A stretch of 64,000 nucleotides of DNA from Thauera carbonicopians (GTDB lineage Bacteria; Pseudomonadota; Gammaproteobacteria; Burkholderiales; Rhodocyclaceae), in contig NZ_JANUXN010000004.1 in assembly GCF_025699485.1 (NCBI RefSeq), forward strand, positions 248,001-312,000, given 5' to 3'. A model generated the notes under the pieces. The model did no database searches. It saw only the letters and a program-made list of their open reading frames with translations, and had not been told where the DNA came from. How positions within the stretch are numbered: the first letter of the stretch is position 1; each line of letters starts with the position of its first letter. Positions 1 through 64,000 of this stretch are shown here, one piece after another. Position numbers and translations under genes: made by a program.

Positions 1-555
1 TTTGGCGACGATGTGGCCGCTGGCACGCACGCCCATGCGCGTGCGCAGCGCCAGCAGCGGATCGAGCCCGGGCAATAGACCGTCGACGTGGATACAGGCC
101 AGGCGATCGGCCGCCAATTGCCGCGATGCATCTTCGGCATCGGCGGCAGGCTGCAGGCCGAGGGCGGCGAGCAGCTCGAAAGGGCTCACCCGGGTGTCGA
201 AATCGTGCCGGCCCTGGATCAGCACCGGCACGCCTTCGCGCGCCAGCAGCATCGCCACCAGCGGCATCAGGTTGGACTGGCGGCGGGCGCCGTTGTAGGT
301 GGGCAGCACCACGCAGCGCGGGCCGTCGGGCACCGTCAGCTGCACCGTCCGCGCATCCATCGCCTGCTTGAAGCCGATCAGCTCCTCGAGCGATTCGCTC
401 TTGATGCGGAAGGCGATCAGGATGGCGCCGAGTTCGATGTCCGCTACCTTGCCGTCGAGGATGTCGCCGAACAGGCTTGCCGCCGTGGCAGTGTCGAGTG
501 AACGCGCGCCCTTGGCGCCTCGTCCGATTTCCTTGATGATTGGGCCGTAGTTCAT
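1..555 (-). CDS. ybiB: YbiB/TrpD2-family glycosyltransferase-3-fold protein (partial, 3' end off the window)
   Basis: Reading leftward from an ATG at 555, 185 codons stay open to the window edge, so the C-terminal part is missing. The N-terminus begins MNYGPIIKEIGRGAKGARSL, followed by a segment resembling the helical N-domain of anthranilate phosphoribosyltransferases (LFGDILDGKVADIELGAILI). A later stretch with VVLPTYNGARRQSNLMPLVA matches the YbiB branch rather than true TrpD. YbiB (TrpD2) proteins share the TrpD fold but bind nucleic acid and are not known to make tryptophan. There are no trp genes nearby. The family assignment is from recognition of the fold pattern; the function in this organism is not known. 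Confidence 0.8.
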   Translation of the reverse strand, partial: MNYGPIIKEIGRGAKGARSLDTATAASLFGDILDGKVADIELGAILIAFRIKSESLEELIGFKQAMDARTVQLTVPDGPRCVVLPTYNGARRQSNLMPLVAMLLAREGVPVLIQGRHDFDTRVSPFELLAALGLQPAADAEDASRQLAADRLACIHVDGLLPGLDPLLALRTRMGVRASGHIVAK

Positions 556-631
556 GGCGGCGATTATGGGCATGTTTGCAGCCGCTCACCAGCCCGCCCT
601 GTGCCAACCCCGAATACGGAGCGAATACAGA

Positions 632-1513
632 ATGGAAGTCGGATTCATCGGTCTCGGCCTCATGGGCCGGCCCATGGCATTGAACCTGATCAAGGCCGGC
701 CACACGGTGCATGTCTGGAGCAGAAGGCGTGAATCGATGCAGCCGCTGCTCGACGCCGGCGCGAATGACGCCGCCAGCGCGGCCGAAGTCGCCCGCCGTG
801 CGGCGATCACGATCAGCATCGTCGCCGACGCACCCGATGTCGAGCAGGTCACGCTCGGCGCCGATGGTGTCGCCGACGGCGCTTCTGCCGGCCACATCCA
901 CATCGACATGAGCACGATCGCGCCGGCGGCGGCGCAGTCGATCGCGGCCCGCCTGGCCGAACGCGGCGTGAGCATGATCGACGCGCCGGTGTCCGGCGGC
1001 GAAGTCGGCGCCATCGCCGCCACGCTGACGATCATGGCCGGCGGCGACGCGGCGGCGTTCGAACGTGCGCTGCCGCTGTTCCAGGCCATGGGCAAGTCCG
1101 TCACCCGCATCGGCGACAGCGGCGCGGGCCAGGTCGCCAAGGCCTGCAACCAGATCCTGACCGGTGTCGGCGTGGCGGCGGTGGCCGAGGCGCTGAATTT
1201 CGCCAACAAGAGCGGCGTCGACGCCGCCAGGGTGCGCGAGGCGCTGCTCGGCGGCTTCGCCTATTCACGCGTGCTCGAGAATCACGGCCAGCGCATGCTC
1301 GACCGCAACTTCAAGCCGGGCTTCAAGGCCTGGATGCACCAGAAGGACATGCGCATCGTCATGGAAGAGGCGCACCGCCTCGGCCTGGCGCTGCCGTCGT
1401 CGGCAGCGACGGCGCAGATGTTCAACGCCATGGTCGGCAGCGGCCTGGGCGAAGACGACTCGGTGGCGATGCTGAAGCTGCTCGAAGGCATGAGCGGCGG
1501 CAGCGGCAAGTGA
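632..1513 (+). CDS. NAD-binding beta-hydroxyacid dehydrogenase (3-hydroxyisobutyrate dehydrogenase / tartronate semialdehyde reductase family), copy 1
   Basis: A 293-residue protein from the ATG at 632. An in-frame start at 554 would add 26 residues that do not look like the family. The N-terminus carries the dinucleotide-binding glycine loop (GFIGLGLMGRPM). The substrate-binding signature DAPVSGG and the catalytic-lysine segment GQVAKACNQ are intact, so the enzyme should be active. Family members reversibly oxidise 3-hydroxyisobutyrate, tartronate semialdehyde or related short beta-hydroxyacids with NAD(P) in the cytoplasm. The exact substrate cannot be read from sequence. It is followed after 10 bp by a close paralogue, so the two are probably co-transcribed and arose by tandem duplication. 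Confidence 0.88.
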   Translation: MEVGFIGLGLMGRPMALNLIKAGHTVHVWSRRRESMQPLLDAGANDAASAAEVARRAAITISIVADAPDVEQVTLGADGVADGASAGHIHIDMSTIAPAAAQSIAARLAERGVSMIDAPVSGGEVGAIAATLTIMAGGDAAAFERALPLFQAMGKSVTRIGDSGAGQVAKACNQILTGVGVAAVAEALNFANKSGVDAARVREALLGGFAYSRVLENHGQRMLDRNFKPGFKAWMHQKDMRIVMEEAHRLGLALPSSAATAQMFNAMVGSGLGEDDSVAMLKLLEGMSGGSGK

Positions 1514-1523
1514 GGGGGCGGAC

Positions 1524-2393
1524 ATGAAAGTCGGTTTCATCGGACTGGGGGTGATGGGCGAGCCGATGGCGCGCCATCTGCGTGCGGCGGGACATGATCT
1601 GGCGGTGTGGGCGCGCCGGCCGGAGTCGGCGGCAGCGCTGGCCGCCGAAGGCGTGCCGGTGTGCGCCACGCCTGCCGAGCTGGCGGCGCGCTGCGACGCG
1701 GTGATCACCATCGTCACCGCCAGCGCGGACGTGGATGCGCTGGCTTTCGGCGAGCAGGGCCTGGCCGCCGGCTTCGCGCCCGGCGCCGTCCACGTCGACA
1801 TGAGCACGATCGCGCCGGCGATGGCGCGTTCGCTGGCCGAGCGCTACGCCGCGCGCGGCATCGGCTTCGTCGATGCACCGGTGTCCGGCGGCGGCCAGGG
1901 CGCGCGCGAGGCGGCGCTGGCGATCATGGCCGGCGCCGACGAGGCCGTGCTGGCGCGCGTGCGGCCGCTGCTCGAGGCGGTGGGCAAGCGCATCGTGCAC
2001 ATCGGCCCGCCGGGAGCCGGCCAGGTGGCCAAGGCCTGCAACCAGATGATCATGGTCTCCGCCATCCAGGCCTGCGCCGAGGCTCTCAGCCTGGCCAATG
2101 CGCACGGCGTGGACGCGGCGGCGGTGCGCAGCGCGCTGATGGGCGGGTCGGCGGCGTCGCGCGTGCTGGAGGTGATGGGGGCGAAGATGATCGGGCGCGA
2201 CTTCGCCGCGGGCGTCGAGGCACGGCTGCACCACAAGGACTTCGCCCTGCTGATGGACGAGGCGGCCCGGCTCGGCGCGCCGCTGCCGGTGGCCGCTCAG
2301 GTCTGGCAGCAGCTCAATGCGCTGATGCGGGCGGGCTGGGGGAGGGACGACACCGCCAGCCTGTTGCGGCTGCTGGAAAGCTCGGATCGGTAG
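1524..2393 (+). CDS. NAD-binding beta-hydroxyacid dehydrogenase, tandem copy 2
   Basis: A 289-residue paralogue of the gene just upstream, starting at an ATG preceded by a purine-rich GAGGGGGCGG stretch. It keeps the same three signatures: glycine loop GFIGLGVMGEPM, DAPVSGG, and the lysine motif GQVAKACNQ. The two proteins also share the C-terminal all-helical domain pattern (HxKD segments). Known family roles are 3-hydroxyisobutyrate or 2-hydroxy-3-oxopropionate dehydrogenation. Keeping two intact copies suggests different substrates or cofactors, but that is inference. The gene converges on the reverse-strand aldolase; the 38 bp between them hold only a weak stem and no clear terminator. 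Confidence 0.87.
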   Translation: MKVGFIGLGVMGEPMARHLRAAGHDLAVWARRPESAAALAAEGVPVCATPAELAARCDAVITIVTASADVDALAFGEQGLAAGFAPGAVHVDMSTIAPAMARSLAERYAARGIGFVDAPVSGGGQGAREAALAIMAGADEAVLARVRPLLEAVGKRIVHIGPPGAGQVAKACNQMIMVSAIQACAEALSLANAHGVDAAAVRSALMGGSAASRVLEVMGAKMIGRDFAAGVEARLHHKDFALLMDEAARLGAPLPVAAQVWQQLNALMRAGWGRDDTASLLRLLESSDR

Positions 2394-2431
2394 GCCAGCT
2401 TCGCGCAGAAGCCGCTTCGGGGACGGTAGGC

Positions 2432-3117
2432 TCAGCCGCGCGGCTTGCCGTACCAGCGGAAGCGTTCGATGACTTCCGCCATTTCCTCGGCGGACAGCAG
2501 TACCGGCGGGCCGAGCTGCAGCGTGCGCCAGTACTGCTCGCACAGGGTTTCGAACTCGATCGCCAGTGCCAGCGCGTGCTGCAGCTCGCGGCCGAGCACC
2601 ACCATGCCGTGGTTCGCCAGCAGGCAGGCGCTGCGCTGGTGCAGGGCGGCGACGGCGGCATCCGACAGCGCCTGGGTGCCGAAGGTGGCGTAGCGCGCGC
2701 AGCGCACGGTGCTGCCGCCGAAGCGCGCGATCATGTAGTGGAAAGGCGGGATGTCGAGGCGCTGGCAGGCGAGCGCGGTGGCGAAGGGCGCATGGGCGTG
2801 CAGGATCGCGCCGGCGGCGGGAAAGGCGGCGTAGATGTCGCGGTGCAGCTGCCATTCGGACGAAGGCGCAAACAGGCCCCGCCAGTTGCCGCCGGTGCCG
2901 ACGACGGCCATGTCTTCCGGCCGGCAGCGTTCGGCAGGCAGGCCGCTCGGCGTGATCAGCATGCAGGCCGGCGACGGCAGGCGCACGCTGGCATTGCCCG
3001 CGCTGCCGACGTTCAGCCCTGCGGTGCCCATCGCGCGCATGGTGTCGAGCAGGGCGGCGCGTAGCTCCGGACCGGCGTCGGCGTCCGGCGGGGTTGGCTG
3101 TGCGGCAGCTTCGGCGC

Positions 3118-3121
<4 letters not shown>
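2432..3121 (-). CDS. Class II aldolase/adducin-family protein, probable 5-(methylthio)ribulose-1-phosphate aldolase
   Basis: A 229-residue class II aldolase fold protein. The metal-binding histidines are visible in ILHAHAPFATAL (HxH) and later in LLANHGMVVLG, and the conserved N-terminal serine/glycine pocket is in NVGSAGNASVRL. The start codon overlaps the stop of mtnA by 4 bp (ATGA), so translation is coupled. Next to MtnA, two roles are possible: MtnB dehydratase of the universal salvage pathway, or the Ald2 aldolase of the DHAP shunt, which splits methylthioribulose-1-phosphate into DHAP and methylthioacetaldehyde. The 'HAHAPFATAL' motif is closer to fuculose-phosphate-type aldolases than to MtnB, and no mtnC or mtnD is adjacent, so the aldolase role is favoured. 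Confidence 0.72.
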
Positions 3122-4185
<1,064 letters not shown>

Positions 4186-4209
4186 TCAGGGATCCCGTCT
4201 GCGCCGGAT

Positions 4210-5379
4210 TCAGGCGGTGCCGAAGGCGGCGTCGAGCTTTTCGCAGGCGGCGGCCAGCGTCGCTTCGTTTTTGGCGAAGCAGAAGCGCACGACCTTGTCG
4301 TCGTGGCCGTCGGCGAAGAAGGCGGACACCGGGATCGCGGCGACGCCGACTTCGCGGGTCAGGTACTCGCAGAAGGCGGTGTCGCCCAGGTCCGAGATCG
4401 CGTCGTAGCGGGCGAGCTGGAAGTAGGTGCCGCGCGAGGGCAGCAGCTCGAAGCGCGAGCCGGCCAGCGCGTTGCGGAAGAAGTCGCGCTTGGCCTGGTA
4501 GAAGGCGGCCAGGCCGGCGTGGCGCGAAGCGTCGGCCATGTAGTCGGCGAGCGCGAGCTGCACCGGCGTATTCACGGTGAAGACGTTGAACTGGTGCACC
4601 TTGCGGAATTCCGCCATCAGTTCGCGCGGCGCGACCACGTAACCGACTTTCCAGCCGGTGATGTGGTAGGTCTTGCCGAAGCTCGAGACCACGAAGCTGC
4701 GCTCGGCGAGTTCGGGGTGGGCGGCGCAGCTGGCGTGGGCGACGCCGTCGAAAACGATGTGCTCGTAGACTTCGTCGGCGACGATGACGATGCCGGTGCC
4801 GCGAACCAGCTCGGCAAGGCGGTCGAGGTCGGTGCGCTGCCAGACGGTCGCGGTCGGGTTGTGCGGCGTGTTGATCATGATCATGCGGGTGCGCGGCGTG
4901 ATCGCCGCCGCCACCGCCGTCCAGTCCGGGCGGTAGTCGGGTGCGGCCAGCCGCAGCCGCACGACCTTGCCGCCGGCCAGCTCGATCGATGGCACGTAGG
5001 AGTCATAGACCGGCTCGAACACGATCACTTCGTCGCCGGGATGCACGCAGGCCGCGACTGCGGTGAACAATGCCTGGGTGGCGCCGGCGGTGATGGTGAT
5101 CTCCGCCTCGACGTCGTAGCGCGTGCCGTACAGCGTCTCGATCTTGGCTGCAACGGCTTCGCGCAGCGGCAGGCAGCCGGCCATCGGCGGATACTGGTTG
5201 TGGCCGGCACGCATCCAGTGCGCGACGCGTTCGAACAGGACGTCCTCGGCGTTGAAGTCCGGAAAGCCCTGCGACAGATTGATCGCCCGGCATTCCTGCG
5301 CCAGGCGCGACATGACCGTGAAGATCGTGGTGCCGACGGCGGGCAGGCGCGAACCGAGCGGAGCGGGAAAGTGCGGCAT
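4210..5379 (-). CDS. PLP-dependent class I/II aminotransferase, methionine aminotransferase (YbdL) type
   Basis: A 389-residue fold-type I aminotransferase. The N-terminus (SRLPAVGTTIFTVMSRLAQ, INLSQGFPDF) closely resembles methionine aminotransferase YbdL. The PLP-lysine segment is SSFGKTYHITGWKVGY, and the cofactor-binding NTPHNPT and ADEVYE motifs are present. The start at 5379 (MPHFPAPLG) aligns best with the family; an in-frame ATG at 5409 would add ten residues and neither has a strong ribosome site. YbdL-type enzymes prefer methionine and aromatic amino acids and can regenerate methionine from 4-methylthio-2-oxobutyrate. That fits its place upstream of mtnA and the aldolase, although in a DHAP shunt this step would not be essential. 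Confidence 0.85.
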   Translation of the reverse strand: MPHFPAPLGSRLPAVGTTIFTVMSRLAQECRAINLSQGFPDFNAEDVLFERVAHWMRAGHNQYPPMAGCLPLREAVAAKIETLYGTRYDVEAEITITAGATQALFTAVAACVHPGDEVIVFEPVYDSYVPSIELAGGKVVRLRLAAPDYRPDWTAVAAAITPRTRMIMINTPHNPTATVWQRTDLDRLAELVRGTGIVIVADEVYEHIVFDGVAHASCAAHPELAERSFVVSSFGKTYHITGWKVGYVVAPRELMAEFRKVHQFNVFTVNTPVQLALADYMADASRHAGLAAFYQAKRDFFRNALAGSRFELLPSRGTYFQLARYDAISDLGDTAFCEYLTREVGVAAIPVSAFFADGHDDKVVRFCFAKNEATLAAACEKLDAAFGTA

Positions 5380-5544
5380 GGCGGGCAGGAGAGCGGACGG
5401 AGCCGCCATTGTCGCAAAGAGCGCACGGAGATGGCAGTACAGCGTTGGCAGACTGCAGCGGCCGGCATGGCGACGGACTTTGCCGGCAGGCCATGCCGGA
5501 CACCATGGCGGCAAGCCGTCGCCGCAGGGTGGCGAGGGGTGGCG

Positions 5545-5553
5545 TGCTAGAAT
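5545..5553 (+). promoter_or_regulatory. Extended -10 promoter candidate for the PP0621/pilS/pilR operon
   Basis: TGCTAGAAT reads as an extended -10 element (TGN plus TAGAAT, four of six matches to TATAAT) about 50 bp upstream of the GTG start at 5603. It lies in the 223 bp divergent gap between the aminotransferase and PP0621 genes. No good -35 hexamer is seen 17 bp upstream, which is tolerable for extended -10 promoters. Assigned by eye. Confidence 0.4.
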
Positions 5554-5602
5554 CCGGCGCGTCTTCATCCTGTCCGGCGATGCCTTTTTCGCCCTGCCTA
5601 CC

Positions 5603-5839
5603 GTGCGCAATCTGCTGATCCTCATTCTCGTTCTTGCCGGCATCTGGTGGATTCGGCGGGCGATGGCGCGGATCGGGAAGAAGCCGGCCAAGGGTAAGAA
5701 TGGCCAGGCGGATGCCGTGGCCGAGCGCGTGCTGGAGTGCGCGCATTGCGGCCTCAACGTGCCCGAGTCAGAAGGCGTGCGCGAGCACGGCCGCTTCTAC
5801 TGCTCCGATGCGCATCGGCTCGCCGGGCCGCGGGAGTGA
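5603..5839 (+). CDS. PP0621-family small membrane-anchored protein
   Basis: A 78-residue protein read from a GTG; no in-frame ATG lies nearby in the family-like part. It has one N-terminal hydrophobic segment (LLILILVLAGIWWI) followed by a basic stretch. The C-terminal part (ECAHCGLNVPESEGV...YCSDAHR) carries a cysteine pair, then a histidine-containing tail, resembling a small zinc-ribbon-like motif. This is the pattern of the PP0621 family, whose function is unknown. It sits one base before the start of the pilS-type kinase gene, an arrangement I recall from other betaproteobacteria, so co-transcription is very likely. It may act as an accessory membrane protein of the pair, but that is guesswork. 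Confidence 0.75.
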   Translation: MRNLLILILVLAGIWWIRRAMARIGKKPAKGKNGQADAVAERVLECAHCGLNVPESEGVREHGRFYCSDAHRLAGPRE

Positions 5840-5840
5840 A

Positions 5841-7405
5841 ATGAGCGCGGCTGCGTCGATCGCCATCGAGCGTTCGCGCCTCGCCTCGCTGCATTTTCTC
5901 AACCTGTTCCGGCTGGTGCTGGCGGGGCTGTTCGTCGTCGCGGGCGAGGAGCTGGGGCTGGGGAGCGAGATGCCGGCAGTATTTCGCGCCGTTGCATACG
6001 GCTACGTGGCGAGCGCCCTGGTGCTCGGTTTCCGCGAAGTGTCCGGCTACCTGGGCGAATCGCGCATGATCGCGCTGCAGGCCGTGATCGACGTCGCGGC
6101 GCTGTCGCTGATGATGTGGGCGAGCGGCGGCTACGGCAGCGGCCTGCCGGTGCTGATGATGGTGATGCTGGCCGGTGTCGGCTTGGTCGCGGAAGGGCGC
6201 ATGGTGCTGTTCTTCGCTGCGCTGGCGACCATCGCGGTGCTGATCGAGAACGTGTGGCGCCTGGCAGTCGGCGATCAGCCGGTCGATTTCCTCAAGGTCG
6301 GCATCTTCTGCACCGGTTTCTTCGGCATCGCCTTGATCGCCCGCCTGCTCGCCTCGCGGGCGCAGGCCAATGCCTCGCTCGCGGCGGAACGCGGCGAAGC
6401 GCTGGCCAAGCAGCAGGCGGTCAACGAACGCATCATCCGCGACATGCAGGATGGCGTGATCGTCGCCGACGCAAAGGGCCGCGTGCTGCAGTCGAACCCG
6501 CAGGCGGCCGTGCTGCTCGGCATGGATGCGTCCGCTTCGGGTTCGCTCGAAGGGCTGCAGCTGACGGATGTCGATCCGGTGTTCGACGAACTGATGTGCG
6601 GCCGCCATCCGGACGGCCGCCTGCTGCGCATCGGTCCGGGCGGGCGCCTGATGCGTTGCCGCGTGGTGTATGGCGAGCAGGAAGGCGCCGAGGGGGGCGA
6701 CTTCCTGATCTACCTGACCGATTTCGAGGATATCCAGCGCGAGCTGCAACAGACCAAGCTGGCGGCGCTGGGGCGCCTGACCGCCAGCATGGCGCACGAG
6801 ATCCGCAATCCGCTGTCGGCCGTGACCCAGGCGGCCGAACTGCTGCGCGACGAGAAGCGCGGCGAGATGCAGGGGCGGCTGGTGCGCATCATCAACGATA
6901 ACGCGCATCGCATCGAGCGCATGATCCGCGACGTGCTGGCGCTCGGCCGGCGCGAGCAGGCCCTGCCCGAAGCGCTGCCGCTGGCGCAATTCGCCGCCGA
7001 AGTGATCGAGGCGCGGGTGTTCAGCGATCCTGCCGAGTGCGACCTGTATGCGATCGAGATCGAGCCCTCGCTCAGCTTCGCCATCGACCGGGCGCATCTG
7101 CACCAGATCCTCGACAACCTGCTAGCGAATGCGCGGCGCTACTGCTCGGGCAAGCCTGCGGCGATACGCCTGCATGCGGTGGCCTTGGCGGGCGAGCGTG
7201 TCGCGCTGCATGTGCGCGACGATGGCCCCGGGCTCGACGAGGAGACGCGCCTGCATCTGTTCGAACCTTTCTTCACGACCCATGCCAAGGGTACCGGCCT
7301 GGGGCTGTACATCGCACGCGAGCTGGCCGAGGCCAACGACGCCACGCTCGAACTCACGGCGGACGGCCCGGGCGCGGATTTCGTCCTTGAAGGGCGCCAG
7401 AAACC

Positions 7406-7409
<4 letters not shown>
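5841..7409 (+). CDS. pilS: PilS-type membrane sensor histidine kinase
   Basis: A 522-residue kinase. Residues ~18-170 contain about six hydrophobic segments, the PilS-like membrane domain. A PAS-like region (~195-295) follows. The dimerisation/phosphoacceptor motif SMAHEIRNPLSAV places His319. The ATPase part shows the N box (LDNLLANARRYC), G1 (DDGPGLD) and G2 (KGTGLGLYI). The kinase would phosphorylate the adjacent PilR-type regulator. In other bacteria PilS/PilR control sigma-54-dependent pilin transcription. There are no pilus genes in this window, so the target set is unknown here. The stop overlaps the regulator start by 4 bp, so the pair is translationally coupled. Confidence 0.9.
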
Positions 7410-8812
<1,403 letters not shown>

Positions 8813-8815
8813 TGT

Positions 8816-10225
8816 TCAGGCCTGTACACGGACCTTGCCGCTGGTCGCCTGGATGAGGTGCGCGGCGAAGGCGGCGCGGACTTCGTCTTCGCCATGCACC
8901 AGCCGCACTTCGGCCGGAAGATGGCGCATGCGGGTGATGAAGCGGGTCAGGTCGTCCCGGTCGGCATGCGCCGAGTAGCCCGACAGCGTGTCGATGCCGG
9001 CACGGATGCCGATGCGCTCGCCGTCGATATCGACGTAGCCGCCGCGCGGGCCGAAAGTCTGGATGGCGTGGCCCGGCGTGCCGCGCGCCTGGTAGCCGAC
9101 GAAGACGACGTTGTGGCGGACGTCGCCGAGCATGGCCTTGAGGTAGTTCATCACTCGTCCGCCCGCGCACATGCCGCTGGCGGCGATGACGATGGCAGGT
9201 TCGCCGCTGCGGGCGAGACGCTGGACGTTGGCGAGATGGGCGTCGTGGCCATCGATCGCCACCAGTTGTGCGTAGCTCAGCGGCTGACGCCCGGCGCGCA
9301 AGCGCGCTTTCGCCTCGGCGTCCCAGAATGGCTGGAGCTCACGATAGAGCTGGGTGAAACGGCTGGCCAATGGTGAGTCGAGATGGATCTTCAGCGCTTC
9401 CCAGCGTGCCGCATGGCGCCCGGGCTTGCGGCGCTGGCGATGCAGGATGTCCTCGAACTCGTACAGCAGCTCCTGCGTGCGGCCGATGCTGAAGGCCGGG
9501 ATGATCACCGTGCCGCCATCCTCCAGGGCGCGTTCGACCACGCGGCGCAGACGTTCGCGGCGATGCCGCCTGTCTTCGTGGACGCGGTCGCCGTAAGTGC
9601 TTTCGAGCACGACGATATCCGCCTGCCAGGGCGGGCGCGGCGCGTGCAGCAACGGCGCATGGGGCGCGCCGAGATCACCCGAGAACAGCACCCGGCGCCG
9701 TTGCGGCCAGGCTTTGCCGGAGAGGTCGAATTCGACGTAGGCCGAACCCAGGATGTGGCCGGCGCGCTGCAGCCGGACCCGGCAGGTGGCGTTCGCACCG
9801 CGATAGAGCGTGTGCCATTGGCGGTAGGACAGGGGGCGGATGCGCGCTTCGACCATCTGTAGATAGCGTTCGACCAGTGCCCTGTCTCGGCTCACGCCGA
9901 CCTGGAAAGCGTCGGCGAGCACGGTCGGCAGCAGGCGCGCAGAGGGTTCGCTGCAGAAGATCGGTCCGCGGAAGCCGGCGGCCAGTAACCACGGCAGGCG
10001 GCCGCAGTGGTCGATGTGGACGTGCGTTAGGATCAGCGCGCCGATGTTCGACACCGGAAAGGGAATGTCGAGCCGGTCTGCGCCGGCGCTGCCGTCGGGA
10101 GAGGTTTCCGCGCCCTGGAAGAGGCCGCAGTCGATCAGGACGCTCTGGTCGCCGTCGATGAAGAGTTGGTGGCACGAGCCCGTGACACCGTGCCGCGCGC
10201 CGTGATGGAGGATGCGAGGGTTCAT
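8816..10225 (-). CDS. MBL-fold beta-CASP metallo-hydrolase (CPSF/RNA-processing exonuclease type)
   Basis: A 469-residue protein. The metallo-beta-lactamase part has the zinc signature HVHIDHCGRLP and a downstream SGDLG. The beta-CASP region contains IPAFSIGRTQELLYE, the glycine-rich ASGMCAGGRVMNYL and GYSAHAD, with a final histidine in VHGE. This is the architecture of bacterial homologues of CPSF-73 and RNase J-like nucleases, so RNA hydrolysis is expected, although many members are uncharacterised. It converges on pilR with only 3 bp between stop codons. Nothing suggests a link to the EPS locus. Confidence 0.88.
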   Translation of the reverse strand: MNPRILHHGARHGVTGSCHQLFIDGDQSVLIDCGLFQGAETSPDGSAGADRLDIPFPVSNIGALILTHVHIDHCGRLPWLLAAGFRGPIFCSEPSARLLPTVLADAFQVGVSRDRALVERYLQMVEARIRPLSYRQWHTLYRGANATCRVRLQRAGHILGSAYVEFDLSGKAWPQRRRVLFSGDLGAPHAPLLHAPRPPWQADIVVLESTYGDRVHEDRRHRRERLRRVVERALEDGGTVIIPAFSIGRTQELLYEFEDILHRQRRKPGRHAARWEALKIHLDSPLASRFTQLYRELQPFWDAEAKARLRAGRQPLSYAQLVAIDGHDAHLANVQRLARSGEPAIVIAASGMCAGGRVMNYLKAMLGDVRHNVVFVGYQARGTPGHAIQTFGPRGGYVDIDGERIGIRAGIDTLSGYSAHADRDDLTRFITRMRHLPAEVRLVHGEDEVRAAFAAHLIQATSGKVRVQA

Positions 10226-10291
10226 GCGGTGATTCTATCCGTCATGAACCCTGGCTTGCCATCGGGATAGCTGCTCAGTACTTTGTCATCC

Positions 10292-11095
10292 TCATTGCTC
10301 GAGGCGGCGCAGGTATTCGCGTGTGAACATGCGTTCGGGCAGGTCGCGGATGTTCATCGTTTCGTAGGTGAGGACGGAGACTTCACCGCGCTTGAGCGCG
10401 TCTTCCATCACCAGGCGGGTGGGGCGCAGGCGGCCGGCCAGTTCCTTGAAGTCCTCGTAGAGGGCAGTCTTCAGCAGGCGCCCGGACAGGGCATAGAACT
10501 CGGCCTTCAGCGGGCGCTTGTCCTGCTCGGCGATCCAGTATTTGACCCTCGAATAGGTGACGCTGCGATCCACCGCGACGAGGTCGAGCACGATCGCCGC
10601 CTGCCCGTCCAGCGTTTCCTCGCCGATGATGCTGGGCGTGTAGTCGCCGGCGAAGTTGGCACGGGCCAGGTCGCCGTTGGCCACCTGGCCGGTGAGGCGC
10701 TGGGCCAGCGACAGGCGCACGGGCTGGGAGACGCTGGGCATGAAGATCCACAGGTCGCGGCCGCGCATCAGCAGCGCCTGGCCGCGCTCGGAGGCGGGCT
10801 CGGTGGTCAGCACGATGGTGTTGTCGTTGCCGCGCGACAGGATGCGGAACTTGCGCTGATCCGTCTGCTGACCGTCGCTCAGGTTGCGAATGGTGATTTC
10901 GGTCTGGAAACTTTCGCGCGGGAAGCGGATTTCGTCGGCGCGCCTGACCATTTCGATGGCTTCGGGCGTCGCTGCCGATTGCGCGTCCGAAGCCTGGGCA
11001 TGCACCTGCATCCAGGCAGGCAGCAGCACGGCGCCGGCCAGCAGGCCGAGCACGCTGCGGCGCAATCGGCGTTCATGATTCATCGCGTGGCTCAT
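10292..11095 (-). CDS. Outer membrane lipoprotein-sorting (LolA-like) periplasmic protein
   Basis: A 267-residue exported protein. The start at 11095 is chosen because AGAGGA lies eight bases upstream; it is followed by a signal peptide (RRSVLGLLAGAVLLPAWMQVHA). The mature part has the lipoprotein-binding LolA/LppX-type beta-sheet pattern: RFPRESFQTEITIRN, GRDLWIFMPSVSQPVRLS, a QVANGDLARANFAGDY segment and YSRVKYWI. Proteins annotated 'outer membrane lipoprotein-sorting protein' of this kind usually sit beside an ABC or RND exporter and a DUF1302 barrel. Here the partner ATPase gene is divergent, starting 46 bp away. The cargo is unknown. Confidence 0.8.
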   Translation of the reverse strand: MSHAMNHERRLRRSVLGLLAGAVLLPAWMQVHAQASDAQSAATPEAIEMVRRADEIRFPRESFQTEITIRNLSDGQQTDQRKFRILSRGNDNTIVLTTEPASERGQALLMRGRDLWIFMPSVSQPVRLSLAQRLTGQVANGDLARANFAGDYTPSIIGEETLDGQAAIVLDLVAVDRSVTYSRVKYWIAEQDKRPLKAEFYALSGRLLKTALYEDFKELAGRLRPTRLVMEDALKRGEVSVLTYETMNIRDLPERMFTREYLRRLEQ

Positions 11096-11140
11096 GGATG
11101 CTATCCTCTTGGCGGTTTTCATCAATTCGTTACCATCCAG

Positions 11141-11890
11141 ATGGCTATTGTTCGGGTCGAAAACGTCAGCAAGCACTATCGTCTGGGTGACCAGGACGTG
11201 AAGGCGCTGACCAATGTGTCGCTCGCGATCGAGCCCGGAGTCTTTCTGGCCATCGCCGGTCCGTCCGGCAGCGGCAAGTCTACACTGCTGAACATCATCG
11301 GTTGCATCGATACGCCGACTTCGGGACGCGTCATCATCGACGGCCATGACGTGTCGGGTAGGACGCCGGACCAGCTCGCCGACGTGCGGGCGCGAACCAT
11401 CGGCTTCATCTTCCAGACCTTCAATCTGCTGCCGGTGCTGTCGGCAGCGGAAAACGTCGAATATCCCTTGTTGCAGCTCAAGGAGCTGTCGAAGGCTCAG
11501 CGACAGGAACGGGTCAAGCATTATCTCGAAGTCGTCGGCCTGACCAAGTACGCCTCGCACCGCCCCAACCAGCTGTCCGGCGGGCAGCGCCAGCGCGTGG
11601 CGATCGCGCGTGCGCTGGCGACGCATTCCAAGATCGTGCTTGCCGACGAGCCGACCGCCAACCTCGACAGCAAGACGGGGACGAGCATCCTGAAGCTGAT
11701 GCGGCGGATCAATCGCGAATCGGGCACCACCTTCGTCTTCTCCACCCACGATCGAAAGGTCATGAACATGGCGGACCGCCTCGTGCGCATCGCGGACGGC
11801 GAAATCATCGCGCTGGGCATGCGTTCGGACGATCAGTGGGTGTTCGTTCAGGATCACGGCCTCAGGGGCGAAAACGAGCCTGAGATTTAG
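11141..11890 (+). CDS. ABC transporter ATP-binding protein, LolD/MacB type
   Basis: A 249-residue ATPase with Walker A GPSGSGKS (40-47), signature LSGGQRQR, Walker B VLADEPTANLDS and an H-loop in FSTHD. The FNLLPVLSAAENVEYPLL segment is typical of the MacB/LolD/FtsE group that works with FtsX-like permeases in lipoprotein release or export. The start at 11141 matches the family N-terminus (MAIVRVENVSKHY) but has only a weak ribosome site. It is followed 8 bp later by the DUF1302 gene and diverges from the LolA-like gene. No permease gene lies in the window, so either it is encoded elsewhere or this is a broken set. Confidence 0.9.
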   Translation: MAIVRVENVSKHYRLGDQDVKALTNVSLAIEPGVFLAIAGPSGSGKSTLLNIIGCIDTPTSGRVIIDGHDVSGRTPDQLADVRARTIGFIFQTFNLLPVLSAAENVEYPLLQLKELSKAQRQERVKHYLEVVGLTKYASHRPNQLSGGQRQRVAIARALATHSKIVLADEPTANLDSKTGTSILKLMRRINRESGTTFVFSTHDRKVMNMADRLVRIADGEIIALGMRSDDQWVFVQDHGLRGENEPEI

Positions 11891-11898
11891 GAGCATTC

Positions 11899-13224
11899 AT
11901 GTCTTTGATTCGCCGTACTGCACTGGCGCTCGCCTGTGCCTCTTTCATGCTTTCCGGGTTCGCGGCCGAGCAGACTGTGGAGGATGCCGAACTCGATGCC
12001 CTGCTGGATATCGGGACCGCCAGCGAAAGCGGTTCAGGCGTCCGCTTGTCGGGCTACGGCGAATTGGGTGCCGCCTATACCTATGCCGACGACGAGCGCT
12101 GGTCGCGGCTGCGCGCCCGGCTCGAGCTGGCCGCCAGCGGCAGGCTGGGGGAGCGGGCGCGCTGGAAGCTGTCCGCACGGACGGATGCCGACGGCGCTTT
12201 CGATCTCGAGGATGACTACTACCCGTCCGCCGTCCGCAGGGATCAGCGCCGTGATGCCATCCTGCGCGAAGCCTGGGTCGATTTCGGCGCGGGCGACTGG
12301 GAGTTCCGGCTCGGCCGCCAGCACATCATCTGGGGTGAGATGGTCGGCTTCTTCTTTGCCGACGTGGTGTCCGCCCGGGACATGCGCGATTTCCTGCTGC
12401 CCGAGCTGGAGGCCATGCGCATCGCCCAATGGGCTGCGAGGGCGGAGTACTTCGGCGGGGAGACACATTTCGAGATGATCTGGATTCCGAGTCCGAGCTA
12501 CGACGATATCGGCAAGCCGGGTTCGGATTTCTACATGTACCCACGTCTGCCCGCCGGTGCCCGGGTAAAGGAACGGGAGCCCTCGGACAGCCTTTCGAAC
12601 AGTAACTGGGGTCTGCGGGTTTCAAGGCTGATCGGCGGCTGGGACATCAGTGCGTTCTACTATCGCAGCAGCGACATCACGCCGACTCTGGGCCTGAACC
12701 CCGCCACGATGGGCCTCGAACTGACGCATGAGCGGATTCGCCAGATCGGTGGCACCTTCAGCAAGGACATGGGCAGTTTTGTCCTCAAGGGCGAAGCCGT
12801 ACATACCAGCGGCCGCAGCCTGAGCACTTTCCTGGAAGGTGGGCGGATCGGTCTGGAGAAGACCGACATGCTCGACTATGCCTTTGGCGTGGATGTTCCG
12901 TACCGGGATGTGTGGCGTTTAAACCTGCAGTACTTCGCCCGCTGGCTCGACAGGCACGACGAGAGAATGGGGTTCGACCGCGAGGAGCGCGGTGTGACTT
13001 TCCAGGTCGTGCGCGAAATCGGCAGCACCGTCGAACTCGAGCTTCTGGCCGCGGCCAGCCTCAATCGCAGCGACTACATGCTGCGTCCCAAGCTGAGCTG
13101 GAAATTCGCACCCGAATGGCGTGCTACTGCGGGCATGGACATCTTCCACGGGCCGCAGCAGGGCATGTTCGGCCGCTTCGACGAGCGGGACCGCGTTTAT
13201 ATGGAAGTTCGACGCTGGTTCTGA
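11899..13224 (+). CDS. DUF1302-like outer-membrane beta-barrel protein
   Basis: A 441-residue exported protein with a good ribosome site (AGGAG, five bases before ATG) and a signal peptide ending near GFAAEQ. The mature chain alternates polar and hydrophobic residues in strand-like runs, with many aromatic residues at strand ends, and finishes in YMEVRRWF; the C-terminal phenylalanine is the usual Bam recognition end. Sequence blocks such as LREAWVDFGAGDWEFRLGRQHIIWGE resemble DUF1302 barrel proteins. It most likely forms the outer-membrane part of the exporter suggested by the LolA-like and ABC genes. Its 3' end overlaps the convergent acyltransferase gene by 28 bp. Substrate unknown. Confidence 0.75.
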   Translation: MSLIRRTALALACASFMLSGFAAEQTVEDAELDALLDIGTASESGSGVRLSGYGELGAAYTYADDERWSRLRARLELAASGRLGERARWKLSARTDADGAFDLEDDYYPSAVRRDQRRDAILREAWVDFGAGDWEFRLGRQHIIWGEMVGFFFADVVSARDMRDFLLPELEAMRIAQWAARAEYFGGETHFEMIWIPSPSYDDIGKPGSDFYMYPRLPAGARVKEREPSDSLSNSNWGLRVSRLIGGWDISAFYYRSSDITPTLGLNPATMGLELTHERIRQIGGTFSKDMGSFVLKGEAVHTSGRSLSTFLEGGRIGLEKTDMLDYAFGVDVPYRDVWRLNLQYFARWLDRHDERMGFDREERGVTFQVVREIGSTVELELLAAASLNRSDYMLRPKLSWKFAPEWRATAGMDIFHGPQQGMFGRFDERDRVYMEVRRWF

Positions 13225-14018
13225 ATCGGGCCGGATGCCACCAGTGAGCGCTGCAGTGCTTCGAGCTCGGTGCGCTTCTGGAACATCCGGTAGAAGCTGC
13301 GGGAATCGTCATCGGAGCGGCCGGCATGCGTGTCGATCAGATGATCCAGCCGCTGCTGGCAGAGATGCATCAGCACTGCAGGGGCGCCGACCCGCGGGCA
13401 GATCTTCTCCGGGCCGACCATCTGATAGCCCAGCAGGCGCCGATAAAAGCCGGCGTGGCGTGGATGGACCTCGATGAACACGTCCGTGACCCGGTAGGTC
13501 AGGCGGGCGATGATGTACAGGATCTGCATCATGCCAGCCAGGGCTTCATGCGAACTGTGCTCGGGATCCATTGCCAAGCGTGTGATTTCGCACACTTGGC
13601 CGCCGTTTTTGCGTGCCGCGTCAATTTCGTCGCGATAAAGTGTGTCGGCTAGGAGACCTTTGCCCGCGTCAAGGCACAAAGTCAAAGTGGCGACGGCGTG
13701 GTCGCCCTTGCAGGCTGCGACCGTGATGTCCCGTTCGTCCAGGCTCTCGCCCTGGCCGTAGGGGAAAAGGCCGCGCGAGGAATACATCCGTTCGATTAGT
13801 CGGGCCGTGTTGCGTTTGAGTGCCTCCGTGCCGTTGGCGATGCGGAGTTCGTAACCGTCCCGGATCAGCCTGAAATCGGGGTTCAGGCGAAAGGAGTCGG
13901 CTGGGTGCTGTGATTTCCAGGTTGGTGCTGGATTCAGGCTGGCACCGGGAAAGAGGGCGAGTGCATGATGTGAGCGGGTCGCCAGATCAACGGCGCTGCG
14001 CTGAGAGGAAGCGTCCAT
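13197..14018 (-). CDS. PEP-CTERM/exosortase-associated acyltransferase (FeeM-like N-acyl amino acid synthase family)
   Basis: A 273-residue GNAT-fold protein. The central part (RNTARLIERMYSSRGLFPYG, VATLTLCLDAGKGLLADTLYRDEID, ARKNGGQVCEITRLAMD, TDVFIEVHPRHAGFYRRLLGY) matches the N-acyl amino acid synthase/autoinducer synthase-like family. That family takes acyl chains from acyl carrier protein and joins them to amino acids; one subgroup is recurrently found with exosortase systems. It diverges from the XrtA operon across a 236 bp gap holding a conspicuous dyad. An acyl carrier protein is encoded at 42478-42729 in the same locus and could be its donor; that link is inference. Confidence 0.75.
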   Translation of the reverse strand: MDASSQRSAVDLATRSHHALALFPGASLNPAPTWKSQHPADSFRLNPDFRLIRDGYELRIANGTEALKRNTARLIERMYSSRGLFPYGQGESLDERDITVAACKGDHAVATLTLCLDAGKGLLADTLYRDEIDAARKNGGQVCEITRLAMDPEHSSHEALAGMMQILYIIARLTYRVTDVFIEVHPRHAGFYRRLLGYQMVGPEKICPRVGAPAVLMHLCQQRLDHLIDTHAGRSDDDSRSFYRMFQKRTELEALQRSLVASGPIQNQRRTSI

Positions 14019-14151
14019 GGGTAGTGCGATCCTTCGCGTTCGTTCGTTCGATTACGCCCTTGTCCTAGGTTGGCGCGTGTTTCGGTGTCGACTTGCTTCT
14101 TCAAAAACCACGGCACTCTAGCCAGCAGACGCTCACAGCAGTGTAAGGGAT

Positions 14152-14184
14152 TGTGTGTATTTGTTCCTCGGAACATATTACACA
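14152..14184. promoter_or_regulatory. Long interrupted palindrome between the divergent acyltransferase and XrtA operon
   Basis: The core is TGTTCC-TC-GGAACA (14162-14175), flanked by a further arm: TGTGT on the left (14152-14156) and ACACA on the right (14180-14184), with TAT-rich sequence between on both sides. Such a two-part dyad, 70 bp upstream of the export-lipoprotein ATG and in an otherwise featureless 236 bp divergent gap, suits binding by a dimeric regulator. No run of T follows, so it is not a rho-independent terminator. No convincing sigma-54 element was found in the gap. A short GTTC repeat also lies near 14037-14049. Confidence 0.5.
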
Positions 14185-14254
14185 GCTTTGTAGCATTTTG
14201 CTGAAGCTTGTCGTCGTATCATAACGGGCTATGAATCCTGGGAGGAACTAGAAC

Positions 14255-14884
14255 ATGATCCAGAAGTCTTCGAGTGTGCTCGCCTGGGTGTGGCGTGCTG
14301 TGTTCATGCTGGCTGCGGGAGCGTTGCTCTCCGCCTGCGCAAGCTCGTATCCGCCGGCGCCGGCTGCCGCTGCCGACTCGGAGTACAACTACATGATCGG
14401 GCCCGGCGATAACGTCAACATCGTCGTCTGGCGCAACCCCGAGCTGTCGATGTCGGTTCCTGTGCGGCCTGATGGCAAGATCACCACGCCGCTGGTCGAG
14501 GATCTGCCTGCAATGGGCAAGGATGCATCCACGCTGGCGCGAGACATCGAGCAGGAGCTCGCCAAGTTCATTCGCGATCCGGTGGTGACCGTGATCGTCA
14601 CCGGTTTCGTCGGCCCCTACAGCGAGCAGATCCGGGTGATCGGCGAAGCGGCCGAGCCCAAGATCCTGCCTTACAACCAGAAGATGACGCTTCTCGACGT
14701 CATGATCGCGGTCGGCGGGATGACGGAGTTCGCCGACGGCAACAATGCGACCATCCTGCGTACCGCCGAAGGCAACAAACAGTACAGCGTCCGCATCCGT
14801 GACTTGGTCAAGCGCGGCGATGTCTCGGCAAACGTCGAGATGCGTCCGGGCGACGTCCTGATCATTCCGCAAAGCTGGTTCTGA
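14255..14884 (+). CDS. XrtA/PEP-CTERM system polysaccharide export lipoprotein (Wza/EpsE-like)
   Basis: A 209-residue protein beginning the main EPS operon, with GGAGGAA upstream of ATG. It has a lipoprotein signal with lipobox LLSAC (Cys28). The polysaccharide export domain starts at YMIGPGDNVNIVVWRNPELS, followed by VRPDGKITTPLVEDLPAMG, and a SLBB-like region (VIGEAAEPKILPYNQKMTLLDVMIAVGGM). These are hallmarks of outer-membrane auxiliary (OPX) proteins, which line the exit channel for capsule or EPS. At about 200 residues it is the short version common in XrtA loci, and it lacks the C-terminal amphipathic helix of Wza. It is therefore likely to work with the separate barrel protein encoded at 17472-18971. 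Confidence 0.92.
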   Translation: MIQKSSSVLAWVWRAVFMLAAGALLSACASSYPPAPAAAADSEYNYMIGPGDNVNIVVWRNPELSMSVPVRPDGKITTPLVEDLPAMGKDASTLARDIEQELAKFIRDPVVTVIVTGFVGPYSEQIRVIGEAAEPKILPYNQKMTLLDVMIAVGGMTEFADGNNATILRTAEGNKQYSVRIRDLVKRGDVSANVEMRPGDVLIIPQSWF

Positions 14885-14963
14885 TTCGCCAGCCCGCCAA
14901 CCTCCGGAGTCCGCTCGGCGCGCCTGCGCCCGGTGGCGGGCTTCGTGTCGATGAAGAAGTCTG

Positions 14964-16517
14964 ATGGAAGAACTCGTAACACAAATCGTCGGTTACCTGC
15001 GCGGCATGTGGCGCTTTCGCTGGTGGGGGCTGGCATTCGCATGGGTCGTGGGGGTCACCGCGGGCGCCATTGTTTATTTCATGCCCGACAGGTACGAGTC
15101 GACAGCGCGTATCCACGTCGATACGCAGTCGGTGCTGAGGCCGCTGATGTCCGGCCTTGCCGTTCAGCCCAACATCGACCAGCAGATTGCCATGCTGAGC
15201 CGGACATTGATCAGCCGGCCCAACGTCGAAAAGCTGATCACGATGGCGGATCTGGATCTCGACGTGCGTACGCCCGAGCAGCGCGAGGCGCTGATCGGCA
15301 GGCTCATGAAGGATCTGCAGATCCGCTCTGCGGCTGCGGCCGGCACCAATCTCTTCACGCTCGCTTACTCGGATACCCGGCCGGAGCGCGCCCAGCGCGT
15401 CGTGCAGTCCCTGGTTTCGTTGTTCGTCGAATCAGGCCTGGGCGGCAAGCGCCAGGATTCCGATGCTGCGCGCCGCTTCATCGAAGAGCAGATCCGCAAC
15501 TACGAGCAGAAGCTGGTCGAGGCCGAAAACCGCGTCAAGGAGTTCCGTCTGCGCAACATGACGTTGCTAGGTGATGGTGCCAGGGACTACGTCACGCAGA
15601 TCGCCATGATGACCGGGCAGCTTCAGCAGGCCCAGCTCGAATTGCGCGAGGCGGAAAATGCGCGTGATGCGATGCAGCGCCAACTGGTGGGCGAGGAGCC
15701 CGTCCTGCTGCCGCAGACTCCGCCCAACTCGGCGGTCGCGATTCCGGAGATCGATGGCCGTATCGATGCCCTCAAGCGCAATCTCGATGATCTGCTCCAG
15801 CGCTACACCGAACAGCACCCCGACGTGATCGGAGCGCGCCGCGTCATCGAGGAGCTCGAAGGGCAGAAGCGCAAGCAGATCGAGGAAATGCGCGCCTTTG
15901 GAGGCGGTTCCCAGTTCGGAGCGCTGAATTCCAATCCGGTTTTCCAGCAGATGAAGCTGGCGCTGGCCGAGTCCGAATCTCGTGTCGCGTCGATGCGTGC
16001 GCGCGTCGGAGAGTACCAGGCAAGGCTGGATCAATTGCGCGAGCTCGCCAAGCGTGTTCCCGAGATCGAAGCCGAGATGGCACAGCTCAATCGCGACTAC
16101 GCCGTGCACAAGACCAACTACGACAGCCTCGTGGCGCGGCGTGAGTCGGCCACGATCTCGGTCGAGATGGATGCCCAGGGTGGGGTCGCCGATTTCCGCG
16201 TCATCGATCCGCCCACCTTGCCCACTGCGCCTTCGGCGCCGAACCGTATCCTGCTACTGCCGCTGGCCGCGCTGGCCGGTCTGGCGGCAGGCTTCGCATT
16301 GACTTTCCTGATCAGCCAGCTGCGCCCCGCATTTGCCGATGGCCGCAGCCTGCGTGAAATCACCGGGCTTCCCATCCTGGGGACGGTATCGATGTTGCAG
16401 ACCGTGGAACGCAGGAGCAAGCGGCGACGTGGTCTGGCGGCGTTCGGTGGGGGGGTCGTCGCCTATGCCGCGAGCTTTGCCGTTGCCGTCGCAGTACTGA
16501 ACTTGATCCAGGGTTGA
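14964..16517 (+). CDS. XrtA system polysaccharide chain-length determinant protein (Wzz/PCP family)
   Basis: A 517-residue inner-membrane protein. An N-terminal membrane helix (WWGLAFAWVVGVTAGAIVYF) and a C-terminal one (ILLLPLAALAGLAAGFALTFLI) flank a long periplasmic region that is rich in coiled coil (for example residues ~170-230 and ~330-370). A proline-rich PTLPTAPSAPNR precedes the second helix, as in Wzz proteins. A third hydrophobic segment closes the chain. The role is to set polymer length and to couple synthesis to export together with the tyrosine kinase encoded next. The gap from the export lipoprotein gene is 79 bp; the following kinase gene starts 14 bp after the stop. Confidence 0.92.
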   Translation: MEELVTQIVGYLRGMWRFRWWGLAFAWVVGVTAGAIVYFMPDRYESTARIHVDTQSVLRPLMSGLAVQPNIDQQIAMLSRTLISRPNVEKLITMADLDLDVRTPEQREALIGRLMKDLQIRSAAAAGTNLFTLAYSDTRPERAQRVVQSLVSLFVESGLGGKRQDSDAARRFIEEQIRNYEQKLVEAENRVKEFRLRNMTLLGDGARDYVTQIAMMTGQLQQAQLELREAENARDAMQRQLVGEEPVLLPQTPPNSAVAIPEIDGRIDALKRNLDDLLQRYTEQHPDVIGARRVIEELEGQKRKQIEEMRAFGGGSQFGALNSNPVFQQMKLALAESESRVASMRARVGEYQARLDQLRELAKRVPEIEAEMAQLNRDYAVHKTNYDSLVARRESATISVEMDAQGGVADFRVIDPPTLPTAPSAPNRILLLPLAALAGLAAGFALTFLISQLRPAFADGRSLREITGLPILGTVSMLQTVERRSKRRRGLAAFGGGVVAYAASFAVAVAVLNLIQG

Positions 16518-16531
16518 ATGGAAACGACACG

Positions 16532-17470
16532 ATGAGTCTTATCGAAAAAGCGGCACAACGCCTTGACCAGTTGAAGCAGGCCTCGGGCGAGTCCGCAGCC
16601 GAGTTGCCGGTTCAGCCCTCCACGGTCGACAAACCCGAGGCCGAAACGGCCGCCATCCGGTCGTCCGAGGTGCCCAAGGCAGCTGCCGGCCATGCATTCA
16701 GCCGCGTCGTGTCGCGGGTTGCGCAGATCGACCTGCAGCGCTTGCATACCCTCGGCCTGGTGACGCCCGATCATCCGCGCAGCAGCATCGCCGAAGAGTA
16801 CCGGGTCATCAAGCGCCCCTTGCTGCGCAATGCGACGGCAAGCGGTGCGGCCAAGATCGACGACGGCAACCTGATCATGGTGACCAGCGCCCTGCCGGGC
16901 GAAGGCAAGACTTTCAATGCGGTCAATCTTGCCATCAGCATGGCGATGGAGCTCGATTACACGGTCCTGCTCGTCGATGCGGACGTGTCGCGCCCTTCGG
17001 TGCTCAGGCAGCTCGGACTGCCGCCGGAGAAGGGCCTGATGGACGTGCTGGCCGGGGACGTCACCGACCTCAGCGAAGTCCTGATGCGCACCAATATCGA
17101 AAAGCTCTCGATTCTGCCCGCGGGCATGCCGCATCAGCGTGCGACCGAGCTGCTTGCGTCCGATGCCATGACGCGCCTGCTTGAGCAGATGGCGAGCCGT
17201 TATCCGGACCGGATCATCGTGTTCGATTCGCCGCCTTTGCTGGTGACCACCGAATCGCGCGTGCTGGCGACGCACATGGGGCAGATCGTCGTGGTGGTGG
17301 AAGCCGAACGCACCACGCATGCCACGGTCAAGCAGGCGCTCTCCACCATCGAGAGCTGCCCCATCAAGCTGATGGTGCTGAACAAGTCCCGGGGGCAAGG
17401 GGCTGATTCGATCTATGGTTATGGCTATGGTTACGGGTATGGCGACGCACCGCGTGAGCAGGCGGCCTGA
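16532..17470 (+). CDS. XrtA-associated tyrosine autokinase (BY-kinase)
   Basis: A 312-residue cytoplasmic kinase. Walker A is at 120-127 (ALPGEGKT), Walker A' in LLVDAD (146-151), and a further nucleotide-binding motif in FDSPP (231-235). The tail contains five consecutive Tyr-Gly pairs, the tyrosine cluster that BY-kinases phosphorylate on each other to control polymerisation. The ATG at 16532 is chosen over an upstream TTG at 16514. The separate membrane partner is the chain-length protein just upstream, as in Firmicute-type split kinases. A low-molecular-weight tyrosine phosphatase encoded at 36629-37222 could reverse the phosphorylation. Confidence 0.92.
   Translation: MSLIEKAAQRLDQLKQASGESAAELPVQPSTVDKPEAETAAIRSSEVPKAAAGHAFSRVVSRVAQIDLQRLHTLGLVTPDHPRSSIAEEYRVIKRPLLRNATASGAAKIDDGNLIMVTSALPGEGKTFNAVNLAISMAMELDYTVLLVDADVSRPSVLRQLGLPPEKGLMDVLAGDVTDLSEVLMRTNIEKLSILPAGMPHQRATELLASDAMTRLLEQMASRYPDRIIVFDSPPLLVTTESRVLATHMGQIVVVVEAERTTHATVKQALSTIESCPIKLMVLNKSRGQGADSIYGYGYGYGYGDAPREQAA
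17414..17443 (+). repeat. Five tandem TAYGGN hexamers encoding the (Tyr-Gly)5 tail of the autokinase
   Basis: TATGGT, TATGGC, TATGGT, TACGGG and TATGGC follow one another without interruption in frame. Each unit adds one Tyr-Gly pair to the phosphorylatable tail. Gain or loss of a unit by slippage would keep the frame and change the number of tyrosines. Confidence 0.8.
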
Positions 17471-17471
17471 G

Positions 17472-18971
17472 ATGCGTATGCGGATGACGCCTGCGCTATC
17501 GATACTTGCGCTTGCCATCTCCATGGCGGCGCCGGCGGCGGCGCAGACTGTGACCATCACTCCTCGTCTGGATACCCGTCTGACATGGACGGACAATGTC
17601 GATACCTCGGACGATGCCCAGCAGGACTGGATCGCCGAAATATCGCCAGGCATCGGTATATCCCGTGCATCAGGGCGTTTTCGCGGTTACCTGAATGTCA
17701 GCCTGCGCAACCTGGTTTATGCCCAGGAAACCGACAAGAACAAGACTTATCTGGCCTTCCGCGGCAACGGTGAATTCGAGGCCATCGAGGACGCGGTGTT
17801 CATCGCTCTGGCGGGCTCGATCAGCCGCACCGACACTTCGGCATTCAGCCGTCGCAGCGGCGACGATTCGCTCAGCGCGGACAAGGCCGACGAAACGCGC
17901 ATGTGGTCGATCGCGCCGCGCTACCAGTTCAGGTTCGGTGACGCGGGCATGGGGCGCCTGGGCTACGAATCCCGCTGGCTGCAGGGCGGCAGTGGAACCT
18001 TGGCAGATACCCGGCAGGAACGCTGGACGGTGGCGGTATCCGACCCAAGCGCCTTGCGTCTTTTCGGCTGGGGGATCGACCTAGCGCACACAGACACGAC
18101 CTTCGAGCAGGGTTCGGGCCGGGACGTCACCCAGGAAATCGGTCGCGCCACCTTGTTCGTCAACATCGATCCGCAATTCAGGCTGCGGCTGATCGGTGGC
18201 TATGAGTCCAACGACTACGACCTGGTGGGGGGAGAGGAAGGCTCCATCTGGGGGGCGGGTTTCGACTGGTATCCGACCGAGCGCACCAGTCTTTCCGCCA
18301 CGGGCGAGGACCGGATGTTCGGCACCGGTTACAACGTCCAGCTTCGGCATCGCATGGCCCGGTCCACATGGAATTTCTCGGCCAGCCGCGACATCTCATC
18401 GACTCTCGATGAACTCGCGGGGGGCGAGGTGCTGGACCCCGTCTTCCAGAACATCTACTACCTGCTTGGCCTTGCCAATCCGGGCCTGTCCGAAGCCGAA
18501 CTCATGCGGCAGGCGAGGGCTTTGTATGAACGTGTGGGCGGTGTCGGCATTCGTACCAATGCATACTTCCTGCAGCGTGCGATCGGTGCTGGTGTGTCCT
18601 TTACCGGCGCTCGCAACACCCTGTCGTTCTCCGTTCGGCGTGCCGAACGTGAGCGCTTGAATACCCTCTCAGGCTTTCTCGCTACCGACGATTTCGCCGA
18701 GTTCGAGTACACCGATACCCGTTCGGCCTCAGTCACGCTGCTGCATCAGCTGACGGGTACATCGAACCTGAACGGTTCGATCACCCGTTCCAACACTGAG
18801 GGGCGTGGGGTCAGTAATCGCGACGTCGATCGCCTGATCTTCAACATCGGCGTCACGCGCCAGCTCAGTCCGGACACGACGCTTGGTCTCAATTATCGTC
18901 ACAACAAGACCACAGGCACGAACGACTATACCGAGAACTCCATCAGAGCCACTCTCGGGATGAGTTTCTGA
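17472..18971 (+). CDS. PEP-CTERM/XrtA system-associated outer-membrane beta-barrel protein (TIGR03016-like)
   Basis: A 499-residue exported protein starting right after the kinase stop. The signal peptide ends at APAAAQ. The mature chain opens with VTITPRLDTRLTWTDNV and then shows many amphipathic strands with regularly spaced aromatic residues, ending in a strand terminating in phenylalanine (RATLGMSF). This size and operon place match the large outer-membrane protein of XrtA loci, thought to complete the export pore because the short export lipoprotein cannot span the membrane. Pore function is inference from position and barrel character. Confidence 0.88.
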   Translation: MRMRMTPALSILALAISMAAPAAAQTVTITPRLDTRLTWTDNVDTSDDAQQDWIAEISPGIGISRASGRFRGYLNVSLRNLVYAQETDKNKTYLAFRGNGEFEAIEDAVFIALAGSISRTDTSAFSRRSGDDSLSADKADETRMWSIAPRYQFRFGDAGMGRLGYESRWLQGGSGTLADTRQERWTVAVSDPSALRLFGWGIDLAHTDTTFEQGSGRDVTQEIGRATLFVNIDPQFRLRLIGGYESNDYDLVGGEEGSIWGAGFDWYPTERTSLSATGEDRMFGTGYNVQLRHRMARSTWNFSASRDISSTLDELAGGEVLDPVFQNIYYLLGLANPGLSEAELMRQARALYERVGGVGIRTNAYFLQRAIGAGVSFTGARNTLSFSVRRAERERLNTLSGFLATDDFAEFEYTDTRSASVTLLHQLTGTSNLNGSITRSNTEGRGVSNRDVDRLIFNIGVTRQLSPDTTLGLNYRHNKTTGTNDYTENSIRATLGMSF

Positions 18972-18982
18972 GCAGATCGCAG

Positions 18983-20053
18983 ATGTACGAATCATTCTTC
19001 AAGTTCAGGGGCAAGCCCTTCCAGCTCAACCCCGACCCGACCTTCTTCTACGGCAGTCGTGGGCACAAGCGTGCCATGGCCTACCTGGAGTACGGCCTGC
19101 ACCAGAGCGAGGGCTTCATCGTCATCACCGGCGAGATCGGCGCGGGCAAGACCACCATCGTGCGCAGCCTACTCGAACAGCTCGACCCGGCGCAGGTCGT
19201 CGCGGCCAACCTCGTCAGTACGCAGATCGATGCCAGCGACATGCTGCGCATGGTCGCCGCGGCTTTTGGCGTGCCGGCCGGCAATCTGGACAAGGCCGGG
19301 CTGCTGCTTGCGCTCGAGACCTTCCTGGTGTCGGTTGCCGCAGCCGGCAAGCGTGCGCTGCTGATCGTCGACGAAGCGCAGAACCTGACGCCGGCAGCGG
19401 TCGAAGAGTTGCGCATGCTGTCCAACTTCCAGCTCGAAGATCACGCCCTGCTGCAGAGCTTTCTGATCGGCCAGCCCGAGTTCCGCGAAATCATGCAAAG
19501 CGGCCGGATGCAGCAACTGCGCCAGCGCGTGATTGCCTCGTATCATCTCGGACCGCTCGATTCGCAGGAGACCACAGGCTATATCGAGCATCGCCTCCGC
19601 CATGTCGGCTGGAGCGGCGACCCTATCTTCGAGCCCGGCGCCTACACCGCGATCTACGGCTATACGGGAGGCATTCCGCGCAAGATCAATACCTTGTGTG
19701 ACAGGCTGCTGCTCGGCGCCTATCTGGCGGAGCGCCATACGGTCAGCGAAGCCGACGTGCGCGAAACCATCGACGAACTGAAAGAAGAGTTCGCCGCCTC
19801 GCGCCCGTCGGATGCCGCAACACCTGTGCAGCTGTCCCAGGGTCTTGCGATCGACCAGCTTGCGCTCGAGCGGCTGCAGGTATCGCCCGAACTCGTGAAC
19901 CAGGTTGCGGAGATGGCCGCCAACACCGATATCCAGCGCATCGAGGCGCGCCTGACCAGCCTGGAGCATTCGGTGTCCGCCACTCTGAACGTACTCAATC
20001 AGCTATTGCAGGCGGTGCGCAACGATGCACCTGCCGAAGAGAAGGCCTCATGA
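18983..20053 (+). CDS. XrtA/PEP-CTERM system-associated AAA ATPase (ExeA-like)
   Basis: A 356-residue protein. The start MYESFFKFRGKPFQLNPDP is diagnostic of ExeA-type ATPases. Walker A GEIGAGKTT lies near residue 50 and Walker B LLIVDEAQN near 130. The C-terminal third is helical and ends in a short coiled coil (LTSLEHSVSATLNVLNQLL). ExeA itself couples ATP hydrolysis to secretin assembly; the exosortase-associated version is assumed to help assemble or gate the export complex. It follows the outer-membrane barrel gene by 11 bp and overlaps wecB by 4 bp. Confidence 0.92.
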   Translation: MYESFFKFRGKPFQLNPDPTFFYGSRGHKRAMAYLEYGLHQSEGFIVITGEIGAGKTTIVRSLLEQLDPAQVVAANLVSTQIDASDMLRMVAAAFGVPAGNLDKAGLLLALETFLVSVAAAGKRALLIVDEAQNLTPAAVEELRMLSNFQLEDHALLQSFLIGQPEFREIMQSGRMQQLRQRVIASYHLGPLDSQETTGYIEHRLRHVGWSGDPIFEPGAYTAIYGYTGGIPRKINTLCDRLLLGAYLAERHTVSEADVRETIDELKEEFAASRPSDAATPVQLSQGLAIDQLALERLQVSPELVNQVAEMAANTDIQRIEARLTSLEHSVSATLNVLNQLLQAVRNDAPAEEKAS

Positions 20054-21210
20054 CCGTTTCTGCTTCATCCAGCGCGCCCGTCATCTGCGTCGTCGGCGCA
20101 CGCCCCAACTACATGAAGGTGGCGCCGATCATTCGTGCCTTCGCCGCCCACCAGCCGCCGATTCCGACGCTGCTGGTGCACACCGGCCAGCACTACGATC
20201 CGGCGATGAAGGATCGCCTCTTCGCCGATCTCGATCTGCCCGAGCCGGACGTCAATCTGGCCGTCGGCTCGGGTTCGCATGCGGTGCAGACGGCCGAAGT
20301 CATGAAACGCTTCGAACCGGTCATCGATGAGCACGGTGCCCGGGCAGTGCTGGTGGTGGGCGACGTGAATTCGACGCTTGCCTGCGCGCTGGTGGCCAGC
20401 AAGCGCCATATTCCGGTGGTTCATGTCGAATCCGGCCTGCGCAGCAACGACCGCCGCATGCCGGAGGAAATCAACCGCATCCTGACCGACCAGCTCTCGG
20501 ACATCCTCTACACCACCGAACGCAGCGCCCACGACAATCTCGTTCGCGAAGGCATCGCGGCCGAACGTGCGGTCTTCGTCGGCAACGTCATGATCGACAG
20601 CCTGCGCGCCAGCCTGCCCAAGGCGGTGCCGGCGGCCGATCTGCTTGCCGCGGCGGGCCTCGATGCCGGCCGGATTGCCGGCGGCTACGGCGTGGTCACC
20701 TTGCATCGACCGTCCAATGTGGACGATGCCGACTCCCTCGGCCCGATCATCGATGCGCTGAAGCAGGTCAGTGAATCACTGCCGCTGGTCTTCGCCCTGC
20801 ATCCGCGCACCCGCAACAACCTCGAACGCTTCGGCATGCTCGAGCGGGTGGAGCAGGGCAACTTCCTGGTCCTGCCGCCGCAGGGCTATCTCGAAATGCT
20901 CGGCCTGATGTCCGGCGCCCGCTTGGTGCTGACCGATTCGGGCGGCATCCAGGAAGAGACCACCGCGCTCGGTGTGCCCTGCGTCACGATTCGCGAGAAT
21001 ACCGAACGCCCGATCACGGTCGAGCAGGGTACGAATACGCTTGTCGGCATCGACCCGGAAGCCATCATCGCTGCCGCACGCGAAGTACTGGGTACGGGCG
21101 GCAAGGCAGGCCGCATTCCTGAATTCTGGGATGGGCATACTGCGGAGCGCATCGCTGCCCATCTGCACGGCTGGCTGGCGGCGGCCGAAGCTCACGCAAC
21201 GAAGGTCTGA
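20050..21210 (+). CDS. wecB: UDP-N-acetylglucosamine 2-epimerase (non-hydrolysing)
   Basis: A 386-residue cytoplasmic enzyme. Family signatures are VVGARPNYMKVAPI at the N-terminus, HTGQHYD, VVHVESGLRS, RMPEEINRILTDQLSD, and the C-terminal LTDSGGIQEE and NTERPITVEQGTN. It interconverts UDP-GlcNAc and UDP-ManNAc, so the polymer probably contains ManNAc or a uronic acid derived from it. No UDP-ManNAc dehydrogenase gene is in the window. The start overlaps the upstream ATPase stop (ATGA) and the next gene begins one base after the stop. Confidence 0.95.
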   Translation: MTVSASSSAPVICVVGARPNYMKVAPIIRAFAAHQPPIPTLLVHTGQHYDPAMKDRLFADLDLPEPDVNLAVGSGSHAVQTAEVMKRFEPVIDEHGARAVLVVGDVNSTLACALVASKRHIPVVHVESGLRSNDRRMPEEINRILTDQLSDILYTTERSAHDNLVREGIAAERAVFVGNVMIDSLRASLPKAVPAADLLAAAGLDAGRIAGGYGVVTLHRPSNVDDADSLGPIIDALKQVSESLPLVFALHPRTRNNLERFGMLERVEQGNFLVLPPQGYLEMLGLMSGARLVLTDSGGIQEETTALGVPCVTIRENTERPITVEQGTNTLVGIDPEAIIAAAREVLGTGGKAGRIPEFWDGHTAERIAAHLHGWLAAAEAHATKV

Positions 21211-21211
21211 C

Positions 21212-22051
21212 ATGAACGATCGCATCACCAACGCCTTTACCTGCGACGTCGAGGACTATTTCCAGGTTTCCGCGCTGGCGCCGCACTTCCCGCGCGAAGG
21301 CTGGGATGCCGTACCCTGCCGCGTCGAACGCAACGTCGATCGCATCCTCGAGATGCTCGATGGCCATGGTGCGCGTGGCACCTTCTTCACGCTCGGCTGG
21401 ATTGCCGAGCGCTTCCCGCAACTGGTCCGGCGCATTGCCGACAACGGCCACGAAGTGGCCAGCCACGGCTACAGCCACGAGCGCGCCAGCGCGATGACGC
21501 CCGAAGCGTTTTCCGCCGACATCCGCCTGGCCAAGGCGGTGCTGGAAGACATCACCGGCCAGTTCGTCTCCGGCTACCGTGCGCCGAGCTTTTCGATCGG
21601 CACCGGCAATCTGTGGGCACACGACTGCATCGCCGAGGCCGGCTACGCATACAGCTCCAGCGTCTACCCGGTCAAGCACGACCATTACGGCATTCCCGAC
21701 GCGCCGCGCTTTCCGTGGCGGCTCGCCAATGGTCTGGTGGAAGTGCCGGTCACCACGGTGCGCGCCTTCGGCCGCAACTGGCCGGCAGGCGGCGGCGGCT
21801 TCTTCCGCCTGCTGCCGTATTCGCTGTCGCGCTGGCAGATCGCGCGCGTCAATGCCGATGACAGGCGCCCGGCGATCTTCTATTTCCATCCGTGGGAAAT
21901 CGACCCCGAGCAGCCGCGCGTGCAGGAAGCCAGTGCCAAGACGCGCTTCCGCCACTACGTGAATCTGGAGCGCACCGCCGCGCGCCTCGACCGCCTGTTG
22001 TCCGATTTTGCCTGGGGGCGTGCGGATGAGGTTTTCCGCGACGCAGCCTGA
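21212..22051 (+). CDS. XrtA system polysaccharide deacetylase (NodB fold with DUF3473 tail)
   Basis: A 279-residue protein from ATG 21212. The NodB metal site is visible in TCDVEDYF (catalytic Asp region), ATFFTLG-like GTFFTLGWIAERFP, and the zinc histidines in HEVASHGYSHE. The later GYRAPSFSIG and FYFHPWEIDPEQPR complete the domain; the last part is the DUF3473 extension typical of exosortase loci. It has no signal peptide, so it probably works in the cytoplasm on nucleotide- or lipid-linked sugar, which fits neighbouring wecB. It would remove N-acetyl groups from hexosamine residues. Confidence 0.92.
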   Translation: MNDRITNAFTCDVEDYFQVSALAPHFPREGWDAVPCRVERNVDRILEMLDGHGARGTFFTLGWIAERFPQLVRRIADNGHEVASHGYSHERASAMTPEAFSADIRLAKAVLEDITGQFVSGYRAPSFSIGTGNLWAHDCIAEAGYAYSSSVYPVKHDHYGIPDAPRFPWRLANGLVEVPVTTVRAFGRNWPAGGGGFFRLLPYSLSRWQIARVNADDRRPAIFYFHPWEIDPEQPRVQEASAKTRFRHYVNLERTAARLDRLLSDFAWGRADEVFRDAA

Positions 22052-22076
22052 ACGGCTGGCAGGACAAGTGTATCGC

Positions 22077-23120
22077 ATGCCCATCAAGATCAAACCGCTT
22101 TCACCTGAGCACGCCGTGCGCTGGGACGCCTTCGTGCGCGCCTGCCCGCAGGCGACCTTCTTCCACCTGTCGGCGTGGCAGGACATCGTGCGCACGGTGT
22201 TCCGTCATCGAACCTTCTTCCTGTTTGCCGAGCGCGACGGCGACATCATCGCCGTGCTGCCGCTGGCCGAAGTCAAGAGCCGGCTCTTCGGCCACGCCCT
22301 GACTTCGCTGCCGTTCTGCGTGTACGGCGGCATCGCCGCGGCCGAGGATGCGGGCGACGAGGCGGTCGCCCTGCTCGAGCAGGAGGCTGACGCCCTCGCC
22401 CGCAAACTCGGCGTGCAGCATCTGGAATACCGCAATCTCGACCGTATTCGCCACGAGGACTGGCCGCGCCAGGATCTCTACGTGACTTTTCGCAAGGAAA
22501 TCCTGCCCGAGGTCGAAGCCAACATGCTCGCGATTCCGCGCAAGCAGCGGGCCATGGTGCGCAAGGGCATCAAGAACGGACTCGTCAGCCAGATCGATGC
22601 AGACGTCGAGCGCTTCTTTGCGCTGTACTCCGACAACGTGCTGCGCCACGGCACGCCGGCATTGCCGAAGAAGTTCTTCCAGCGCCTGAAGGCCACGTTC
22701 GGCGACGATTGCGAAGTGCTCACCGTCACCGATGCCGGCGGTCGGCCGCTTTCCAGCGTGCTCAGCTTCTACTTCCGCGACGAGGTGCTGCCCTATTACG
22801 CCGGCGACGATGTCGCCGCGCGCGAACTCGCTGGCAACGACTTCAAGTACTGGGAATTGATGCGTCGCGCTTGTGAGCGCGGCTGCAAGGTGTTCGACTA
22901 CGGTCGCAGCAAGATCGGCACCGGCCCGTACAGTTTCAAGAAGAACTGGGGGTTCGAGCCTCAGCCGCTGTCATACGAGTACCGTCTGTACAAGCGTGAC
23001 GGCGTGCCGCAGAACAATCCGATGAACCCCAAGTACCGTGCCTTCATCGCCTTGTGGAAGCGTCTGCCGCTGGGGATGGCGAACGCCATCGGCCCGCACA
23101 TCGTGCGCAACCTGGGGTAA
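22077..23120 (+). CDS. FemAB-family XrtA/PEP-CTERM system-associated protein
   Basis: A 347-residue double-GNAT protein. The start at 22077 follows an AGGACAAG ribosome site. The N-terminal ACPQATFFHLSAWQDIVRTVF, the middle IPRKQRAMVRKGIKNG and the C-terminal VFDYGRSKIGTGPYSFKKNWGFEPQPL are characteristic of the FemAB-like proteins of exosortase clusters. FemAB enzymes move amino acids from tRNA to peptidoglycan; the XrtA relatives are believed to add an aminoacyl or acyl group to EPS precursors, but this is not proven. It overlaps no neighbour and is followed 11 bp later by xrtA. Confidence 0.9.
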   Translation: MPIKIKPLSPEHAVRWDAFVRACPQATFFHLSAWQDIVRTVFRHRTFFLFAERDGDIIAVLPLAEVKSRLFGHALTSLPFCVYGGIAAAEDAGDEAVALLEQEADALARKLGVQHLEYRNLDRIRHEDWPRQDLYVTFRKEILPEVEANMLAIPRKQRAMVRKGIKNGLVSQIDADVERFFALYSDNVLRHGTPALPKKFFQRLKATFGDDCEVLTVTDAGGRPLSSVLSFYFRDEVLPYYAGDDVAARELAGNDFKYWELMRRACERGCKVFDYGRSKIGTGPYSFKKNWGFEPQPLSYEYRLYKRDGVPQNNPMNPKYRAFIALWKRLPLGMANAIGPHIVRNLG

Positions 23121-23131
23121 AGGTTCTTTTC

Positions 23132-24694
23132 ATGCAGTCTCGAAACGAAGTGCTTGCATCGCACAACCAGGTCGACCGCGCCGGAATCGGAGGGCAATTC
23201 TGGCTTGTTGCAGGACTGATGCTGGCGACGTTTGCCTGGGTGGTCGGCTGGTACTTCAAGACGGCAGCAGACATGGCGGCCATTTGGTGGAAATCGGATA
23301 CTTTTGCACATGGACTGGTGGTGCTGCCGATCTTCGCCTGGCTTGTCTGGCAGAAGCGTGAACTTGTTGTACGCAACATGCCGGAGCCTGCTGTCTCGTT
23401 GATCGGGGCTATGTTCGTGATTGGCCTGGCATGGCTCATCGGGGAAGTCGTAAGTGTTGCCGCGGTTTCTCATGTGGCGCTCGTCTCCATGCTGGTTGCG
23501 GCATTCGTTGCCGTGCTTGGCTGGCGCTTGTCCCGAGTGCTGTTGTTTCCTCTGCTGTTCCTGTTCTTTGGTGTGCCAGTTGGCGAGTTTCTGCTTCCGG
23601 TACTGATGGCTCACACGGCCGACTTTACTGTAATAGCCTTGCGTGCGACCGGCGTACCGGTCTATCAGGAAGGCTTGCACTTCATCGTTCCCAACGGACG
23701 CTGGTCGGTGGTCGAGGCATGCAGTGGCTTGCGCTATCTCATTGCTTCGTTGATGGTCGGTTCGCTCTATGCGTACATCAACTACGTGAGTCTCAAGCGG
23801 CGGCTCATGTTCATGCTGGTGGCGCTTGCAGTGCCGATTGTCGCCAACTGGATACGTGCCTACATCACAGTCATGGTGGGATACCACTTTGGTAGTGAAT
23901 TCGTTGAAGGTTTCATCCACATAGTCTATGGCTGGGTGTTCTTTGGCATTGTCATTTTCCTCATGTTCCTGATCGGGGCCCGCTGGAGGGAAGAGCAGCC
24001 AGAGGTCTTGGCTGTGGTTGGAGCCGGAGAGCCTGATCGGGCCATGACCGCCAAATCCAGGTGGTGGCCGTTGGCACCTCTTGCCGTCTGTGTTGCTATA
24101 TTCCCGCTGATCGCAGCTTCGCTGAATGCACCGATCGAACCCTTTACTGTTGGCCTTCAAGTTCCACCTGCAGCAGGTAACTGGCAGGCCGTCGAGGAGA
24201 GGACGACGCATGATTTCCGGCCGAGCTTCCATGGGCATCGTGGCGACATCTTCCAGACTTATCGGCGTGATGATGGCGCCGAGCTTGGGCTCTATTTCGC
24301 ATATTATGCGGAGCAACGTGACGGTTATGAACTCGTCATGTTCGGCAATAGCTTGAATGGCCAGCAGGAGTCAGGTTGGGTGAGAACCGCCAGTGCCAAT
24401 GCAAAGCTGTCCATTGGTGAGGTTCGCCACGCAGGGTTGCGTCGTGGTAACGATGTCCTGAGTCTCTGGAGCTGGTACTGGATTAATGACCGGATCGTCG
24501 CCAACGATTATTTTGCCAAGATCTTCTTGGCCATCGATCGACTGACGGGGAGGAAGGACGATTCCGCGGTGATCGTCATCACGGTCAAGAATGAGGCTGG
24601 GGCAGGCGATACGAGGGAGATGATCGAGGATTTCCTTGCACACCACTGGACTGCCCTGCAGGCGCAACTGCGTGACGTCGAGGAGCGAAGGTGA
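23132..24694 (+). CDS. xrtA: Exosortase A fused to an EpsI (DUF3485) domain
   Basis: A 520-residue inner-membrane protein. About eight hydrophobic helices fill residues 20-285. The catalytic triad is intact: Cys197 in VEACSGLRYL, Arg242 in NWIRAY and His263 in FIHIVYGW. After a single further hydrophobic segment near 315-330, the soluble C-terminal EpsI domain (GNWQAVEER, GLYFAYYAEQRDGYELV) occupies the rest. Exosortase A cleaves PEP-CTERM tails at the outer face of the inner membrane. The only candidate substrate in the window is the protein at 51666-53264. Base use here is a little more AT-rich than in the flanking genes. Confidence 0.95.
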   Translation: MQSRNEVLASHNQVDRAGIGGQFWLVAGLMLATFAWVVGWYFKTAADMAAIWWKSDTFAHGLVVLPIFAWLVWQKRELVVRNMPEPAVSLIGAMFVIGLAWLIGEVVSVAAVSHVALVSMLVAAFVAVLGWRLSRVLLFPLLFLFFGVPVGEFLLPVLMAHTADFTVIALRATGVPVYQEGLHFIVPNGRWSVVEACSGLRYLIASLMVGSLYAYINYVSLKRRLMFMLVALAVPIVANWIRAYITVMVGYHFGSEFVEGFIHIVYGWVFFGIVIFLMFLIGARWREEQPEVLAVVGAGEPDRAMTAKSRWWPLAPLAVCVAIFPLIAASLNAPIEPFTVGLQVPPAAGNWQAVEERTTHDFRPSFHGHRGDIFQTYRRDDGAELGLYFAYYAEQRDGYELVMFGNSLNGQQESGWVRTASANAKLSIGEVRHAGLRRGNDVLSLWSWYWINDRIVANDYFAKIFLAIDRLTGRKDDSAVIVITVKNEAGAGDTREMIEDFLAHHWTALQAQLRDVEERR

Positions 24695-25848
24695 GCGTTC
24701 AGCAGGTTCTGCTCATGCATGTGGTCTACCGTTTCAGTGTCGGTGGCCTTGAAAATGGGGTGGTGAACCTGATCAATCACATGCCTGAATCGCGTTTCAG
24801 GCATTGCGTCGTTGCGCTGACCGAATGCGATCCGGGCTTCACGCATCGGGTACATGCTCCCGGTGTCGAGTTTATCTCTCTGAACAAGCCGCCTGGTCAT
24901 GGGATCAAGCTGTATCCGCGTCTGTTCCGGCTGTTCCGCCAGTACCGGCCGGCAATCGTCCATACGCGCAACCTCGCCGCATTGGAAGCAGCGGTACCGG
25001 CCTGGGCGGCTGGTGTGCGGGCACGTGTGCATGGCGAACACGGCTGGGATGTGTCCGATCCTGGTGGCACGCTGCGCAAGAATCAGCGCATTCGCCGCGC
25101 CTACAGTCCTTTCGTCAAACACTATGTCGCCCTCTCAGGGCATATCGAGCGCTATCTGGTGGAGCGCGTCGGTGTGGTGGCGGAGCGCGTCGAGCGCATC
25201 TGCAACGGTGTGGATACGGTTCGCTTTCATCCCGCACCCGGGGGCGCACGCATTCCGCTCGAGGGCAGCCCCTTCGGTACCGGGGAGGTGCTCGTCGTCG
25301 GCACTGTCGGCCGTCTGCAGGTCGTCAAGGACCAGCTCAACCTCGTCCGCGCCTTTGCCATTGCGCGCCGGGACGGGGGCGAGGCTGCGGCGCGCCTGCG
25401 GCTCGTCATTGCCGGAGACGGCCCGCTCAGGTCCGCGATCGAGGACGAAATCAGGCAGCAAGGCCTGGCCGACGTCGTATGGATGGCGGGCGAACGCAAG
25501 GACGTGCCCGATGTGATGCGCAGCCTGGACATCTTCGCTCTGCCATCCAGGGCGGAAGGCATTTCCAACACCATCCTCGAGGCAATGGCCAGTGGTCTGC
25601 CAGTGGTGGCGACCGATGTGGGCGGCAATGGCGAACTGGTCGAGACGGAGCGCACAGGCCTTCTGGTTCCGGCGGAGGAACCGGTCACGATGGCCGAGGC
25701 GCTGATGTGCTACGCTTCGAATGCTGCGCTGCGGAATTCACATGGACTGGCCAGCCGCCTGCGGGCGGAGCAGAGCTTCAGCCTCGATGGCATGGTGGCG
25801 CGCTATACCGAACTTTACGAACGTTTGTTGCAGCGGCGTTCTCACTGA
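24691..25848 (+). CDS. TIGR03088-type XrtA system glycosyltransferase (GT4)
   Basis: A 385-residue GT-B enzyme starting at GTG, which overlaps the xrtA stop by 4 bp (GTGA). The acceptor half opens with HVVYRFSVGGLENGVVNLINH, the glycine-rich entry of family 4 enzymes. The donor half has VGTVGRLQVVKDQ and the E-x7-E style motif ALPSRAEGISNTILEAMASGLPVVATDVGGNGE. This subfamily is recurrent in exosortase A loci. Donor and acceptor sugars are not readable. It is followed after 16 bp by the amidotransferase gene. Confidence 0.9.
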   Translation: MSVQQVLLMHVVYRFSVGGLENGVVNLINHMPESRFRHCVVALTECDPGFTHRVHAPGVEFISLNKPPGHGIKLYPRLFRLFRQYRPAIVHTRNLAALEAAVPAWAAGVRARVHGEHGWDVSDPGGTLRKNQRIRRAYSPFVKHYVALSGHIERYLVERVGVVAERVERICNGVDTVRFHPAPGGARIPLEGSPFGTGEVLVVGTVGRLQVVKDQLNLVRAFAIARRDGGEAAARLRLVIAGDGPLRSAIEDEIRQQGLADVVWMAGERKDVPDVMRSLDIFALPSRAEGISNTILEAMASGLPVVATDVGGNGELVETERTGLLVPAEEPVTMAEALMCYASNAALRNSHGLASRLRAEQSFSLDGMVARYTELYERLLQRRSH

Positions 25849-25864
25849 GCAAGGATGACTGAGC

Positions 25865-27802
25865 ATGTGCGGCATTGCCGGCCTTTTCGACACGCGCGGC
25901 AAGCGCGACTTCGACCGTGAATTGATGCGGCGCATGAATGATATTCAGCACCATCGCGGGCCGGACGAAGGAGGCTACCACTTCGAGCCCGGTGTCGCGC
26001 TGGCGCATCGCCGGCTGTCCATCATCGACCTTGCCACCGGCCAGCAGCCGCTGTTCAACGACGACGGCTCGGTCGCCATCGTCTTCAACGGCGAGATCTA
26101 CAACTTCCAGGAACTCGTGCCTGAGCTCGAGGCGCTGGGCTATGTGTTCCGCACCCGCAGCGACACCGAAGTCATCGTTCATGCCTGGCAGGCCTGGGGC
26201 GAGGACTGCGTCCAGCGGCTGCGCGGCATGTTCGCTTTCGCGATTCACGACCGCAAGCGCGACACGTTGTTCATGGCGCGCGACCGCCTGGCGGTCAAGC
26301 CGATGTTCTACGCGCTGCTGGACGATGGCACGCTGGCCTTCGGCTCGGAGCTGAAGGTGCTGATGCAGCACCCCGGGCTGGACCGCCGCATCGATCCGCT
26401 GGCGGTGGAGGAATATTTCGCGCTGGGCTACGTGGCCGAACCACGTACCATCTTCCTCGGCGCGAAGAAACTGGGGTCGGGCGAATCGCTGTGCATCCGT
26501 CGCGGCCAGCCGGTGTCTGAACCGAAGCAGTACTGGGATGTGCGCTTCACGCTCGACAATCCGCTGTCGCTTGGCGATGCTACTGCCGAGCTCACCGAGC
26601 GCCTGCGCGAATCCGTGCGCCTGCGCATGATCTCCGAAGTGCCGCTGGGCGCCTTCCTGTCCGGCGGAGTGGATTCCAGCGCCGTCGTCGCCACCATGGC
26701 GGGCTTGTCGGATGAACCGGTCAATACCTGCTCGATCGGCTTCGACGATCCGAAGTTCAATGAATCTGAATTCGCGCAGATGGTCGCGGGCCGCTACCGC
26801 ACCAATCATTTTGTCGAGATCGTGAAGTCCGACGACTTCGACCTCATCGACACCCTGGCCGCGCTCTACGACGAGCCCTACGCCGACAGTTCGGCGATCC
26901 CCACCTACCGCGTGTGCCAGCTTGCGCGCAAGAAGGTCACGGTGGCGCTGTCGGGCGACGGCGGCGACGAAAGTTTCGGCGGCTACCGGCGCTATCGTTC
27001 GCACCTGATGGAGGAGCGTCTGCGTGCGGCGTTCCCGCAAGCCGTCCGGCAGCCGCTCTTCGGCATGCTGGGCCGCGTCTATCCCAAGGCCGACTGGGCG
27101 CCACGCGTGTTCCGCGCCAAGACCACGTTCCAGGCCATGGCGCGCGATTCCGTCGAAGCCTATTTCCACAGCGTGTCGATTTTGCGCGGCGAGATGCGCA
27201 GCAAGCTGTTCAGTACCGATTTCCATCGCAAGCTCGGTGGCTACGATGCGCTCGACGTGTTCCGCCGCCATGCGGCCAAGGCCGACACCGACGATGCACT
27301 GGCGCTGATCCAGTACCTGGATCTCAAGACCTATCTGGTCGGCGACATCAACACCAAGGTCGACCGCGCCAGCATGGCGCATTCGCTGGAAGTACGCGAG
27401 CCGCTGATGGACCACAAGCTGGTCGAATGGCTCGCCACCTTGCCGTCCTCGCTGAAGATCCAGGGCAACGAAGGGAAGTACCTGTTCAAGAAGGCAATGG
27501 AGCCGTTGCTGCCCGATGACGTCCTCTACAGGCGGAAGATGGGCTTTGCCGTGCCGCTCGCGCGCTGGTTCCGCGGCCCGCTCAAGCAGCGCGTGCAAGA
27601 GGCCGTACTGGGTGAAACGCTGGCTGCAACAGGCATGTTCAACCGCGATTACCTGCAGCATCTGGTCGATGCTCATCAGTCGGGCGCGCGCGATTACAGC
27701 GCACCTTTGTGGAGTCTGCTGATGTTCGAGGCTTTCATGCGGAACCTGCATCGTGACGACGTGCTGCCGACGAGCGAACCGGCCCTAGCCGCAGTGGTTT
27801 GA
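25865..27802 (+). CDS. asnB: XrtA/PEP-CTERM system amidotransferase (asparagine synthetase B family)
   Basis: A 645-residue protein with a complete glutaminase domain (MCGIAGLFDT, nucleophile Cys2; then RGPDEGGY and NGEIYNF) and a complete synthetase domain (PP-loop FLSGGVDSSAV, GDGGDESFGGYRRY). It should make ammonia from glutamine and use ATP to amidate a carboxylate. In EPS loci the target is probably a uronic acid or an amino-acid substituent rather than free aspartate; this is family-context inference. It is the only one of three asparagine-synthase-like proteins in the window with an N-terminal catalytic cysteine. It ends the uninterrupted part of the operon. Confidence 0.93.
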   Translation: MCGIAGLFDTRGKRDFDRELMRRMNDIQHHRGPDEGGYHFEPGVALAHRRLSIIDLATGQQPLFNDDGSVAIVFNGEIYNFQELVPELEALGYVFRTRSDTEVIVHAWQAWGEDCVQRLRGMFAFAIHDRKRDTLFMARDRLAVKPMFYALLDDGTLAFGSELKVLMQHPGLDRRIDPLAVEEYFALGYVAEPRTIFLGAKKLGSGESLCIRRGQPVSEPKQYWDVRFTLDNPLSLGDATAELTERLRESVRLRMISEVPLGAFLSGGVDSSAVVATMAGLSDEPVNTCSIGFDDPKFNESEFAQMVAGRYRTNHFVEIVKSDDFDLIDTLAALYDEPYADSSAIPTYRVCQLARKKVTVALSGDGGDESFGGYRRYRSHLMEERLRAAFPQAVRQPLFGMLGRVYPKADWAPRVFRAKTTFQAMARDSVEAYFHSVSILRGEMRSKLFSTDFHRKLGGYDALDVFRRHAAKADTDDALALIQYLDLKTYLVGDINTKVDRASMAHSLEVREPLMDHKLVEWLATLPSSLKIQGNEGKYLFKKAMEPLLPDDVLYRRKMGFAVPLARWFRGPLKQRVQEAVLGETLAATGMFNRDYLQHLVDAHQSGARDYSAPLWSLLMFEAFMRNLHRDDVLPTSEPALAAVV

Positions 27803-27916
27803 TTTGACCGGATTCATACATGGGGCGGAAAGATTTGGGTGGGGCGACTGATCACCGCTGAGCATGTCTGCTCGCCACCCACCAAGCCCTTTCTCGAATT
27901 TTTCCGAGACCATCCG

Positions 27917-28340
27917 ATGCGTATCCTCCACATCCTCGATCATTTCATTCCACTGCATAGCGCTTACACCCTTCATATTGCGGCCATCCTGCGCGAGCAG
28001 TGGGCGTTAGGCACTAAAACATGTCGGCCATGCATTCACCAACAGTGAAGGACTTCGGAGCGACATCGTGGTGCAGAATTACGGTGATTGCTAACCTGAT
28101 GGACGTCCAAGGCTTTCATCTCTCGGAAGGCGCAGACCCTGATCTACGCTTGCTGCTGATCGGCCGAAATCCGCAGGATAACAATCTCAAGGCTGAAGCA
28201 CAGCAGCCCGATGTCGCCGATAAGGTGATATTTGCCGGTCACGCGTCGCCGGCCGTACCTTCGCCGAGAATGTGCGCTATTGGAAGAAGCGCGTGACCAA
28301 CAACTACGTATCGATATATGAAGAAAGCTTGAAGGTTATG
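27917..28340 (+). pseudogene. Collapsed remnant of a TIGR04063-type glycosyltransferase gene
   Basis: The stretch beginning with ATG at 27917 (MRILHILDHFIPLHSAYT) is nearly identical to the start of the intact gene at 29521. After about 95 bp the similarity jumps: short blocks near 28027-28075, 28076-28135, 28141-28250 and 28258-28325 match, in order, internal parts of the intact gene around 29993, 30057, 30256 and 30630. These include the C-terminal AENVRYWKKRVTNNYVSIYEES-like end. Large internal deletions and frame changes separate the blocks, so no functional enzyme can be made. It is therefore a decayed duplicate. The preceding 27803-27916 shows nothing recognisable. Confidence 0.85.
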
Positions 28341-28342
28341 TC

Positions 28343-29347
28343 ATGACGAAATCTTCTGCTCATCTTGTTCATCTGCATAACTTTCGTGGGTTTGCTATTG
28401 CTTTGATCATCGCAACTCATTGTTTGAGCGGTTTCGATTGGTCTGCAAGTCCCTTGATGGAGAGCGTTCTTAAGCGTTTGGTCGCAAATGGAACGATTTT
28501 GTTTTTATTTATTGCGGGATTCTTGTTTCAGCATCTCTCGGATCGATATCAGGTATCTGATTACCTGTTGAAGAAAGCGCGTTACGTAGTTTTACCGTAC
28601 ATCATAGTGTCCCTACCGGCTCTGATTGTGTTTACAGTGGTGATGCCGCGGCCGGATATGCCGAGCTATTTTTATGATTTTCAGCCTTGGGAAAAGGTGG
28701 GGTTTTTTCTAGTAACGGGAAGTCATCTGGCTCCTTTCTGGTTTATTCCGACAATCATTCTTTTTTATCTGGCTTCGCCTGCGCTTCATTGGCTCGATCG
28801 GCAAGGCTGGTTCTATTATTTGCTTCCCTTGGCATTGCTTATTCCTGTGTTTGTTTCAAGAGGGTATCTGGATCCGCTGAAATCCTTTGTTCACTTTATC
28901 CCGGTGTGGATGCTCGGTATGGCCTGCAGTCGCTACCGGGAGGTGGCGGCGAAATGGCTCAAATATTTACTTTGGCCATTGATGGTTGTGTTTGCAATAT
29001 TGTTTGCATGTGAAATGGCTTTTGCAAAGGGTACCCACAGTTGGTATAGCAGCATCGGTAAAATAGTGCTTACGCTGTGCTTGTATGAAATGTTCAGACG
29101 TTGGGGAGAGAGAGGGGCGAAGTGGTTCGGGCTGGCTGGAACTCTGAGCTTCGGTCTCTTCTTTTTACATTCTTATGTAATATCATCGGCGAAGCTGTTG
29201 ATTGAGCGGTTCTCAGGTGGCCTTCCGACGGGCTCCTTGGTCGGTTATTTTCTGGCAAGCATCTCTGCAATGGTTCTAAGCATATTTGTGGTTCAGGTGG
29301 TTCGCTTCGTTCTTCCGGGGCAGAGCCGGCAGTGGATCGGGGTCTGA
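28343..29347 (+). CDS. Membrane acyltransferase, acyltransferase-3 family (OafA/NodX-like)
   Basis: A 334-residue integral membrane protein with about ten hydrophobic segments. The N-terminal HNFRGFAIALIIATHCLSG has the conserved Arg and catalytic His of acyltransferase-3 proteins, which O-acetylate surface polysaccharides using acetyl-CoA. Base composition and codon choice are plainly more AT-rich than in neighbours (for example runs such as TTTTTATTTATT), pointing to recent acquisition. It lies exactly between a dead and a living copy of the same glycosyltransferase gene, which suggests insertion or exchange by recombination at the duplicated sequence. Confidence 0.85.
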   Translation: MTKSSAHLVHLHNFRGFAIALIIATHCLSGFDWSASPLMESVLKRLVANGTILFLFIAGFLFQHLSDRYQVSDYLLKKARYVVLPYIIVSLPALIVFTVVMPRPDMPSYFYDFQPWEKVGFFLVTGSHLAPFWFIPTIILFYLASPALHWLDRQGWFYYLLPLALLIPVFVSRGYLDPLKSFVHFIPVWMLGMACSRYREVAAKWLKYLLWPLMVVFAILFACEMAFAKGTHSWYSSIGKIVLTLCLYEMFRRWGERGAKWFGLAGTLSFGLFFLHSYVISSAKLLIERFSGGLPTGSLVGYFLASISAMVLSIFVVQVVRFVLPGQSRQWIGV

Positions 29348-29462
29348 TGTCATGTTTTCCTGCTCTGATATTCTTTATCTGAGATGCGCTGTTTCGCCTG
29401 TTGCTGTATTTCAACAGCCTGTGTTGGGCTTGCACACCTGTGCCGTCGGTAGGGGCGGGCTG

Positions 29463-29478
29463 GGTGCTGTCGAGCACC
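29463..29478. repeat. Small inverted repeat after the acyltransferase gene
   Basis: GGTGCT-GTCG-AGCACC forms a six-pair hairpin in the 173 bp between the acyltransferase stop and the glycosyltransferase ATG. Only two T residues follow, so it is at most a weak terminator or attenuator. The rest of this gap has no recognisable gene. Confidence 0.3.
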
Positions 29479-29520
29479 TTGTCACAGTCCCACAGAATAA
29501 ATGCTGATAGCTTCCCCTTC

Positions 29521-30723
29521 ATGCGCATCCTTCATATCCTCGATCACTCCATTCCGCTGCACAGCGGCTACACCTTCCGCACTGCGGCCATCCTGCGCGA
29601 GCAGCGGGCACTGGGTTGGGAGACGTTTCATCTGACTTCGCCCAAGCAGGGCGCGACCGCAGCTGAGGTCGAAGACGTGGACGGGCTGCGTTTCTACCGC
29701 AGCAGCGTTCCTGAAGCCGGGCCGGCAGGCATCAACGAACTGCGATTGATCCGCGCCACCGAAACCCGGCTGGAGCAGCTCGCGCGCGAACTCAAACCGA
29801 ATGTGCTGCACGCCCATTCGCCGGTGCTCAATGCCATTCCGGCGATCCGGGTTGGCAGGCGGCTGGGTATTCCGGTGGTGTATGAGATTCGTGCCTTCTG
29901 GGAAGACGCCGCCGTCGATCACGGCACGACCCTCGAAGGCAGCCTGCGCTACCGTGCCACGCGGGCGCTGGAAAGCTGGGCGCTCAAGCGCGTCGATCAT
30001 GCTTTCACCATCTGCGAAGGCCTGCGGGCCGACATCGTGGCGCGCGGCAATCCGGCAAGCAAGGTCACCGTGATTCCCAACGCGGTCGATGTCGAAGGCT
30101 TCCAGCTCTCCGGCGAAGCCGACCCCGAGCTGCGCCGCCAACTCGGCCTGGAAGGTTGCACCACGGTGGGCTTCGTCGGCTCCTTCTATGCCTACGAAGG
30201 CCTTGACCTGCTGCTCGATGCTTTCCCCGCGTTGCTGCAGAAGCGCCCTGATCTGCGCCTGCTGCTGGTCGGCGGGGGGCCGCAGGACGCCAATCTCAAG
30301 GCTCAGGCACAGCAGCTCGGTGTCGCTGACAAGGTGGTATTCACCGGTCGCGTGCCGCACAGCGAGGTCAGCCGCTACTACGATCAGATCGATCTGCTGG
30401 CTTATCCGCGTCATTCGATGCGCCTGACCGAACTGGTCACGCCGCTCAAGCCGCTGGAGGCGATGGCACAGGGCCGCTTGTTCGTGGCTTCCGATGTCGG
30501 TGGCCACAAGGAACTGATCAGCGATGGCGAGACCGGCAAGCTGTTCAAGGCGGGTTCTGCCGATGCCCTGGCCGCGGGGATCGACGACATGCTTGCCCAT
30601 CGCGAACGCTGGCCCGGGATGCGTACCGCAGGCCGTGCTTTCGTCGAGAATGTGCGCAACTGGAAGAACAGCGTGGCCAACTACGTACCGGTCTATCGTC
30701 GACTCGCCCGGGGGCAGGGATGA
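29521..30723 (+). CDS. TIGR04063-type XrtA system glycosyltransferase (GT4)
   Basis: A 400-residue GT-B enzyme. The ATG at 29521 is supported by the parallel start in the decayed copy at 27917. The N-terminus MRILHILDHSIPLHSGYTFRT is typical of this exosortase-associated group. The donor domain has VGFVGSFYAYEGLDLLLDAF, LLLVGGGPQDANLK and the PLKPLEAMAQGRLFVASDVGGHKE motif. It overlaps the next glycosyltransferase gene by 4 bp (ATGA). The sugar transferred is unknown. The existence of a relic duplicate shows this family has turned over recently at the locus. Confidence 0.9.
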   Translation: MRILHILDHSIPLHSGYTFRTAAILREQRALGWETFHLTSPKQGATAAEVEDVDGLRFYRSSVPEAGPAGINELRLIRATETRLEQLARELKPNVLHAHSPVLNAIPAIRVGRRLGIPVVYEIRAFWEDAAVDHGTTLEGSLRYRATRALESWALKRVDHAFTICEGLRADIVARGNPASKVTVIPNAVDVEGFQLSGEADPELRRQLGLEGCTTVGFVGSFYAYEGLDLLLDAFPALLQKRPDLRLLLVGGGPQDANLKAQAQQLGVADKVVFTGRVPHSEVSRYYDQIDLLAYPRHSMRLTELVTPLKPLEAMAQGRLFVASDVGGHKELISDGETGKLFKAGSADALAAGIDDMLAHRERWPGMRTAGRAFVENVRNWKNSVANYVPVYRRLARGQG

Positions 30724-31955
30724 GTGACGTGCGCCCGCCCATTCTCTATCTGGTACACCGCATCCCCTATCCGCCGAACAAGGGCGACAAGGTGCGCTCC
30801 TTCAATATCCTGCGCCAGCTCGCGCAGCGGCACCGGGTCTTCCTCGGCACCTTCGTCGATCATCCCGATGACCGCGTGCATGTCGAGCGGCTTAAGGAAT
30901 GGTGCGAGGATGTCTGCGCCATCGAGCTGAACCCGCGCTGGAAGCGCATCGCGAGCCTGCCTGCGCTGCTCGGCAGTGAGGCATTGAGCCTGCCCTATTA
31001 TCGGGATGCGCGTCTCGCCGAGTGGGTGCGCGCCACCGTGAACCGCGAGCGCATCGCCCGGGCGGTCACCTTCTCGGGGCCGATGGCACAGTACCTCAAG
31101 CCGCTGCGGCTCGAGCGCACGGTGGTCGATTTCTGCGACGTCGATTCCGCCAAATGGACCCAATATGCGGCCGAGCGTCCCTGGCCCTTGTCCTGGCTCT
31201 ACCGGCGCGAGGGGGCACGGCTGCTCGCCTTCGAGCGCGCCGCCGCGCGCCGGGCCGACCGCAGTCTGTTCGTCACCGAAGCCGAGGCTGCGCTGTTCCG
31301 GCGCGCGGCCCCGGAAGCTGGGGACAGGGTTCGCGTGATGCAGAACGGGGTCGATTCCAGCTATTTTTCGCCCGATGTCGGCTTTGCCTCACCCTATCCG
31401 CCCGGTGGACCGGTGCTGTTGTTTACCGGGGCAATGGATTACTGGCCGAACATCGACGCGGTGAGCTGGTTCGCCAAGGAGATCCTGCCCCTGGCGCGCT
31501 CCCGGATCGGTGAGGTCCGCTTCTGGATCGTCGGCATGAACCCGGCGCCGGCGGTACTCGAACTGGCGGGCGAGGCGGTCACCGTCACCGGCACTGTTCC
31601 GGACGTGCGTCCCTACCTGGCCCACGCCGATGTCGTGGTGGCGCCGCTGCGCATCGCGCGCGGTATCCAGAACAAGGTGCTCGAGGCGATGGCGATGGCA
31701 CGCCCGGTGGTGCTGTCTGCAGCACCTGCGGTGGGGCTCGCCGCGGAGGACGGCTGGGACTGCGTGGTGGCCGAGGACGCAGAGGCATTCGCCGAAGGCG
31801 TGGTCGGCCTGCTGGCCGACGCCAGCGGGCGGCAGGACATGGGGCGTGCGGCGCGCGAATGCGTACTGAAGCACTACAGCTGGCAGGCCCATCTCGGCCT
31901 GCTCGACGAAGTCCTCGCCGAGGGAGCGGCTGCGGCTGCCGGAGGGGCGGCATGA
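30720..31955 (+). CDS. TIGR03087-type XrtA system glycosyltransferase (GT4)
   Basis: A 411-residue GT-B enzyme. The opening LYLVHRIPYPPNKGDKVRSFNIL is the signature of this exosortase-associated family. The middle contains VDFCDVDSAKWTQYA, and the donor domain has LLFTGAMDYWPNIDAVSWF and VAPLRIARGIQNKVLEAMAMARPVV. It overlaps the genes on both sides by 4 bp, so translation is coupled along this stretch. Cytoplasmic face of the inner membrane is expected. The specific sugar is not readable. Confidence 0.92.
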   Translation: MSDVRPPILYLVHRIPYPPNKGDKVRSFNILRQLAQRHRVFLGTFVDHPDDRVHVERLKEWCEDVCAIELNPRWKRIASLPALLGSEALSLPYYRDARLAEWVRATVNRERIARAVTFSGPMAQYLKPLRLERTVVDFCDVDSAKWTQYAAERPWPLSWLYRREGARLLAFERAAARRADRSLFVTEAEAALFRRAAPEAGDRVRVMQNGVDSSYFSPDVGFASPYPPGGPVLLFTGAMDYWPNIDAVSWFAKEILPLARSRIGEVRFWIVGMNPAPAVLELAGEAVTVTGTVPDVRPYLAHADVVVAPLRIARGIQNKVLEAMAMARPVVLSAAPAVGLAAEDGWDCVVAEDAEAFAEGVVGLLADASGRQDMGRAARECVLKHYSWQAHLGLLDEVLAEGAAAAAGGAA

Positions 31956-33085
31956 CGCAGCCCAGGATGTCTGAAGTTTCCTCGTCCATGGCCGCAGGCG
32001 AAGCCATGCCCACGGTGTGTGTCGTTGGGCCGCTGCCGCCGCCGTCCGGAGGCATGGCAAACCAGTGCGAACAGCTCGTTCGCCTGCTCCGCGGTGATGG
32101 GCTCGAGGTCGAACTCGTGCGCCACAATCCGCCCTATCGGCCGCAGTGGGTCGGCCGTGTCCCAGTGCTGCGTGCGCTTTTCCGCCTCCTTCCCTACCTG
32201 TGGCAGCTATGGGCGGCGGCGGGGCGGGTCGAGGTCATGCACATCCTCGCCAATTCCGGCTGGGCCTGGCATCTTTTCGCCGCGCCCGCAGCCTGGATCG
32301 GCCGTGCCCGGGGCGCCGGCGTGATCATCAACTACCGGGGCGGCAATGCCGACCGCTTCTTTGCCAATGCACCGCGTCACGTCCTGGCCACGCTTGCCCG
32401 GGCGGATGCGCGGGTCACGCCCTCGGGCTTCCTGCAGCGCGTTTTCGCCCGCTACGGGCTCGAGGCGACGATCGTCCCGAACATCGTCGACCTGTCCCGC
32501 TTTCATCTGCGCGAGCGCCCGCCCTTCGGCGATGCGCCCCACCTGATCGTCACCCGCAACCTCGAGCCGATCTACGACATTCCGACCGCGATCCGGGCCT
32601 TTGCCATCGTTCGCGAAGCCTTTCCCGGCGCCCGCCTCACGGTCGCCGGCAGCGGGCCGGAGCTGGCGCGGCTGCAGGCCCTGGTGGCGGAACTCGGCCT
32701 CGCGTCCAGCGTCGATTTCTGCGGCCGGGTGGATAATGCCGACATTCCCTCCCTTTACGATGCGGCCGACTGCATGCTCAACCCGAGTACCGTCGACAAC
32801 ATGCCGATCTCGATTCTGGAGGCTTTCGCCAGCGGCGTGCCGGTCGTCAGCACCGACGCCGGGGGCATTCCTGACGTGGTCGAGCGGGGTGTGTCCGGCC
32901 TGCTGGTGCCTGTGGCCGATGTCGAGGCCATGGGCCGGGCGGCAGTCGATGTATTGCGCGATCCCGCACTCGCCGGCCGGCTGCGCGCAGCCGGAAGGGA
33001 GGCGACCGGCGCTTACGCATGGCCTGCCGTACGCGAGCAGTGGCTTCGTCTTTACCGCGCGGTTGCACGCCGCGGCCGCGGCTGA
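31952..33085 (+). CDS. Family 4 glycosyltransferase
   Basis: A 377-residue GT-B enzyme. The start at 31952 overlaps the previous stop by 4 bp. The N-terminus CVVGPLPPPSGGMANQCEQL is a usual GT4 acceptor-binding glycine loop. The donor half shows LIVTRNLEPIYDIPTAIRAF, LTVAGSGPELARL and the acidic motif NPSTVDNMPISILEAFASGVPVVSTDAGGIPDV. Overall it resembles GT4 enzymes found at this place in XrtA loci. It is followed after 22 bp by the ligase/polymerase gene. Confidence 0.9.
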   Translation: MTQPRMSEVSSSMAAGEAMPTVCVVGPLPPPSGGMANQCEQLVRLLRGDGLEVELVRHNPPYRPQWVGRVPVLRALFRLLPYLWQLWAAAGRVEVMHILANSGWAWHLFAAPAAWIGRARGAGVIINYRGGNADRFFANAPRHVLATLARADARVTPSGFLQRVFARYGLEATIVPNIVDLSRFHLRERPPFGDAPHLIVTRNLEPIYDIPTAIRAFAIVREAFPGARLTVAGSGPELARLQALVAELGLASSVDFCGRVDNADIPSLYDAADCMLNPSTVDNMPISILEAFASGVPVVSTDAGGIPDVVERGVSGLLVPVADVEAMGRAAVDVLRDPALAGRLRAAGREATGAYAWPAVREQWLRLYRAVARRGRG

Positions 33086-33107
33086 ATCGATTCGAGGATG
33101 AGTTCGA

Positions 33108-34445
33108 ATGCGTGACCTGATCCTGCTGATGATCGTCGTTCCGGGGGGGCTGCTGGCGCTCCGGCATCCCTTCGTCGGCGCCATGATGTGGACCTGGTTC
33201 AGCATCATGAACCCGCACCGTTTGTCCTGGGGTTTCATGTTCAATGCGCCGGTGGCGATGTTCATCGCCGTCTGCACCCTGGTCGGGCTGTTTGCGTCGA
33301 AGGAGAAGCGCAACCCTTTCATCGGAGCTCCGGTGACCTGGCTGGTGATCCTGATCGGCTGGATGTGCATCACCACGGTGTTCGCCTTCGATACTGCGGC
33401 GAGCCTGGGCATGCTCGAGAAGGTGCTGAAGATCGATCTGATGGTCCTTGTCACCCTGATGCTGGTCCGGACCAAGCGGGAAATGATGGTGTTTGCGTGG
33501 GTGCTCGCGCTCTCGGTGGCTTTTTTCGGCGTCAAGGGCGGCATCTTCACCTTGTCTACCGGTGGGGCGTTCCATGTGCGCGGGCCTTCGGGGTCTTACA
33601 TCGAGGAGAACAACTCGCTGGCGGTGGCGCTGATCATGACCTTGCCCTTGCTCCGCTTCCTCCAGACCACGCTGCACAAGGCCTGGCACAAGCACGCGAT
33701 GACGGTCGCGATGGTGCTCTGCGGGGTGTCGATTCTGGGCTCGCAATCGCGTGGCGCTTTGCTTGGGGTCAGCGCGATGCTGATGCTGCTCTGGTGGCGG
33801 GGCAAAAACAAATTCGCTACGGCGGTCGTCATGCTGTTGTGCGGAGTGGTCTTCTTGTCCTTCATGCCCGACACCTGGTGGGATCGTATGGGCACCCTCC
33901 GGACCTACGAGGAGGATCGTTCGGCGATGGGACGCCTCAACGCCTGGTGGATGGCGTTCAACATTGCCAAGGAGAATTTCTTCGGCGGCGGTTTCAGCAT
34001 CTACAACCAGTTCGTCTATGGTTTGTATGCACCCGATCCGACGATGATCGTGTCGGCCCACAGCATCTACTTCCACATCCTCGGCGAGCATGGTTTCGTG
34101 GGCCTGATCATCTACCTCTGCCTGTGGCTGTCCACCTGGAGGACCGCTGGCTGGTTGCGCAAGCATGGCCGCGCGCAAGCCGAAACCGAATGGTGCGTAC
34201 AGCTCGGCTCGATGATTCAGGTGTCCCTGGTTGGTTTCGCCATCGGCGGTGCCTTTCTCAGCCTCGCCTATTTCGACTTGCCCTACAACCTGCTGGCGCT
34301 CGCCGTGGCGGCGCGGGTGTGGGTGGCGAGCAAGGGGTGGCAGAGTGAACCCACCGTTGTGCCCGAGCGGCGTATTTTCGGCATCCCGCTCTTTCTCGGC
34401 GATCGTCTCGTCACACCGCAGGGCTCAAGACTTGGACAGGCGTAG
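33108..34445 (+). CDS. Putative O-glycosylation/O-antigen-type ligase, exosortase A-associated (Wzy_C family)
   Basis: A 445-residue membrane protein with about eleven hydrophobic segments. The N-terminal MWTWFSIMNPHRLSWGFMFN belongs to the DUF5935-type domain seen in the exosortase-associated ligase family. The long periplasmic loop contains RGPSGSYIEENNSLAVAL and the Wzy_C-like SQSRGALLGVSAM. A later AHSIYFHILGEHGFVGLIIYL matches the O-antigen ligase/polymerase pattern. It may polymerise repeat units or attach glycan to a protein or lipid acceptor. It ends the first forward block and overlaps the convergent ATP-grasp gene by 21 bp. Confidence 0.9.
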   Translation: MRDLILLMIVVPGGLLALRHPFVGAMMWTWFSIMNPHRLSWGFMFNAPVAMFIAVCTLVGLFASKEKRNPFIGAPVTWLVILIGWMCITTVFAFDTAASLGMLEKVLKIDLMVLVTLMLVRTKREMMVFAWVLALSVAFFGVKGGIFTLSTGGAFHVRGPSGSYIEENNSLAVALIMTLPLLRFLQTTLHKAWHKHAMTVAMVLCGVSILGSQSRGALLGVSAMLMLLWWRGKNKFATAVVMLLCGVVFLSFMPDTWWDRMGTLRTYEEDRSAMGRLNAWWMAFNIAKENFFGGGFSIYNQFVYGLYAPDPTMIVSAHSIYFHILGEHGFVGLIIYLCLWLSTWRTAGWLRKHGRAQAETEWCVQLGSMIQVSLVGFAIGGAFLSLAYFDLPYNLLALAVAARVWVASKGWQSEPTVVPERRIFGIPLFLGDRLVTPQGSRLGQA

Positions 34446-35654
34446 CGCGTAGTTGCGCATATCGGCGAGAAAGGGGCCGGGATCGCGCCGATCCCAGAGG
34501 TAGTAGCAAGTGTTCGGACGGAGGAAGTCGCGGGCGAAGCGCCACAGCTCCCGTCCCGGCTGGATGTCGAAGAAAGGGTCGCGGATCCTGCCGGGCTGGA
34601 AGAGGAGGCGCACCAGGCGCTTCACTTCGGTCGATACCATGCGGCAGCGCAAGGTCTCGCGCAGCGGCGGCAGCGCCGGTGTGCGGCCGAGTCCCTGGAG
34701 GTGGTAGGCGAGGCTGGCGAAGCTGGCACCGGCCTGCACCGCGAGCGGAAAGCTGCCCCAGAAGCGGCCGTTGATCTCCATCAGCGCCGCCTCGCCGGTG
34801 GCTTCATCCAGGCGGTACTCCACCATGGCGCAACCTTCCCAGCCGATCGCCCGCAGGAGGGCGATCGAGCGCTCCTGCAGCGCCTGATGCTGCGACAGCG
34901 GCACCACGTCGCAGACGCTGGAGAAGCCGCCCTCCGGCGGCCATTCGGCGATGCGCAGGTGCTGGAAGCGGCGGACCACCTGACCCTCGTGCATGAAGAA
35001 GAACTGGCCGAGACCGCGCCCCGGGCAGTATTCCTGGATCAGCGGCCAGATCCCGGCAACGGCGAAGCGCTCGCCGATCCGGCGCAGGCTCGGCGCATCG
35101 GTAGCATATTCGAGCTTCTGCAAAGCGAGGCCATGCTCGCGCAGGCGGGGCATGGCGGCAATCGGGTCTGCCCACTTCACCACCACCGGATAGTTCAGTT
35201 CCGCGCAGGCTGCCTCCCATTCCTCCAGGCTTTCGGCAGCGCGGGTGCGGGGCACGCGGATCCCCACGCTTTCTGCCAGCGCCAGGGTCCGGGCCTTGTC
35301 GAGCACGCGGGCGAAAGTGTCAGGCTGTGGGGCGATCACCTTGACGGGGCCGAAGGTGTCGCGGTGCGTCATGAGCCACTGCAGGTCGGTCTCCGAAATG
35401 CCCAGCAGGATGGCGCCGCCGTATTCCTCGCCAAGTGCGCGGATGCACTGGACGAGGGCATCGTTGCGGGCCGGCCCGACCACCACGCCGCGCTCGAGGT
35501 GGCGCGAAGCGAGCCCGATCGAGCGCTCGCGGCTGGCGAGGCCGATGACGCGAACGCCCGCCCGGGCCAGTTCGCGGATCACGCCGACGCCGATCTGGGT
35601 TTCGATGCCGAGTACGAAGCAGGGCGGATCGTTCGTTATGGATGTTTCGCTCAT
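34425..35654 (-). CDS. ATP-grasp family protein (carboxylate-amine ligase-like), copy 1
   Basis: A 409-residue protein. The N-terminal nucleotide-like domain (FVLGIETQIGVGVIRELARAG) precedes the ATP-grasp fold: PVVVKWADPI (ATP-lysine strand), LIQEYCPGRGLGQFFFMHEG (hinge) and ALMEINGRFWGSFPLAVQAG with the metal-binding Glu and Asn. Such enzymes join a carboxylate to an amine or thiol through an acyl-phosphate. It heads away from the core operon, downstream of a deacetylase (15 bp gap) and a phosphatase gene, forming a three-gene reverse operon. Substrate unknown; an aminoacyl or acyl decoration of the polysaccharide is a reasonable guess. Confidence 0.85.
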   Translation of the reverse strand: MSETSITNDPPCFVLGIETQIGVGVIRELARAGVRVIGLASRERSIGLASRHLERGVVVGPARNDALVQCIRALGEEYGGAILLGISETDLQWLMTHRDTFGPVKVIAPQPDTFARVLDKARTLALAESVGIRVPRTRAAESLEEWEAACAELNYPVVVKWADPIAAMPRLREHGLALQKLEYATDAPSLRRIGERFAVAGIWPLIQEYCPGRGLGQFFFMHEGQVVRRFQHLRIAEWPPEGGFSSVCDVVPLSQHQALQERSIALLRAIGWEGCAMVEYRLDEATGEAALMEINGRFWGSFPLAVQAGASFASLAYHLQGLGRTPALPPLRETLRCRMVSTEVKRLVRLLFQPGRIRDPFFDIQPGRELWRFARDFLRPNTCYYLWDRRDPGPFLADMRNYALRLSKS

Positions 35655-35669
35655 CAGTGTTCTTGTCTG

Positions 35670-36632
35670 TCAGATCGGCAGCCGCCGGGCCGCCTGTCCG
35701 GCAAGGCGGCGAAGGGTGGCGAGCCGTCCTGCCTCGGCAAGGGGCGCATTCGCCGGCGCCTTGCCGAAGGCCGGCACCGACCGGAGCCCGGCAGTCGGGA
35801 AATCGTCCCGGTTCGCGCCGAGGAACCGGCATAGCCTTTCGAAGCGGCCTGCGACGATGCGGTCCGGCTGGCTTGCACCGGCGCGCAGCATCTCGAAGTT
35901 GTGGGACAAGATCGTGAAGCAGGGGTGGCCGTGTTCGGCCGAGCGTTCGATTGCTTGACAAAGCTCGGCAACGCCGCAGGCACCCACCTGGGCATGGCGC
36001 AGCCGTCCCCTGCCATCGCGAAAGATGCTCATCGGCAGCAGTTGCAGCCCGTCCCGCTCATACGGGAAGTAGAAATCCCCTTCCGTGCGAACATCCTGGC
36101 CGGAATAGGCATAGAGCATGTTGAGGCTCGAATCCACACCGAGGCCGCATGCTTTTACCGCAGCCAGCGTGTCGGCGTTGGCCGCGAAGCTGCCGGCCCG
36201 AAAAGCGGTGATCTCCGGGTTTCCCGCTGCGGCAAGCAGGGCCAGGCCACGGCGCATCAACTCGGTCTGCTCTTCGCGCGAATAATGGATCAGGTGCTGG
36301 CGCTTGAAGGGTTTGTCGGGGAAGACCGGCGGGCTGATCTCGTCGGTCCATTCAGGGTGCAGATGCATCTGCACCTCCTGGCCCGCATCGCGAATCAAGG
36401 CGGTGACTTCCGCGAGATGCTCGACACCAAAGCGCGCGGCGAAGAGCGGCTCGACGAAGAACACGCCCTGCAGGCCATGGCGGTTGAGAATCTCCAGGGT
36501 CTTCGGCAGTGCGTAATCGCCGGCCGGTGAACGACCGTAGACGTAACGCCGGAAGGCGCTGGGAAAGCGTTCATCGAGCGCATTCCAGTCGTTGCACCAG
36601 ATCTCGATATCGAAGGTCAGGAACACATTCAT
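35670..36632 (-). CDS. Polysaccharide deacetylase-like protein (NodB fold)
   Basis: A 320-residue protein with the start at 36632, which overlaps the phosphatase stop by 4 bp (ATGA). The N-terminus VFLTFDIEIW carries the catalytic Asp/metal-Asp pair. The zinc histidines are in VQMHLHPEW and the arginine loop in FRAGSFAANADTL. The long C-terminal part (CFTILSHNFEML) supplies the final histidine. It lacks a signal peptide, suggesting a cytoplasmic substrate. The spacing differs clearly from the other two deacetylases in the window, so these are not recent duplicates. Confidence 0.85.
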   Translation of the reverse strand: MNVFLTFDIEIWCNDWNALDERFPSAFRRYVYGRSPAGDYALPKTLEILNRHGLQGVFFVEPLFAARFGVEHLAEVTALIRDAGQEVQMHLHPEWTDEISPPVFPDKPFKRQHLIHYSREEQTELMRRGLALLAAAGNPEITAFRAGSFAANADTLAAVKACGLGVDSSLNMLYAYSGQDVRTEGDFYFPYERDGLQLLPMSIFRDGRGRLRHAQVGACGVAELCQAIERSAEHGHPCFTILSHNFEMLRAGASQPDRIVAGRFERLCRFLGANRDDFPTAGLRSVPAFGKAPANAPLAEAGRLATLRRLAGQAARRLPI

Positions 36633-37222
36633 CGCGGGATGCTCGGGCTGCCGGCCCGTTCGAGCTCGGACACCAGATTGACCACGGCGGAGCGGATCAC
36701 GCTGAAGCAGCTGCGGTAGTATTCGCGCGAGAGCTTTTCCGGGTCGTGGATATGGTAGCGGATGGGGCGCGCCCAGTGACCGAGCAGGGCGATCTGCCCG
36801 GGCGGAATGCCGCGGCTCACCAGGCGGTGTGCATGACGCAGCTCCATCACCAGCAGCAGATCGTCCTCTCGCGGCTCGTACTTGCTGATGTCGGTGGCGG
36901 TGTGCTGCTCGAGCGACAGCCCGAACTCGCGCGCAACGTCCTGCGCCATGTTGGTGGCGGGGGCACCGGTGGTCGTTGACAGGCCGATCGAGATGCATTC
37001 GGCCGCTTCGTGCGCAGCGACCACGTGCGCAAACGCACTGCGGTTGATGTTGCCGAGGCAGACGAAGACGAGTCGGCCGACCCCTGTAGGCGTGATGCGG
37101 CGGAAGCGCTCGTTCGGACCGATGACGCCCTCGGCCTGGCCCAGCAGATAGCGCACCCACCCTCGATGCGTGCCGTGATTGGCATCGATCAGGTTCTTCA
37201 GGCGTACGAACTGCGGGCTCAC
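36629..37222 (-). CDS. Low-molecular-weight protein tyrosine phosphatase-like protein with an N-terminal extension
   Basis: A 197-residue protein starting at GTG 37222 with GGAGAG six bases upstream. The phosphatase loop is VCLGNINRS, giving the CX5R nucleophile Cys55 and Arg61; the general-acid DP pair is in HDPEKLS. The ~50 residues before the loop (LLGQAEGVIGPNERFRRIT) are not part of the usual ~150-residue enzyme. In capsule systems such phosphatases (Wzb type) reset the tyrosine autokinase; here that kinase is encoded 19 kb away at 16532-17470. The gene leads a reverse operon with a deacetylase and an ATP-grasp protein. Confidence 0.85.
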   Translation of the reverse strand: MSPQFVRLKNLIDANHGTHRGWVRYLLGQAEGVIGPNERFRRITPTGVGRLVFVCLGNINRSAFAHVVAAHEAAECISIGLSTTTGAPATNMAQDVAREFGLSLEQHTATDISKYEPREDDLLLVMELRHAHRLVSRGIPPGQIALLGHWARPIRYHIHDPEKLSREYYRSCFSVIRSAVVNLVSELERAGSPSIPR

Positions 37223-37746
37223 CGGCCGCTCTCCGATCGATTCTCCGGTGCGTCAGAGAGGCGGCGAACTCGCTCGCTTGAGGATCGCTGCAGGCGCGCT
37301 ACGTTGTACATGGGCGTCATTATGCTGAAGGGAATTCTGTGGAAAGGCCGGTGCGCCATGCGTGCGATGCCGGAACGTGACGCGGCATCTTCGCAGCCGC
37401 GCCGCCGGTCGGCGTGCTTGCCGACCCCGGGGGCCGTGGAGCCTGCGCCATCCAGCTCAGGCAGAAGACGCATTTGCGACGAAAACGTGAAAGGATACAT
37501 CGACATCGTACCACCCGTCCTGCATCATTGCCCCCGCTTGACTGCTCGGGACGTGGCCACGGGCGTAATGAGTGCGTTTGGCGCGCTCATCGCGGTTCGT
37601 CGTGGGCGATGGCTCTTCGGCGCGCCTGGGCGTCAAGGCAGATGCGTTAGTCGGTTGGCGGATGGTGCAGGCCAAGTCCGCTGGCCTGGACATTCACTTC
37701 CATTTACCGGGGCGACCATCGACAGGCGCCTCCATCGAGTATCAGT
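37223..37746. other. Divergent 524 bp gap without a recognised gene
   Basis: This gap separates the phosphatase gene (leftward) from the flippase gene (rightward). Short open frames occur on both strands but none has a ribosome site plus a family-like protein. No tRNA cloverleaf, long repeat or insertion-sequence end is visible. Promoters for both neighbours should be here, but no -35/-10 pair or sigma-54 GG-N10-GC element stood out. It is unusually long for this compact locus. Confidence 0.6.
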
Positions 37747-39249
37747 GTGAAGAATCTGGGTTCCAAGGTCGCCGCGGGGGCGGCGTGGATGGTCGGGCTG
37801 CGCTTGCTGCAGCGCAGCCTGGGCTTGATCAGCACCGCGGTGCTTGCCCGCTTGCTGGTGCCGGCCGATTTCGGTCTCATCGCGATGGCGCTTTCGGTGG
37901 CCGCACTGGTGGAACTCATCACCATCCTCGGCTTCGACCTCGCCTTGATCCGCAAGCAGAATGCGACACGCGAGCATTTCGACACGGCCTGGACGCTTGG
38001 CCTCGTTTTCAGGACCGTTGCTGCCTTCGTCATCGTGATTGGCGCCCCGCATGTCGCCGCGTTCTACTCGGAACCGCGGTTGACGGAGGTGATGTACGTC
38101 TATGCTGCGATCGCCTTCATCAGCGGGCTCGAGAACATCGGGATCGTTGCCTTTAGGAAGGAGCTCGAATTCAATCGGGAGTTTCGCTTCCAACTGGCGA
38201 AGAAGCTTCTCGCGGTCGGGGGTACGGTAGCGCTCGCGCTCTATTTCCGCAGCTATTGGGCGCTGGCGCTCGGCACGCTGCTTTCCCAGGTCATCGGCGT
38301 CGGCTTGAGCTACGCGATGCATCCGTATCGCCCGAAGTTCCGTGTCAGCGCGTGGCGCGAGATGCTCGGCTTCTCCTCGTGGCTCGTCTTCAACAATTTC
38401 ACCATCTATTTGCGCGACAGGGGGGCCGATTTCGTCCTTGGCCGCTTCCTCGGTCCGCAGCCCCTGGGGGCCTACCGGGTTTCGAACGAGATCGCATCGT
38501 TGCCGACCACGGAACTCTACGGCCCCATCATGAAGGCGGTCTTTCCGGGGTTCTCGAAACTCGTGGATGATCGGCCGGCGCTTCAGCGTGCCTACGTTGC
38601 TTCACAAGGCGCGGTGATTGCCGTGACCCTGCCGGCCGCGGTCGGCGTGATCCTGCTTGCCGAGCAGATCGTCCAGATCCTGCTGGGCCCGGGCTGGGAT
38701 GCCGCCGTTCCCTTGATTCAGATCCTCGGCTTGTACGGCGCCACCAAGATCTTCCACGGCAACCGGCACAGCCTGTTCATGGCGCTCGGACGTCCATACT
38801 GGGTTGGCATCATGACGGTGCTCGAGCTCGCGATAATGTACCCGTTGATGATCTACTGGCTGATGAACGGCCACGGCATCGAGATGGCGGCGTGGGCCAG
38901 GGTGCTTGGCTCCGCCCTGACCCTGCCTGCCGGTGTCGGACTGGTCACGCGTGCCTTGGGTCTCGGCCGTTTCGAGCTCATGAAGGTCATGTGGCGCCCT
39001 TTGCTGAGCACTGCAGCGATGTCCTTCGCCGTACTGTCCGTGCAGCACGCATTGCCGGAAAGCGGCTCGGCACTGGCGGCGTTCGGAGTGATGGTGGTGT
39101 CGGCCCTCGTCGGAGCCTTCGTCTATGTTCTCGTGACGCTGGTCGCATGGCTGATCGCCGGCAGGCCGCAAGGTATCGAACTGCGCTTCCTGAATCACCC
39201 CAAGCTCAAGCGGCATGTTCCATCGAGCTGGCTCAGCGAGAGGCCGTGA
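37747..39249 (+). CDS. Polysaccharide flippase (Wzx/MOP superfamily, WzxC-like)
   Basis: A 500-residue membrane protein with about twelve to fourteen hydrophobic segments. It starts at GTG 37747 (MKNLGSKVAAGAAWMVGLRLLQRSLG), and has the family stretch VLARLLVPADFGLIAMA, the conserved FSSWLVFNNF and the late ILGLYGATKIFHGN. MOP flippases move undecaprenyl-linked repeat units across the inner membrane. It supplies the flipping step otherwise missing from the core operon. The downstream asparagine-synthase-like gene starts 174 bp later on the same strand. Confidence 0.92.
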   Translation: MKNLGSKVAAGAAWMVGLRLLQRSLGLISTAVLARLLVPADFGLIAMALSVAALVELITILGFDLALIRKQNATREHFDTAWTLGLVFRTVAAFVIVIGAPHVAAFYSEPRLTEVMYVYAAIAFISGLENIGIVAFRKELEFNREFRFQLAKKLLAVGGTVALALYFRSYWALALGTLLSQVIGVGLSYAMHPYRPKFRVSAWREMLGFSSWLVFNNFTIYLRDRGADFVLGRFLGPQPLGAYRVSNEIASLPTTELYGPIMKAVFPGFSKLVDDRPALQRAYVASQGAVIAVTLPAAVGVILLAEQIVQILLGPGWDAAVPLIQILGLYGATKIFHGNRHSLFMALGRPYWVGIMTVLELAIMYPLMIYWLMNGHGIEMAAWARVLGSALTLPAGVGLVTRALGLGRFELMKVMWRPLLSTAAMSFAVLSVQHALPESGSALAAFGVMVVSALVGAFVYVLVTLVAWLIAGRPQGIELRFLNHPKLKRHVPSSWLSERP

Positions 39250-39423
39250 CCGAATGGCACGTAGAAGGAGCCGGGTGGTGGCGGTGGGCTGTGCCGGACG
39301 GCGGCAGGCCTCCTTGATGCGATTCCCGCTGTTTCCGGACGGCAGCTCGCCGTCAAGCCTGGGGGGCAGGCATGCCGGTAAAATAATCGGTGTTTCCTTA
39401 ACGATCTATTCGAGTACGGCAAA

Positions 39424-41106
39424 ATGATTTTGATTAGAGGGGTAATCGGCCCTGGCGGATGCGAGCCGAAGCTGGGCGGTGTGCCAACTGTCGGTGGAAA
39501 GTGGGAGCGGGCCGAAGGGGAAGGATGGCAGCTCGAATTTTCGCTCGATCGCTCCGGCCGTTCGATGCGCAGCCAGGAAGGCTTGCTCATTCATGATGGC
39601 CGTGTCGATGATTTTGCCGGCGCGTTGAAGGAGCGAAGCGGCTCGTGGCTCCAGGTCGACTGGTCGCAAGCCGGACAACTGGTGTTTGCAACGGATCGCC
39701 TGGGGACGATCCCGATCTACTGGGGGCTCAGGGACGGCAGGGCTTTCTTCGCCAGCCGGCTTATCGACATGGTCCGGTTCGGCTTCGACAGCCCGGATGC
39801 ATTGGGCGTGATGCAGATGGTCATGCTGAACCAGTCCACCGGTGTGCGCACGGTGCTCGAGGGGGTCTCGTTGTTGCCCTGCGCCTCGACGGTGGCACTG
39901 TCCGTCCAGGGAACGAGCGCGGCCAGCCGCTACTGGACCCCCTTCGTCACCGACGAGGCGGTTGCCAACGAGCAGCAGTGGCTGGATGAAGGCCTCGAAG
40001 TGATCCGCGAGGCGAACCGGAAGGCGGTGCGGACGGCGATTCCCGGCAAGGTCGCCTGGCCCTTGACCGGCGGCCTCGATTCGCGCGGGAATTCCGGTTG
40101 TTGCGCCGACCTGATCGGCCCCGACGACCTGTTCTTCCACGTCGAGGACATGGGCGACTTCGAGTTGCCGATTGCGCGGCGGCTTGCCAACGTGTACGGC
40201 AAGACGGTCCGCGAGTTCCATTCCTCCAAGTCGATGCGCGAAGCCGCACGGTCCGACCTCGATCTCGATTCGGGTGATCTCAACGTGGGGCACTGGCGTT
40301 TGCGGGGCACGGCGCAGGAGCTCGCCGAAGAACTCGGCTATTCGTCCACCGTTGACGGCTTCCTGCAGGGCATCCTGATGAACCCGGGCATGTTCTTCCA
40401 TGAAGGAACTGTGGCGGATGCGCGCGAGCGTTGCTTCAAGATGGCCAGTTTCCGCGCAGAGATGTTCAAGCTCGATCTGCAGGGTGCGCCATTCCGTCAA
40501 TTTCGCGAGGACTACGAGGCGACCTTTCCAGGCGGTCGTCATGGGCTGGATGCGAGCCAGCAGTTCATCATGGAGAACCGCAGCCGAAGGATGGTCTTCG
40601 GCATCGTCCGTCTGAATGCAAATTACCTCGATGTCCGCACTCCGGGGATGGACAGCGGACTCATCGATTACGCGATGCGTCTGCCCTGGAGCCTGCGCAA
40701 GGGGGCGATTGCGTACAAGAAGATCATCGGCATGATCGACCCCAGGCTTGCGGCAATCGATCACGACAAGACCGGTCTGCCGCTTACCGCGGGTGCCGAG
40801 GTGTCGAGAAAGCGCAAGATCGCGAAATACGTCACCTACTACGTGAATCGGGTGTGGCCGGGCGAACCTCTGCTCAAGGGCAAGGAAACTGCGTTCGAGC
40901 GGATGTTGCGGGCCGATGAAGCCTTCCGCACGGAAGTCTACGATGTGATTTCCGGGTCCCGCTGGATCGAGGAGATTTTCGGCCGGGACATCATCAAGGT
41001 CGTGGAGGGCCAGCGTCTCAGCCGAGGGCTCTCTTTTGACGGCGTCGGCGCGTTGCTGACCATTGCGCTGCTCGAAAAGGCGGGGAAGGATCAGACTCGC
41101 AAGTAA
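39424..41106 (+). CDS. Degenerate asparagine synthase-like protein
   Basis: A 560-residue protein with the asparagine synthetase layout but altered key residues. The N-terminus starts MILIRGVIGPGG with no catalytic cysteine at position 2, although glutaminase-domain landmarks persist (GRVDDFAGAL, FATDRLGTIPIYWGLRDGRAFFAS). The synthetase PP-loop reads LTGGLDSRG instead of SGGxDSS; the core Gly-Gly-x-Asp-Ser is kept. The C-terminal half is helical and divergent. It probably binds ATP and might use free ammonia or an amine, or make an amide or ester bond with another nucleophile. It is followed by a terminator-like hairpin serving the opposite strand. Confidence 0.8.
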   Translation: MILIRGVIGPGGCEPKLGGVPTVGGKWERAEGEGWQLEFSLDRSGRSMRSQEGLLIHDGRVDDFAGALKERSGSWLQVDWSQAGQLVFATDRLGTIPIYWGLRDGRAFFASRLIDMVRFGFDSPDALGVMQMVMLNQSTGVRTVLEGVSLLPCASTVALSVQGTSAASRYWTPFVTDEAVANEQQWLDEGLEVIREANRKAVRTAIPGKVAWPLTGGLDSRGNSGCCADLIGPDDLFFHVEDMGDFELPIARRLANVYGKTVREFHSSKSMREAARSDLDLDSGDLNVGHWRLRGTAQELAEELGYSSTVDGFLQGILMNPGMFFHEGTVADARERCFKMASFRAEMFKLDLQGAPFRQFREDYEATFPGGRHGLDASQQFIMENRSRRMVFGIVRLNANYLDVRTPGMDSGLIDYAMRLPWSLRKGAIAYKKIIGMIDPRLAAIDHDKTGLPLTAGAEVSRKRKIAKYVTYYVNRVWPGEPLLKGKETAFERMLRADEAFRTEVYDVISGSRWIEEIFGRDIIKVVEGQRLSRGLSFDGVGALLTIALLEKAGKDQTRK

Positions 41107-41137
41107 AAAGCTGCTGCGTGCCGGGCCGGCGCGCAGC
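41104..41137 (-). terminator. Rho-independent terminator for the reverse-strand ATP-grasp gene
   Basis: On the reverse strand a ten-pair stem (arms at 41128-41137 and 41113-41122, one G-U pair) with a five-base loop is followed after a few bases by TTTTT (complement of 41105-41109). It lies 69 bp past the ATP-grasp stop and its T-run overlaps the TAA of the convergent asparagine-synthase-like gene. In the forward direction no T-run follows, so it mainly terminates leftward transcription. Confidence 0.7.
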
Positions 41138-41205
41138 CGACCGGGAACCCCGGCAGCGCCAGCCCGGTCTGGCGCCCGGGCGCGCGCCGCGCTATACCTG
41201 CGTGC

Positions 41206-42375
41206 TCACGCGCCGCCAGTCACGGTGCGGCCGACCTTGCGGACCGCGCGCGACGGCAGATTGCCGAGGAAGCGGCCGAGCGACAGCAGCCAGGGACCCG
41301 GGTCGGACAGGCTGGCATAGACGCCGCGGATCCGGTGTCGCAGAAGTTGAGCAGGCGCATGCCGCAGCAGCCAGAGCACGGCGCCCGGGTCGCGCTCGCC
41401 GTTCATCCACAGATGGCTGCGTCGCTGCGACTGCATTTGCAGCGGCTGCCGGGTCTGTGCGCGATACTCGATGAGAGTCATGTCGACGCCGTTGGCGGCG
41501 CACAGCCCGGCCCAGAAGTCGGTGCGGCCGACGGTCGGCTCGATCACCCAGTAGCGCCCCTGCGGATCCTGCTTGAGCTCGAGCGATACCGGGCCGGAGA
41601 GATTCAGCCCTTCGAAGAAGCGCAATGCGAGTGCGTGCACCTGATCATCCGGTTCGGACACCGCGATCGTGGTATGCCCCATCGGCCGCGAGCGCAGCTT
41701 GCGGCCCTCGAAACGGGCGAGGACGCGGCCTTCGTCCAGATACAGGGCGCCAAAGCGGATCACCGTGTCGTCGCCGGGAATGAATTCCTGCACCACGATC
41801 GGCAGGCTGCCTTCCATGCGGGCGCGTGCCGCGAGAAATGCCTCGAAGGAGGCCGACACCTGGGTCTTGAACGCCGAGACCGGCCGGGTCGGCTTGGCGA
41901 TCACCGGAAAGGCGATCGATGCGAGCTTCTCCTGCGCCTCGGCAAAGTCCGAGACGAGGACGGATCTGGGATAATTCAGCCCCGTTTCGCGGCAGCGTGC
42001 CTCGATGCGGTCCTTCGCCAGCAGTGGGGCAAGGGTTGCGGCCGCGTGCCCCCAGCTCAGGCAAAAGTGTTCCTCGAGGGTGGCGACGTGCCGGCTCACC
42101 GTTTCGACCATGCGATCGTTGGTCAGCAGCAGCACTGGCCGCGCAGGCTCGCCGAGTTCCCGCGCAAGCGCAAGCAGCACATCGATGAGGCCATCGCCGT
42201 TGATGTCGACCACGATACGTACGGATGCGCAGCGGGTGCGTACGCCGGGCAGCGCTGCGTTGGCTTCGAGCGCGACCACCTGGATGCCGTCTCGGTGCAG
42301 GCTGCGAGCCATGCCCACGCCGTGTGCACACAGACCGACCACGACGGCGGTAGAGGATCGGGAGGTTTCGGGCAT
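41206..42375 (-). CDS. ATP-grasp family protein, copy 2
   Basis: A 389-residue protein. The N-terminal part (VVVGLCAHGVGMARSLHRDG) is a pre-ATP-grasp domain. The fold follows with FPVIAKPTRPVSAFKTQV, IVVQEFIPGDDTVIRFGALYL, and the metal-binding strand YWVIEPTVGRTDFWAGL. It is only distantly similar to the copy at 34425-35654, so the two likely have different substrates. It diverges from the acyl carrier protein gene (102 bp gap), an arrangement that suggests a related function: ATP-grasp enzymes can join an activated carboxylate to an amine or to a carrier thiol. This is inference. Confidence 0.82.
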   Translation of the reverse strand: MPETSRSSTAVVVGLCAHGVGMARSLHRDGIQVVALEANAALPGVRTRCASVRIVVDINGDGLIDVLLALARELGEPARPVLLLTNDRMVETVSRHVATLEEHFCLSWGHAAATLAPLLAKDRIEARCRETGLNYPRSVLVSDFAEAQEKLASIAFPVIAKPTRPVSAFKTQVSASFEAFLAARARMEGSLPIVVQEFIPGDDTVIRFGALYLDEGRVLARFEGRKLRSRPMGHTTIAVSEPDDQVHALALRFFEGLNLSGPVSLELKQDPQGRYWVIEPTVGRTDFWAGLCAANGVDMTLIEYRAQTRQPLQMQSQRRSHLWMNGERDPGAVLWLLRHAPAQLLRHRIRGVYASLSDPGPWLLSLGRFLGNLPSRAVRKVGRTVTGGA

Positions 42376-42436
42376 CTGGTCTCTGCGATGTGTTGCCGCA
42401 ATGTGGCTTGGCGTGTTCTGTCACGAGAAGAGAGAT

Positions 42437-42442
42437 TATACT
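42437..42442 (+). promoter_or_regulatory. -10 promoter candidate for the acyl carrier protein/hydrolase operon
   Basis: TATACT matches five of six bases of the sigma-70 -10 consensus. It lies 35 bp before the TTG start of the acyl carrier protein gene in the divergent gap. The matching -35 (TGTTCT at 42414-42419, 17 bp spacing) is weak. Confidence 0.4.
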
Positions 42443-42477
42443 CGCGTATTATTGCGGCGCAGCGCAGGGAGTCGGTG

Positions 42478-42729
42478 TTGAATATTCAAGCAGAAATCCT
42501 GTCCATTCTGGACGAAATCCTCAGCCTTCAAGGACGTTCGGCGGCCATGACGCCGGAGACCCCCTTGCTCGGAGCAGTGCCCGAGCTCGACTCGATGGCG
42601 GTGGTCGGCGTGATCGGGGCGATCGAGGAGCGTTTCGGAATCTTCTTCGACGACGACGAGATCGACGGCCAGACATTCGCGACCGTTGGTGCGCTGGTCG
42701 AGGCGGTTGGGCTCAAGGTCGCCGCCTGA
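42478..42729 (+). CDS. Acyl carrier protein, exosortase-locus type
   Basis: An 83-residue carrier protein. TTG at 42478 is the preferred start because AGGGAG lies exactly six bases upstream; a GTG three bases earlier would be too close. The phosphopantetheine attachment serine is Ser39 in PELDSMAVV, and the surrounding helices (IEERFGIFFDDDEIDGQTFATVGALVEAV) are a normal four-helix ACP. It is not beside fatty acid synthesis genes, so it is a dedicated carrier. Possible loaders are the acyl-CoA ligase at 62029-63609; possible users are the FeeM-like acyltransferase at 13197-14018 and the hydrolases downstream. Confidence 0.88.
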   Translation: MNIQAEILSILDEILSLQGRSAAMTPETPLLGAVPELDSMAVVGVIGAIEERFGIFFDDDEIDGQTFATVGALVEAVGLKVAA

Positions 42730-42736
42730 GGCCCGC

Positions 42737-43549
42737 ATGCCGGCGGTGATCGAAGCCTTCCATCTCGCCACGCCGACTGGTTTTCGTTTCTGCACTCTGC
42801 GCCGCGCTGTCCGCCGTGAGCTCGGCCGCGGAACCATCATCCACATCCCCGCTTTTGCCGAAGAGCTGAACAAGTCGCGCCACATGGTTGCCCTGGCAGC
42901 CGAGGCCTGGGCACAACAAGGCTGGAATGTGCTTCAACTCGACCCGGGAGGCTGCGGTGATAGCGCAGGCGAATTCGGCGAGGCGAGCTGGGAGGGCTGG
43001 CTCGAGGACGTACGGCTCGCCCATGAATGGGCGGAGCGCCACTGCGAGGGGCCGGTCTGGCTCTGGGGCTTGCGTCTCGGTGCATTGCTGGCTTGTGAGG
43101 CGGCAGCACGATGGCGTCTCGATTGCGGTTTGCTGATGTGGCAAGCGGTGGCGAGCGGCAAGCAGCACCTGCAGCAGTTCCTGCGCCTGTGGCAGGCGGC
43201 GAGGATCGTGGGCAAGGCCGGTGCAGCGCATGAGGCCTCGCCGCAGCAGCGGCTCGCGGCGGGCCAGACCGTCGAGATCGCCGGCTACGAGCTTGCACCA
43301 GCGCTCGTCGTCGGCATGGAGCAGGCGCAGCTCGAGGCGATCCATGCGCCGCACGGAGTGCATTGGTTCCAGCTCGGCGCTGTATCGCCCGTGATCGAAC
43401 GGCTGGTCGCGAAGTGGCAGGCTGCCGGGGTGGCGGTGAGCATGCATGCGGTGAGTGGGCCCCCGTTCTGGCAGACCCAGGAAATCGAACTCGCGCCGGA
43501 GTTGCTCGCTGCCTCGGCTGCGGCACTGACCGGGAAGGCTGCAGCATGA
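42737..43549 (+). CDS. Exosortase A-associated alpha/beta hydrolase ('hydrolase 2', TIGR03101-like) with Arg at the nucleophile position
   Basis: A 270-residue alpha/beta-hydrolase fold protein starting 7 bp after the acyl carrier protein gene. The oxyanion/strand region IHIPAFAEELNKSRHMVA and the turn LDPGGCGDSAG look normal, but the nucleophile elbow reads WGLRLGA (111-115), with Arg113 where GxSxG has serine. It therefore lacks the usual nucleophile and may be a binding or partner subunit rather than an esterase. It overlaps the next gene, a second alpha/beta hydrolase, by 4 bp; the two probably form a pair. The family is known only from exosortase A clusters and its role is not established. 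Confidence 0.85.
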   Translation: MPAVIEAFHLATPTGFRFCTLRRAVRRELGRGTIIHIPAFAEELNKSRHMVALAAEAWAQQGWNVLQLDPGGCGDSAGEFGEASWEGWLEDVRLAHEWAERHCEGPVWLWGLRLGALLACEAAARWRLDCGLLMWQAVASGKQHLQQFLRLWQAARIVGKAGAAHEASPQQRLAAGQTVEIAGYELAPALVVGMEQAQLEAIHAPHGVHWFQLGAVSPVIERLVAKWQAAGVAVSMHAVSGPPFWQTQEIELAPELLAASAAALTGKAAA

Positions 43550-44466
43550 GCGAACTGCCACTGGTGTTCTACTGCGAAGGCTCGCCCCTGGTCGGGGTGC
43601 TCGGCCGGCCGGATCGGCCGGTGCGCTTGGGCGTACTGATCGTCGTCGGCGGCCCGCAGTACCGGGCCGGCAGCCACCGGCAGTTCGTTTCGCTGGCCCG
43701 CGCGCTGGCGGCCGGCGGTTTTGCCTGCCTGCGCTTCGACTATCGTGGCATGGGCGACAGTGCCGCTCCGCAACGCAGCTTCGAGAACGTGGACGCCGAT
43801 CTGAAAGCAGCGATCGATGCCTTCTTCGAGGCCGTGCCGGAGCTCGACGGCGTCGCCCTGTGGGGTTTGTGCGACGGGGCGTCGGCGGCGCTGATGTATG
43901 CGCCGCTGGACCCGCGCGTGGAGAGCGTGATCGCGCTCAATCCATGGGTGCGCACCGAAGCCTCGCTCGCTGCGGCACGAATCGACCATTACTACAAGGG
44001 CAAGCTGCTTTCTGCGCAGTTCTGGCGACGCCTGTTCAGTGGTGAAGTCAGGGTCGGGCACGCGCTTGCCGGGCTGGCCGGGGCGCTGAAGCAGCGGGCG
44101 AAGGGAAAGGCGCGTACTGCGGCCGGTGGCGCGGCCGCTGCGCGCACCTTCATTGAACGCATGGGCGAAGGCTGGCAGCGGCTGCGTGGCCGCGTACTGG
44201 TGGGGCTCAGCGGCAATGATCTCACCGCGCGCGAATTCGCCGATTTCTGCCATGCGCACCCCATGTGGCGCGAGGCGGTCGAGCCGGGGCCGAACTTTTT
44301 CGAGCTTGCGGACGCCGACCATACTTTCTCCTCCCGTGACTGGAAGCACGCCATCGAGCAGAGGACGCTCGACTGGTTGCGGGCGGGTCTTGCATCATCC
44401 GCGACTCAGCCCTGCGACGAGCCGCATGCCGCGCAGGGGGGCGTACAATTTCAGAGGTCAGCATGA
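43546..44466 (+). CDS. Exosortase A-associated alpha/beta hydrolase ('hydrolase 1', TIGR03100-like) with Cys nucleophile
   Basis: A 306-residue alpha/beta-hydrolase fold protein. It has the GGPQYRAGSHRQF entry loop, the FDYRGMGDS turn, a nucleophile elbow WGLCDGAS with Cys109 in place of serine, and a late ADHTFSS histidine that fits the catalytic position. A cysteine nucleophile favours thioester or acyl-transfer chemistry over plain lipid hydrolysis, which fits the carrier protein encoded two genes upstream. It overlaps the partner hydrolase and the following glycosyltransferase by 4 bp on each side. Function unproven. Confidence 0.87.
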   Translation: MSELPLVFYCEGSPLVGVLGRPDRPVRLGVLIVVGGPQYRAGSHRQFVSLARALAAGGFACLRFDYRGMGDSAAPQRSFENVDADLKAAIDAFFEAVPELDGVALWGLCDGASAALMYAPLDPRVESVIALNPWVRTEASLAAARIDHYYKGKLLSAQFWRRLFSGEVRVGHALAGLAGALKQRAKGKARTAAGGAAAARTFIERMGEGWQRLRGRVLVGLSGNDLTAREFADFCHAHPMWREAVEPGPNFFELADADHTFSSRDWKHAIEQRTLDWLRAGLASSATQPCDEPHAAQGGVQFQRSA

Positions 44467-45437
44467 GTATCACCGGTCTTGTGAGCGTCGTCATTCCCGC
44501 CTACAACGTCGCCTCACACATTGCCGAGGCGATCGATAGCGTCCTGGCGCAGGACTATCCCCAGGTCGAGATCATCGTCGTCGATGATGGCTCGAAGGAC
44601 GATACCGTCGAGGTCGTCGCCACCCGCTATCCGCAGGTCTCCCTGATCCGCAAGGAGAACGGCGGCGCGGCCACTGCGCGAAACGCAGGGATCCGTGCGG
44701 CCCGCGGCGAGTTCGTCGCCTTTCTCGACGCCGATGATATCTGGCTGCCGGGCAAGCTCACGGCGCAGATCGATTACTTCCGCGCGCATCCCGCTGTGGC
44801 GATGAACTGCACCGGCTTTTCGCAATGGGTGTCGGACGAGAAGGGCGTGTTTCCGGATCCTTCCTCGGTGATTCCCGATCAGGGGAAGGTGCCGGTGGAC
44901 GCGATCGACAGCGAGTTCTCGGGCTGGGTCTACCACAAGCTGTTGTTGCGCAATTTCGTGTGGACCACGACGGTGATCATGCGCCGCAGCCTGATCGACA
45001 AGATCGGCCTCTACGATGAGCATTTCCGCCTGGGCCAGGATTACGAATATTTCCTGCGAGCCTCGCGGGAAACCGAAATCCATCGCCTGTCGCGTGCCTA
45101 TGCGCTTTATCGTCAGCATCCGGGCAGTGCGACCGCAGTCGGGCGGGATCACAACTATGCCGCAGACGTCATCGGGCGGGCGCGGGCGAAGTGGGGGCTG
45201 GCCAGTCCGAACGGCGAAGCGATCACGGAACCCGAGATCCGCGAGCGCCTGCACAAGATCCACTTCATGTGCGGGTATCTGTTCCTGAAGCGTGGAATGG
45301 CCGCCAAGGCACTCGACGAATTCCGCTCGGCCGTGAAGGAAAAACCGCTTCACCTGAAATCCTGGGCTTATGTCGCGGTTTCTGCATTGGCCGATCTGCG
45401 GGCTCGCTTCGGCAAGACGGAAGCCCTCAAAGCCTGA
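44463..45437 (+). CDS. Family 2 glycosyltransferase
   Basis: A 324-residue GT-A enzyme. The N-terminus shows VSVVIPAYNVASHIAEAIDSVLAQDYP and VDDGSKDDT, then the DxD metal motif in FLDADDIW. A catalytic acidic residue is in the LGQDYEYFLRAS segment. There are no membrane helices, so it acts at the inner face of the inner membrane on a lipid-linked acceptor. It closes the four-gene forward operon with the carrier protein and two hydrolases, and converges on the secreted propeller-like gene with a 21 bp gap. Confidence 0.92.
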   Translation: MSITGLVSVVIPAYNVASHIAEAIDSVLAQDYPQVEIIVVDDGSKDDTVEVVATRYPQVSLIRKENGGAATARNAGIRAARGEFVAFLDADDIWLPGKLTAQIDYFRAHPAVAMNCTGFSQWVSDEKGVFPDPSSVIPDQGKVPVDAIDSEFSGWVYHKLLLRNFVWTTTVIMRRSLIDKIGLYDEHFRLGQDYEYFLRASRETEIHRLSRAYALYRQHPGSATAVGRDHNYAADVIGRARAKWGLASPNGEAITEPEIRERLHKIHFMCGYLFLKRGMAAKALDEFRSAVKEKPLHLKSWAYVAVSALADLRARFGKTEALKA

Positions 45438-45458
45438 TCCGGAAGGGGGCGAAACGCT

Positions 45459-46517
45459 TCACCGCGAGGTGTGGCGGTAGAGCAGTGGAGCCCTCTGGTG
45501 GAGCCAGAGAACCGCCCCCAGATCGTCGATCGGTGCGGGCACGACGTAGCCGTATTCCCCGAACGGCCAGTTTTCCTTGGTCCAGGTACGTACGCGTTTC
45601 CACTCGTTGTTGTCTGGATTCATCTCCCAGAGCTCCCGTTCCTCGGTAATCAGGTAAAGGTAGTTTCCGGATACCGGGTCGTAGAAAAGATCGCTGTTCC
45701 TGATCGTCATCTTGAACGGCGCGTCCGGGAGATGCTTCAGTTCGCCATTTCGCGTGATCAGGTCGACTTTCTGCATCGTGTGCGATCCGCCCGCGATGAG
45801 AAGGTCGCCGCGCTTTTCGTTGTATTGCATTTGCGAGTGGTAGCCGTGGACGGCCGAGCGGCCCAGGTCCTTCCAGGCCTTGCCGTCGAAGCCCCACAAC
45901 TGATGGCCTTTTCCCGTTCGATCGAGAAGGATCAGCATCTTCATCCCGCGATGCCACTCCATCGAGACTGCAGCCACGGTTTTTGTTCCACCGCTCGGAA
46001 GGTCCGGCATGCGCTCCCAGCGCTTCTGGTCGATGAGGTAGCGGTAAAGCCCCTTCGAGTAACCGTCGATGAGGGACAAGTGGTAGTAATGCCCGTTCTC
46101 CCAGTCGAGCGCATTGCGGCCATAGGGGCGACCGAACTGCTCGAACTGCGGAGGAGGATCCCCTGCCCAGCCGAGTTCTTCCCAAGCATTCGTCCGCGCA
46201 TCGTAGCTGATGAACTTCTTGTGCTGCCTTTTCCCTAGAAAGAACACCTTCTGGCGCTTGGGATCCCAGTGGGCGGTATCCGTCCAGCCGTCGATCTCGA
46301 GCTTGCGCCCGTCGGCGACCTCGACCCGCATGAAATCGTGCATGCGCTTGTATGCCGGAGGGACCACGGACTCGAGCCGGCCGAACTCGCCTTGCTGGAG
46401 CGACCGGGCGAGGCGGCCGATTTCGGTCTGTTCGAGCGGTGTGGCGGCGAACGCACCCATCGACAGGATGCTGCAGGTGATCAGTGCTGCGGCACTTGCC
46501 AGTTTCTTCAATGTCAC
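45459..46517 (-). CDS. Secreted beta-propeller (Kelch-like) protein
   Basis: A 352-residue exported protein beginning at GTG 46517, with GGAG eight bases upstream. A signal peptide (LASAAALITCSILSMGAFA) is followed by repeats of about 45-50 residues built around aromatic/Trp positions, such as YDARTNAWEELGW, YLIDQKRWERMPDL, WGFDGKAWKDLG and MNPDNNEWKRVRTW. This is the Kelch-like blade pattern. It has no PEP-CTERM tail. It resembles in style the PEP-CTERM propeller protein at 51666-53264. It is the last gene of a four-gene reverse operon and probably binds or modifies the polymer in the periplasm or outside. Confidence 0.72.
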   Translation of the reverse strand: MTLKKLASAAALITCSILSMGAFAATPLEQTEIGRLARSLQQGEFGRLESVVPPAYKRMHDFMRVEVADGRKLEIDGWTDTAHWDPKRQKVFFLGKRQHKKFISYDARTNAWEELGWAGDPPPQFEQFGRPYGRNALDWENGHYYHLSLIDGYSKGLYRYLIDQKRWERMPDLPSGGTKTVAAVSMEWHRGMKMLILLDRTGKGHQLWGFDGKAWKDLGRSAVHGYHSQMQYNEKRGDLLIAGGSHTMQKVDLITRNGELKHLPDAPFKMTIRNSDLFYDPVSGNYLYLITEERELWEMNPDNNEWKRVRTWTKENWPFGEYGYVVPAPIDDLGAVLWLHQRAPLLYRHTSR

Positions 46518-46534
46518 TGCGTGTGCTCCTTCCT

Positions 46535-48331
46535 TCAGGGGGCCACTGTAGCTTGCAGCGCGGAAATGGATGAGGGCCGGTCGATCCTTTTGAGCTGAAG
46601 CATCCAGGTGCTGTGTCCCTGCGCAAGCACTTGAGGTGCCAGCGCCCGCGCCGGGAGCTCAGGCAAGGATGAAGGCGGCAAACTGTCGACCCAGATGGAA
46701 GAGTGCTCGCCTGCTTCGTCTGGGCCTGCCGTCATCCATTCGGTGAGCGCCTTCCCTGTCGTATGCCCGATAGGGTTCAGATATACGACGTCGTCCAAAA
46801 CCCCGTTGTCGAGGCTCAGGTTAACTGCAATAGGGAGCCCGGCCCGTGAGAAATTGATCTCCAAATGTGCCGTGAGCCGCTCGAGTTTCCGGCGGCGCAG
46901 CGCCGTCTTGCGACCGAGCACCCCCCCCAGAATGCGCCAGTCCAGCGTGGCGAGAGCGCGTTGCCAGGGGGTTCCGGGTGCTGGACGAAAGAGCTCGCTT
47001 GGCTGGCCCGTGAGCGCTATGGTCGTCATCGCCGCATTTTCCGAGATCGCGACACGCTCGAAGCTGTCGATCGCGTAGATCGTGTTTCCCACCTTCAATA
47101 ACGGTGTCCATCCTGCGATCACTGGCGAGGTGGCCAGCACCTTGCGCGTCGTCCTGACGGGCGGGGCAGCCAGCGGGGGGCCGTCCCGAAGGCGAAGATG
47201 GATGAGTACCCCCCCGGCGTAGCGGAAATCGGCTTCGTTGCGGCTGTAGGCCTGGGGAGGCTGCCCCCGGGTCGAAACCAGGGCGTTCAGCCCGTCTTCG
47301 GTCCGAAGGTAGGCCAGTCCGGCCTCCTCATCGTGGAACAGGCCCGTGCGTGCTGCCGTCCAGCGCGTGTCGCAGAGCGGAGTGGGTCGCGCACGCCTTT
47401 CCTTGAGGGTGCGCGCGGCAGCGATGATCGCGGCTGCCCAGGCGTTGTAGACCGACAGGTGCATGTAGCCGTCCCAGCTCGCCGTGCCCGACCGGGGACC
47501 CGCGGGAGTCAGCCAGAGCAGGCCGTCGGCACGATGCTGGGCTTCGAGGCGATCACATAGCGCGGCGATCGGCTGCTGCCAGGCAGCGTCCTCGCTGCCC
47601 ATCAGGATCAGGCCCGCGATCAGGCAGCCGTCGCCGAACAGCCCATGCGTGGTGCGGCCGAAGCCGCCGGCGTAGCCCGTCGGGTCCCAGCAATGCACCA
47701 GCCAGTCGAGCATGCGGTGGGCATGATGAGCGAGTTCCGCGTCGTCGTGGAACCAGCAGGCCAGGGCGGTGAGATAGAGCGCCTTATGATGGTAGGCGAG
47801 TGGTGTCGAGAAGTGCTCGCGCGGCTTCGCGGGGAAATCGATGAAGCCGCCCTTGGCCGTCGTCCAGCGCTCGAGCAGCTTGCATAGGCGACGGCTTTCG
47901 AGCGCCTTGCGGTGGGCGGGTGCCTCGATCAGGCGGCAGGTCTGTGCGAGCAGCGACCAGTTGTTCGAGGGATAGCGGCGGCGCAGGCGGCATCGGGCAA
48001 GGCCGGCTTCGATCATCGCCTCGTCGCTCGCAGCGAGGCCGCGCCCGGCGAGCACGATGCGCAACAGCAGCAGCGCGAGCCGGTTGAAGGGCAGATGCCC
48101 CAGGCGTTTGGCGTCGAGCGCGAGCCAGGCTTGCAGTGCCTTCCGGCCGACTGCCCAGTCGCTCTCACTCCGGCAGGCGAGCGCGAGGGCGGCGCACAGC
48201 TGGCCGTAGTGGTCGGCCGGGCTGGGCTTGTCGTCGACCGGATCGAACAAGCCGATGCCGGGCCGGATCTGCTCGCCCAGCGCAGCGGTGAGTCGATCGA
48301 GCAGGGAATCGAGCGCCGCGTTCGCCGCCAT
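46535..48331 (-). CDS. Putative alpha/alpha-toroid (heparinase-like) polysaccharide-acting protein
   Basis: A 598-residue protein starting at ATG 48331, two bases past the upstream stop. The first ~330 residues are helix-rich with aromatic/His positions (RYPSNNWSLLAQTCRL, STPLAYHHKALYLTAL, GRTTHGLFGDGCLIAGL, WDGYMHLSVYNAWA), like the toroid of polysaccharide lyases and glycosidases. The last ~250 are strand-rich, like the C-terminal sheet domain of heparinase II/III proteins. No signal peptide is evident. I cannot assign a catalytic residue set with certainty. Its place next to a deacetylase suggests polymer trimming or precursor processing; this is inference. Confidence 0.55.
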   Translation of the reverse strand: MAANAALDSLLDRLTAALGEQIRPGIGLFDPVDDKPSPADHYGQLCAALALACRSESDWAVGRKALQAWLALDAKRLGHLPFNRLALLLLRIVLAGRGLAASDEAMIEAGLARCRLRRRYPSNNWSLLAQTCRLIEAPAHRKALESRRLCKLLERWTTAKGGFIDFPAKPREHFSTPLAYHHKALYLTALACWFHDDAELAHHAHRMLDWLVHCWDPTGYAGGFGRTTHGLFGDGCLIAGLILMGSEDAAWQQPIAALCDRLEAQHRADGLLWLTPAGPRSGTASWDGYMHLSVYNAWAAAIIAAARTLKERRARPTPLCDTRWTAARTGLFHDEEAGLAYLRTEDGLNALVSTRGQPPQAYSRNEADFRYAGGVLIHLRLRDGPPLAAPPVRTTRKVLATSPVIAGWTPLLKVGNTIYAIDSFERVAISENAAMTTIALTGQPSELFRPAPGTPWQRALATLDWRILGGVLGRKTALRRRKLERLTAHLEINFSRAGLPIAVNLSLDNGVLDDVVYLNPIGHTTGKALTEWMTAGPDEAGEHSSIWVDSLPPSSLPELPARALAPQVLAQGHSTWMLQLKRIDRPSSISALQATVAP

Positions 48332-48333
48332 CC

Positions 48334-49320
48334 TCAGCCGCCCACTCCATGAGGAAGCACCAGGCTGCGCAGCAGGCGCAGGCCGAAGCGGGCGGGTGTC
48401 TTGTCCCACGGCGTGAAGCGTGGCAGTTCGTGGATGCCGCTGTGACGGTCGGCCGCCGCCGGGCGGGTCGACACCGCCGCTTCGAAGCCGCAGTCGGCGA
48501 CGATGTCCGCATGGGTGCCGTCGTAATCCTTCACCGGCCGGCCGTTGGGATAGGCGAAGACCCGCATCGGCTCACCGAGCAGGGCCTCGAGCTTTTCCTT
48601 GCCGAGCCGGATCTCGTGCCGGGCCTCGTCCGGCGTCTGCCGCGCGAGGATCGGGTGGGTGTCGGTATGGCCGCCGATCTCCATGCCGGCGGCGTGGAGC
48701 GCGCGCAGTTGGTCGCTGCTCATCATCAGATCGTCCGGCAGCCGGATGCCGAAGTCGGCGGCGAGCTTTTCCACCGCCGGCAGGCGCTGCTCGGGCGGCT
48801 GGTACTTGAAATGGCCGATCAGCCTACTCATCAGCGCGCGACGGTCCTGCACCGTGTCGACCGAGTGTACGCCGAGGCCGATCGAGCTCAGGTCGCAGGG
48901 GCCGGACGGCACCGCCTTGGCGAACTCGATCAGGGTGTCGTTGAACATCCGGCCGCCGTCGAGGTAGGCAGTGGCGATGAAGAAGGTGCTGGGCAGGCCG
49001 AGCTCGCGCAGGATCGGCAAGGCGACGGTGAAATTGTCGGCATAGCCGTCGTCGAAGGTGATGCAGGCTGCGCGCGGCGGCAGGCTGCTCTCGCGCAACC
49101 GGCGTGCCGCCTCGCACAGCGGCAGCACGTTGAAGTGGCTGGCGAGCAGGCCCATCTGCCAGCGGAAGGTGTCGGCATCCGGGTCGCCGGTGCGCAGCGG
49201 GTCGGGGGTGGGCAGCACGCGGTGGTAGATCAGGATGGAAAGCTTGCCCCGCTTGCCGCCGGGTGAGGCCAGGCCGAGTGCGGTCTTGAGGCCGGGAATG
49301 GTGCTTGCGGTGCGCGTCAT
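48334..49320 (-). CDS. XrtA-locus polysaccharide deacetylase family protein
   Basis: A 328-residue NodB-fold protein. ITFDDGYADNFTVALPIL holds the catalytic and metal aspartates, STFFIATAYL the next strand, and GMEIGGHTDTHPIL the zinc histidines. FAYPNG and the late TRPAAADRHSGIHELPRF complete the pattern of the larger deacetylase family linked to cell-wall and capsule genes. It lacks a signal peptide. The start codon (49320) overlaps the PaaK-like gene stop by 4 bp, so the two are coupled. Confidence 0.9.
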   Translation of the reverse strand: MTRTASTIPGLKTALGLASPGGKRGKLSILIYHRVLPTPDPLRTGDPDADTFRWQMGLLASHFNVLPLCEAARRLRESSLPPRAACITFDDGYADNFTVALPILRELGLPSTFFIATAYLDGGRMFNDTLIEFAKAVPSGPCDLSSIGLGVHSVDTVQDRRALMSRLIGHFKYQPPEQRLPAVEKLAADFGIRLPDDLMMSSDQLRALHAAGMEIGGHTDTHPILARQTPDEARHEIRLGKEKLEALLGEPMRVFAYPNGRPVKDYDGTHADIVADCGFEAAVSTRPAAADRHSGIHELPRFTPWDKTPARFGLRLLRSLVLPHGVGG

Positions 49321-50705
49321 GCCAGTACCTCGCCGGATGTGGACTGAGCCGGTGTGGCGGGTTCGACCGTGCACACGATGTGGCGAAACTTGCCGTTGCC
49401 TTCGGCGTGGATTTCGGCGACCTGCTCGATATCCACCTGCAGCGATGCCCCCAGCAGGCTGCGCAGGTGCAGGGCGAGACCGTCCAGCGAGGGGGCCGGC
49501 AGGGGCGCGCTGGCGGCGAGACGGACGCTTACCCGCTCGCGCGCTTCCTGCACGATGCGGTAGGCCTCGAGGCCCGGGAGTTCGCGCAGGGCATGGTTGA
49601 CCGCACTGCCGTGTACCCAGCTGCCGTCGAGTGCGACCAGGCCGTCGTTGGCACGCCCGCTGAGGTGCTCGATGAGCGGCAGGCCGCGTCCGCAGGGGCA
49701 CTGGCGGTTGCTCAGGACGCCGCGATCGCCGGTGCGGTAGCGGATGAAGGGAAACTCCGGGCCGGCGAGGTTGGTGACCAGGATGTCGCCCTCCACACCT
49801 GTGGGCACGGGGTGTCCGGCCTCGTCCACGATCTCGACGATCACTTCCTCCGCCGTGATGTGCAATCCGCCATGCGGACATTCGCGTGCGATGAAACCGG
49901 CATCGCGCGCGCCGTATTCGTTGGCGACGCCGCAGCCGAAGACTTCGCTGATGACCTTGCGCCATTCGGGGCGAAGGACTTCCGAGGTGCAGAAGGCGAC
50001 GCGAATGCCGAGGTCGTCCATGCGGCGGCCTTGCTCGCGTGCCCTGAAGGCAACGCGCGAGAGCGCCGAAGGGTAGCCGAACAGCATCGCAGGGCGAAAT
50101 TCACGCATTTCGTCGAGGATTGCGTCGAGGCGGCCGGGATTGAGGTCGCGGGCCGGAACGAGGCGCGAGCGCAGCACGCGGTCGCGCAGGGCGCGGACGC
50201 GGTCCTGTGTGGCGGTTTCGAGCGGCGAACCCCACAGCACCAACTCGCGGTCGCCGATGTCTACGTTCCACCAGCGCGTTGCCCGCCACTTTGCCGCGAT
50301 GTCGAAGCTGATGCGGTGCTTGCCGAGCAGGAAATGGAGCGGCTCGCCGGAAGAGCCGCTGGTGGAGTGGCGTGCAAGGCCCTGCGCTCCTTCCGCCTGC
50401 CAATCTGCCGAGTGGGCACGTATGAGCGTCTTGTCGGTGGGCGGCAGCAGTGCAAGCGCCTCGCGCGTGCCGAAGTCGGCAATGTCGAGCCCGCTTTTGC
50501 GAAAGTGCTCACGGAAGTAGGGAACGCGTGCGGAGACCGATGAAAGAAGCTCGCGCAACCGAGCAAGCTGCATGGCCTCGAGCTGCTCCCGTTTGTGCCA
50601 CTGGCTCTGCTCCAGTTCGTCGAGGATGACACGTGTGTCATGCCGCTTGAGATGTTCGTGAATTGGAAACAGCAGCCTGCTGACCAGCGAGGTGTACAAG
50701 GTCAT
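49317..50705 (-). CDS. PaaK/CapK-family adenylating enzyme (phenylacetate-CoA ligase-like)
   Basis: A 462-residue protein. The AMP-binding motif is STSGSSGEPLHF. Later landmarks are NEYGARDAGFIAREC, the FIRYRTGDRGVLS adenylation core and a cysteine pair in NRQCPCGRGLPLIEHLSGR. CapK-type members are common in capsule loci, where the acid they activate is usually unknown. It leads a four-gene reverse operon (this gene, deacetylase, toroid protein, propeller). It may activate an acid used to decorate the polymer. Confidence 0.87.
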   Translation of the reverse strand: MTLYTSLVSRLLFPIHEHLKRHDTRVILDELEQSQWHKREQLEAMQLARLRELLSSVSARVPYFREHFRKSGLDIADFGTREALALLPPTDKTLIRAHSADWQAEGAQGLARHSTSGSSGEPLHFLLGKHRISFDIAAKWRATRWWNVDIGDRELVLWGSPLETATQDRVRALRDRVLRSRLVPARDLNPGRLDAILDEMREFRPAMLFGYPSALSRVAFRAREQGRRMDDLGIRVAFCTSEVLRPEWRKVISEVFGCGVANEYGARDAGFIARECPHGGLHITAEEVIVEIVDEAGHPVPTGVEGDILVTNLAGPEFPFIRYRTGDRGVLSNRQCPCGRGLPLIEHLSGRANDGLVALDGSWVHGSAVNHALRELPGLEAYRIVQEARERVSVRLAASAPLPAPSLDGLALHLRSLLGASLQVDIEQVAEIHAEGNGKFRHIVCTVEPATPAQSTSGEVLA

Positions 50706-50737
50706 GGATGGATCAGGGGTTGGTTGCGTGACAGTCG

Positions 50738-50756
50738 GGCTGGCGCGCCGCCAGCC
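50738..50756. repeat. Inverted repeat in the divergent gap before the TPR gene
   Basis: GGCTGGC-GCGCC-GCCAGCC is a perfect seven-base dyad with a five-base centre. It is followed at 50762-50767 by TATGAT, a good -10 match for the rightward TPR gene, so the dyad would sit over the -35 region, a usual place for an operator. No T-run follows on either strand. Confidence 0.4.
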
Positions 50757-50835
50757 TATTGTATGATGGCCGGCAAATCTGGCGGGTAGGAATTACTGCT
50801 CGACTGCCACATAGTATCTGGAAACGGAGTTGAAG

Positions 50836-51477
50836 ATGATCAACCTAAGCCGACATGCCCGCGCGTGTTTCGTCTCGGTCGCGCTTTGCGCGGCATCGCC
50901 GCTCGCACTCGGCCAGACGGCGTGTGCCGACCCGTTCTCCGACGGTTCTTCGCCGGCGGACTACCGGATGGCATCGGAGGCGGCGCGGCGGCTCGTCGAA
51001 CGTGTGCACTTCACCGACGATGTGAGGATGATGCGGCGGGGCGGATCCACCAACCAGATCGCCGCCGATATCGCCTACACCTTGCGGAAGTTTCCCAACC
51101 ACCATGAGGCGCTGATGACGATGGGAAACTATTCGCTGAAGGTGAAGCTCAACCCGCCTCCCGGTGCTCAATACAGCGTGGAATGCTGGTTCGATCGCGC
51201 ACTGCGCTTCACGCCCGATGATGCGATGGTCAAGACGGTCTATGGCCTCTACCTCATCAAGCGCAACAAGCACAATGATGCCATCGCGCAACTCGAGGCG
51301 GCGCTGGCGCAGGCGGGCGATAACGCCAACGTTCATTACAACCTTGGTCTGGCCTACTTCGACCTCAAGCGGTACGACAAAGCCTTGGAGAGTGCCCATG
51401 CGGCATACCGCATGGGTTTCCCCTTGCCCGGCCTGAAGAACAAGCTGGCGCGTGTCGGTGCATGGCGTGAGCCCTGA
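50836..51477 (+). CDS. Exported tetratricopeptide-repeat protein
   Basis: A 213-residue protein with GGAG six bases before ATG 50836. The signal peptide runs to SPLALGQ. The mature part opens with a cysteine-containing ACADPFSDG region, then has TPR-like helix pairs (NHHEALMTMGNYSLKVKLNP, VKTVYGLYLIKRNKHNDAIAQLEAAL, ANVHYNLGLAYFDLKRYDKALESAHAAY). TPR proteins in EPS loci often hold the export machinery together in the periplasm. It is a single-gene unit, divergent from the PaaK-like operon. Confidence 0.8.
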   Translation: MINLSRHARACFVSVALCAASPLALGQTACADPFSDGSSPADYRMASEAARRLVERVHFTDDVRMMRRGGSTNQIAADIAYTLRKFPNHHEALMTMGNYSLKVKLNPPPGAQYSVECWFDRALRFTPDDAMVKTVYGLYLIKRNKHNDAIAQLEAALAQAGDNANVHYNLGLAYFDLKRYDKALESAHAAYRMGFPLPGLKNKLARVGAWREP

Positions 51478-51665
51478 GTTGGTTGTGCCATAAGCCATGA
51501 CTGGGTCTGCGTGCGCAAGCCGGTATCAATGTTCCAGTCGATACCGAGCGCCGGTTACGTTGGCAAGCTCGTTCATGAGGCTGGCCTTGACGACGGTGGA
51601 ATACCGGACCTGCTTGACGCTCGCGCAGCCGTGAGCACCGGTGCGAGGTTGCGGTTGAACGGCTC

Positions 51666-53264
51666 CTAGAGTGGACTCGCTCGCCCTCCGGCTTGTCGGT
51701 TTGTGCGACCGAAGTTCCAGAGGGCAGTTAATGCGAGTGCAAGGAGTGCGAGCGAACCGGGTTCTGAGACAGATCTGTGCAGTCGCTGATCGTCAAAAAC
51801 CGCTTTGGTAAGGTAGTCGTCGAGTGGTTTGCCGGCGAACAGGGTGGCGATGCTATCGTCATCAATCAGGTAATCCTGTGCGGCTGGTTTGTAAATCCAG
51901 ACGTCACCGGTGACGTCGTGGGCGACGCCCATGAATGCTCCGAGTCCGTCCATGTAGTTCCATTTGCCGTAAACCCCGGTGAACTTCGCGCCTGCCAAGG
52001 TAGGTCCCAGAGCCTCGGGGAAAATGCGTTCGATCGACCAACCGAGGGAGCTGATACCTTCGGGCGGAATCAGTTTCCAGAGCTCATTGGTACCAGACCA
52101 GAGATAGTAGGCGTCGGTGATCGGATCATAGTCCATACCATGCTTCGAGGTTAGTACCAACTCGTCGCCGAGGATTGAATCTGGCGGGATGAATATGAGG
52201 GGGTTCGTTGTGCCTGCGTTATTTAGATCCCAGAACATGAATGAGGTAAGCGCTTTCTTGACATAGGTCCCTGATGCATCGTCATAGACAGTATGCGATG
52301 TCTTTGCGGTGCGCAGAAACATATTTCGTGTTGAGTCATAAGCTCCGACACCAGATCCCGAATAGGTTTTTTTGCCCATGATGCCCACGAGCTCCCATTC
52401 GTCCTCAGCGGCGTTCTCGCTATTCACCGTGTACTTGAATAGCCGGCCATAGCCCCCTTTGCCTTGTTCGGCGACGAATACGACGTCCTTTCCGTCGATC
52501 ATCGTCGCTGCACTGACGCCACCTTCTGTGAATCGCGGCCCCACTATGCCGGCAGAGGTCTGGATGGTCTGCCGGTTTTCCCACATGTTTCCGCCAGTCA
52601 CGTTGGGAAACTGTGCAGGATTGGCGTGTGAGCCGGTGAGCCCGCCAACCTTGTTCGGGTCAGCTTTTGCAGGGTCGAAGAAGAATGGACCTGCACGCGT
52701 GACGCCGTCTTCACGCATGTATTGTTTCCCTCCGCCGGGGTATGCGTTGCCGGCCATGATGGCAAGTCGCTTGAGCCCTGGCAAATAAACAACGTTGTCG
52801 AAGGTCTCTCCTGAGATCGGAGAATGGTCGGTACCGTCGATGGTGTGCCAATGCGTCTTGCCGGCAGTTGTAGTGGTGGATGTGATTGCGCTGGGTAATG
52901 AAAGGCGTTCCCAATTGAGTGTCGAGGCGGTCCATCGATAAACCTCATTGCCTGAGTAGGTACCGTTGTCTCCTCCCCAGACATAGAAATCGCCGGTGTT
53001 TGAGTCGTAAGCGCCACCACTCCATGCGCTGATCACGTAACGTGGGCTCCCTGCCCCTGGGGTGGAGCGTTGGGCAGTAGGTGTCCAGACGTTCTGAAAC
53101 TGGTTTTCATTGACGCGCATCCAAGTGCCTGGCTCTTGAGCTTCAACCAGTGCCGTAAGTGGGCTGTCGACAGGATAGGCGAGCGTGATGCCCGGTGCGA
53201 GGAAAGCGAAAGCGGAAAAAACCATGCCTCTGACGAGGTTTTTATGAAGCGGCTGGCGTGACAT
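51666..53264 (-). CDS. PEP-CTERM-type sorting-domain protein with a propeller-like body (probable XrtA substrate)
   Basis: A 532-residue exported protein. An N-terminal signal peptide (FSAFAFLAPGITLA) precedes a body with repeated propeller-like blocks (WSGGAYDSNTGDFYVWGGD, YRWTASTLNWERLSL, YDPITDAYYLWSGTNELWKL). The tail near residues 500-523 has the three-part sorting design: SEPGSLALL motif, a hydrophobic helix (ALALTALW) and a basic end (GRTNR). The motif reads S-E-P where P-E-P is usual. This is the only sorting-tail protein found in the window. It should be cleaved by XrtA. GC content is visibly lower than in the neighbours. 189 bp separate its stop from the convergent TPR stop. Confidence 0.85.
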   Translation of the reverse strand: MSRQPLHKNLVRGMVFSAFAFLAPGITLAYPVDSPLTALVEAQEPGTWMRVNENQFQNVWTPTAQRSTPGAGSPRYVISAWSGGAYDSNTGDFYVWGGDNGTYSGNEVYRWTASTLNWERLSLPSAITSTTTTAGKTHWHTIDGTDHSPISGETFDNVVYLPGLKRLAIMAGNAYPGGGKQYMREDGVTRAGPFFFDPAKADPNKVGGLTGSHANPAQFPNVTGGNMWENRQTIQTSAGIVGPRFTEGGVSAATMIDGKDVVFVAEQGKGGYGRLFKYTVNSENAAEDEWELVGIMGKKTYSGSGVGAYDSTRNMFLRTAKTSHTVYDDASGTYVKKALTSFMFWDLNNAGTTNPLIFIPPDSILGDELVLTSKHGMDYDPITDAYYLWSGTNELWKLIPPEGISSLGWSIERIFPEALGPTLAGAKFTGVYGKWNYMDGLGAFMGVAHDVTGDVWIYKPAAQDYLIDDDSIATLFAGKPLDDYLTKAVFDDQRLHRSVSEPGSLALLALALTALWNFGRTNRQAGGRASPL

Positions 53265-53551
53265 GTGATCCCCCTGAACAGTAAGTGAAGCAGGAGAGGC
53301 ATGAGGTTACCGTGCTACCTGATCGGAGTAGCCAAATCTCATGTGGGGCAGGAGTCGAGTGTCCTAGTTGGATTGATAGACCAGAAAGAAGGCTATGTCA
53401 CCATTAATTGCAGGACAAGGCGGATCAGCGTTGCGTCATAGGGGAGATTCAGGCGTCACGGCCAGAGCGGTCTGTTCGAGGGCCTCCAGTGCTCCGCGAG
53501 CGCTCAGCTGGGCCAGGCATACATGGACGGTAGCCATACACACGGAACGCT
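53265..53551. other. 287 bp gap upstream of the PEP-CTERM gene
   Basis: It contains the ribosome site (AGGGGGATCAC before ATG) of the PEP-CTERM gene and probably its promoter, though no clear -35/-10 or sigma-54 element is seen. A 33-codon reverse-strand frame at 53436-53537 (MATVHVCLAQLSARG...) has typical codon use but no known relatives that I recognise, so it is not called a gene. Confidence 0.5.
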
Positions 53552-54778
53552 TCAGTCCTGTCCGACCGAGGTGAGGAGTCTTGATCGAAGCTCGGCGAGA
53601 TGTTGCTCGAGATTCTCAATCGACAAGCGGATGCCAGGGGGGAGCGGGAAATCTTCAGCTACACAGCTTCGGCTTAGCAGCTTTGCTAGCATCAACTCTC
53701 CCATCTCGCGTTTATAGTGGGCAGGTTCCCAGTACCAGTGGATACTTGTGCCGCGCTCACCGCGCTCCGGAGGTGTTTCGTTAGAGTAGGCGTCCACACT
53801 GTTGAAGTCCCAGAGCGGCACGCTGAAATCGTTGGCAATCCGGGTGATGTGTCTTTTCCAGCTCTCAAGTTCGGTCCACAGTCCCGCTGAGTAGATGGTT
53901 CGGAAATAGTCCACATGATAGGGGTTGATGAACAAAATGATTTCTACCTTTTCGGCTTCAGACCAGGTGAGAAAGTCCTTTAGAGCTTCAAGGTCGGTGG
54001 AGTGCTCCTGACCCGTGGGGAAAAGGCCAAGCCCTGGTTTGTCCAAGCGCGCAGCCAGTTCGTCGTTTTTTTGCTTGAAGAGCACGAACTGTCCTTCATT
54101 GCGGACGATTGCTTCGTAATCGTTTCCGGGATTGAAGCCGTCAGTGCGTCGGTCGGTGATGAAGGGTGTACGCTGCTGAGTAACAGTCAGAAGTGAGTCG
54201 GCCAAGGTACTGAGCGAGAAGAGCGCGCTCAACTTGTCTTGTGCCTGGGTACTGATGATCTTCCAGGGGCTGGTATTTTCACCGGGGATGTCGAGCCGGC
54301 CGGCATAGTTCGCCGACATGCGAGTCCAGTCTGGCGGAAATGTGTCGCTTGGGGCGGTAGTGTCGGTCAGGAAATCAAGAAAGTCGACGGCGAGCAGAAC
54401 TTTCTTGCCTTTGCCAGCAAAGAGCGCGTGTTTGGCGTACTGCGTCTGCATGTAGAAGCCCGCGCCCGGAATACCGCTGTTGAACACGGGTTTGTCTTCT
54501 GCGGACCAGCACGTGCTTTGTGGATCGAGGCCGAGTTCAGGGCGGGAGTTCCCCGCGATGACGGTTGTAGGGCCAAGGACCGATGCCATGTAGGGCTTGG
54601 TCGTGCGGACGCGCTCGCCGGCAGTGGGTTTGCGGGCGTTGATGCCATCCACTCGGGGCGTTCCGAACAACCCGTAGGGGTCGATTAGATAATTGATGCC
54701 GGCGGCCAGGGCGCAGATGATTGCGAAACCGGCGGTGAGTACGATCAGGAAGCGGCGGTACTGAGACGCAGTGTCCAT
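53552..54778 (-). CDS. AlgJ/AlgX-like SGNH-type partner of the MBOAT acetyltransferase
   Basis: A 408-residue protein with one N-terminal membrane helix (FLIVLTAGFAIICALAAGINYLI) and a periplasmic body. A GNSR motif (VIAGNSRPELG) lies where the SGNH/GDSx nucleophile loop is expected, but no clear Ser at the canonical GDS position. A late HWYWEPAHYKREMG supplies the Asp/His-like region. It starts 6 bp after the MBOAT gene ends on the same strand. MBOAT plus such a periplasmic partner is the usual pair for O-acetylation of exported polysaccharides, as in alginate. Confidence 0.72.
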   Translation of the reverse strand: MDTASQYRRFLIVLTAGFAIICALAAGINYLIDPYGLFGTPRVDGINARKPTAGERVRTTKPYMASVLGPTTVIAGNSRPELGLDPQSTCWSAEDKPVFNSGIPGAGFYMQTQYAKHALFAGKGKKVLLAVDFLDFLTDTTAPSDTFPPDWTRMSANYAGRLDIPGENTSPWKIISTQAQDKLSALFSLSTLADSLLTVTQQRTPFITDRRTDGFNPGNDYEAIVRNEGQFVLFKQKNDELAARLDKPGLGLFPTGQEHSTDLEALKDFLTWSEAEKVEIILFINPYHVDYFRTIYSAGLWTELESWKRHITRIANDFSVPLWDFNSVDAYSNETPPERGERGTSIHWYWEPAHYKREMGELMLAKLLSRSCVAEDFPLPPGIRLSIENLEQHLAELRSRLLTSVGQD

Positions 54779-54784
54779 GACAGC

Positions 54785-56371
54785 TCAGAACTGGAAATAG
54801 AGGAATTCGGAGATACTGGTCATTGCGAGCACGCCAAGGCTTGCCAGCGCGCTCAGAGCGATCGCCCAGTATGAGGTGGCTTGCCATGCGATCCGATTCT
54901 TGAAGGTGCGCAAGGGTTGTATTTCATCGTCGTGTTTAGTCTGATGAAGATGCAGGCCCGGATAGAAATTACGCATGATTTCCTGCGTATTCGGCATGAT
55001 CAGCACGATGGGAACCAGGATGATGATCCACAACCAATTGAACACGAAGAGGGAGCCCCCGCCGAGATAGGTCTGGAAGCCGAAATTCGCGAGCAGGGGC
55101 CACAAACTGCCTAGCTGCGCTGCTAGCGCGTTGGGCAAAGCGATGCCATTGACGCCGGCCATCCCCCTCAATATCGCTGCTGCTGCGTCAACACTGCCTG
55201 CACGGAAGAAAACCCAGCCGATGACGACTGCGATGAAAGTAAGTGTCCATGAAAGTGCTCTGGTCACGCTGGCTGGTACTACGGGAGAAGGGAAGAGTCG
55301 GCTGGCAATGTGACGCCAGGCATGATTGATGCAGAGGTAGAGTCCATGGAGGGCGCCCCACGCGATGAAGGTCCAGCCTGCACCATGCCAGAGTCCTCCG
55401 AGAAGCATGGTCAGCATGAGATTACGGTAGCGCTTGAGCTTGCCGCCTCGATTGCCGCCGAGCGCGATGTAAAGATAGTCGCGCAGGAAGGCCGACAAGG
55501 TCATGTGCCAGCGACGCCAGAATTCGATGATGTTGGTTGCCTTGTAAGGCGAATGGAAGTTGACCGGCAGAACGATGCCGAACATCCGCGCAGCGCCGAC
55601 CGCCATGTCGGAATAGCCGGAGAAGTCGAAATACAGTTGAAGTGTGTAGGCGAGTGCGCCACCCCATGCTTCGAAGAAAGTCAACGTGCCACCAGTTGCT
55701 GCAGAGTTGAAAACTGGACTGGCATATTGGGCGATGCCATCGGCCAGCACGGTTTTCTTGAACAGGCCGAGGGCGAAGATGCTGAGCCCGATTGCGATGT
55801 TCCGTGCCTGAGGACTCAGGGCGCCAGGTTGCATGAACTGCGGCAACATGTCGCGGTGGTGTACGATCGGCCCAGCGATGAGTTGGGGAAAGAATGTGAC
55901 AAAAAGAGCGTAGTGAGCGAAACGATATTCGCGTGCCTGCCCTTGGAAGGCATCCACCAGGTAAGCAATCTGCTGGAAAGTGAAGAACGAGATTGCCAGC
56001 GGGAGAATAACGGTTTCGAGGTGAAATTGAGTGCCTGCGACAGCGTTCAGGCTGTTGACGGCGAAATTTGCGTACTTGAAGTGGCCCAGCAGCCCCAGGT
56101 TGAAGACGACACCTGCTGTCAGCCAGCGCTTGCCGGCTGTTTGACGGCCGAGCCGATGGGCCTGGCCCAGTATCAGGCCGAAGCCGAAGTTGGCGATAGT
56201 CGATGCCAGCAGCAACAACAGATAGATCGGTTTCCACCAGCCATAGAAGAAAAGCGATGTCAGTACGAGCCATGCGATGGCCGGTTCCCGTCCTTTGCGG
56301 GCAATCCAGAAATAGATGGCGAAGGTGACAGGCAGGAACAGGAAAAGGAACTCGTAGGAGTTGAAGAGCAT
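54785..56371 (-). CDS. MBOAT-family O-acyltransferase (AlgI/DltB-like)
   Basis: A 528-residue membrane protein with about eleven helices. Diagnostic parts are YFDFSGYSDMAVGAARMFG, the NIIEFWRRWHMTLSAFLRDYLY stretch and GGLWHGAGWTFIAWGALHG with the conserved histidine. These enzymes pass acyl groups across the inner membrane for transfer to polysaccharide. It works with the protein encoded just downstream (6 bp). A 124 bp gap separates it from the VanZ gene upstream. Confidence 0.95.
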   Translation of the reverse strand: MLFNSYEFLFLFLPVTFAIYFWIARKGREPAIAWLVLTSLFFYGWWKPIYLLLLLASTIANFGFGLILGQAHRLGRQTAGKRWLTAGVVFNLGLLGHFKYANFAVNSLNAVAGTQFHLETVILPLAISFFTFQQIAYLVDAFQGQAREYRFAHYALFVTFFPQLIAGPIVHHRDMLPQFMQPGALSPQARNIAIGLSIFALGLFKKTVLADGIAQYASPVFNSAATGGTLTFFEAWGGALAYTLQLYFDFSGYSDMAVGAARMFGIVLPVNFHSPYKATNIIEFWRRWHMTLSAFLRDYLYIALGGNRGGKLKRYRNLMLTMLLGGLWHGAGWTFIAWGALHGLYLCINHAWRHIASRLFPSPVVPASVTRALSWTLTFIAVVIGWVFFRAGSVDAAAAILRGMAGVNGIALPNALAAQLGSLWPLLANFGFQTYLGGGSLFVFNWLWIIILVPIVLIMPNTQEIMRNFYPGLHLHQTKHDDEIQPLRTFKNRIAWQATSYWAIALSALASLGVLAMTSISEFLYFQF

Positions 56372-56495
56372 CGGCCTGTATCTCTATGGTTACTGAGCTT
56401 GCATTTCGGGTAGGCGATGATCGCTGATGCAGATGAGTTTGTCAGCAGGGCGAACACGGGCCCTGTGCAGATGGGATGTGGTAGGGCGCTGCCAC

Positions 56496-57569
56496 TTACC
56501 GTTTCCGCAACGGCCTGCCGGGCCGGATGACGAAACCCAAAATGAGCGCCAGAGCTGGGTCGGTACTTTCGGCCGTCCTGCCGACGATGAAGATCTGGGC
56601 AGCCTTGATGACGGCGAGGCAGATTGCCACCGCAAAAGCGGCGGGCATCGGCCGGGCGCCGTGCCAGGCCATGAGCAGGAGCAAGAGCAGTGCGCCGTAG
56701 AAGTAGACCTTTTCGACCAGGTTCATGAGGTTGTTGCCCATGTCTCCTTCGAGCATGCCGGTGAAGGGAATCCAATGGAATGCCTGGGGAGTGCTCTGCA
56801 TGGAGAAGGGCGACAGGCCGGATACGAACAGGCTGAGCAGCATGGCGACGATCAGGGCGGGCAATGCGGTTGGTTTGCTGCGCCAGGACAGCATGGCGAT
56901 GGCCAGGCCGCGTCCGAGCGAAATGCTGGCGCCGACGATCATGACCTTGGCGGCAACGATGGCAAGGGCCGCTGCGGCCAGAGTCGGGGCAGCGCCGTGC
57001 TCGACGAGGACATGTTCCGACAGTTTGAAGAAGGCGGCCCAGGTGACAGCGGTGTGCAGCGTGCGGGCGATGTCCAACTGGGGTGACAGCAGAAGCGGCT
57101 TCAATGCGTTGATGACGTTCTGCAGGTCGATCGTCGGTACGAGTGGAAACCATTGGTAGGCAAGCCAGCACAGCATGAGGCCGGCGGGAAAAAACGTCGA
57201 TGGGCTTCGGCTACCAGCTGTGGAAGGGAGCAGGGGCGCGGCCAGGCGGGCTGCGGCGACACCCATTACCATACCGGCAATGTTGATGACGACATCGCCC
57301 AGTGCCGGCACGCGGCTAGGCAGCCATAGCTGGACGGTCTGCAGTATCAGCGCCAGGGCGGCGCCCAGCCAGAGCAGGCGCATGAGCGCCGGTTTCATAC
57401 GGGCGTGCAAGGCTGCGATGAAGCCGTAGGGGGCGAACAGCAACAGGTTGCCAACGAGATCGCCACGCTCCATCGCCAGCTCAGGGCTGGTGAAGAGTGC
57501 AATGAACTCCTCCAGACCAGCCGCGCATGACGAGAAATCGAAAGGGTATGGCGAGCCGTACGCAATCAT
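56496..57569 (-). CDS. VanZ-family membrane protein, long form
   Basis: A 357-residue membrane protein with about nine hydrophobic segments. The N-terminal MIAYGSPYPFDF and the following NLLLFAPYGFIAAL, SRVPALGDVVINIAGMVMGVA are the VanZ signature. The second half repeats a looser form of the same layout, making the protein about twice the usual VanZ length. VanZ-like proteins of exosortase loci have no proven role. No upstream in-frame start codon exists before ATG 57569. It lies 42 bp downstream of the PLP decarboxylase gene on the same strand. Confidence 0.82.
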   Translation of the reverse strand: MIAYGSPYPFDFSSCAAGLEEFIALFTSPELAMERGDLVGNLLLFAPYGFIAALHARMKPALMRLLWLGAALALILQTVQLWLPSRVPALGDVVINIAGMVMGVAAARLAAPLLPSTAGSRSPSTFFPAGLMLCWLAYQWFPLVPTIDLQNVINALKPLLLSPQLDIARTLHTAVTWAAFFKLSEHVLVEHGAAPTLAAAALAIVAAKVMIVGASISLGRGLAIAMLSWRSKPTALPALIVAMLLSLFVSGLSPFSMQSTPQAFHWIPFTGMLEGDMGNNLMNLVEKVYFYGALLLLLLMAWHGARPMPAAFAVAICLAVIKAAQIFIVGRTAESTDPALALILGFVIRPGRPLRKR

Positions 57570-57611
57570 TGCGGGAAGGCCCCCATTTGCGGTGATCCCC
57601 CGGGGCGGCCG

Positions 57612-58853
57612 TCAGACGAGCACTTCCGTTACCGCGGGATGTCCCAGGAAGCGTTGCGGGCTGGCGCTGGCGCCATAGGCGCCCGATTGGTAGATGGCGA
57701 CCAGATCGCCCGGCTCGGCAGCCGGCAGGCTCATGCGCTCGGCCAGCAGATCGAGCGGCGTGCATAGCGGGCCGACGACCGAGACGATTTCCTGCCCGGC
57801 GGCGTCCATGCGGTTGGCGATGGCGGTGGGATAGTTCTTGCGGATGACCTGGCCAAAGTTGCCCGAGGCCGACAGATGGTGGTGCAGGCCGCCGTCGGTG
57901 ACGAGGTAGGTATGGCCGCGCGAAACTTTCTTGTCGATCACCTTGGCGACGTACAGGCCGGCCTCGCCGACCAGGTAGCGGCCCAGCTCGATGACGATCT
58001 CGGCCTCGGGCAGCGTTCGGCGTGCTTGTTCGGCAATGTCGGCGAGGTTGGCGCCGATGGGGGCGAGATCCAGCGGCTGTTCGCCGGGAAAGTAGGGAAT
58101 GCCGAAGCCGCCGCCCAGGTTGAGGAACTTCACCGGTGAGGGGACGTGTTCCGCCAGCCGGCATGCCAGGGCGTAGCTTTTCTGCTGTGCTTCGACGATG
58201 GCTTCGGGCTTGAGGTTCTGCGAACCGGCGAACAGATGGAAGCCTTCGAAAGCCAGGCCGGCGCGGCCGATTTCGGCGAGCAGTTCCGGCACCTGTTCGG
58301 CGTCGACGCCGAACTGCTTGGGGCCGCCGCCCATCTTCATGCCCGAGGACTTGAGCTCGAAGTCCGGGTTGACGCGCACCGCGACGCGCGCCGGCAGGCC
58401 GAGCGTCCGTTGCGCGGCGGCCAGCAAGGGCAGTTCACGGAAGGATTCGACGTTGATGAGGATGCCGGCGGCGACGGCCTGGTGCAGTTCGGCCTCGGTC
58501 TTGCCCGGCCCGGCGAAGCTGACCTCACGCGGGTCGGCGCCGGCATCCAGCGCGACCATGAGTTCGCCGGCCGAGGCGACGTCGATGCCATCGACCAGGC
58601 GGGCCATGTGGCCCACCAGCGCGGGCATCGGATTGGCCTTCATCGCGTAGTGCAGCTTGACTGCCGCCGGTAGCGCGGCGCGCAATTGGGCGACGCGGAC
58701 ATCGAGCAGGCTGCGGTCATAGGCGTAGAACGGCGTACGGCCGACGCGGGCGGCGATGCGGCTGATCGGCTGGCCGTTGATGAGGAGCTCGCCACCTTCG
58801 CTGCGGAACTGCGACATCGGGGTGTGGACGGGAGCTTGGCGGACTTCGGTCAT
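57612..58853 (-). CDS. Exosortase A-associated PLP-dependent decarboxylase (fold type III, DAP/ornithine decarboxylase-like)
   Basis: A 413-residue enzyme. The PLP lysine is Lys72 in HYAMKANPMPAL. Further hallmarks are ASAGELMVALDAG, the glycine-rich LNLGGGFGIPY, and ELGRYLVGEAGLYVAKVIDKK; the C-terminal VVGPLCTPLDLLA has the substrate-site cysteine. Family members remove the alpha-carboxylate from lysine, ornithine or diaminopimelate. This subgroup is known from exosortase A clusters and its substrate has not been shown. An internal ATG at codon 13 is an alternative start. It could supply an amine for the ligases of the locus. Confidence 0.92.
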   Translation of the reverse strand: MTEVRQAPVHTPMSQFRSEGGELLINGQPISRIAARVGRTPFYAYDRSLLDVRVAQLRAALPAAVKLHYAMKANPMPALVGHMARLVDGIDVASAGELMVALDAGADPREVSFAGPGKTEAELHQAVAAGILINVESFRELPLLAAAQRTLGLPARVAVRVNPDFELKSSGMKMGGGPKQFGVDAEQVPELLAEIGRAGLAFEGFHLFAGSQNLKPEAIVEAQQKSYALACRLAEHVPSPVKFLNLGGGFGIPYFPGEQPLDLAPIGANLADIAEQARRTLPEAEIVIELGRYLVGEAGLYVAKVIDKKVSRGHTYLVTDGGLHHHLSASGNFGQVIRKNYPTAIANRMDAAGQEIVSVVGPLCTPLDLLAERMSLPAAEPGDLVAIYQSGAYGASASPQRFLGHPAVTEVLV

Positions 58854-58887
58854 GTCGGGATTCGTTCTGTTCTCAGGGGGCGATCGG

Positions 58888-60684
58888 TCAGTCGTTCAGA
58901 TGCTCGCGCATCCAGAATTCCATCATCATGATGATCCAGACCATTTCTCCGTAGTAGCCGGGGTGGGCCGGAAGGTGAGTCTGCAGCAGATCGTCGATGA
59001 AGGCCGGACGGACGATGCCGCGGCCACGGAAGCCATTCAATGCATCGTTGGCCAGCGCCTTCAGCCCGGCGTGCTGGCAGGCCCACACGCCGAAGGGCAG
59101 GCCGAAGCCGTGCTTCTTCTTGGCGATGATCTCGTCAGGCAGGAAGCCGCGCAGGGCCTCCTTGAAGAACCAGCGCAGGGTCAGGCGCTTGAGCTTCCAC
59201 TCCGGCGGCAGGCCGGTGGAGAAGTCGGTGAGCTCGTCGCTGAGCAGCGGGAAGGCCACATCGACGCCCGCCAGCTGCGTGGTGCCGATGACCTTGGGCA
59301 GGTCGTTGTCGGCGAGGGTGTATTTCCAGTCGTAGTTGAGCAGGCGGTTGATGTGCGAGCGGGCGTTGGTCGCCTGCCAGACTTCGCGCTGCTCGCGCTT
59401 CGGCTGTTCGAGGTCGATGCGGGCGAGGAAGTCGGGCTCGAACACGGTGTCCATGCCCAGGCGCACCAGCATGTTGTACATGTGGATGCGGTCGGGCATC
59501 GGCACGCGCGCCTGTTCGACGTAGCTGACGCCCTTCTTCACCACCGGGATGCGATCCATGCCCGGCAGCGCCAGCGTGGGTTCGAGCAGGCCACGGCGCA
59601 CCAGGCCGGGGACGCCCTCGTACCAGCCGAACACCCGCTGCTTGGCATAACGGGTGTTGCCGCCGAAGAGTTCGTCGCCGCCGTCGCCCGCGAGCATCTT
59701 GTCGATGCCGTCCTCGCGAGCCCGGGTCGCGCAGATCCATGCCGGCACCGCCGACGAGTTGCCGAAGGGCTGGTCGTAGTGAGTGGCGACCTTGGGAATG
59801 CCGTCGAGCAGGTCGTCGGGGGTGACGTAGTATTCCCGGTGGTCGGCGCCGAAGCGCTTGGCTGCGATGCGCGCGTACTCCATTTCGTCGTAGCCGCTGG
59901 CATCGAAGCCGATCGAGTAGCTGCGGGCAGGCTGGCCGAGAACCTTACACAGCATGCCGGTGACGGTGGAACTGTCGGTGCCGCCGGACAGGAAGCAGCC
60001 GACGTTGACACCTTCTGCTTCGCGGCGCACACCGTCTTCGATGATCTGCAGGAAACGCGCCTTGGATTCCTCGAGATTCGGCCGGGCGTCCTCGTCGAAG
60101 CGTGGCTGCCACCAGCGCCTGCATTCCGCCTTGCCGTCCTGCCATTTGAGCAGATGCCCCTGCGGCAAGCGATGCACACCCTCGAAAATGGTCGCGGGTG
60201 CCGGAATCATGTGGAAGAAGAGGTACTCGAATACCGCTTGTGACGACACTTGCCGGCGGATGCCGGGAACGGCATTGGCACGGTCGGCGAAGTGCAGTCG
60301 TCCGTCTCGTTCGGCATAGCACACCGGCCAGGTGCCGAAGCGGTCGGTGGCAAGCAATACCTGGCGGCCGTCAAGGCCGACGAGGATGACGCTGAAGCGG
60401 CCGTTTGCCTGCTGCAGAGCATCGTCGCCGTGGCTGCGGAAGGCCTGCACCCACGCTGCTGCGGCGCCGCGCTGTTCCTTGGCCTGCTGCAGAACGGGAT
60501 CCTTGAAGCGCGGATTGCCGAGTGCGAGGCAGGTCTGGCCGTCGCCTTGGAACACCGCCATGTCGGCCCGATAGCCGATTGCGCCTTGTGGAAACTGGAG
60601 CCGCGCCAGTTGATCGGGGAAACTATTGCTTGCGTCGGTGATTGTTTCCGACGCGTGAAGAACACCACAAAACTGCTCTAGCAC
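58888..60684 (-). CDS. Asparagine synthase-like protein with displaced glutaminase cysteine
   Basis: A 598-residue protein. GTG at 60684 is chosen because GGAG stands exactly six bases upstream; ATGs at 60744 and 60774 lack a properly spaced ribosome site. The synthetase half is intact (PP-loop FLSGGTDSSTV, LAGDGGDELFGGNTRYA). The only glutaminase-type cysteine is in QFCGVLHA, residue 6 rather than 2, so it is not N-terminal unless a short propeptide is removed, as in some PurF enzymes. Otherwise the protein would use free ammonia or another amine. It ends 34 bp before the PLP decarboxylase gene. Confidence 0.85.
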   Translation of the reverse strand: MLEQFCGVLHASETITDASNSFPDQLARLQFPQGAIGYRADMAVFQGDGQTCLALGNPRFKDPVLQQAKEQRGAAAAWVQAFRSHGDDALQQANGRFSVILVGLDGRQVLLATDRFGTWPVCYAERDGRLHFADRANAVPGIRRQVSSQAVFEYLFFHMIPAPATIFEGVHRLPQGHLLKWQDGKAECRRWWQPRFDEDARPNLEESKARFLQIIEDGVRREAEGVNVGCFLSGGTDSSTVTGMLCKVLGQPARSYSIGFDASGYDEMEYARIAAKRFGADHREYYVTPDDLLDGIPKVATHYDQPFGNSSAVPAWICATRAREDGIDKMLAGDGGDELFGGNTRYAKQRVFGWYEGVPGLVRRGLLEPTLALPGMDRIPVVKKGVSYVEQARVPMPDRIHMYNMLVRLGMDTVFEPDFLARIDLEQPKREQREVWQATNARSHINRLLNYDWKYTLADNDLPKVIGTTQLAGVDVAFPLLSDELTDFSTGLPPEWKLKRLTLRWFFKEALRGFLPDEIIAKKKHGFGLPFGVWACQHAGLKALANDALNGFRGRGIVRPAFIDDLLQTHLPAHPGYYGEMVWIIMMMEFWMREHLND

Positions 60685-60803
60685 GCCGTACTCCGTTGGC
60701 CGCTGGGACCGAGAAAGATCAAAAACCTGCGGATGATGCCGCATGGAACATGAATTGTCAGTGACGCTTGTCATCCCCTCGCGACATTGGCCTGCCGCGA
60801 TGC

Positions 60804-61964
60804 TCAGTCGTCGCCTTGCAGTGCTCCGGGTAGCCAGTGCTGCGGGGGGCCGAGCGGCCGCGTACCCAGGGGCAGGGAGAACTCGGCTTCTGGCGCCAGC
60901 GGCAGGCCGCGAGCCATGCCGGCCGGTGAGGTGATCTTGCGCAGCAGGCTGGCGCCATAGGGACGGAAATCCAGCGTTTCGGGGTTGCGCAGGCCGCCTG
61001 GCGGCAGCGGGATATTGCCGTGGAAATAGCCGCTGGCGCTGAGCGTGAATGCACCGATGCCTACCGTGATGTTGTTGATGCCGATGATCTCGGTGTCGGG
61101 TGGTAGCCGGTCGGTGAAGGTGCGCAGGAACCAGGTGCCGGTCAAGCGGTCGCTGAGCAAGGTGTTGTGCGACAGATAGAGCGAATTCTCGGACCAGGAA
61201 CGTCCTTCGGCGCCGTAGGCGACCACGACCGGGTTCTGCGTATTGGCGCTCTGGCCGATGATGTTGCCGATCACGAATGCCACACCGCCGTTGGGAAACT
61301 CGAGTTCGTAGGAGGCTTCGCCGAGCGGGCCGTCATACAGCAGGTTGTAGCGGATGTCATTGTAACGCGCACGGGTCTTGACCAGATGGCCACGGTAGCC
61401 CTGATGGAAACGGCTGCCGCTGAGCTCGAAGCGGGCGATGCGGCCGACATAGAGCAGATGGGGGTGGGAGTGCTCCTGATGCGGAGCCTGGGCAAAGACG
61501 CTGTCGCGGACGGTCAGCGTTGCATCCTCGAAATTGGAGGTGAGGATGCCGGTCTGGTTGTCCATGAACACGCAGTTGCGCACCTCGAGGTGGCCGCGCT
61601 CGAGGCGGATGCCGGCACCATTGCCACTGTTGGCCCGCGCACCGCGGAACTCGATGTTCTCCACGCGTATGTCGCCGTTGCGGATGACCCAGATGGCTTT
61701 GCCTTCGGCGGTCTTGCCGCTGGAGACCAGCACCGGGCGTTGGCCGGCGCCACGGATGAGCAGTTTCTTCTGCTTCCAGACCGTGACGTCGCCGCTGTAT
61801 TCTCCGGGCATGATTTCGACGGTGTCACCGTCTTGTGCTGCTCTTGCTGCATCGGCGATCCGCTCGAATTCTTCGCCCGGACCGACCCGGAGGATGGCCG
61901 CGCCCGACTCGGTCGCCAGTAGCCCCACCAGCAGGGCGAGGCTGATACGGCATGCTATCGACAT
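60804..61964 (-). CDS. Exported right-handed parallel beta-helix protein
   Basis: A 386-residue protein with a signal peptide (ISLALLVGLLATESGAA). The mature part repeats short strand-turn units of about 22-25 residues, typical of pectate-lyase-like beta-helices: GDTVEIMPGEYSGDVTV, IRVENIEFRGARANSGNGAGI, LEVRNCVFMDNQTGI, LTVRDSVFAQAPH. Such proteins bind or cleave acidic polysaccharides. No catalytic set could be assigned by eye. It lies between the acyl-CoA ligase and asparagine synthase genes in the same reverse operon. Confidence 0.82.
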   Translation of the reverse strand: MSIACRISLALLVGLLATESGAAILRVGPGEEFERIADAARAAQDGDTVEIMPGEYSGDVTVWKQKKLLIRGAGQRPVLVSSGKTAEGKAIWVIRNGDIRVENIEFRGARANSGNGAGIRLERGHLEVRNCVFMDNQTGILTSNFEDATLTVRDSVFAQAPHQEHSHPHLLYVGRIARFELSGSRFHQGYRGHLVKTRARYNDIRYNLLYDGPLGEASYELEFPNGGVAFVIGNIIGQSANTQNPVVVAYGAEGRSWSENSLYLSHNTLLSDRLTGTWFLRTFTDRLPPDTEIIGINNITVGIGAFTLSASGYFHGNIPLPPGGLRNPETLDFRPYGASLLRKITSPAGMARGLPLAPEAEFSLPLGTRPLGPPQHWLPGALQGDD

Positions 61965-62028
61965 TCCAGGAGGCTCCAGTGGAGGTTCGACATTCCGTGC
62001 CCGCGTGTCGCGCAAGAGCTTGTCACGC

Positions 62029-63609
62029 TCAGATTTCGCTCGACAAGGTCTTGCGATCGATCTTGCCGTTGGGATTGCGCGGCAGCGGTCCGTCGCGCAC
62101 TTCGATGCGGCTCGGCACCATGTAGGCCGGCATGCGCTGGCGGCATTCCGCCAGCAGGGCCGTGCTGTCGAGTGTACCGCCCTGCGGCGGGGTGGCGATG
62201 ACGGTGATGCTCTGGCCGAGCGTGTCGTGTTCGACGCCGAAGGCGGCGCATTCGCCGACCAGTCTGGTGGCGTAGAGGATTTCCTCGACTTCGGTGGGGC
62301 TGACGCGGTAGCCGGAAGTCTTGATCATCTCGTCGCGGCGGCCGATGAAGTACAGGAAGCCTTCCTCGTCGCGGCGCACCGTGTCGCCCGAGAATACCGC
62401 CAGTTCCGGCAGTACCAGGCCGCTCTGGCGGCCGGGCGCATGGCTGGGCAGCGGCTTGAAGCGTTCGGCGGTCTTCTCCGGGTCGTTCCAGTAGCCCATC
62501 GCCACCAGCGCGCCGCGCTGGACGAGTTCGCCCGGTTCGTTGGGCGCGCATTCGCTGCCGTCCTCGCGCAGCACGACCACGTCGGCGTTCGGGATGGCCT
62601 TGCCGATGGAGTCGGGCCGGCGGTCGGCTTCCTCGGGCGGCAGGTAGGTGGCACGGAAAGCTTCGGTGAGGCCGTACATCAGGAAGGGCTTGGTTTTCGG
62701 CAACATGCCGCGCAGCTTGGTCAAGGTCTCCAGCGGCATGCGTCCGCCGGTGTTGGCGATGTAGCGCAGGTGTTCGGTGACGGTGCCCGCCCACTGGAGC
62801 TGCGAAAGCTGGATCCACAGCGGCGGAACGGCGGTGAGGCCGGTGACCTTTTCCTTCTCGACGGCCTTCAGCACGTCGCGCGGCAGCAGGTAGTTCAGCA
62901 GCACCACGCGCGCACCGCTGTGGAAGGCGGTGCTCAGTTGCGAGAAGCCGGCGTCGAAGGACAGCGGCAGGGCGGCCAGCAAGGTGTCGTCGGCGCGGTT
63001 CTCGAGGTACTGGGCGACGCTTTTCGCGCCGGCGACCATGTTGCGGTGCGACAGCACGACGCCTTTCGGCCGGCCGGTACTGCCCGAGGTGTACAGGATG
63101 GCGGCCATGTCGGCGTCGATGACGCGGTGGCCGGGGGTGGCGGGTGCGGCGAGGAGATCGCTCAGGCGGTGCACCGAGGCGCCGGGCAGGGAAGGCAGTT
63201 CGGCGGGTGCGCCGGTGAGCACGACGTGGCGCAGGTCATGGCAGGAGCCGAGTACCCCGGCCAGCGCGGCGAAGCGTTCGGGCGAGGTCAGCAGTACGCG
63301 GACGTTGCAGTCCTGCAGGATGTAGCCGACCTGTTCGGCTTTCAGAATGGGGTTGACCGGCACGAACACGCCGCCCGCGGCAGTCGTGCCGAACATGCCG
63401 ACGACGGTTTCGATGCGCTTGTCCAGATAGATGCCGACACGCTCGCTGCGTTCTATACCCAACTGGCGCAGACCGGCAGCAAAGGCCCGGATGTCGGCGG
63501 CGAGTTGCGCATAGCTGCGGTGTTCGGCGCCGAAGCTGAGCGCGGGAGCGTCGGCGTCGCGTTCGGCCGAGGCGAGAATGAGCTGATGCAGCAGGTGGGT
63601 GTGATTCAT
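62029..63609 (-). CDS. Exosortase A-associated acyl-CoA ligase (AMP-forming, TIGR03098-like)
   Basis: A 526-residue adenylating enzyme. ATG 63609 is the family-like start. The phosphate loop is LYTSGSTGRPKGVV, the aromatic/Glu motif MYGLTEAFRA, the hinge FIGRRDEMIKTSGYRVSP, and the catalytic lysine in NGKIDRKTL near the C-terminus. It activates a carboxylic acid as an adenylate and passes it to CoA or to a carrier protein. The dedicated acyl carrier protein at 42478-42729 is a natural partner. This gene leads a long reverse operon (beta-helix, asparagine synthase, PLP decarboxylase, VanZ, MBOAT, AlgJ-like). Confidence 0.93.
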   Translation of the reverse strand: MNHTHLLHQLILASAERDADAPALSFGAEHRSYAQLAADIRAFAAGLRQLGIERSERVGIYLDKRIETVVGMFGTTAAGGVFVPVNPILKAEQVGYILQDCNVRVLLTSPERFAALAGVLGSCHDLRHVVLTGAPAELPSLPGASVHRLSDLLAAPATPGHRVIDADMAAILYTSGSTGRPKGVVLSHRNMVAGAKSVAQYLENRADDTLLAALPLSFDAGFSQLSTAFHSGARVVLLNYLLPRDVLKAVEKEKVTGLTAVPPLWIQLSQLQWAGTVTEHLRYIANTGGRMPLETLTKLRGMLPKTKPFLMYGLTEAFRATYLPPEEADRRPDSIGKAIPNADVVVLREDGSECAPNEPGELVQRGALVAMGYWNDPEKTAERFKPLPSHAPGRQSGLVLPELAVFSGDTVRRDEEGFLYFIGRRDEMIKTSGYRVSPTEVEEILYATRLVGECAAFGVEHDTLGQSITVIATPPQGGTLDSTALLAECRQRMPAYMVPSRIEVRDGPLPRNPNGKIDRKTLSSEI

Positions 63610-63748
63610 TTCAGGTCGTTCGGACAGGCGGGAAATTGCGCAGCGCATTAGGGTAGCGCCTCGGCATGCCAGGCACAACGCGCCGGCCACCTTGGCGCGC
63701 GCGGGGTTTGCTGTTAACGTCGCTGCGCCATTGTCGTTCAGGATCGCC

Positions 63749-64000
63749 GTGAGCATTGTGAACCTTTACCTGCCTTCACCAAACTTCGACGAGCGCCCCG
63801 AGGGCGAAAGTATTCGCCTCATCGTCGTGCACGCGATCAGCCTGCCGCCGGACCAGTTCGGCGGGCCGGGGGTGGCGCAGTTGTTTACCAACACCCTCGA
63901 TCCGGATGGGCATCCTTACTACGCCTCGATCCATCATCTGCGGGTGTCGGCCCATTACTTCATCCGCCGCGACGGTAAGGTAGTCCGCTTCGTCGATCCG
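63749..64000 (+). CDS. ampD: 1,6-anhydro-N-acetylmuramyl-L-alanine amidase AmpD (partial, 3' end off the window)
   Basis: From a GTG at 63749 (AGGA five bases upstream) 84 codons remain open to the window end. The chain PSPNFDERPEGESIRLIVVH, AISLPPDQFGGPGVAQLF, LDPDGHPYYASIHHLRVSAH and FIRRDGKVVRFVD matches AmpD closely, including the zinc-ligand His of VVHAIS. AmpD cleaves the peptide from anhydro-muropeptides during cell-wall recycling in the cytoplasm. It is divergent from the acyl-CoA ligase gene across 139 bp and marks the right border of the EPS region. Confidence 0.93.
   Translation, partial: MSIVNLYLPSPNFDERPEGESIRLIVVHAISLPPDQFGGPGVAQLFTNTLDPDGHPYYASIHHLRVSAHYFIRRDGKVVRFVDP

Follow-up and report, generated by a model that had tools for sequence, protein, structure and literature searches.

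The butirosin side-chain pathway, which includes BtrJ and BtrH, ends by moving an amino-acyl group onto an amino sugar, and the D-alanylation system DltA-DltC-DltB-DltD brings together an amino acid, a carrier, a ligase, and an envelope polymer as acceptor. Both resemble the module that we propose here for exosortase A (XrtA) loci. In butirosin biosynthesis, the decarboxylase BtrK converts BtrI-S-glutamate to BtrI-S-GABA, as described in an excerpt of PMC7857480, and an excerpt of PMC9437257 describes the biological role of a further group of loading enzymes, the amino acid:carrier-protein (aa:CP) ligases, as unknown. Two NCBIfam families, TIGR03100 and TIGR03101 (exosortase A system-associated hydrolases 1 and 2; hypoth_equivalog), have been named without an assigned activity. 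Within the literature searched, TIGR03100 was found by name in PMC3584217 only, and a search on exosortase A system-associated hydrolase returned no paper. In the text of Haft 2006 (PMC1569441) covered by a term search, the words ligase, hydrolase, decarboxylase, acyl carrier, and acyltransferase do not occur, and a term search of PMC9850573 gave nothing on the module.

The window analyzed here is a stretch of 64,000 nucleotides from Thauera carbonicopians. It carries an exosortase A locus, with XrtA over its cut-off and exopolysaccharide (EPS) genes of the XrtA type (Table 1). The carrier protein (ACP) exceeds the Pfam PP-binding cut-off (24.4 versus 20.8 bits), and its attachment site, Ser39, lies in the motif PELDSMAV. 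Both hydrolases score far above the curated NCBIfam cut-offs, Hyd1 at 358.3 bits against TIGR03100 (cut-off, 168.45; E, 2.4e-107) and Hyd2 at 314.5 bits against TIGR03101 (cut-off, 202.75; E, 5.8e-94), and the alpha/beta hydrolase matches of the pair include Abhydrolase_6 and Hydrolase_4. Coordinates and family matches confirm the original prediction of an ACP with attachment site Ser39 followed by two overlapping hydrolase genes with Arg113 and Cys109 at their nucleophile elbows. The present analysis adds to the two families the Cys/Arg pairing, the fusions, and a link to a BtrK-like pathway. Coupling of the glycosyltransferase gene to Hyd1 points to a polysaccharide context.

Table 1. Features of the exosortase A locus in the window
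Feature	Coordinates	Strand	Remarks
Exosortase A (XrtA, TIGR03109)	23054..24694	+	With EpsI domain; over cut-off; defines host locus
ATP-grasp-like gene	41206..42375	-	Divergent from ACP; weak NCBIfam match, no Pfam match
ACP	42478..42729	+	83 aa; TTG start; acyl/aminoacyl carrier protein
ACP Ser39 codon	42592-42594		Attachment site
Hyd2 (TIGR03101)	42737..43549	+	Predicted pseudo-hydrolase partner; elbow WGLRLG
Hyd2 Arg113 codon	43073-43075		In elbow
Hyd1 (TIGR03100)	43546..44466	+	Putative Cys-His-Asp acyltransferase; elbow WGLCDG
ATGA overlap	43546..43549	+	Hyd2 stop/Hyd1 start; coupled genes
Hyd1 Cys109 codon	43870-43872		In elbow
Hyd1 Asp225 codon	44218-44220
Hyd1 His259 codon	44320-44322
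GT2-like glycosyltransferase	44463..45437	+	Every NCBIfam match under its cut-off
Shared ATGA	44463-44466		Hyd1 end/glycosyltransferase start
Polysaccharide deacetylase	48334..49266	-
DltB-like MBOAT	54785-56371		Below DltB cut-off
PLP decarboxylase (TIGR03099)	57612..58853	-	Nearest solved relative, BtrK
AMP-forming ligase (TIGR03098)	62029..63756	-	Best solved relative, an NRPS adenylation domain

The locus shares with the butirosin pathway a BtrK-nearest decarboxylase, a carrier protein, and an ATP-grasp-like gene beside the ACP, the last with strong relatives in five loci (L044-L047 and L085). It differs in having an AMP-forming ligase and, as the candidate transferase, a pair of alpha/beta hydrolases, from which BtrH differs in fold. 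It resembles the Dlt system in carrying a DltB-like MBOAT, but the ligase comes from another family, and a hydrolase pair is present instead. The MBOAT was not retained as a core transferase because it was matched in just four of the 100 loci searched.

Conservation at the two elbows separates an apparently catalytic hydrolase from an apparently inactive one. Cys109 of Hyd1 was kept in all 28 rows from the profile search and in 102/102 rows overall, alongside Asp225 (100/102) and His259 (101/102), and Arg113 of Hyd2 was kept in 99/99 rows; these rows are mutually related rather than independent, and 80 of the 100 loci from which the 102- and 99-row counts derive were found by two peptide patterns, one of which includes the Cys. 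The 28 profile-search rows, and the 17 one-gene twin proteins described below, are free of that bias. Hyd1 thus has the conserved nucleophile, acid, and His of a catalytic alpha/beta hydrolase. Hyd2 has Arg where the elbow nucleophile is expected, aligned with Cys109 of Hyd1 in a profile comparison, and no His in columns conserved in at least 85% of rows. Given this constancy of Cys and Arg, the unusual elbows are not chance substitutions. The alignment also bears out the expectation that the family would keep the Cys rather than a Ser majority, since every row has Cys within a Cys-His-Asp set.

Of the 97 loci with room for it, 94 had Hyd2 immediately upstream of Hyd1, fusions included; the exceptions were L056 (Hyd2 about 1.2 kb upstream), L101 (Hyd2 on the opposite strand), and L075 (neither Hyd2 nor an ACP matched close to Hyd1). 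Five genomes encode the two as one reading frame (L082, L120 [same protein as G431], G420, G474, and G126). An ACP was upstream of the pair in 88/96 loci with room, and the DS motif was present in all 92 ACP rows; in four of the eight remaining loci (L098, L124, L129, and L131), the ACP was elsewhere within the locus, the other four being L075, L101, L110, and L143. The partnership of Hyd1 and Hyd2 is therefore backed by adjacency, by natural fusions, and by co-inheritance with the ligase and decarboxylase; the adjacency and fusions also favor a putative heterodimer in which the two proteins would touch directly. On the other side, only 41 of 69 loci of at least 20 kb had both ligase and decarboxylase within their flanks.

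The two partner enzymes bear on the cargo. By bit score, the decarboxylase is closer to BtrK (281 bits) than to the best diaminopimelate (DAP) decarboxylase (167.5 bits), and the sole other match in its own genome scored 136 bits and is presumably lysA. Its K72 and C364 were conserved in 53/53 rows. Asp268 of the ligase, conserved in 56/56, corresponds by alignment to LgrA to the A4-type Asp, which serves the alpha-amino group in amino acid adenylation enzymes. Because of these two enzymes, and because relatives of the pair sit beside aa:CP ligases and NRPSs, the cargo is probably amino-acyl, and a fatty-acyl cargo was downgraded.

We propose that the module is a two-hydrolase, carrier-dependent Cys acyltransferase with a noncatalytic partner that decorates a polysaccharide, and we give this reading a probability of about 0.68; the substrate, the transfer, and the acceptor are those that we infer from conservation, adjacency, fusions, co-inheritance, and family relationships. 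The TIGR03098 ligase would adenylate an amino acid and load it onto holo-ACP, and TIGR03099 would then strip off a free alpha-carboxylate to give an omega-amino-acyl thioester, in the way that BtrK acts on glutamyl-BtrI. With His259 and Asp225 activating it, Cys109 of Hyd1 would next accept the acyl group, so that an enzyme thioester replaces the ACP thioester, and Hyd1 would hand the group on to the exopolysaccharide or the lipid-linked repeat unit of that polymer, at an amine or a hydroxyl. Hyd2, its nucleophile lost to Arg113, would serve as a noncatalytic subunit that might bind the carrier or the glycan. The deacetylase encoded in the window could free EPS amines as acceptors.

Distant relatives occur with other loading systems. 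The order NRPS-PPTase-Hyd2-Hyd1-EPS genes was found in Variovorax, and L143 has the order NRPS-Hyd2-Hyd1; among 149 genomes searched from the family of G335, G335 itself was the only one with a pair of the NRPS-linked type. One-gene twins, with an inactive N-terminal half and a Cys-bearing C-terminal half, were matched in 58 plasmid records, 55 of which align over 80% or more of the query. At least 35 of the 58, counted by hand, also carry an aa:CP ligase, within about 7 kb in at least 25 records and at 10-23 kb in at least 10; these counts rest on 60 of 94 ligase records and are lower bounds, and many records are near relatives. Twins were also found among EPS genes. In eight of 17 twin loci (L224, L227, L228, L232, L235, L238, L239, and L241), the searched stretch showed neither ligase nor decarboxylase, which counts against the reading; for L232 and L241, a ligase lies 10-13 kb off. 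Like the XrtA loci, the aa:CP ligase loci group an ACP, an amino acid ligase, and a pseudo/Cys hydrolase, here as a twin, but they use an aaRS-like loading enzyme and include acyl-CoA dehydrogenase, DUF1839, and GH2 genes, and those that were searched gave no match to a BtrK-like decarboxylase.

All 17 aligned twins kept the Cys, Asp, and His in the C half. At the elbow of the inactive half, eight had Arg, eight Gly, and one Ser. The predicted conservation of the Arg therefore holds for Hyd2 of the XrtA branch and breaks down in one clade of twins, where Gly takes its place; this argues against a catalytic role for the Arg and indicates that it is not essential to the mechanism. Hyd1-Hyd2 and the twins may belong to a single family of carrier-protein acyltransferases with two domains, an inactive N half and a Cys-His-Asp C half. 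Such a family would work with no fewer than three unrelated systems for loading amino acids: the aaRS-like aa:CP ligases, the NRPSs, and, in XrtA loci, the ligase together with the BtrK-like decarboxylase. Its shared function would be to place amino-acyl groups onto surface polysaccharides, and we give this generalization an even chance.

The pair could instead be a type II thioesterase with an editing role, removing misloaded acyl groups from the ACP. NRPS/PKS thioesterases share the alpha/beta hydrolase fold and, as we suppose for Hyd1, a carrier-bound thioester substrate, and the Abhydrolase_6 and Hydrolase_4 matches, the adjacent ACP, and the ligase in the locus fit such a role. However, Hyd1 has Cys in place of the usual Ser, which was absent from the elbow in all 102 rows and in the 17 twins, and it comes with an inactive partner and as fusions, both unusual for an editing enzyme if the partner is required. 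The NRPS of L143 has no matched TE domain, which suggests that there the pair does the main release step, although the NRPS of L101 has its own TE and gives the opposite indication. Editing is thus an unlikely function.

A quite improbable alternative is that the module makes an amine acceptor for exosortase A attachment of PEP-CTERM proteins, or decorates a PEP-CTERM protein. Among 398 genomes surveyed (Hyd1 at E <= 1e-30; XrtA and TIGR03099 by cut-off), XrtA was over its cut-off in 35 and, of the 28 genomes with Hyd1, in all but G335 (27/28), an association that this alternative would explain. Decarboxylation would yield a free amine, and an excerpt of PMC11980579 raises the possibility that cleavage by exosortases and similar enzymes leaves a new moiety at the site. 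Against it, eight of the 35 XrtA genomes had neither Hyd1 nor TIGR03099 over cut-off, so the module is not an obligatory part of exosortase chemistry; the other 27 had both (the Hyd1 of G126 being counted though just under the family cut-off), and none had only one. In addition, some relatives sit in EPS clusters whose annotated features, as far as they were covered, include no XrtA. On these two grounds, the EPS, assigned from the gene neighborhood, is favored over a PEP-CTERM protein, which the original prediction had offered as the other possible target.

The TIGR03098 ligase was present in all 27 XrtA genomes with Hyd1 and TIGR03099 and, below cut-off, in one of the other eight. Against the acyltransferase reading, three genomes (G107, G396, and G155) have ligase and decarboxylase with no Hyd1 match, and Pfam scans of some neighbors of these genes showed no obvious replacement transferase; 16 further genomes had a decarboxylase match below cut-off and no Hyd1 match.

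It is very improbable that Hyd1 polymerizes omega-amino-acyl units from the ACP into a short polyamide. PHA synthases also use a Cys, which lies in a GxCxG box, and may work with a helper subunit, much as Hyd1 has a Cys elbow and an apparently noncatalytic partner. Yet no PHA synthase family appeared in the NCBIfam and Pfam matches of Hyd1 at E <= 0.001 or among the solved-structure matches listed for it, and coupling to a glycosyltransferase gene points to a sugar. Least probable of all is a quality-control hydrolase acting on the polysaccharide itself, which the discussion section of PMC3584217 proposes for the Burkholderia relative Bcam1334, given the linkage to a carrier protein with its loading enzymes and the Cys triad.

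If true, the acyltransferase reading would supply a mechanism for two families so far named without an activity and would account for the ligase, decarboxylase, and ACP in many XrtA loci. It would also propose a transfer step downstream of the aa:CP ligases, and it predicts that bacteria that form flocs and biofilms decorate their exopolysaccharides with amino-acyl groups.

The string described in the original prediction, consisting of consecutive genes for a carrier protein (ACP, Ser39) and two alpha/beta-hydrolase proteins (Hyd2, Arg113, then Hyd1, Cys109), was found again in the window. The ACP has 83 aa and starts with TTG, and the elbows of Hyd2 and Hyd1 read GLRLG and GLCDG, respectively. 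An ATGA overlap joins Hyd2 to Hyd1, and another joins Hyd1 to the next gene, which encodes a GT2-like glycosyltransferase. NCBIfam assigned Hyd2 to TIGR03101 and Hyd1 to TIGR03100, both far above the cut-off. The window contains an exosortase A (XrtA) EPS locus that carries genes of the chain-length, kinase, FemAB, glycosyltransferase and amidotransferase types. A pattern scan yielded 80 loci, and the best match in this set was Thauera butanivorans (94% Hyd1 identity). This locus also has three asparagine-synthase-like genes (one TIGR03108 match above the cut-off, two below) and a second ATP-grasp protein. A DltB-like MBOAT (score below the DltB cut-off) adjoins a 408-aa gene that matches no Pfam or NCBIfam family, and the two could possibly act in acyl transfer across the membrane.

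Features of the EPS locus and its surroundings (positions in the window)
Feature	Position	Strand
XrtA	23054-24694	
Asparagine-synthase-like gene	25865-27802	
Second ATP-grasp protein	34425-35654	-
Asparagine-synthase-like gene	39424-41106	
ACP-Hyd2-Hyd1 string	42478-44466	+
Polysaccharide deacetylase	48334-49266	
408-aa gene	53552-54778	-
DltB-like MBOAT	54785-56371	-
TIGR03099 decarboxylase	57612-58853	-
Asparagine-synthase-like gene	58888-60774	
TIGR03098 ligase	62029-63756	-

Profile searches of 398 phylum genomes identified Hyd1 in 28 (26 above the cut-off) and Hyd2 in 12 (8 above the cut-off), and neither in 14 control genomes. A profile built in this analysis picked up the divergent Hyd2 of family f45, which appears sphingomonad-like from its likeness to locus L229. 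Cys and His were invariant across the 28 Hyd1 rows. These rows were extended by the 80 pattern-scan loci and 20 fetched regions of those genomes, giving Cys in 102/102, His in 101/102 and Asp in 100/102, although the pattern-scan loci, unlike the first 28 rows, are biased since one of the two patterns includes the Cys. Arg113 of Hyd2 aligned with Cys109 of Hyd1 in a profile comparison, and no His was among the Hyd2 columns conserved at ≥85%. These residues suggest that Hyd1 is a functional Cys hydrolase or transferase and Hyd2 a pseudo-enzyme. A conserved serine, which the original prediction named as a refuting outcome, was not seen at the Cys position.

Hyd2 lay directly upstream of Hyd1 on the same strand in 94 of the 97 loci with room (fusions counted), and an ACP lay upstream of the pair in 88 of 96. 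Hyd2 and Hyd1 share a single frame in L082, L120 and L124 (genome G126) and in genomes G420 and G474; the fusion match in G431 is the same protein as that of L120. Because the L124 and L082 fusions occupy separate positions within the XrtA clade of the tree, and fused genomes are few per genus (three of the 60 matching genomes from G294's genus, one of seven from G126's), the fusion probably arose more than once. A Halioglobus MAG (L090) has two nearby pairs, at 5871-7594 and 9159-10837. In G430 (C20), G419 (C1), G450 (C1) and further members of G294's genus, the genome has a second Hyd2-like match at another site. It shares ~45-47% identity with the L082 Hyd2 half, and no Hyd1 match is listed alongside. 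The pair is also present in MAGs labelled Acidobacteriaceae, Anaerolineales and Gracilibacteria (L105, L073 and L113), which could reflect transfer or binning error.

XrtA exceeded the cut-off in 35 of the 398 genomes. Twenty-seven of these had both Hyd1 (slightly below the cut-off in G126) and the TIGR03099 PLP decarboxylase (above it), eight had neither (judged at E 1e-30 for Hyd1 and 1e-90 for the decarboxylase), and none had only one. By a simple count that treats genomes as unrelated, the chance of this split is ~4e-8. The TIGR03098 AMP-forming ligase was present in 27/27 of the former and, below the cut-off, in 1/8 of the latter. Outside this set, G335 has the pair without XrtA above the cut-off. 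Hyd1 is unmatched in G107, G396 and G155, which carry both ligase and decarboxylase, and also in 16 further genomes whose decarboxylase match stays below the cut-off. The all-or-none distribution among XrtA genomes indicates that the pair, ligase and decarboxylase are a discrete, optional component of XrtA loci.

Among solved structures, the decarboxylase is closest to BtrK, at 281 bits; the best DAP decarboxylase reached 167.5 bits, and the only other match in its own genome, presumably lysA, scored 136 bits. According to passages of PMC7857480, BtrK converts BtrI-S-glutamate to BtrI-S-GABA. The best solved relative of the ligase is an NRPS adenylation domain, LgrA; the Asp of the ligase SFDxG motif is conserved in 56/56 rows and, in an alignment of the two, falls on an FD of LgrA. 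This FD belongs to the A4 region, whose Asp serves the alpha-amino group of the amino acid. An ATP-grasp-like gene adjoins the ACP in the window, with strong relatives in five loci (L044-L047 and L085) and weaker ones in others. Its counterpart in the butirosin pathway is BtrJ, and that pathway shares with the window module a BtrK-like decarboxylase, a carrier and an ATP-grasp-like gene. The decarboxylase, the amino-acid-type Asp of the ligase and the ATP-grasp-like gene beside the ACP suggest that the cargo is probably an amino-acyl or omega-amino-acyl group.

Relatives of the pair occur with other loading systems. On a Variovorax plasmid, NRPS genes and a phosphopantetheinyl transferase are followed by Hyd2-like (GARLG) and Hyd1-like (GMCSG) genes and then by EPS export and glycosyltransferase genes. 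In L143 (G335), an NRPS in which no TE domain was matched precedes Hyd2 and Hyd1; in L101, a TE domain is present in the adjoining NRPS itself, and Hyd2 is encoded on the opposite strand. A ~590-aa one-gene twin, with a Hyd2-like N half and a Hyd1-like C half, matched in 58 plasmid records, 55 of them over ≥80% of its length. Genes for ACP, acyl-CoA dehydrogenase, amino acid:carrier-protein (aa:CP) ligase, DUF1839 and GH2 repeatedly accompany it in Azospirillum, Mycetohabitans, Rhizobium, Phyllobacterium and Methylobacterium; in R. rhizoryzae and Phyllobacterium it lies beside this group on the opposite strand. By hand comparison with 60 of 94 ligase records, at least 35 of the 58 twin records, many of them closely related, also carry the aa:CP ligase (25 within ~7 kb, 10 at 10-23 kb). 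Twins lie amid EPS genes in Shinella, R. tumorigenes, Roseateles XES5 (L240, which also carries an ACP and, below the cut-off, a TIGR03098-like ligase) and Rhizobium CC-CFT758 (L242, with a TIGR03099-like decarboxylase below the cut-off); XrtA was not found among the annotated features read at L240 and L242. Of 17 twin loci searched, seven had the aa:CP ligase, two a TIGR03098- or TIGR03099-like gene, and eight (L224, L227, L228, L232, L235, L238, L239 and L241) no loading gene in the stretch searched, although in L232 and L241 the aa:CP ligase lies 10-13 kb away.

The C half of the twin retained Cys, Asp and His in 17/17. Conservation of the Arg held for Hyd2 (99/99 rows of the larger set) but not at the N-half elbow, where the 17 aligned rows (16 twins, without L242, which could not be aligned at this point, plus the separate gene of Variovorax) had Arg in 8, Gly in 8 and Ser in 1. 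In a midpoint-rooted tree of 40 C-half domains, the Gly/Ser twins formed one group (95/92) and Arg was found on both sides. Arg is therefore the probable ancestral state, lost a single time.

The best reading of these sequences is a Cys109-based amino-acyl transfer from ACP to EPS. Hyd1 would take the amino-acyl group from the ACP onto Cys109 and hand it on, either to the EPS or to the EPS repeat unit; Hyd2 would serve as a non-catalytic subunit. The deacetylase encoded in the window could bare amines serving as acceptors. According to passages of PMC4784049, an EPS deacetylase gene, possibly not the same gene as in the window, carried a nonsense mutation in a floc-defective mutant of Thauera MZ1T, and this gene restored flocculation. 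The Burkholderia cenocepacia EPS cluster Bcam1330-1341 is required for biofilm, with ten transposon mutants spread over six of the cluster's genes; further study covered bcam1330-1332, and the excerpted text describes no bcam1334 phenotype (PMC3584217). Its authors assigned Bcam1334 to TIGR03100 and proposed a polysaccharide quality-control hydrolase. In another B. cenocepacia strain, a twin, which need not be Bcam1334, lies ~16 kb from an ACP/aa:CP-ligase group.

Carrier-dependent alpha/beta hydrolases are already known, as are the TIGR03100 and TIGR03101 families by name. Among open-licence papers, we found no account of a two-subunit or twin form, with a Cys half and a dead half, shared by several unrelated amino-acid loading systems. 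The proposed amino-acyl transfer by the pair and the twin leads to a testable claim about the aa:CP ligases.
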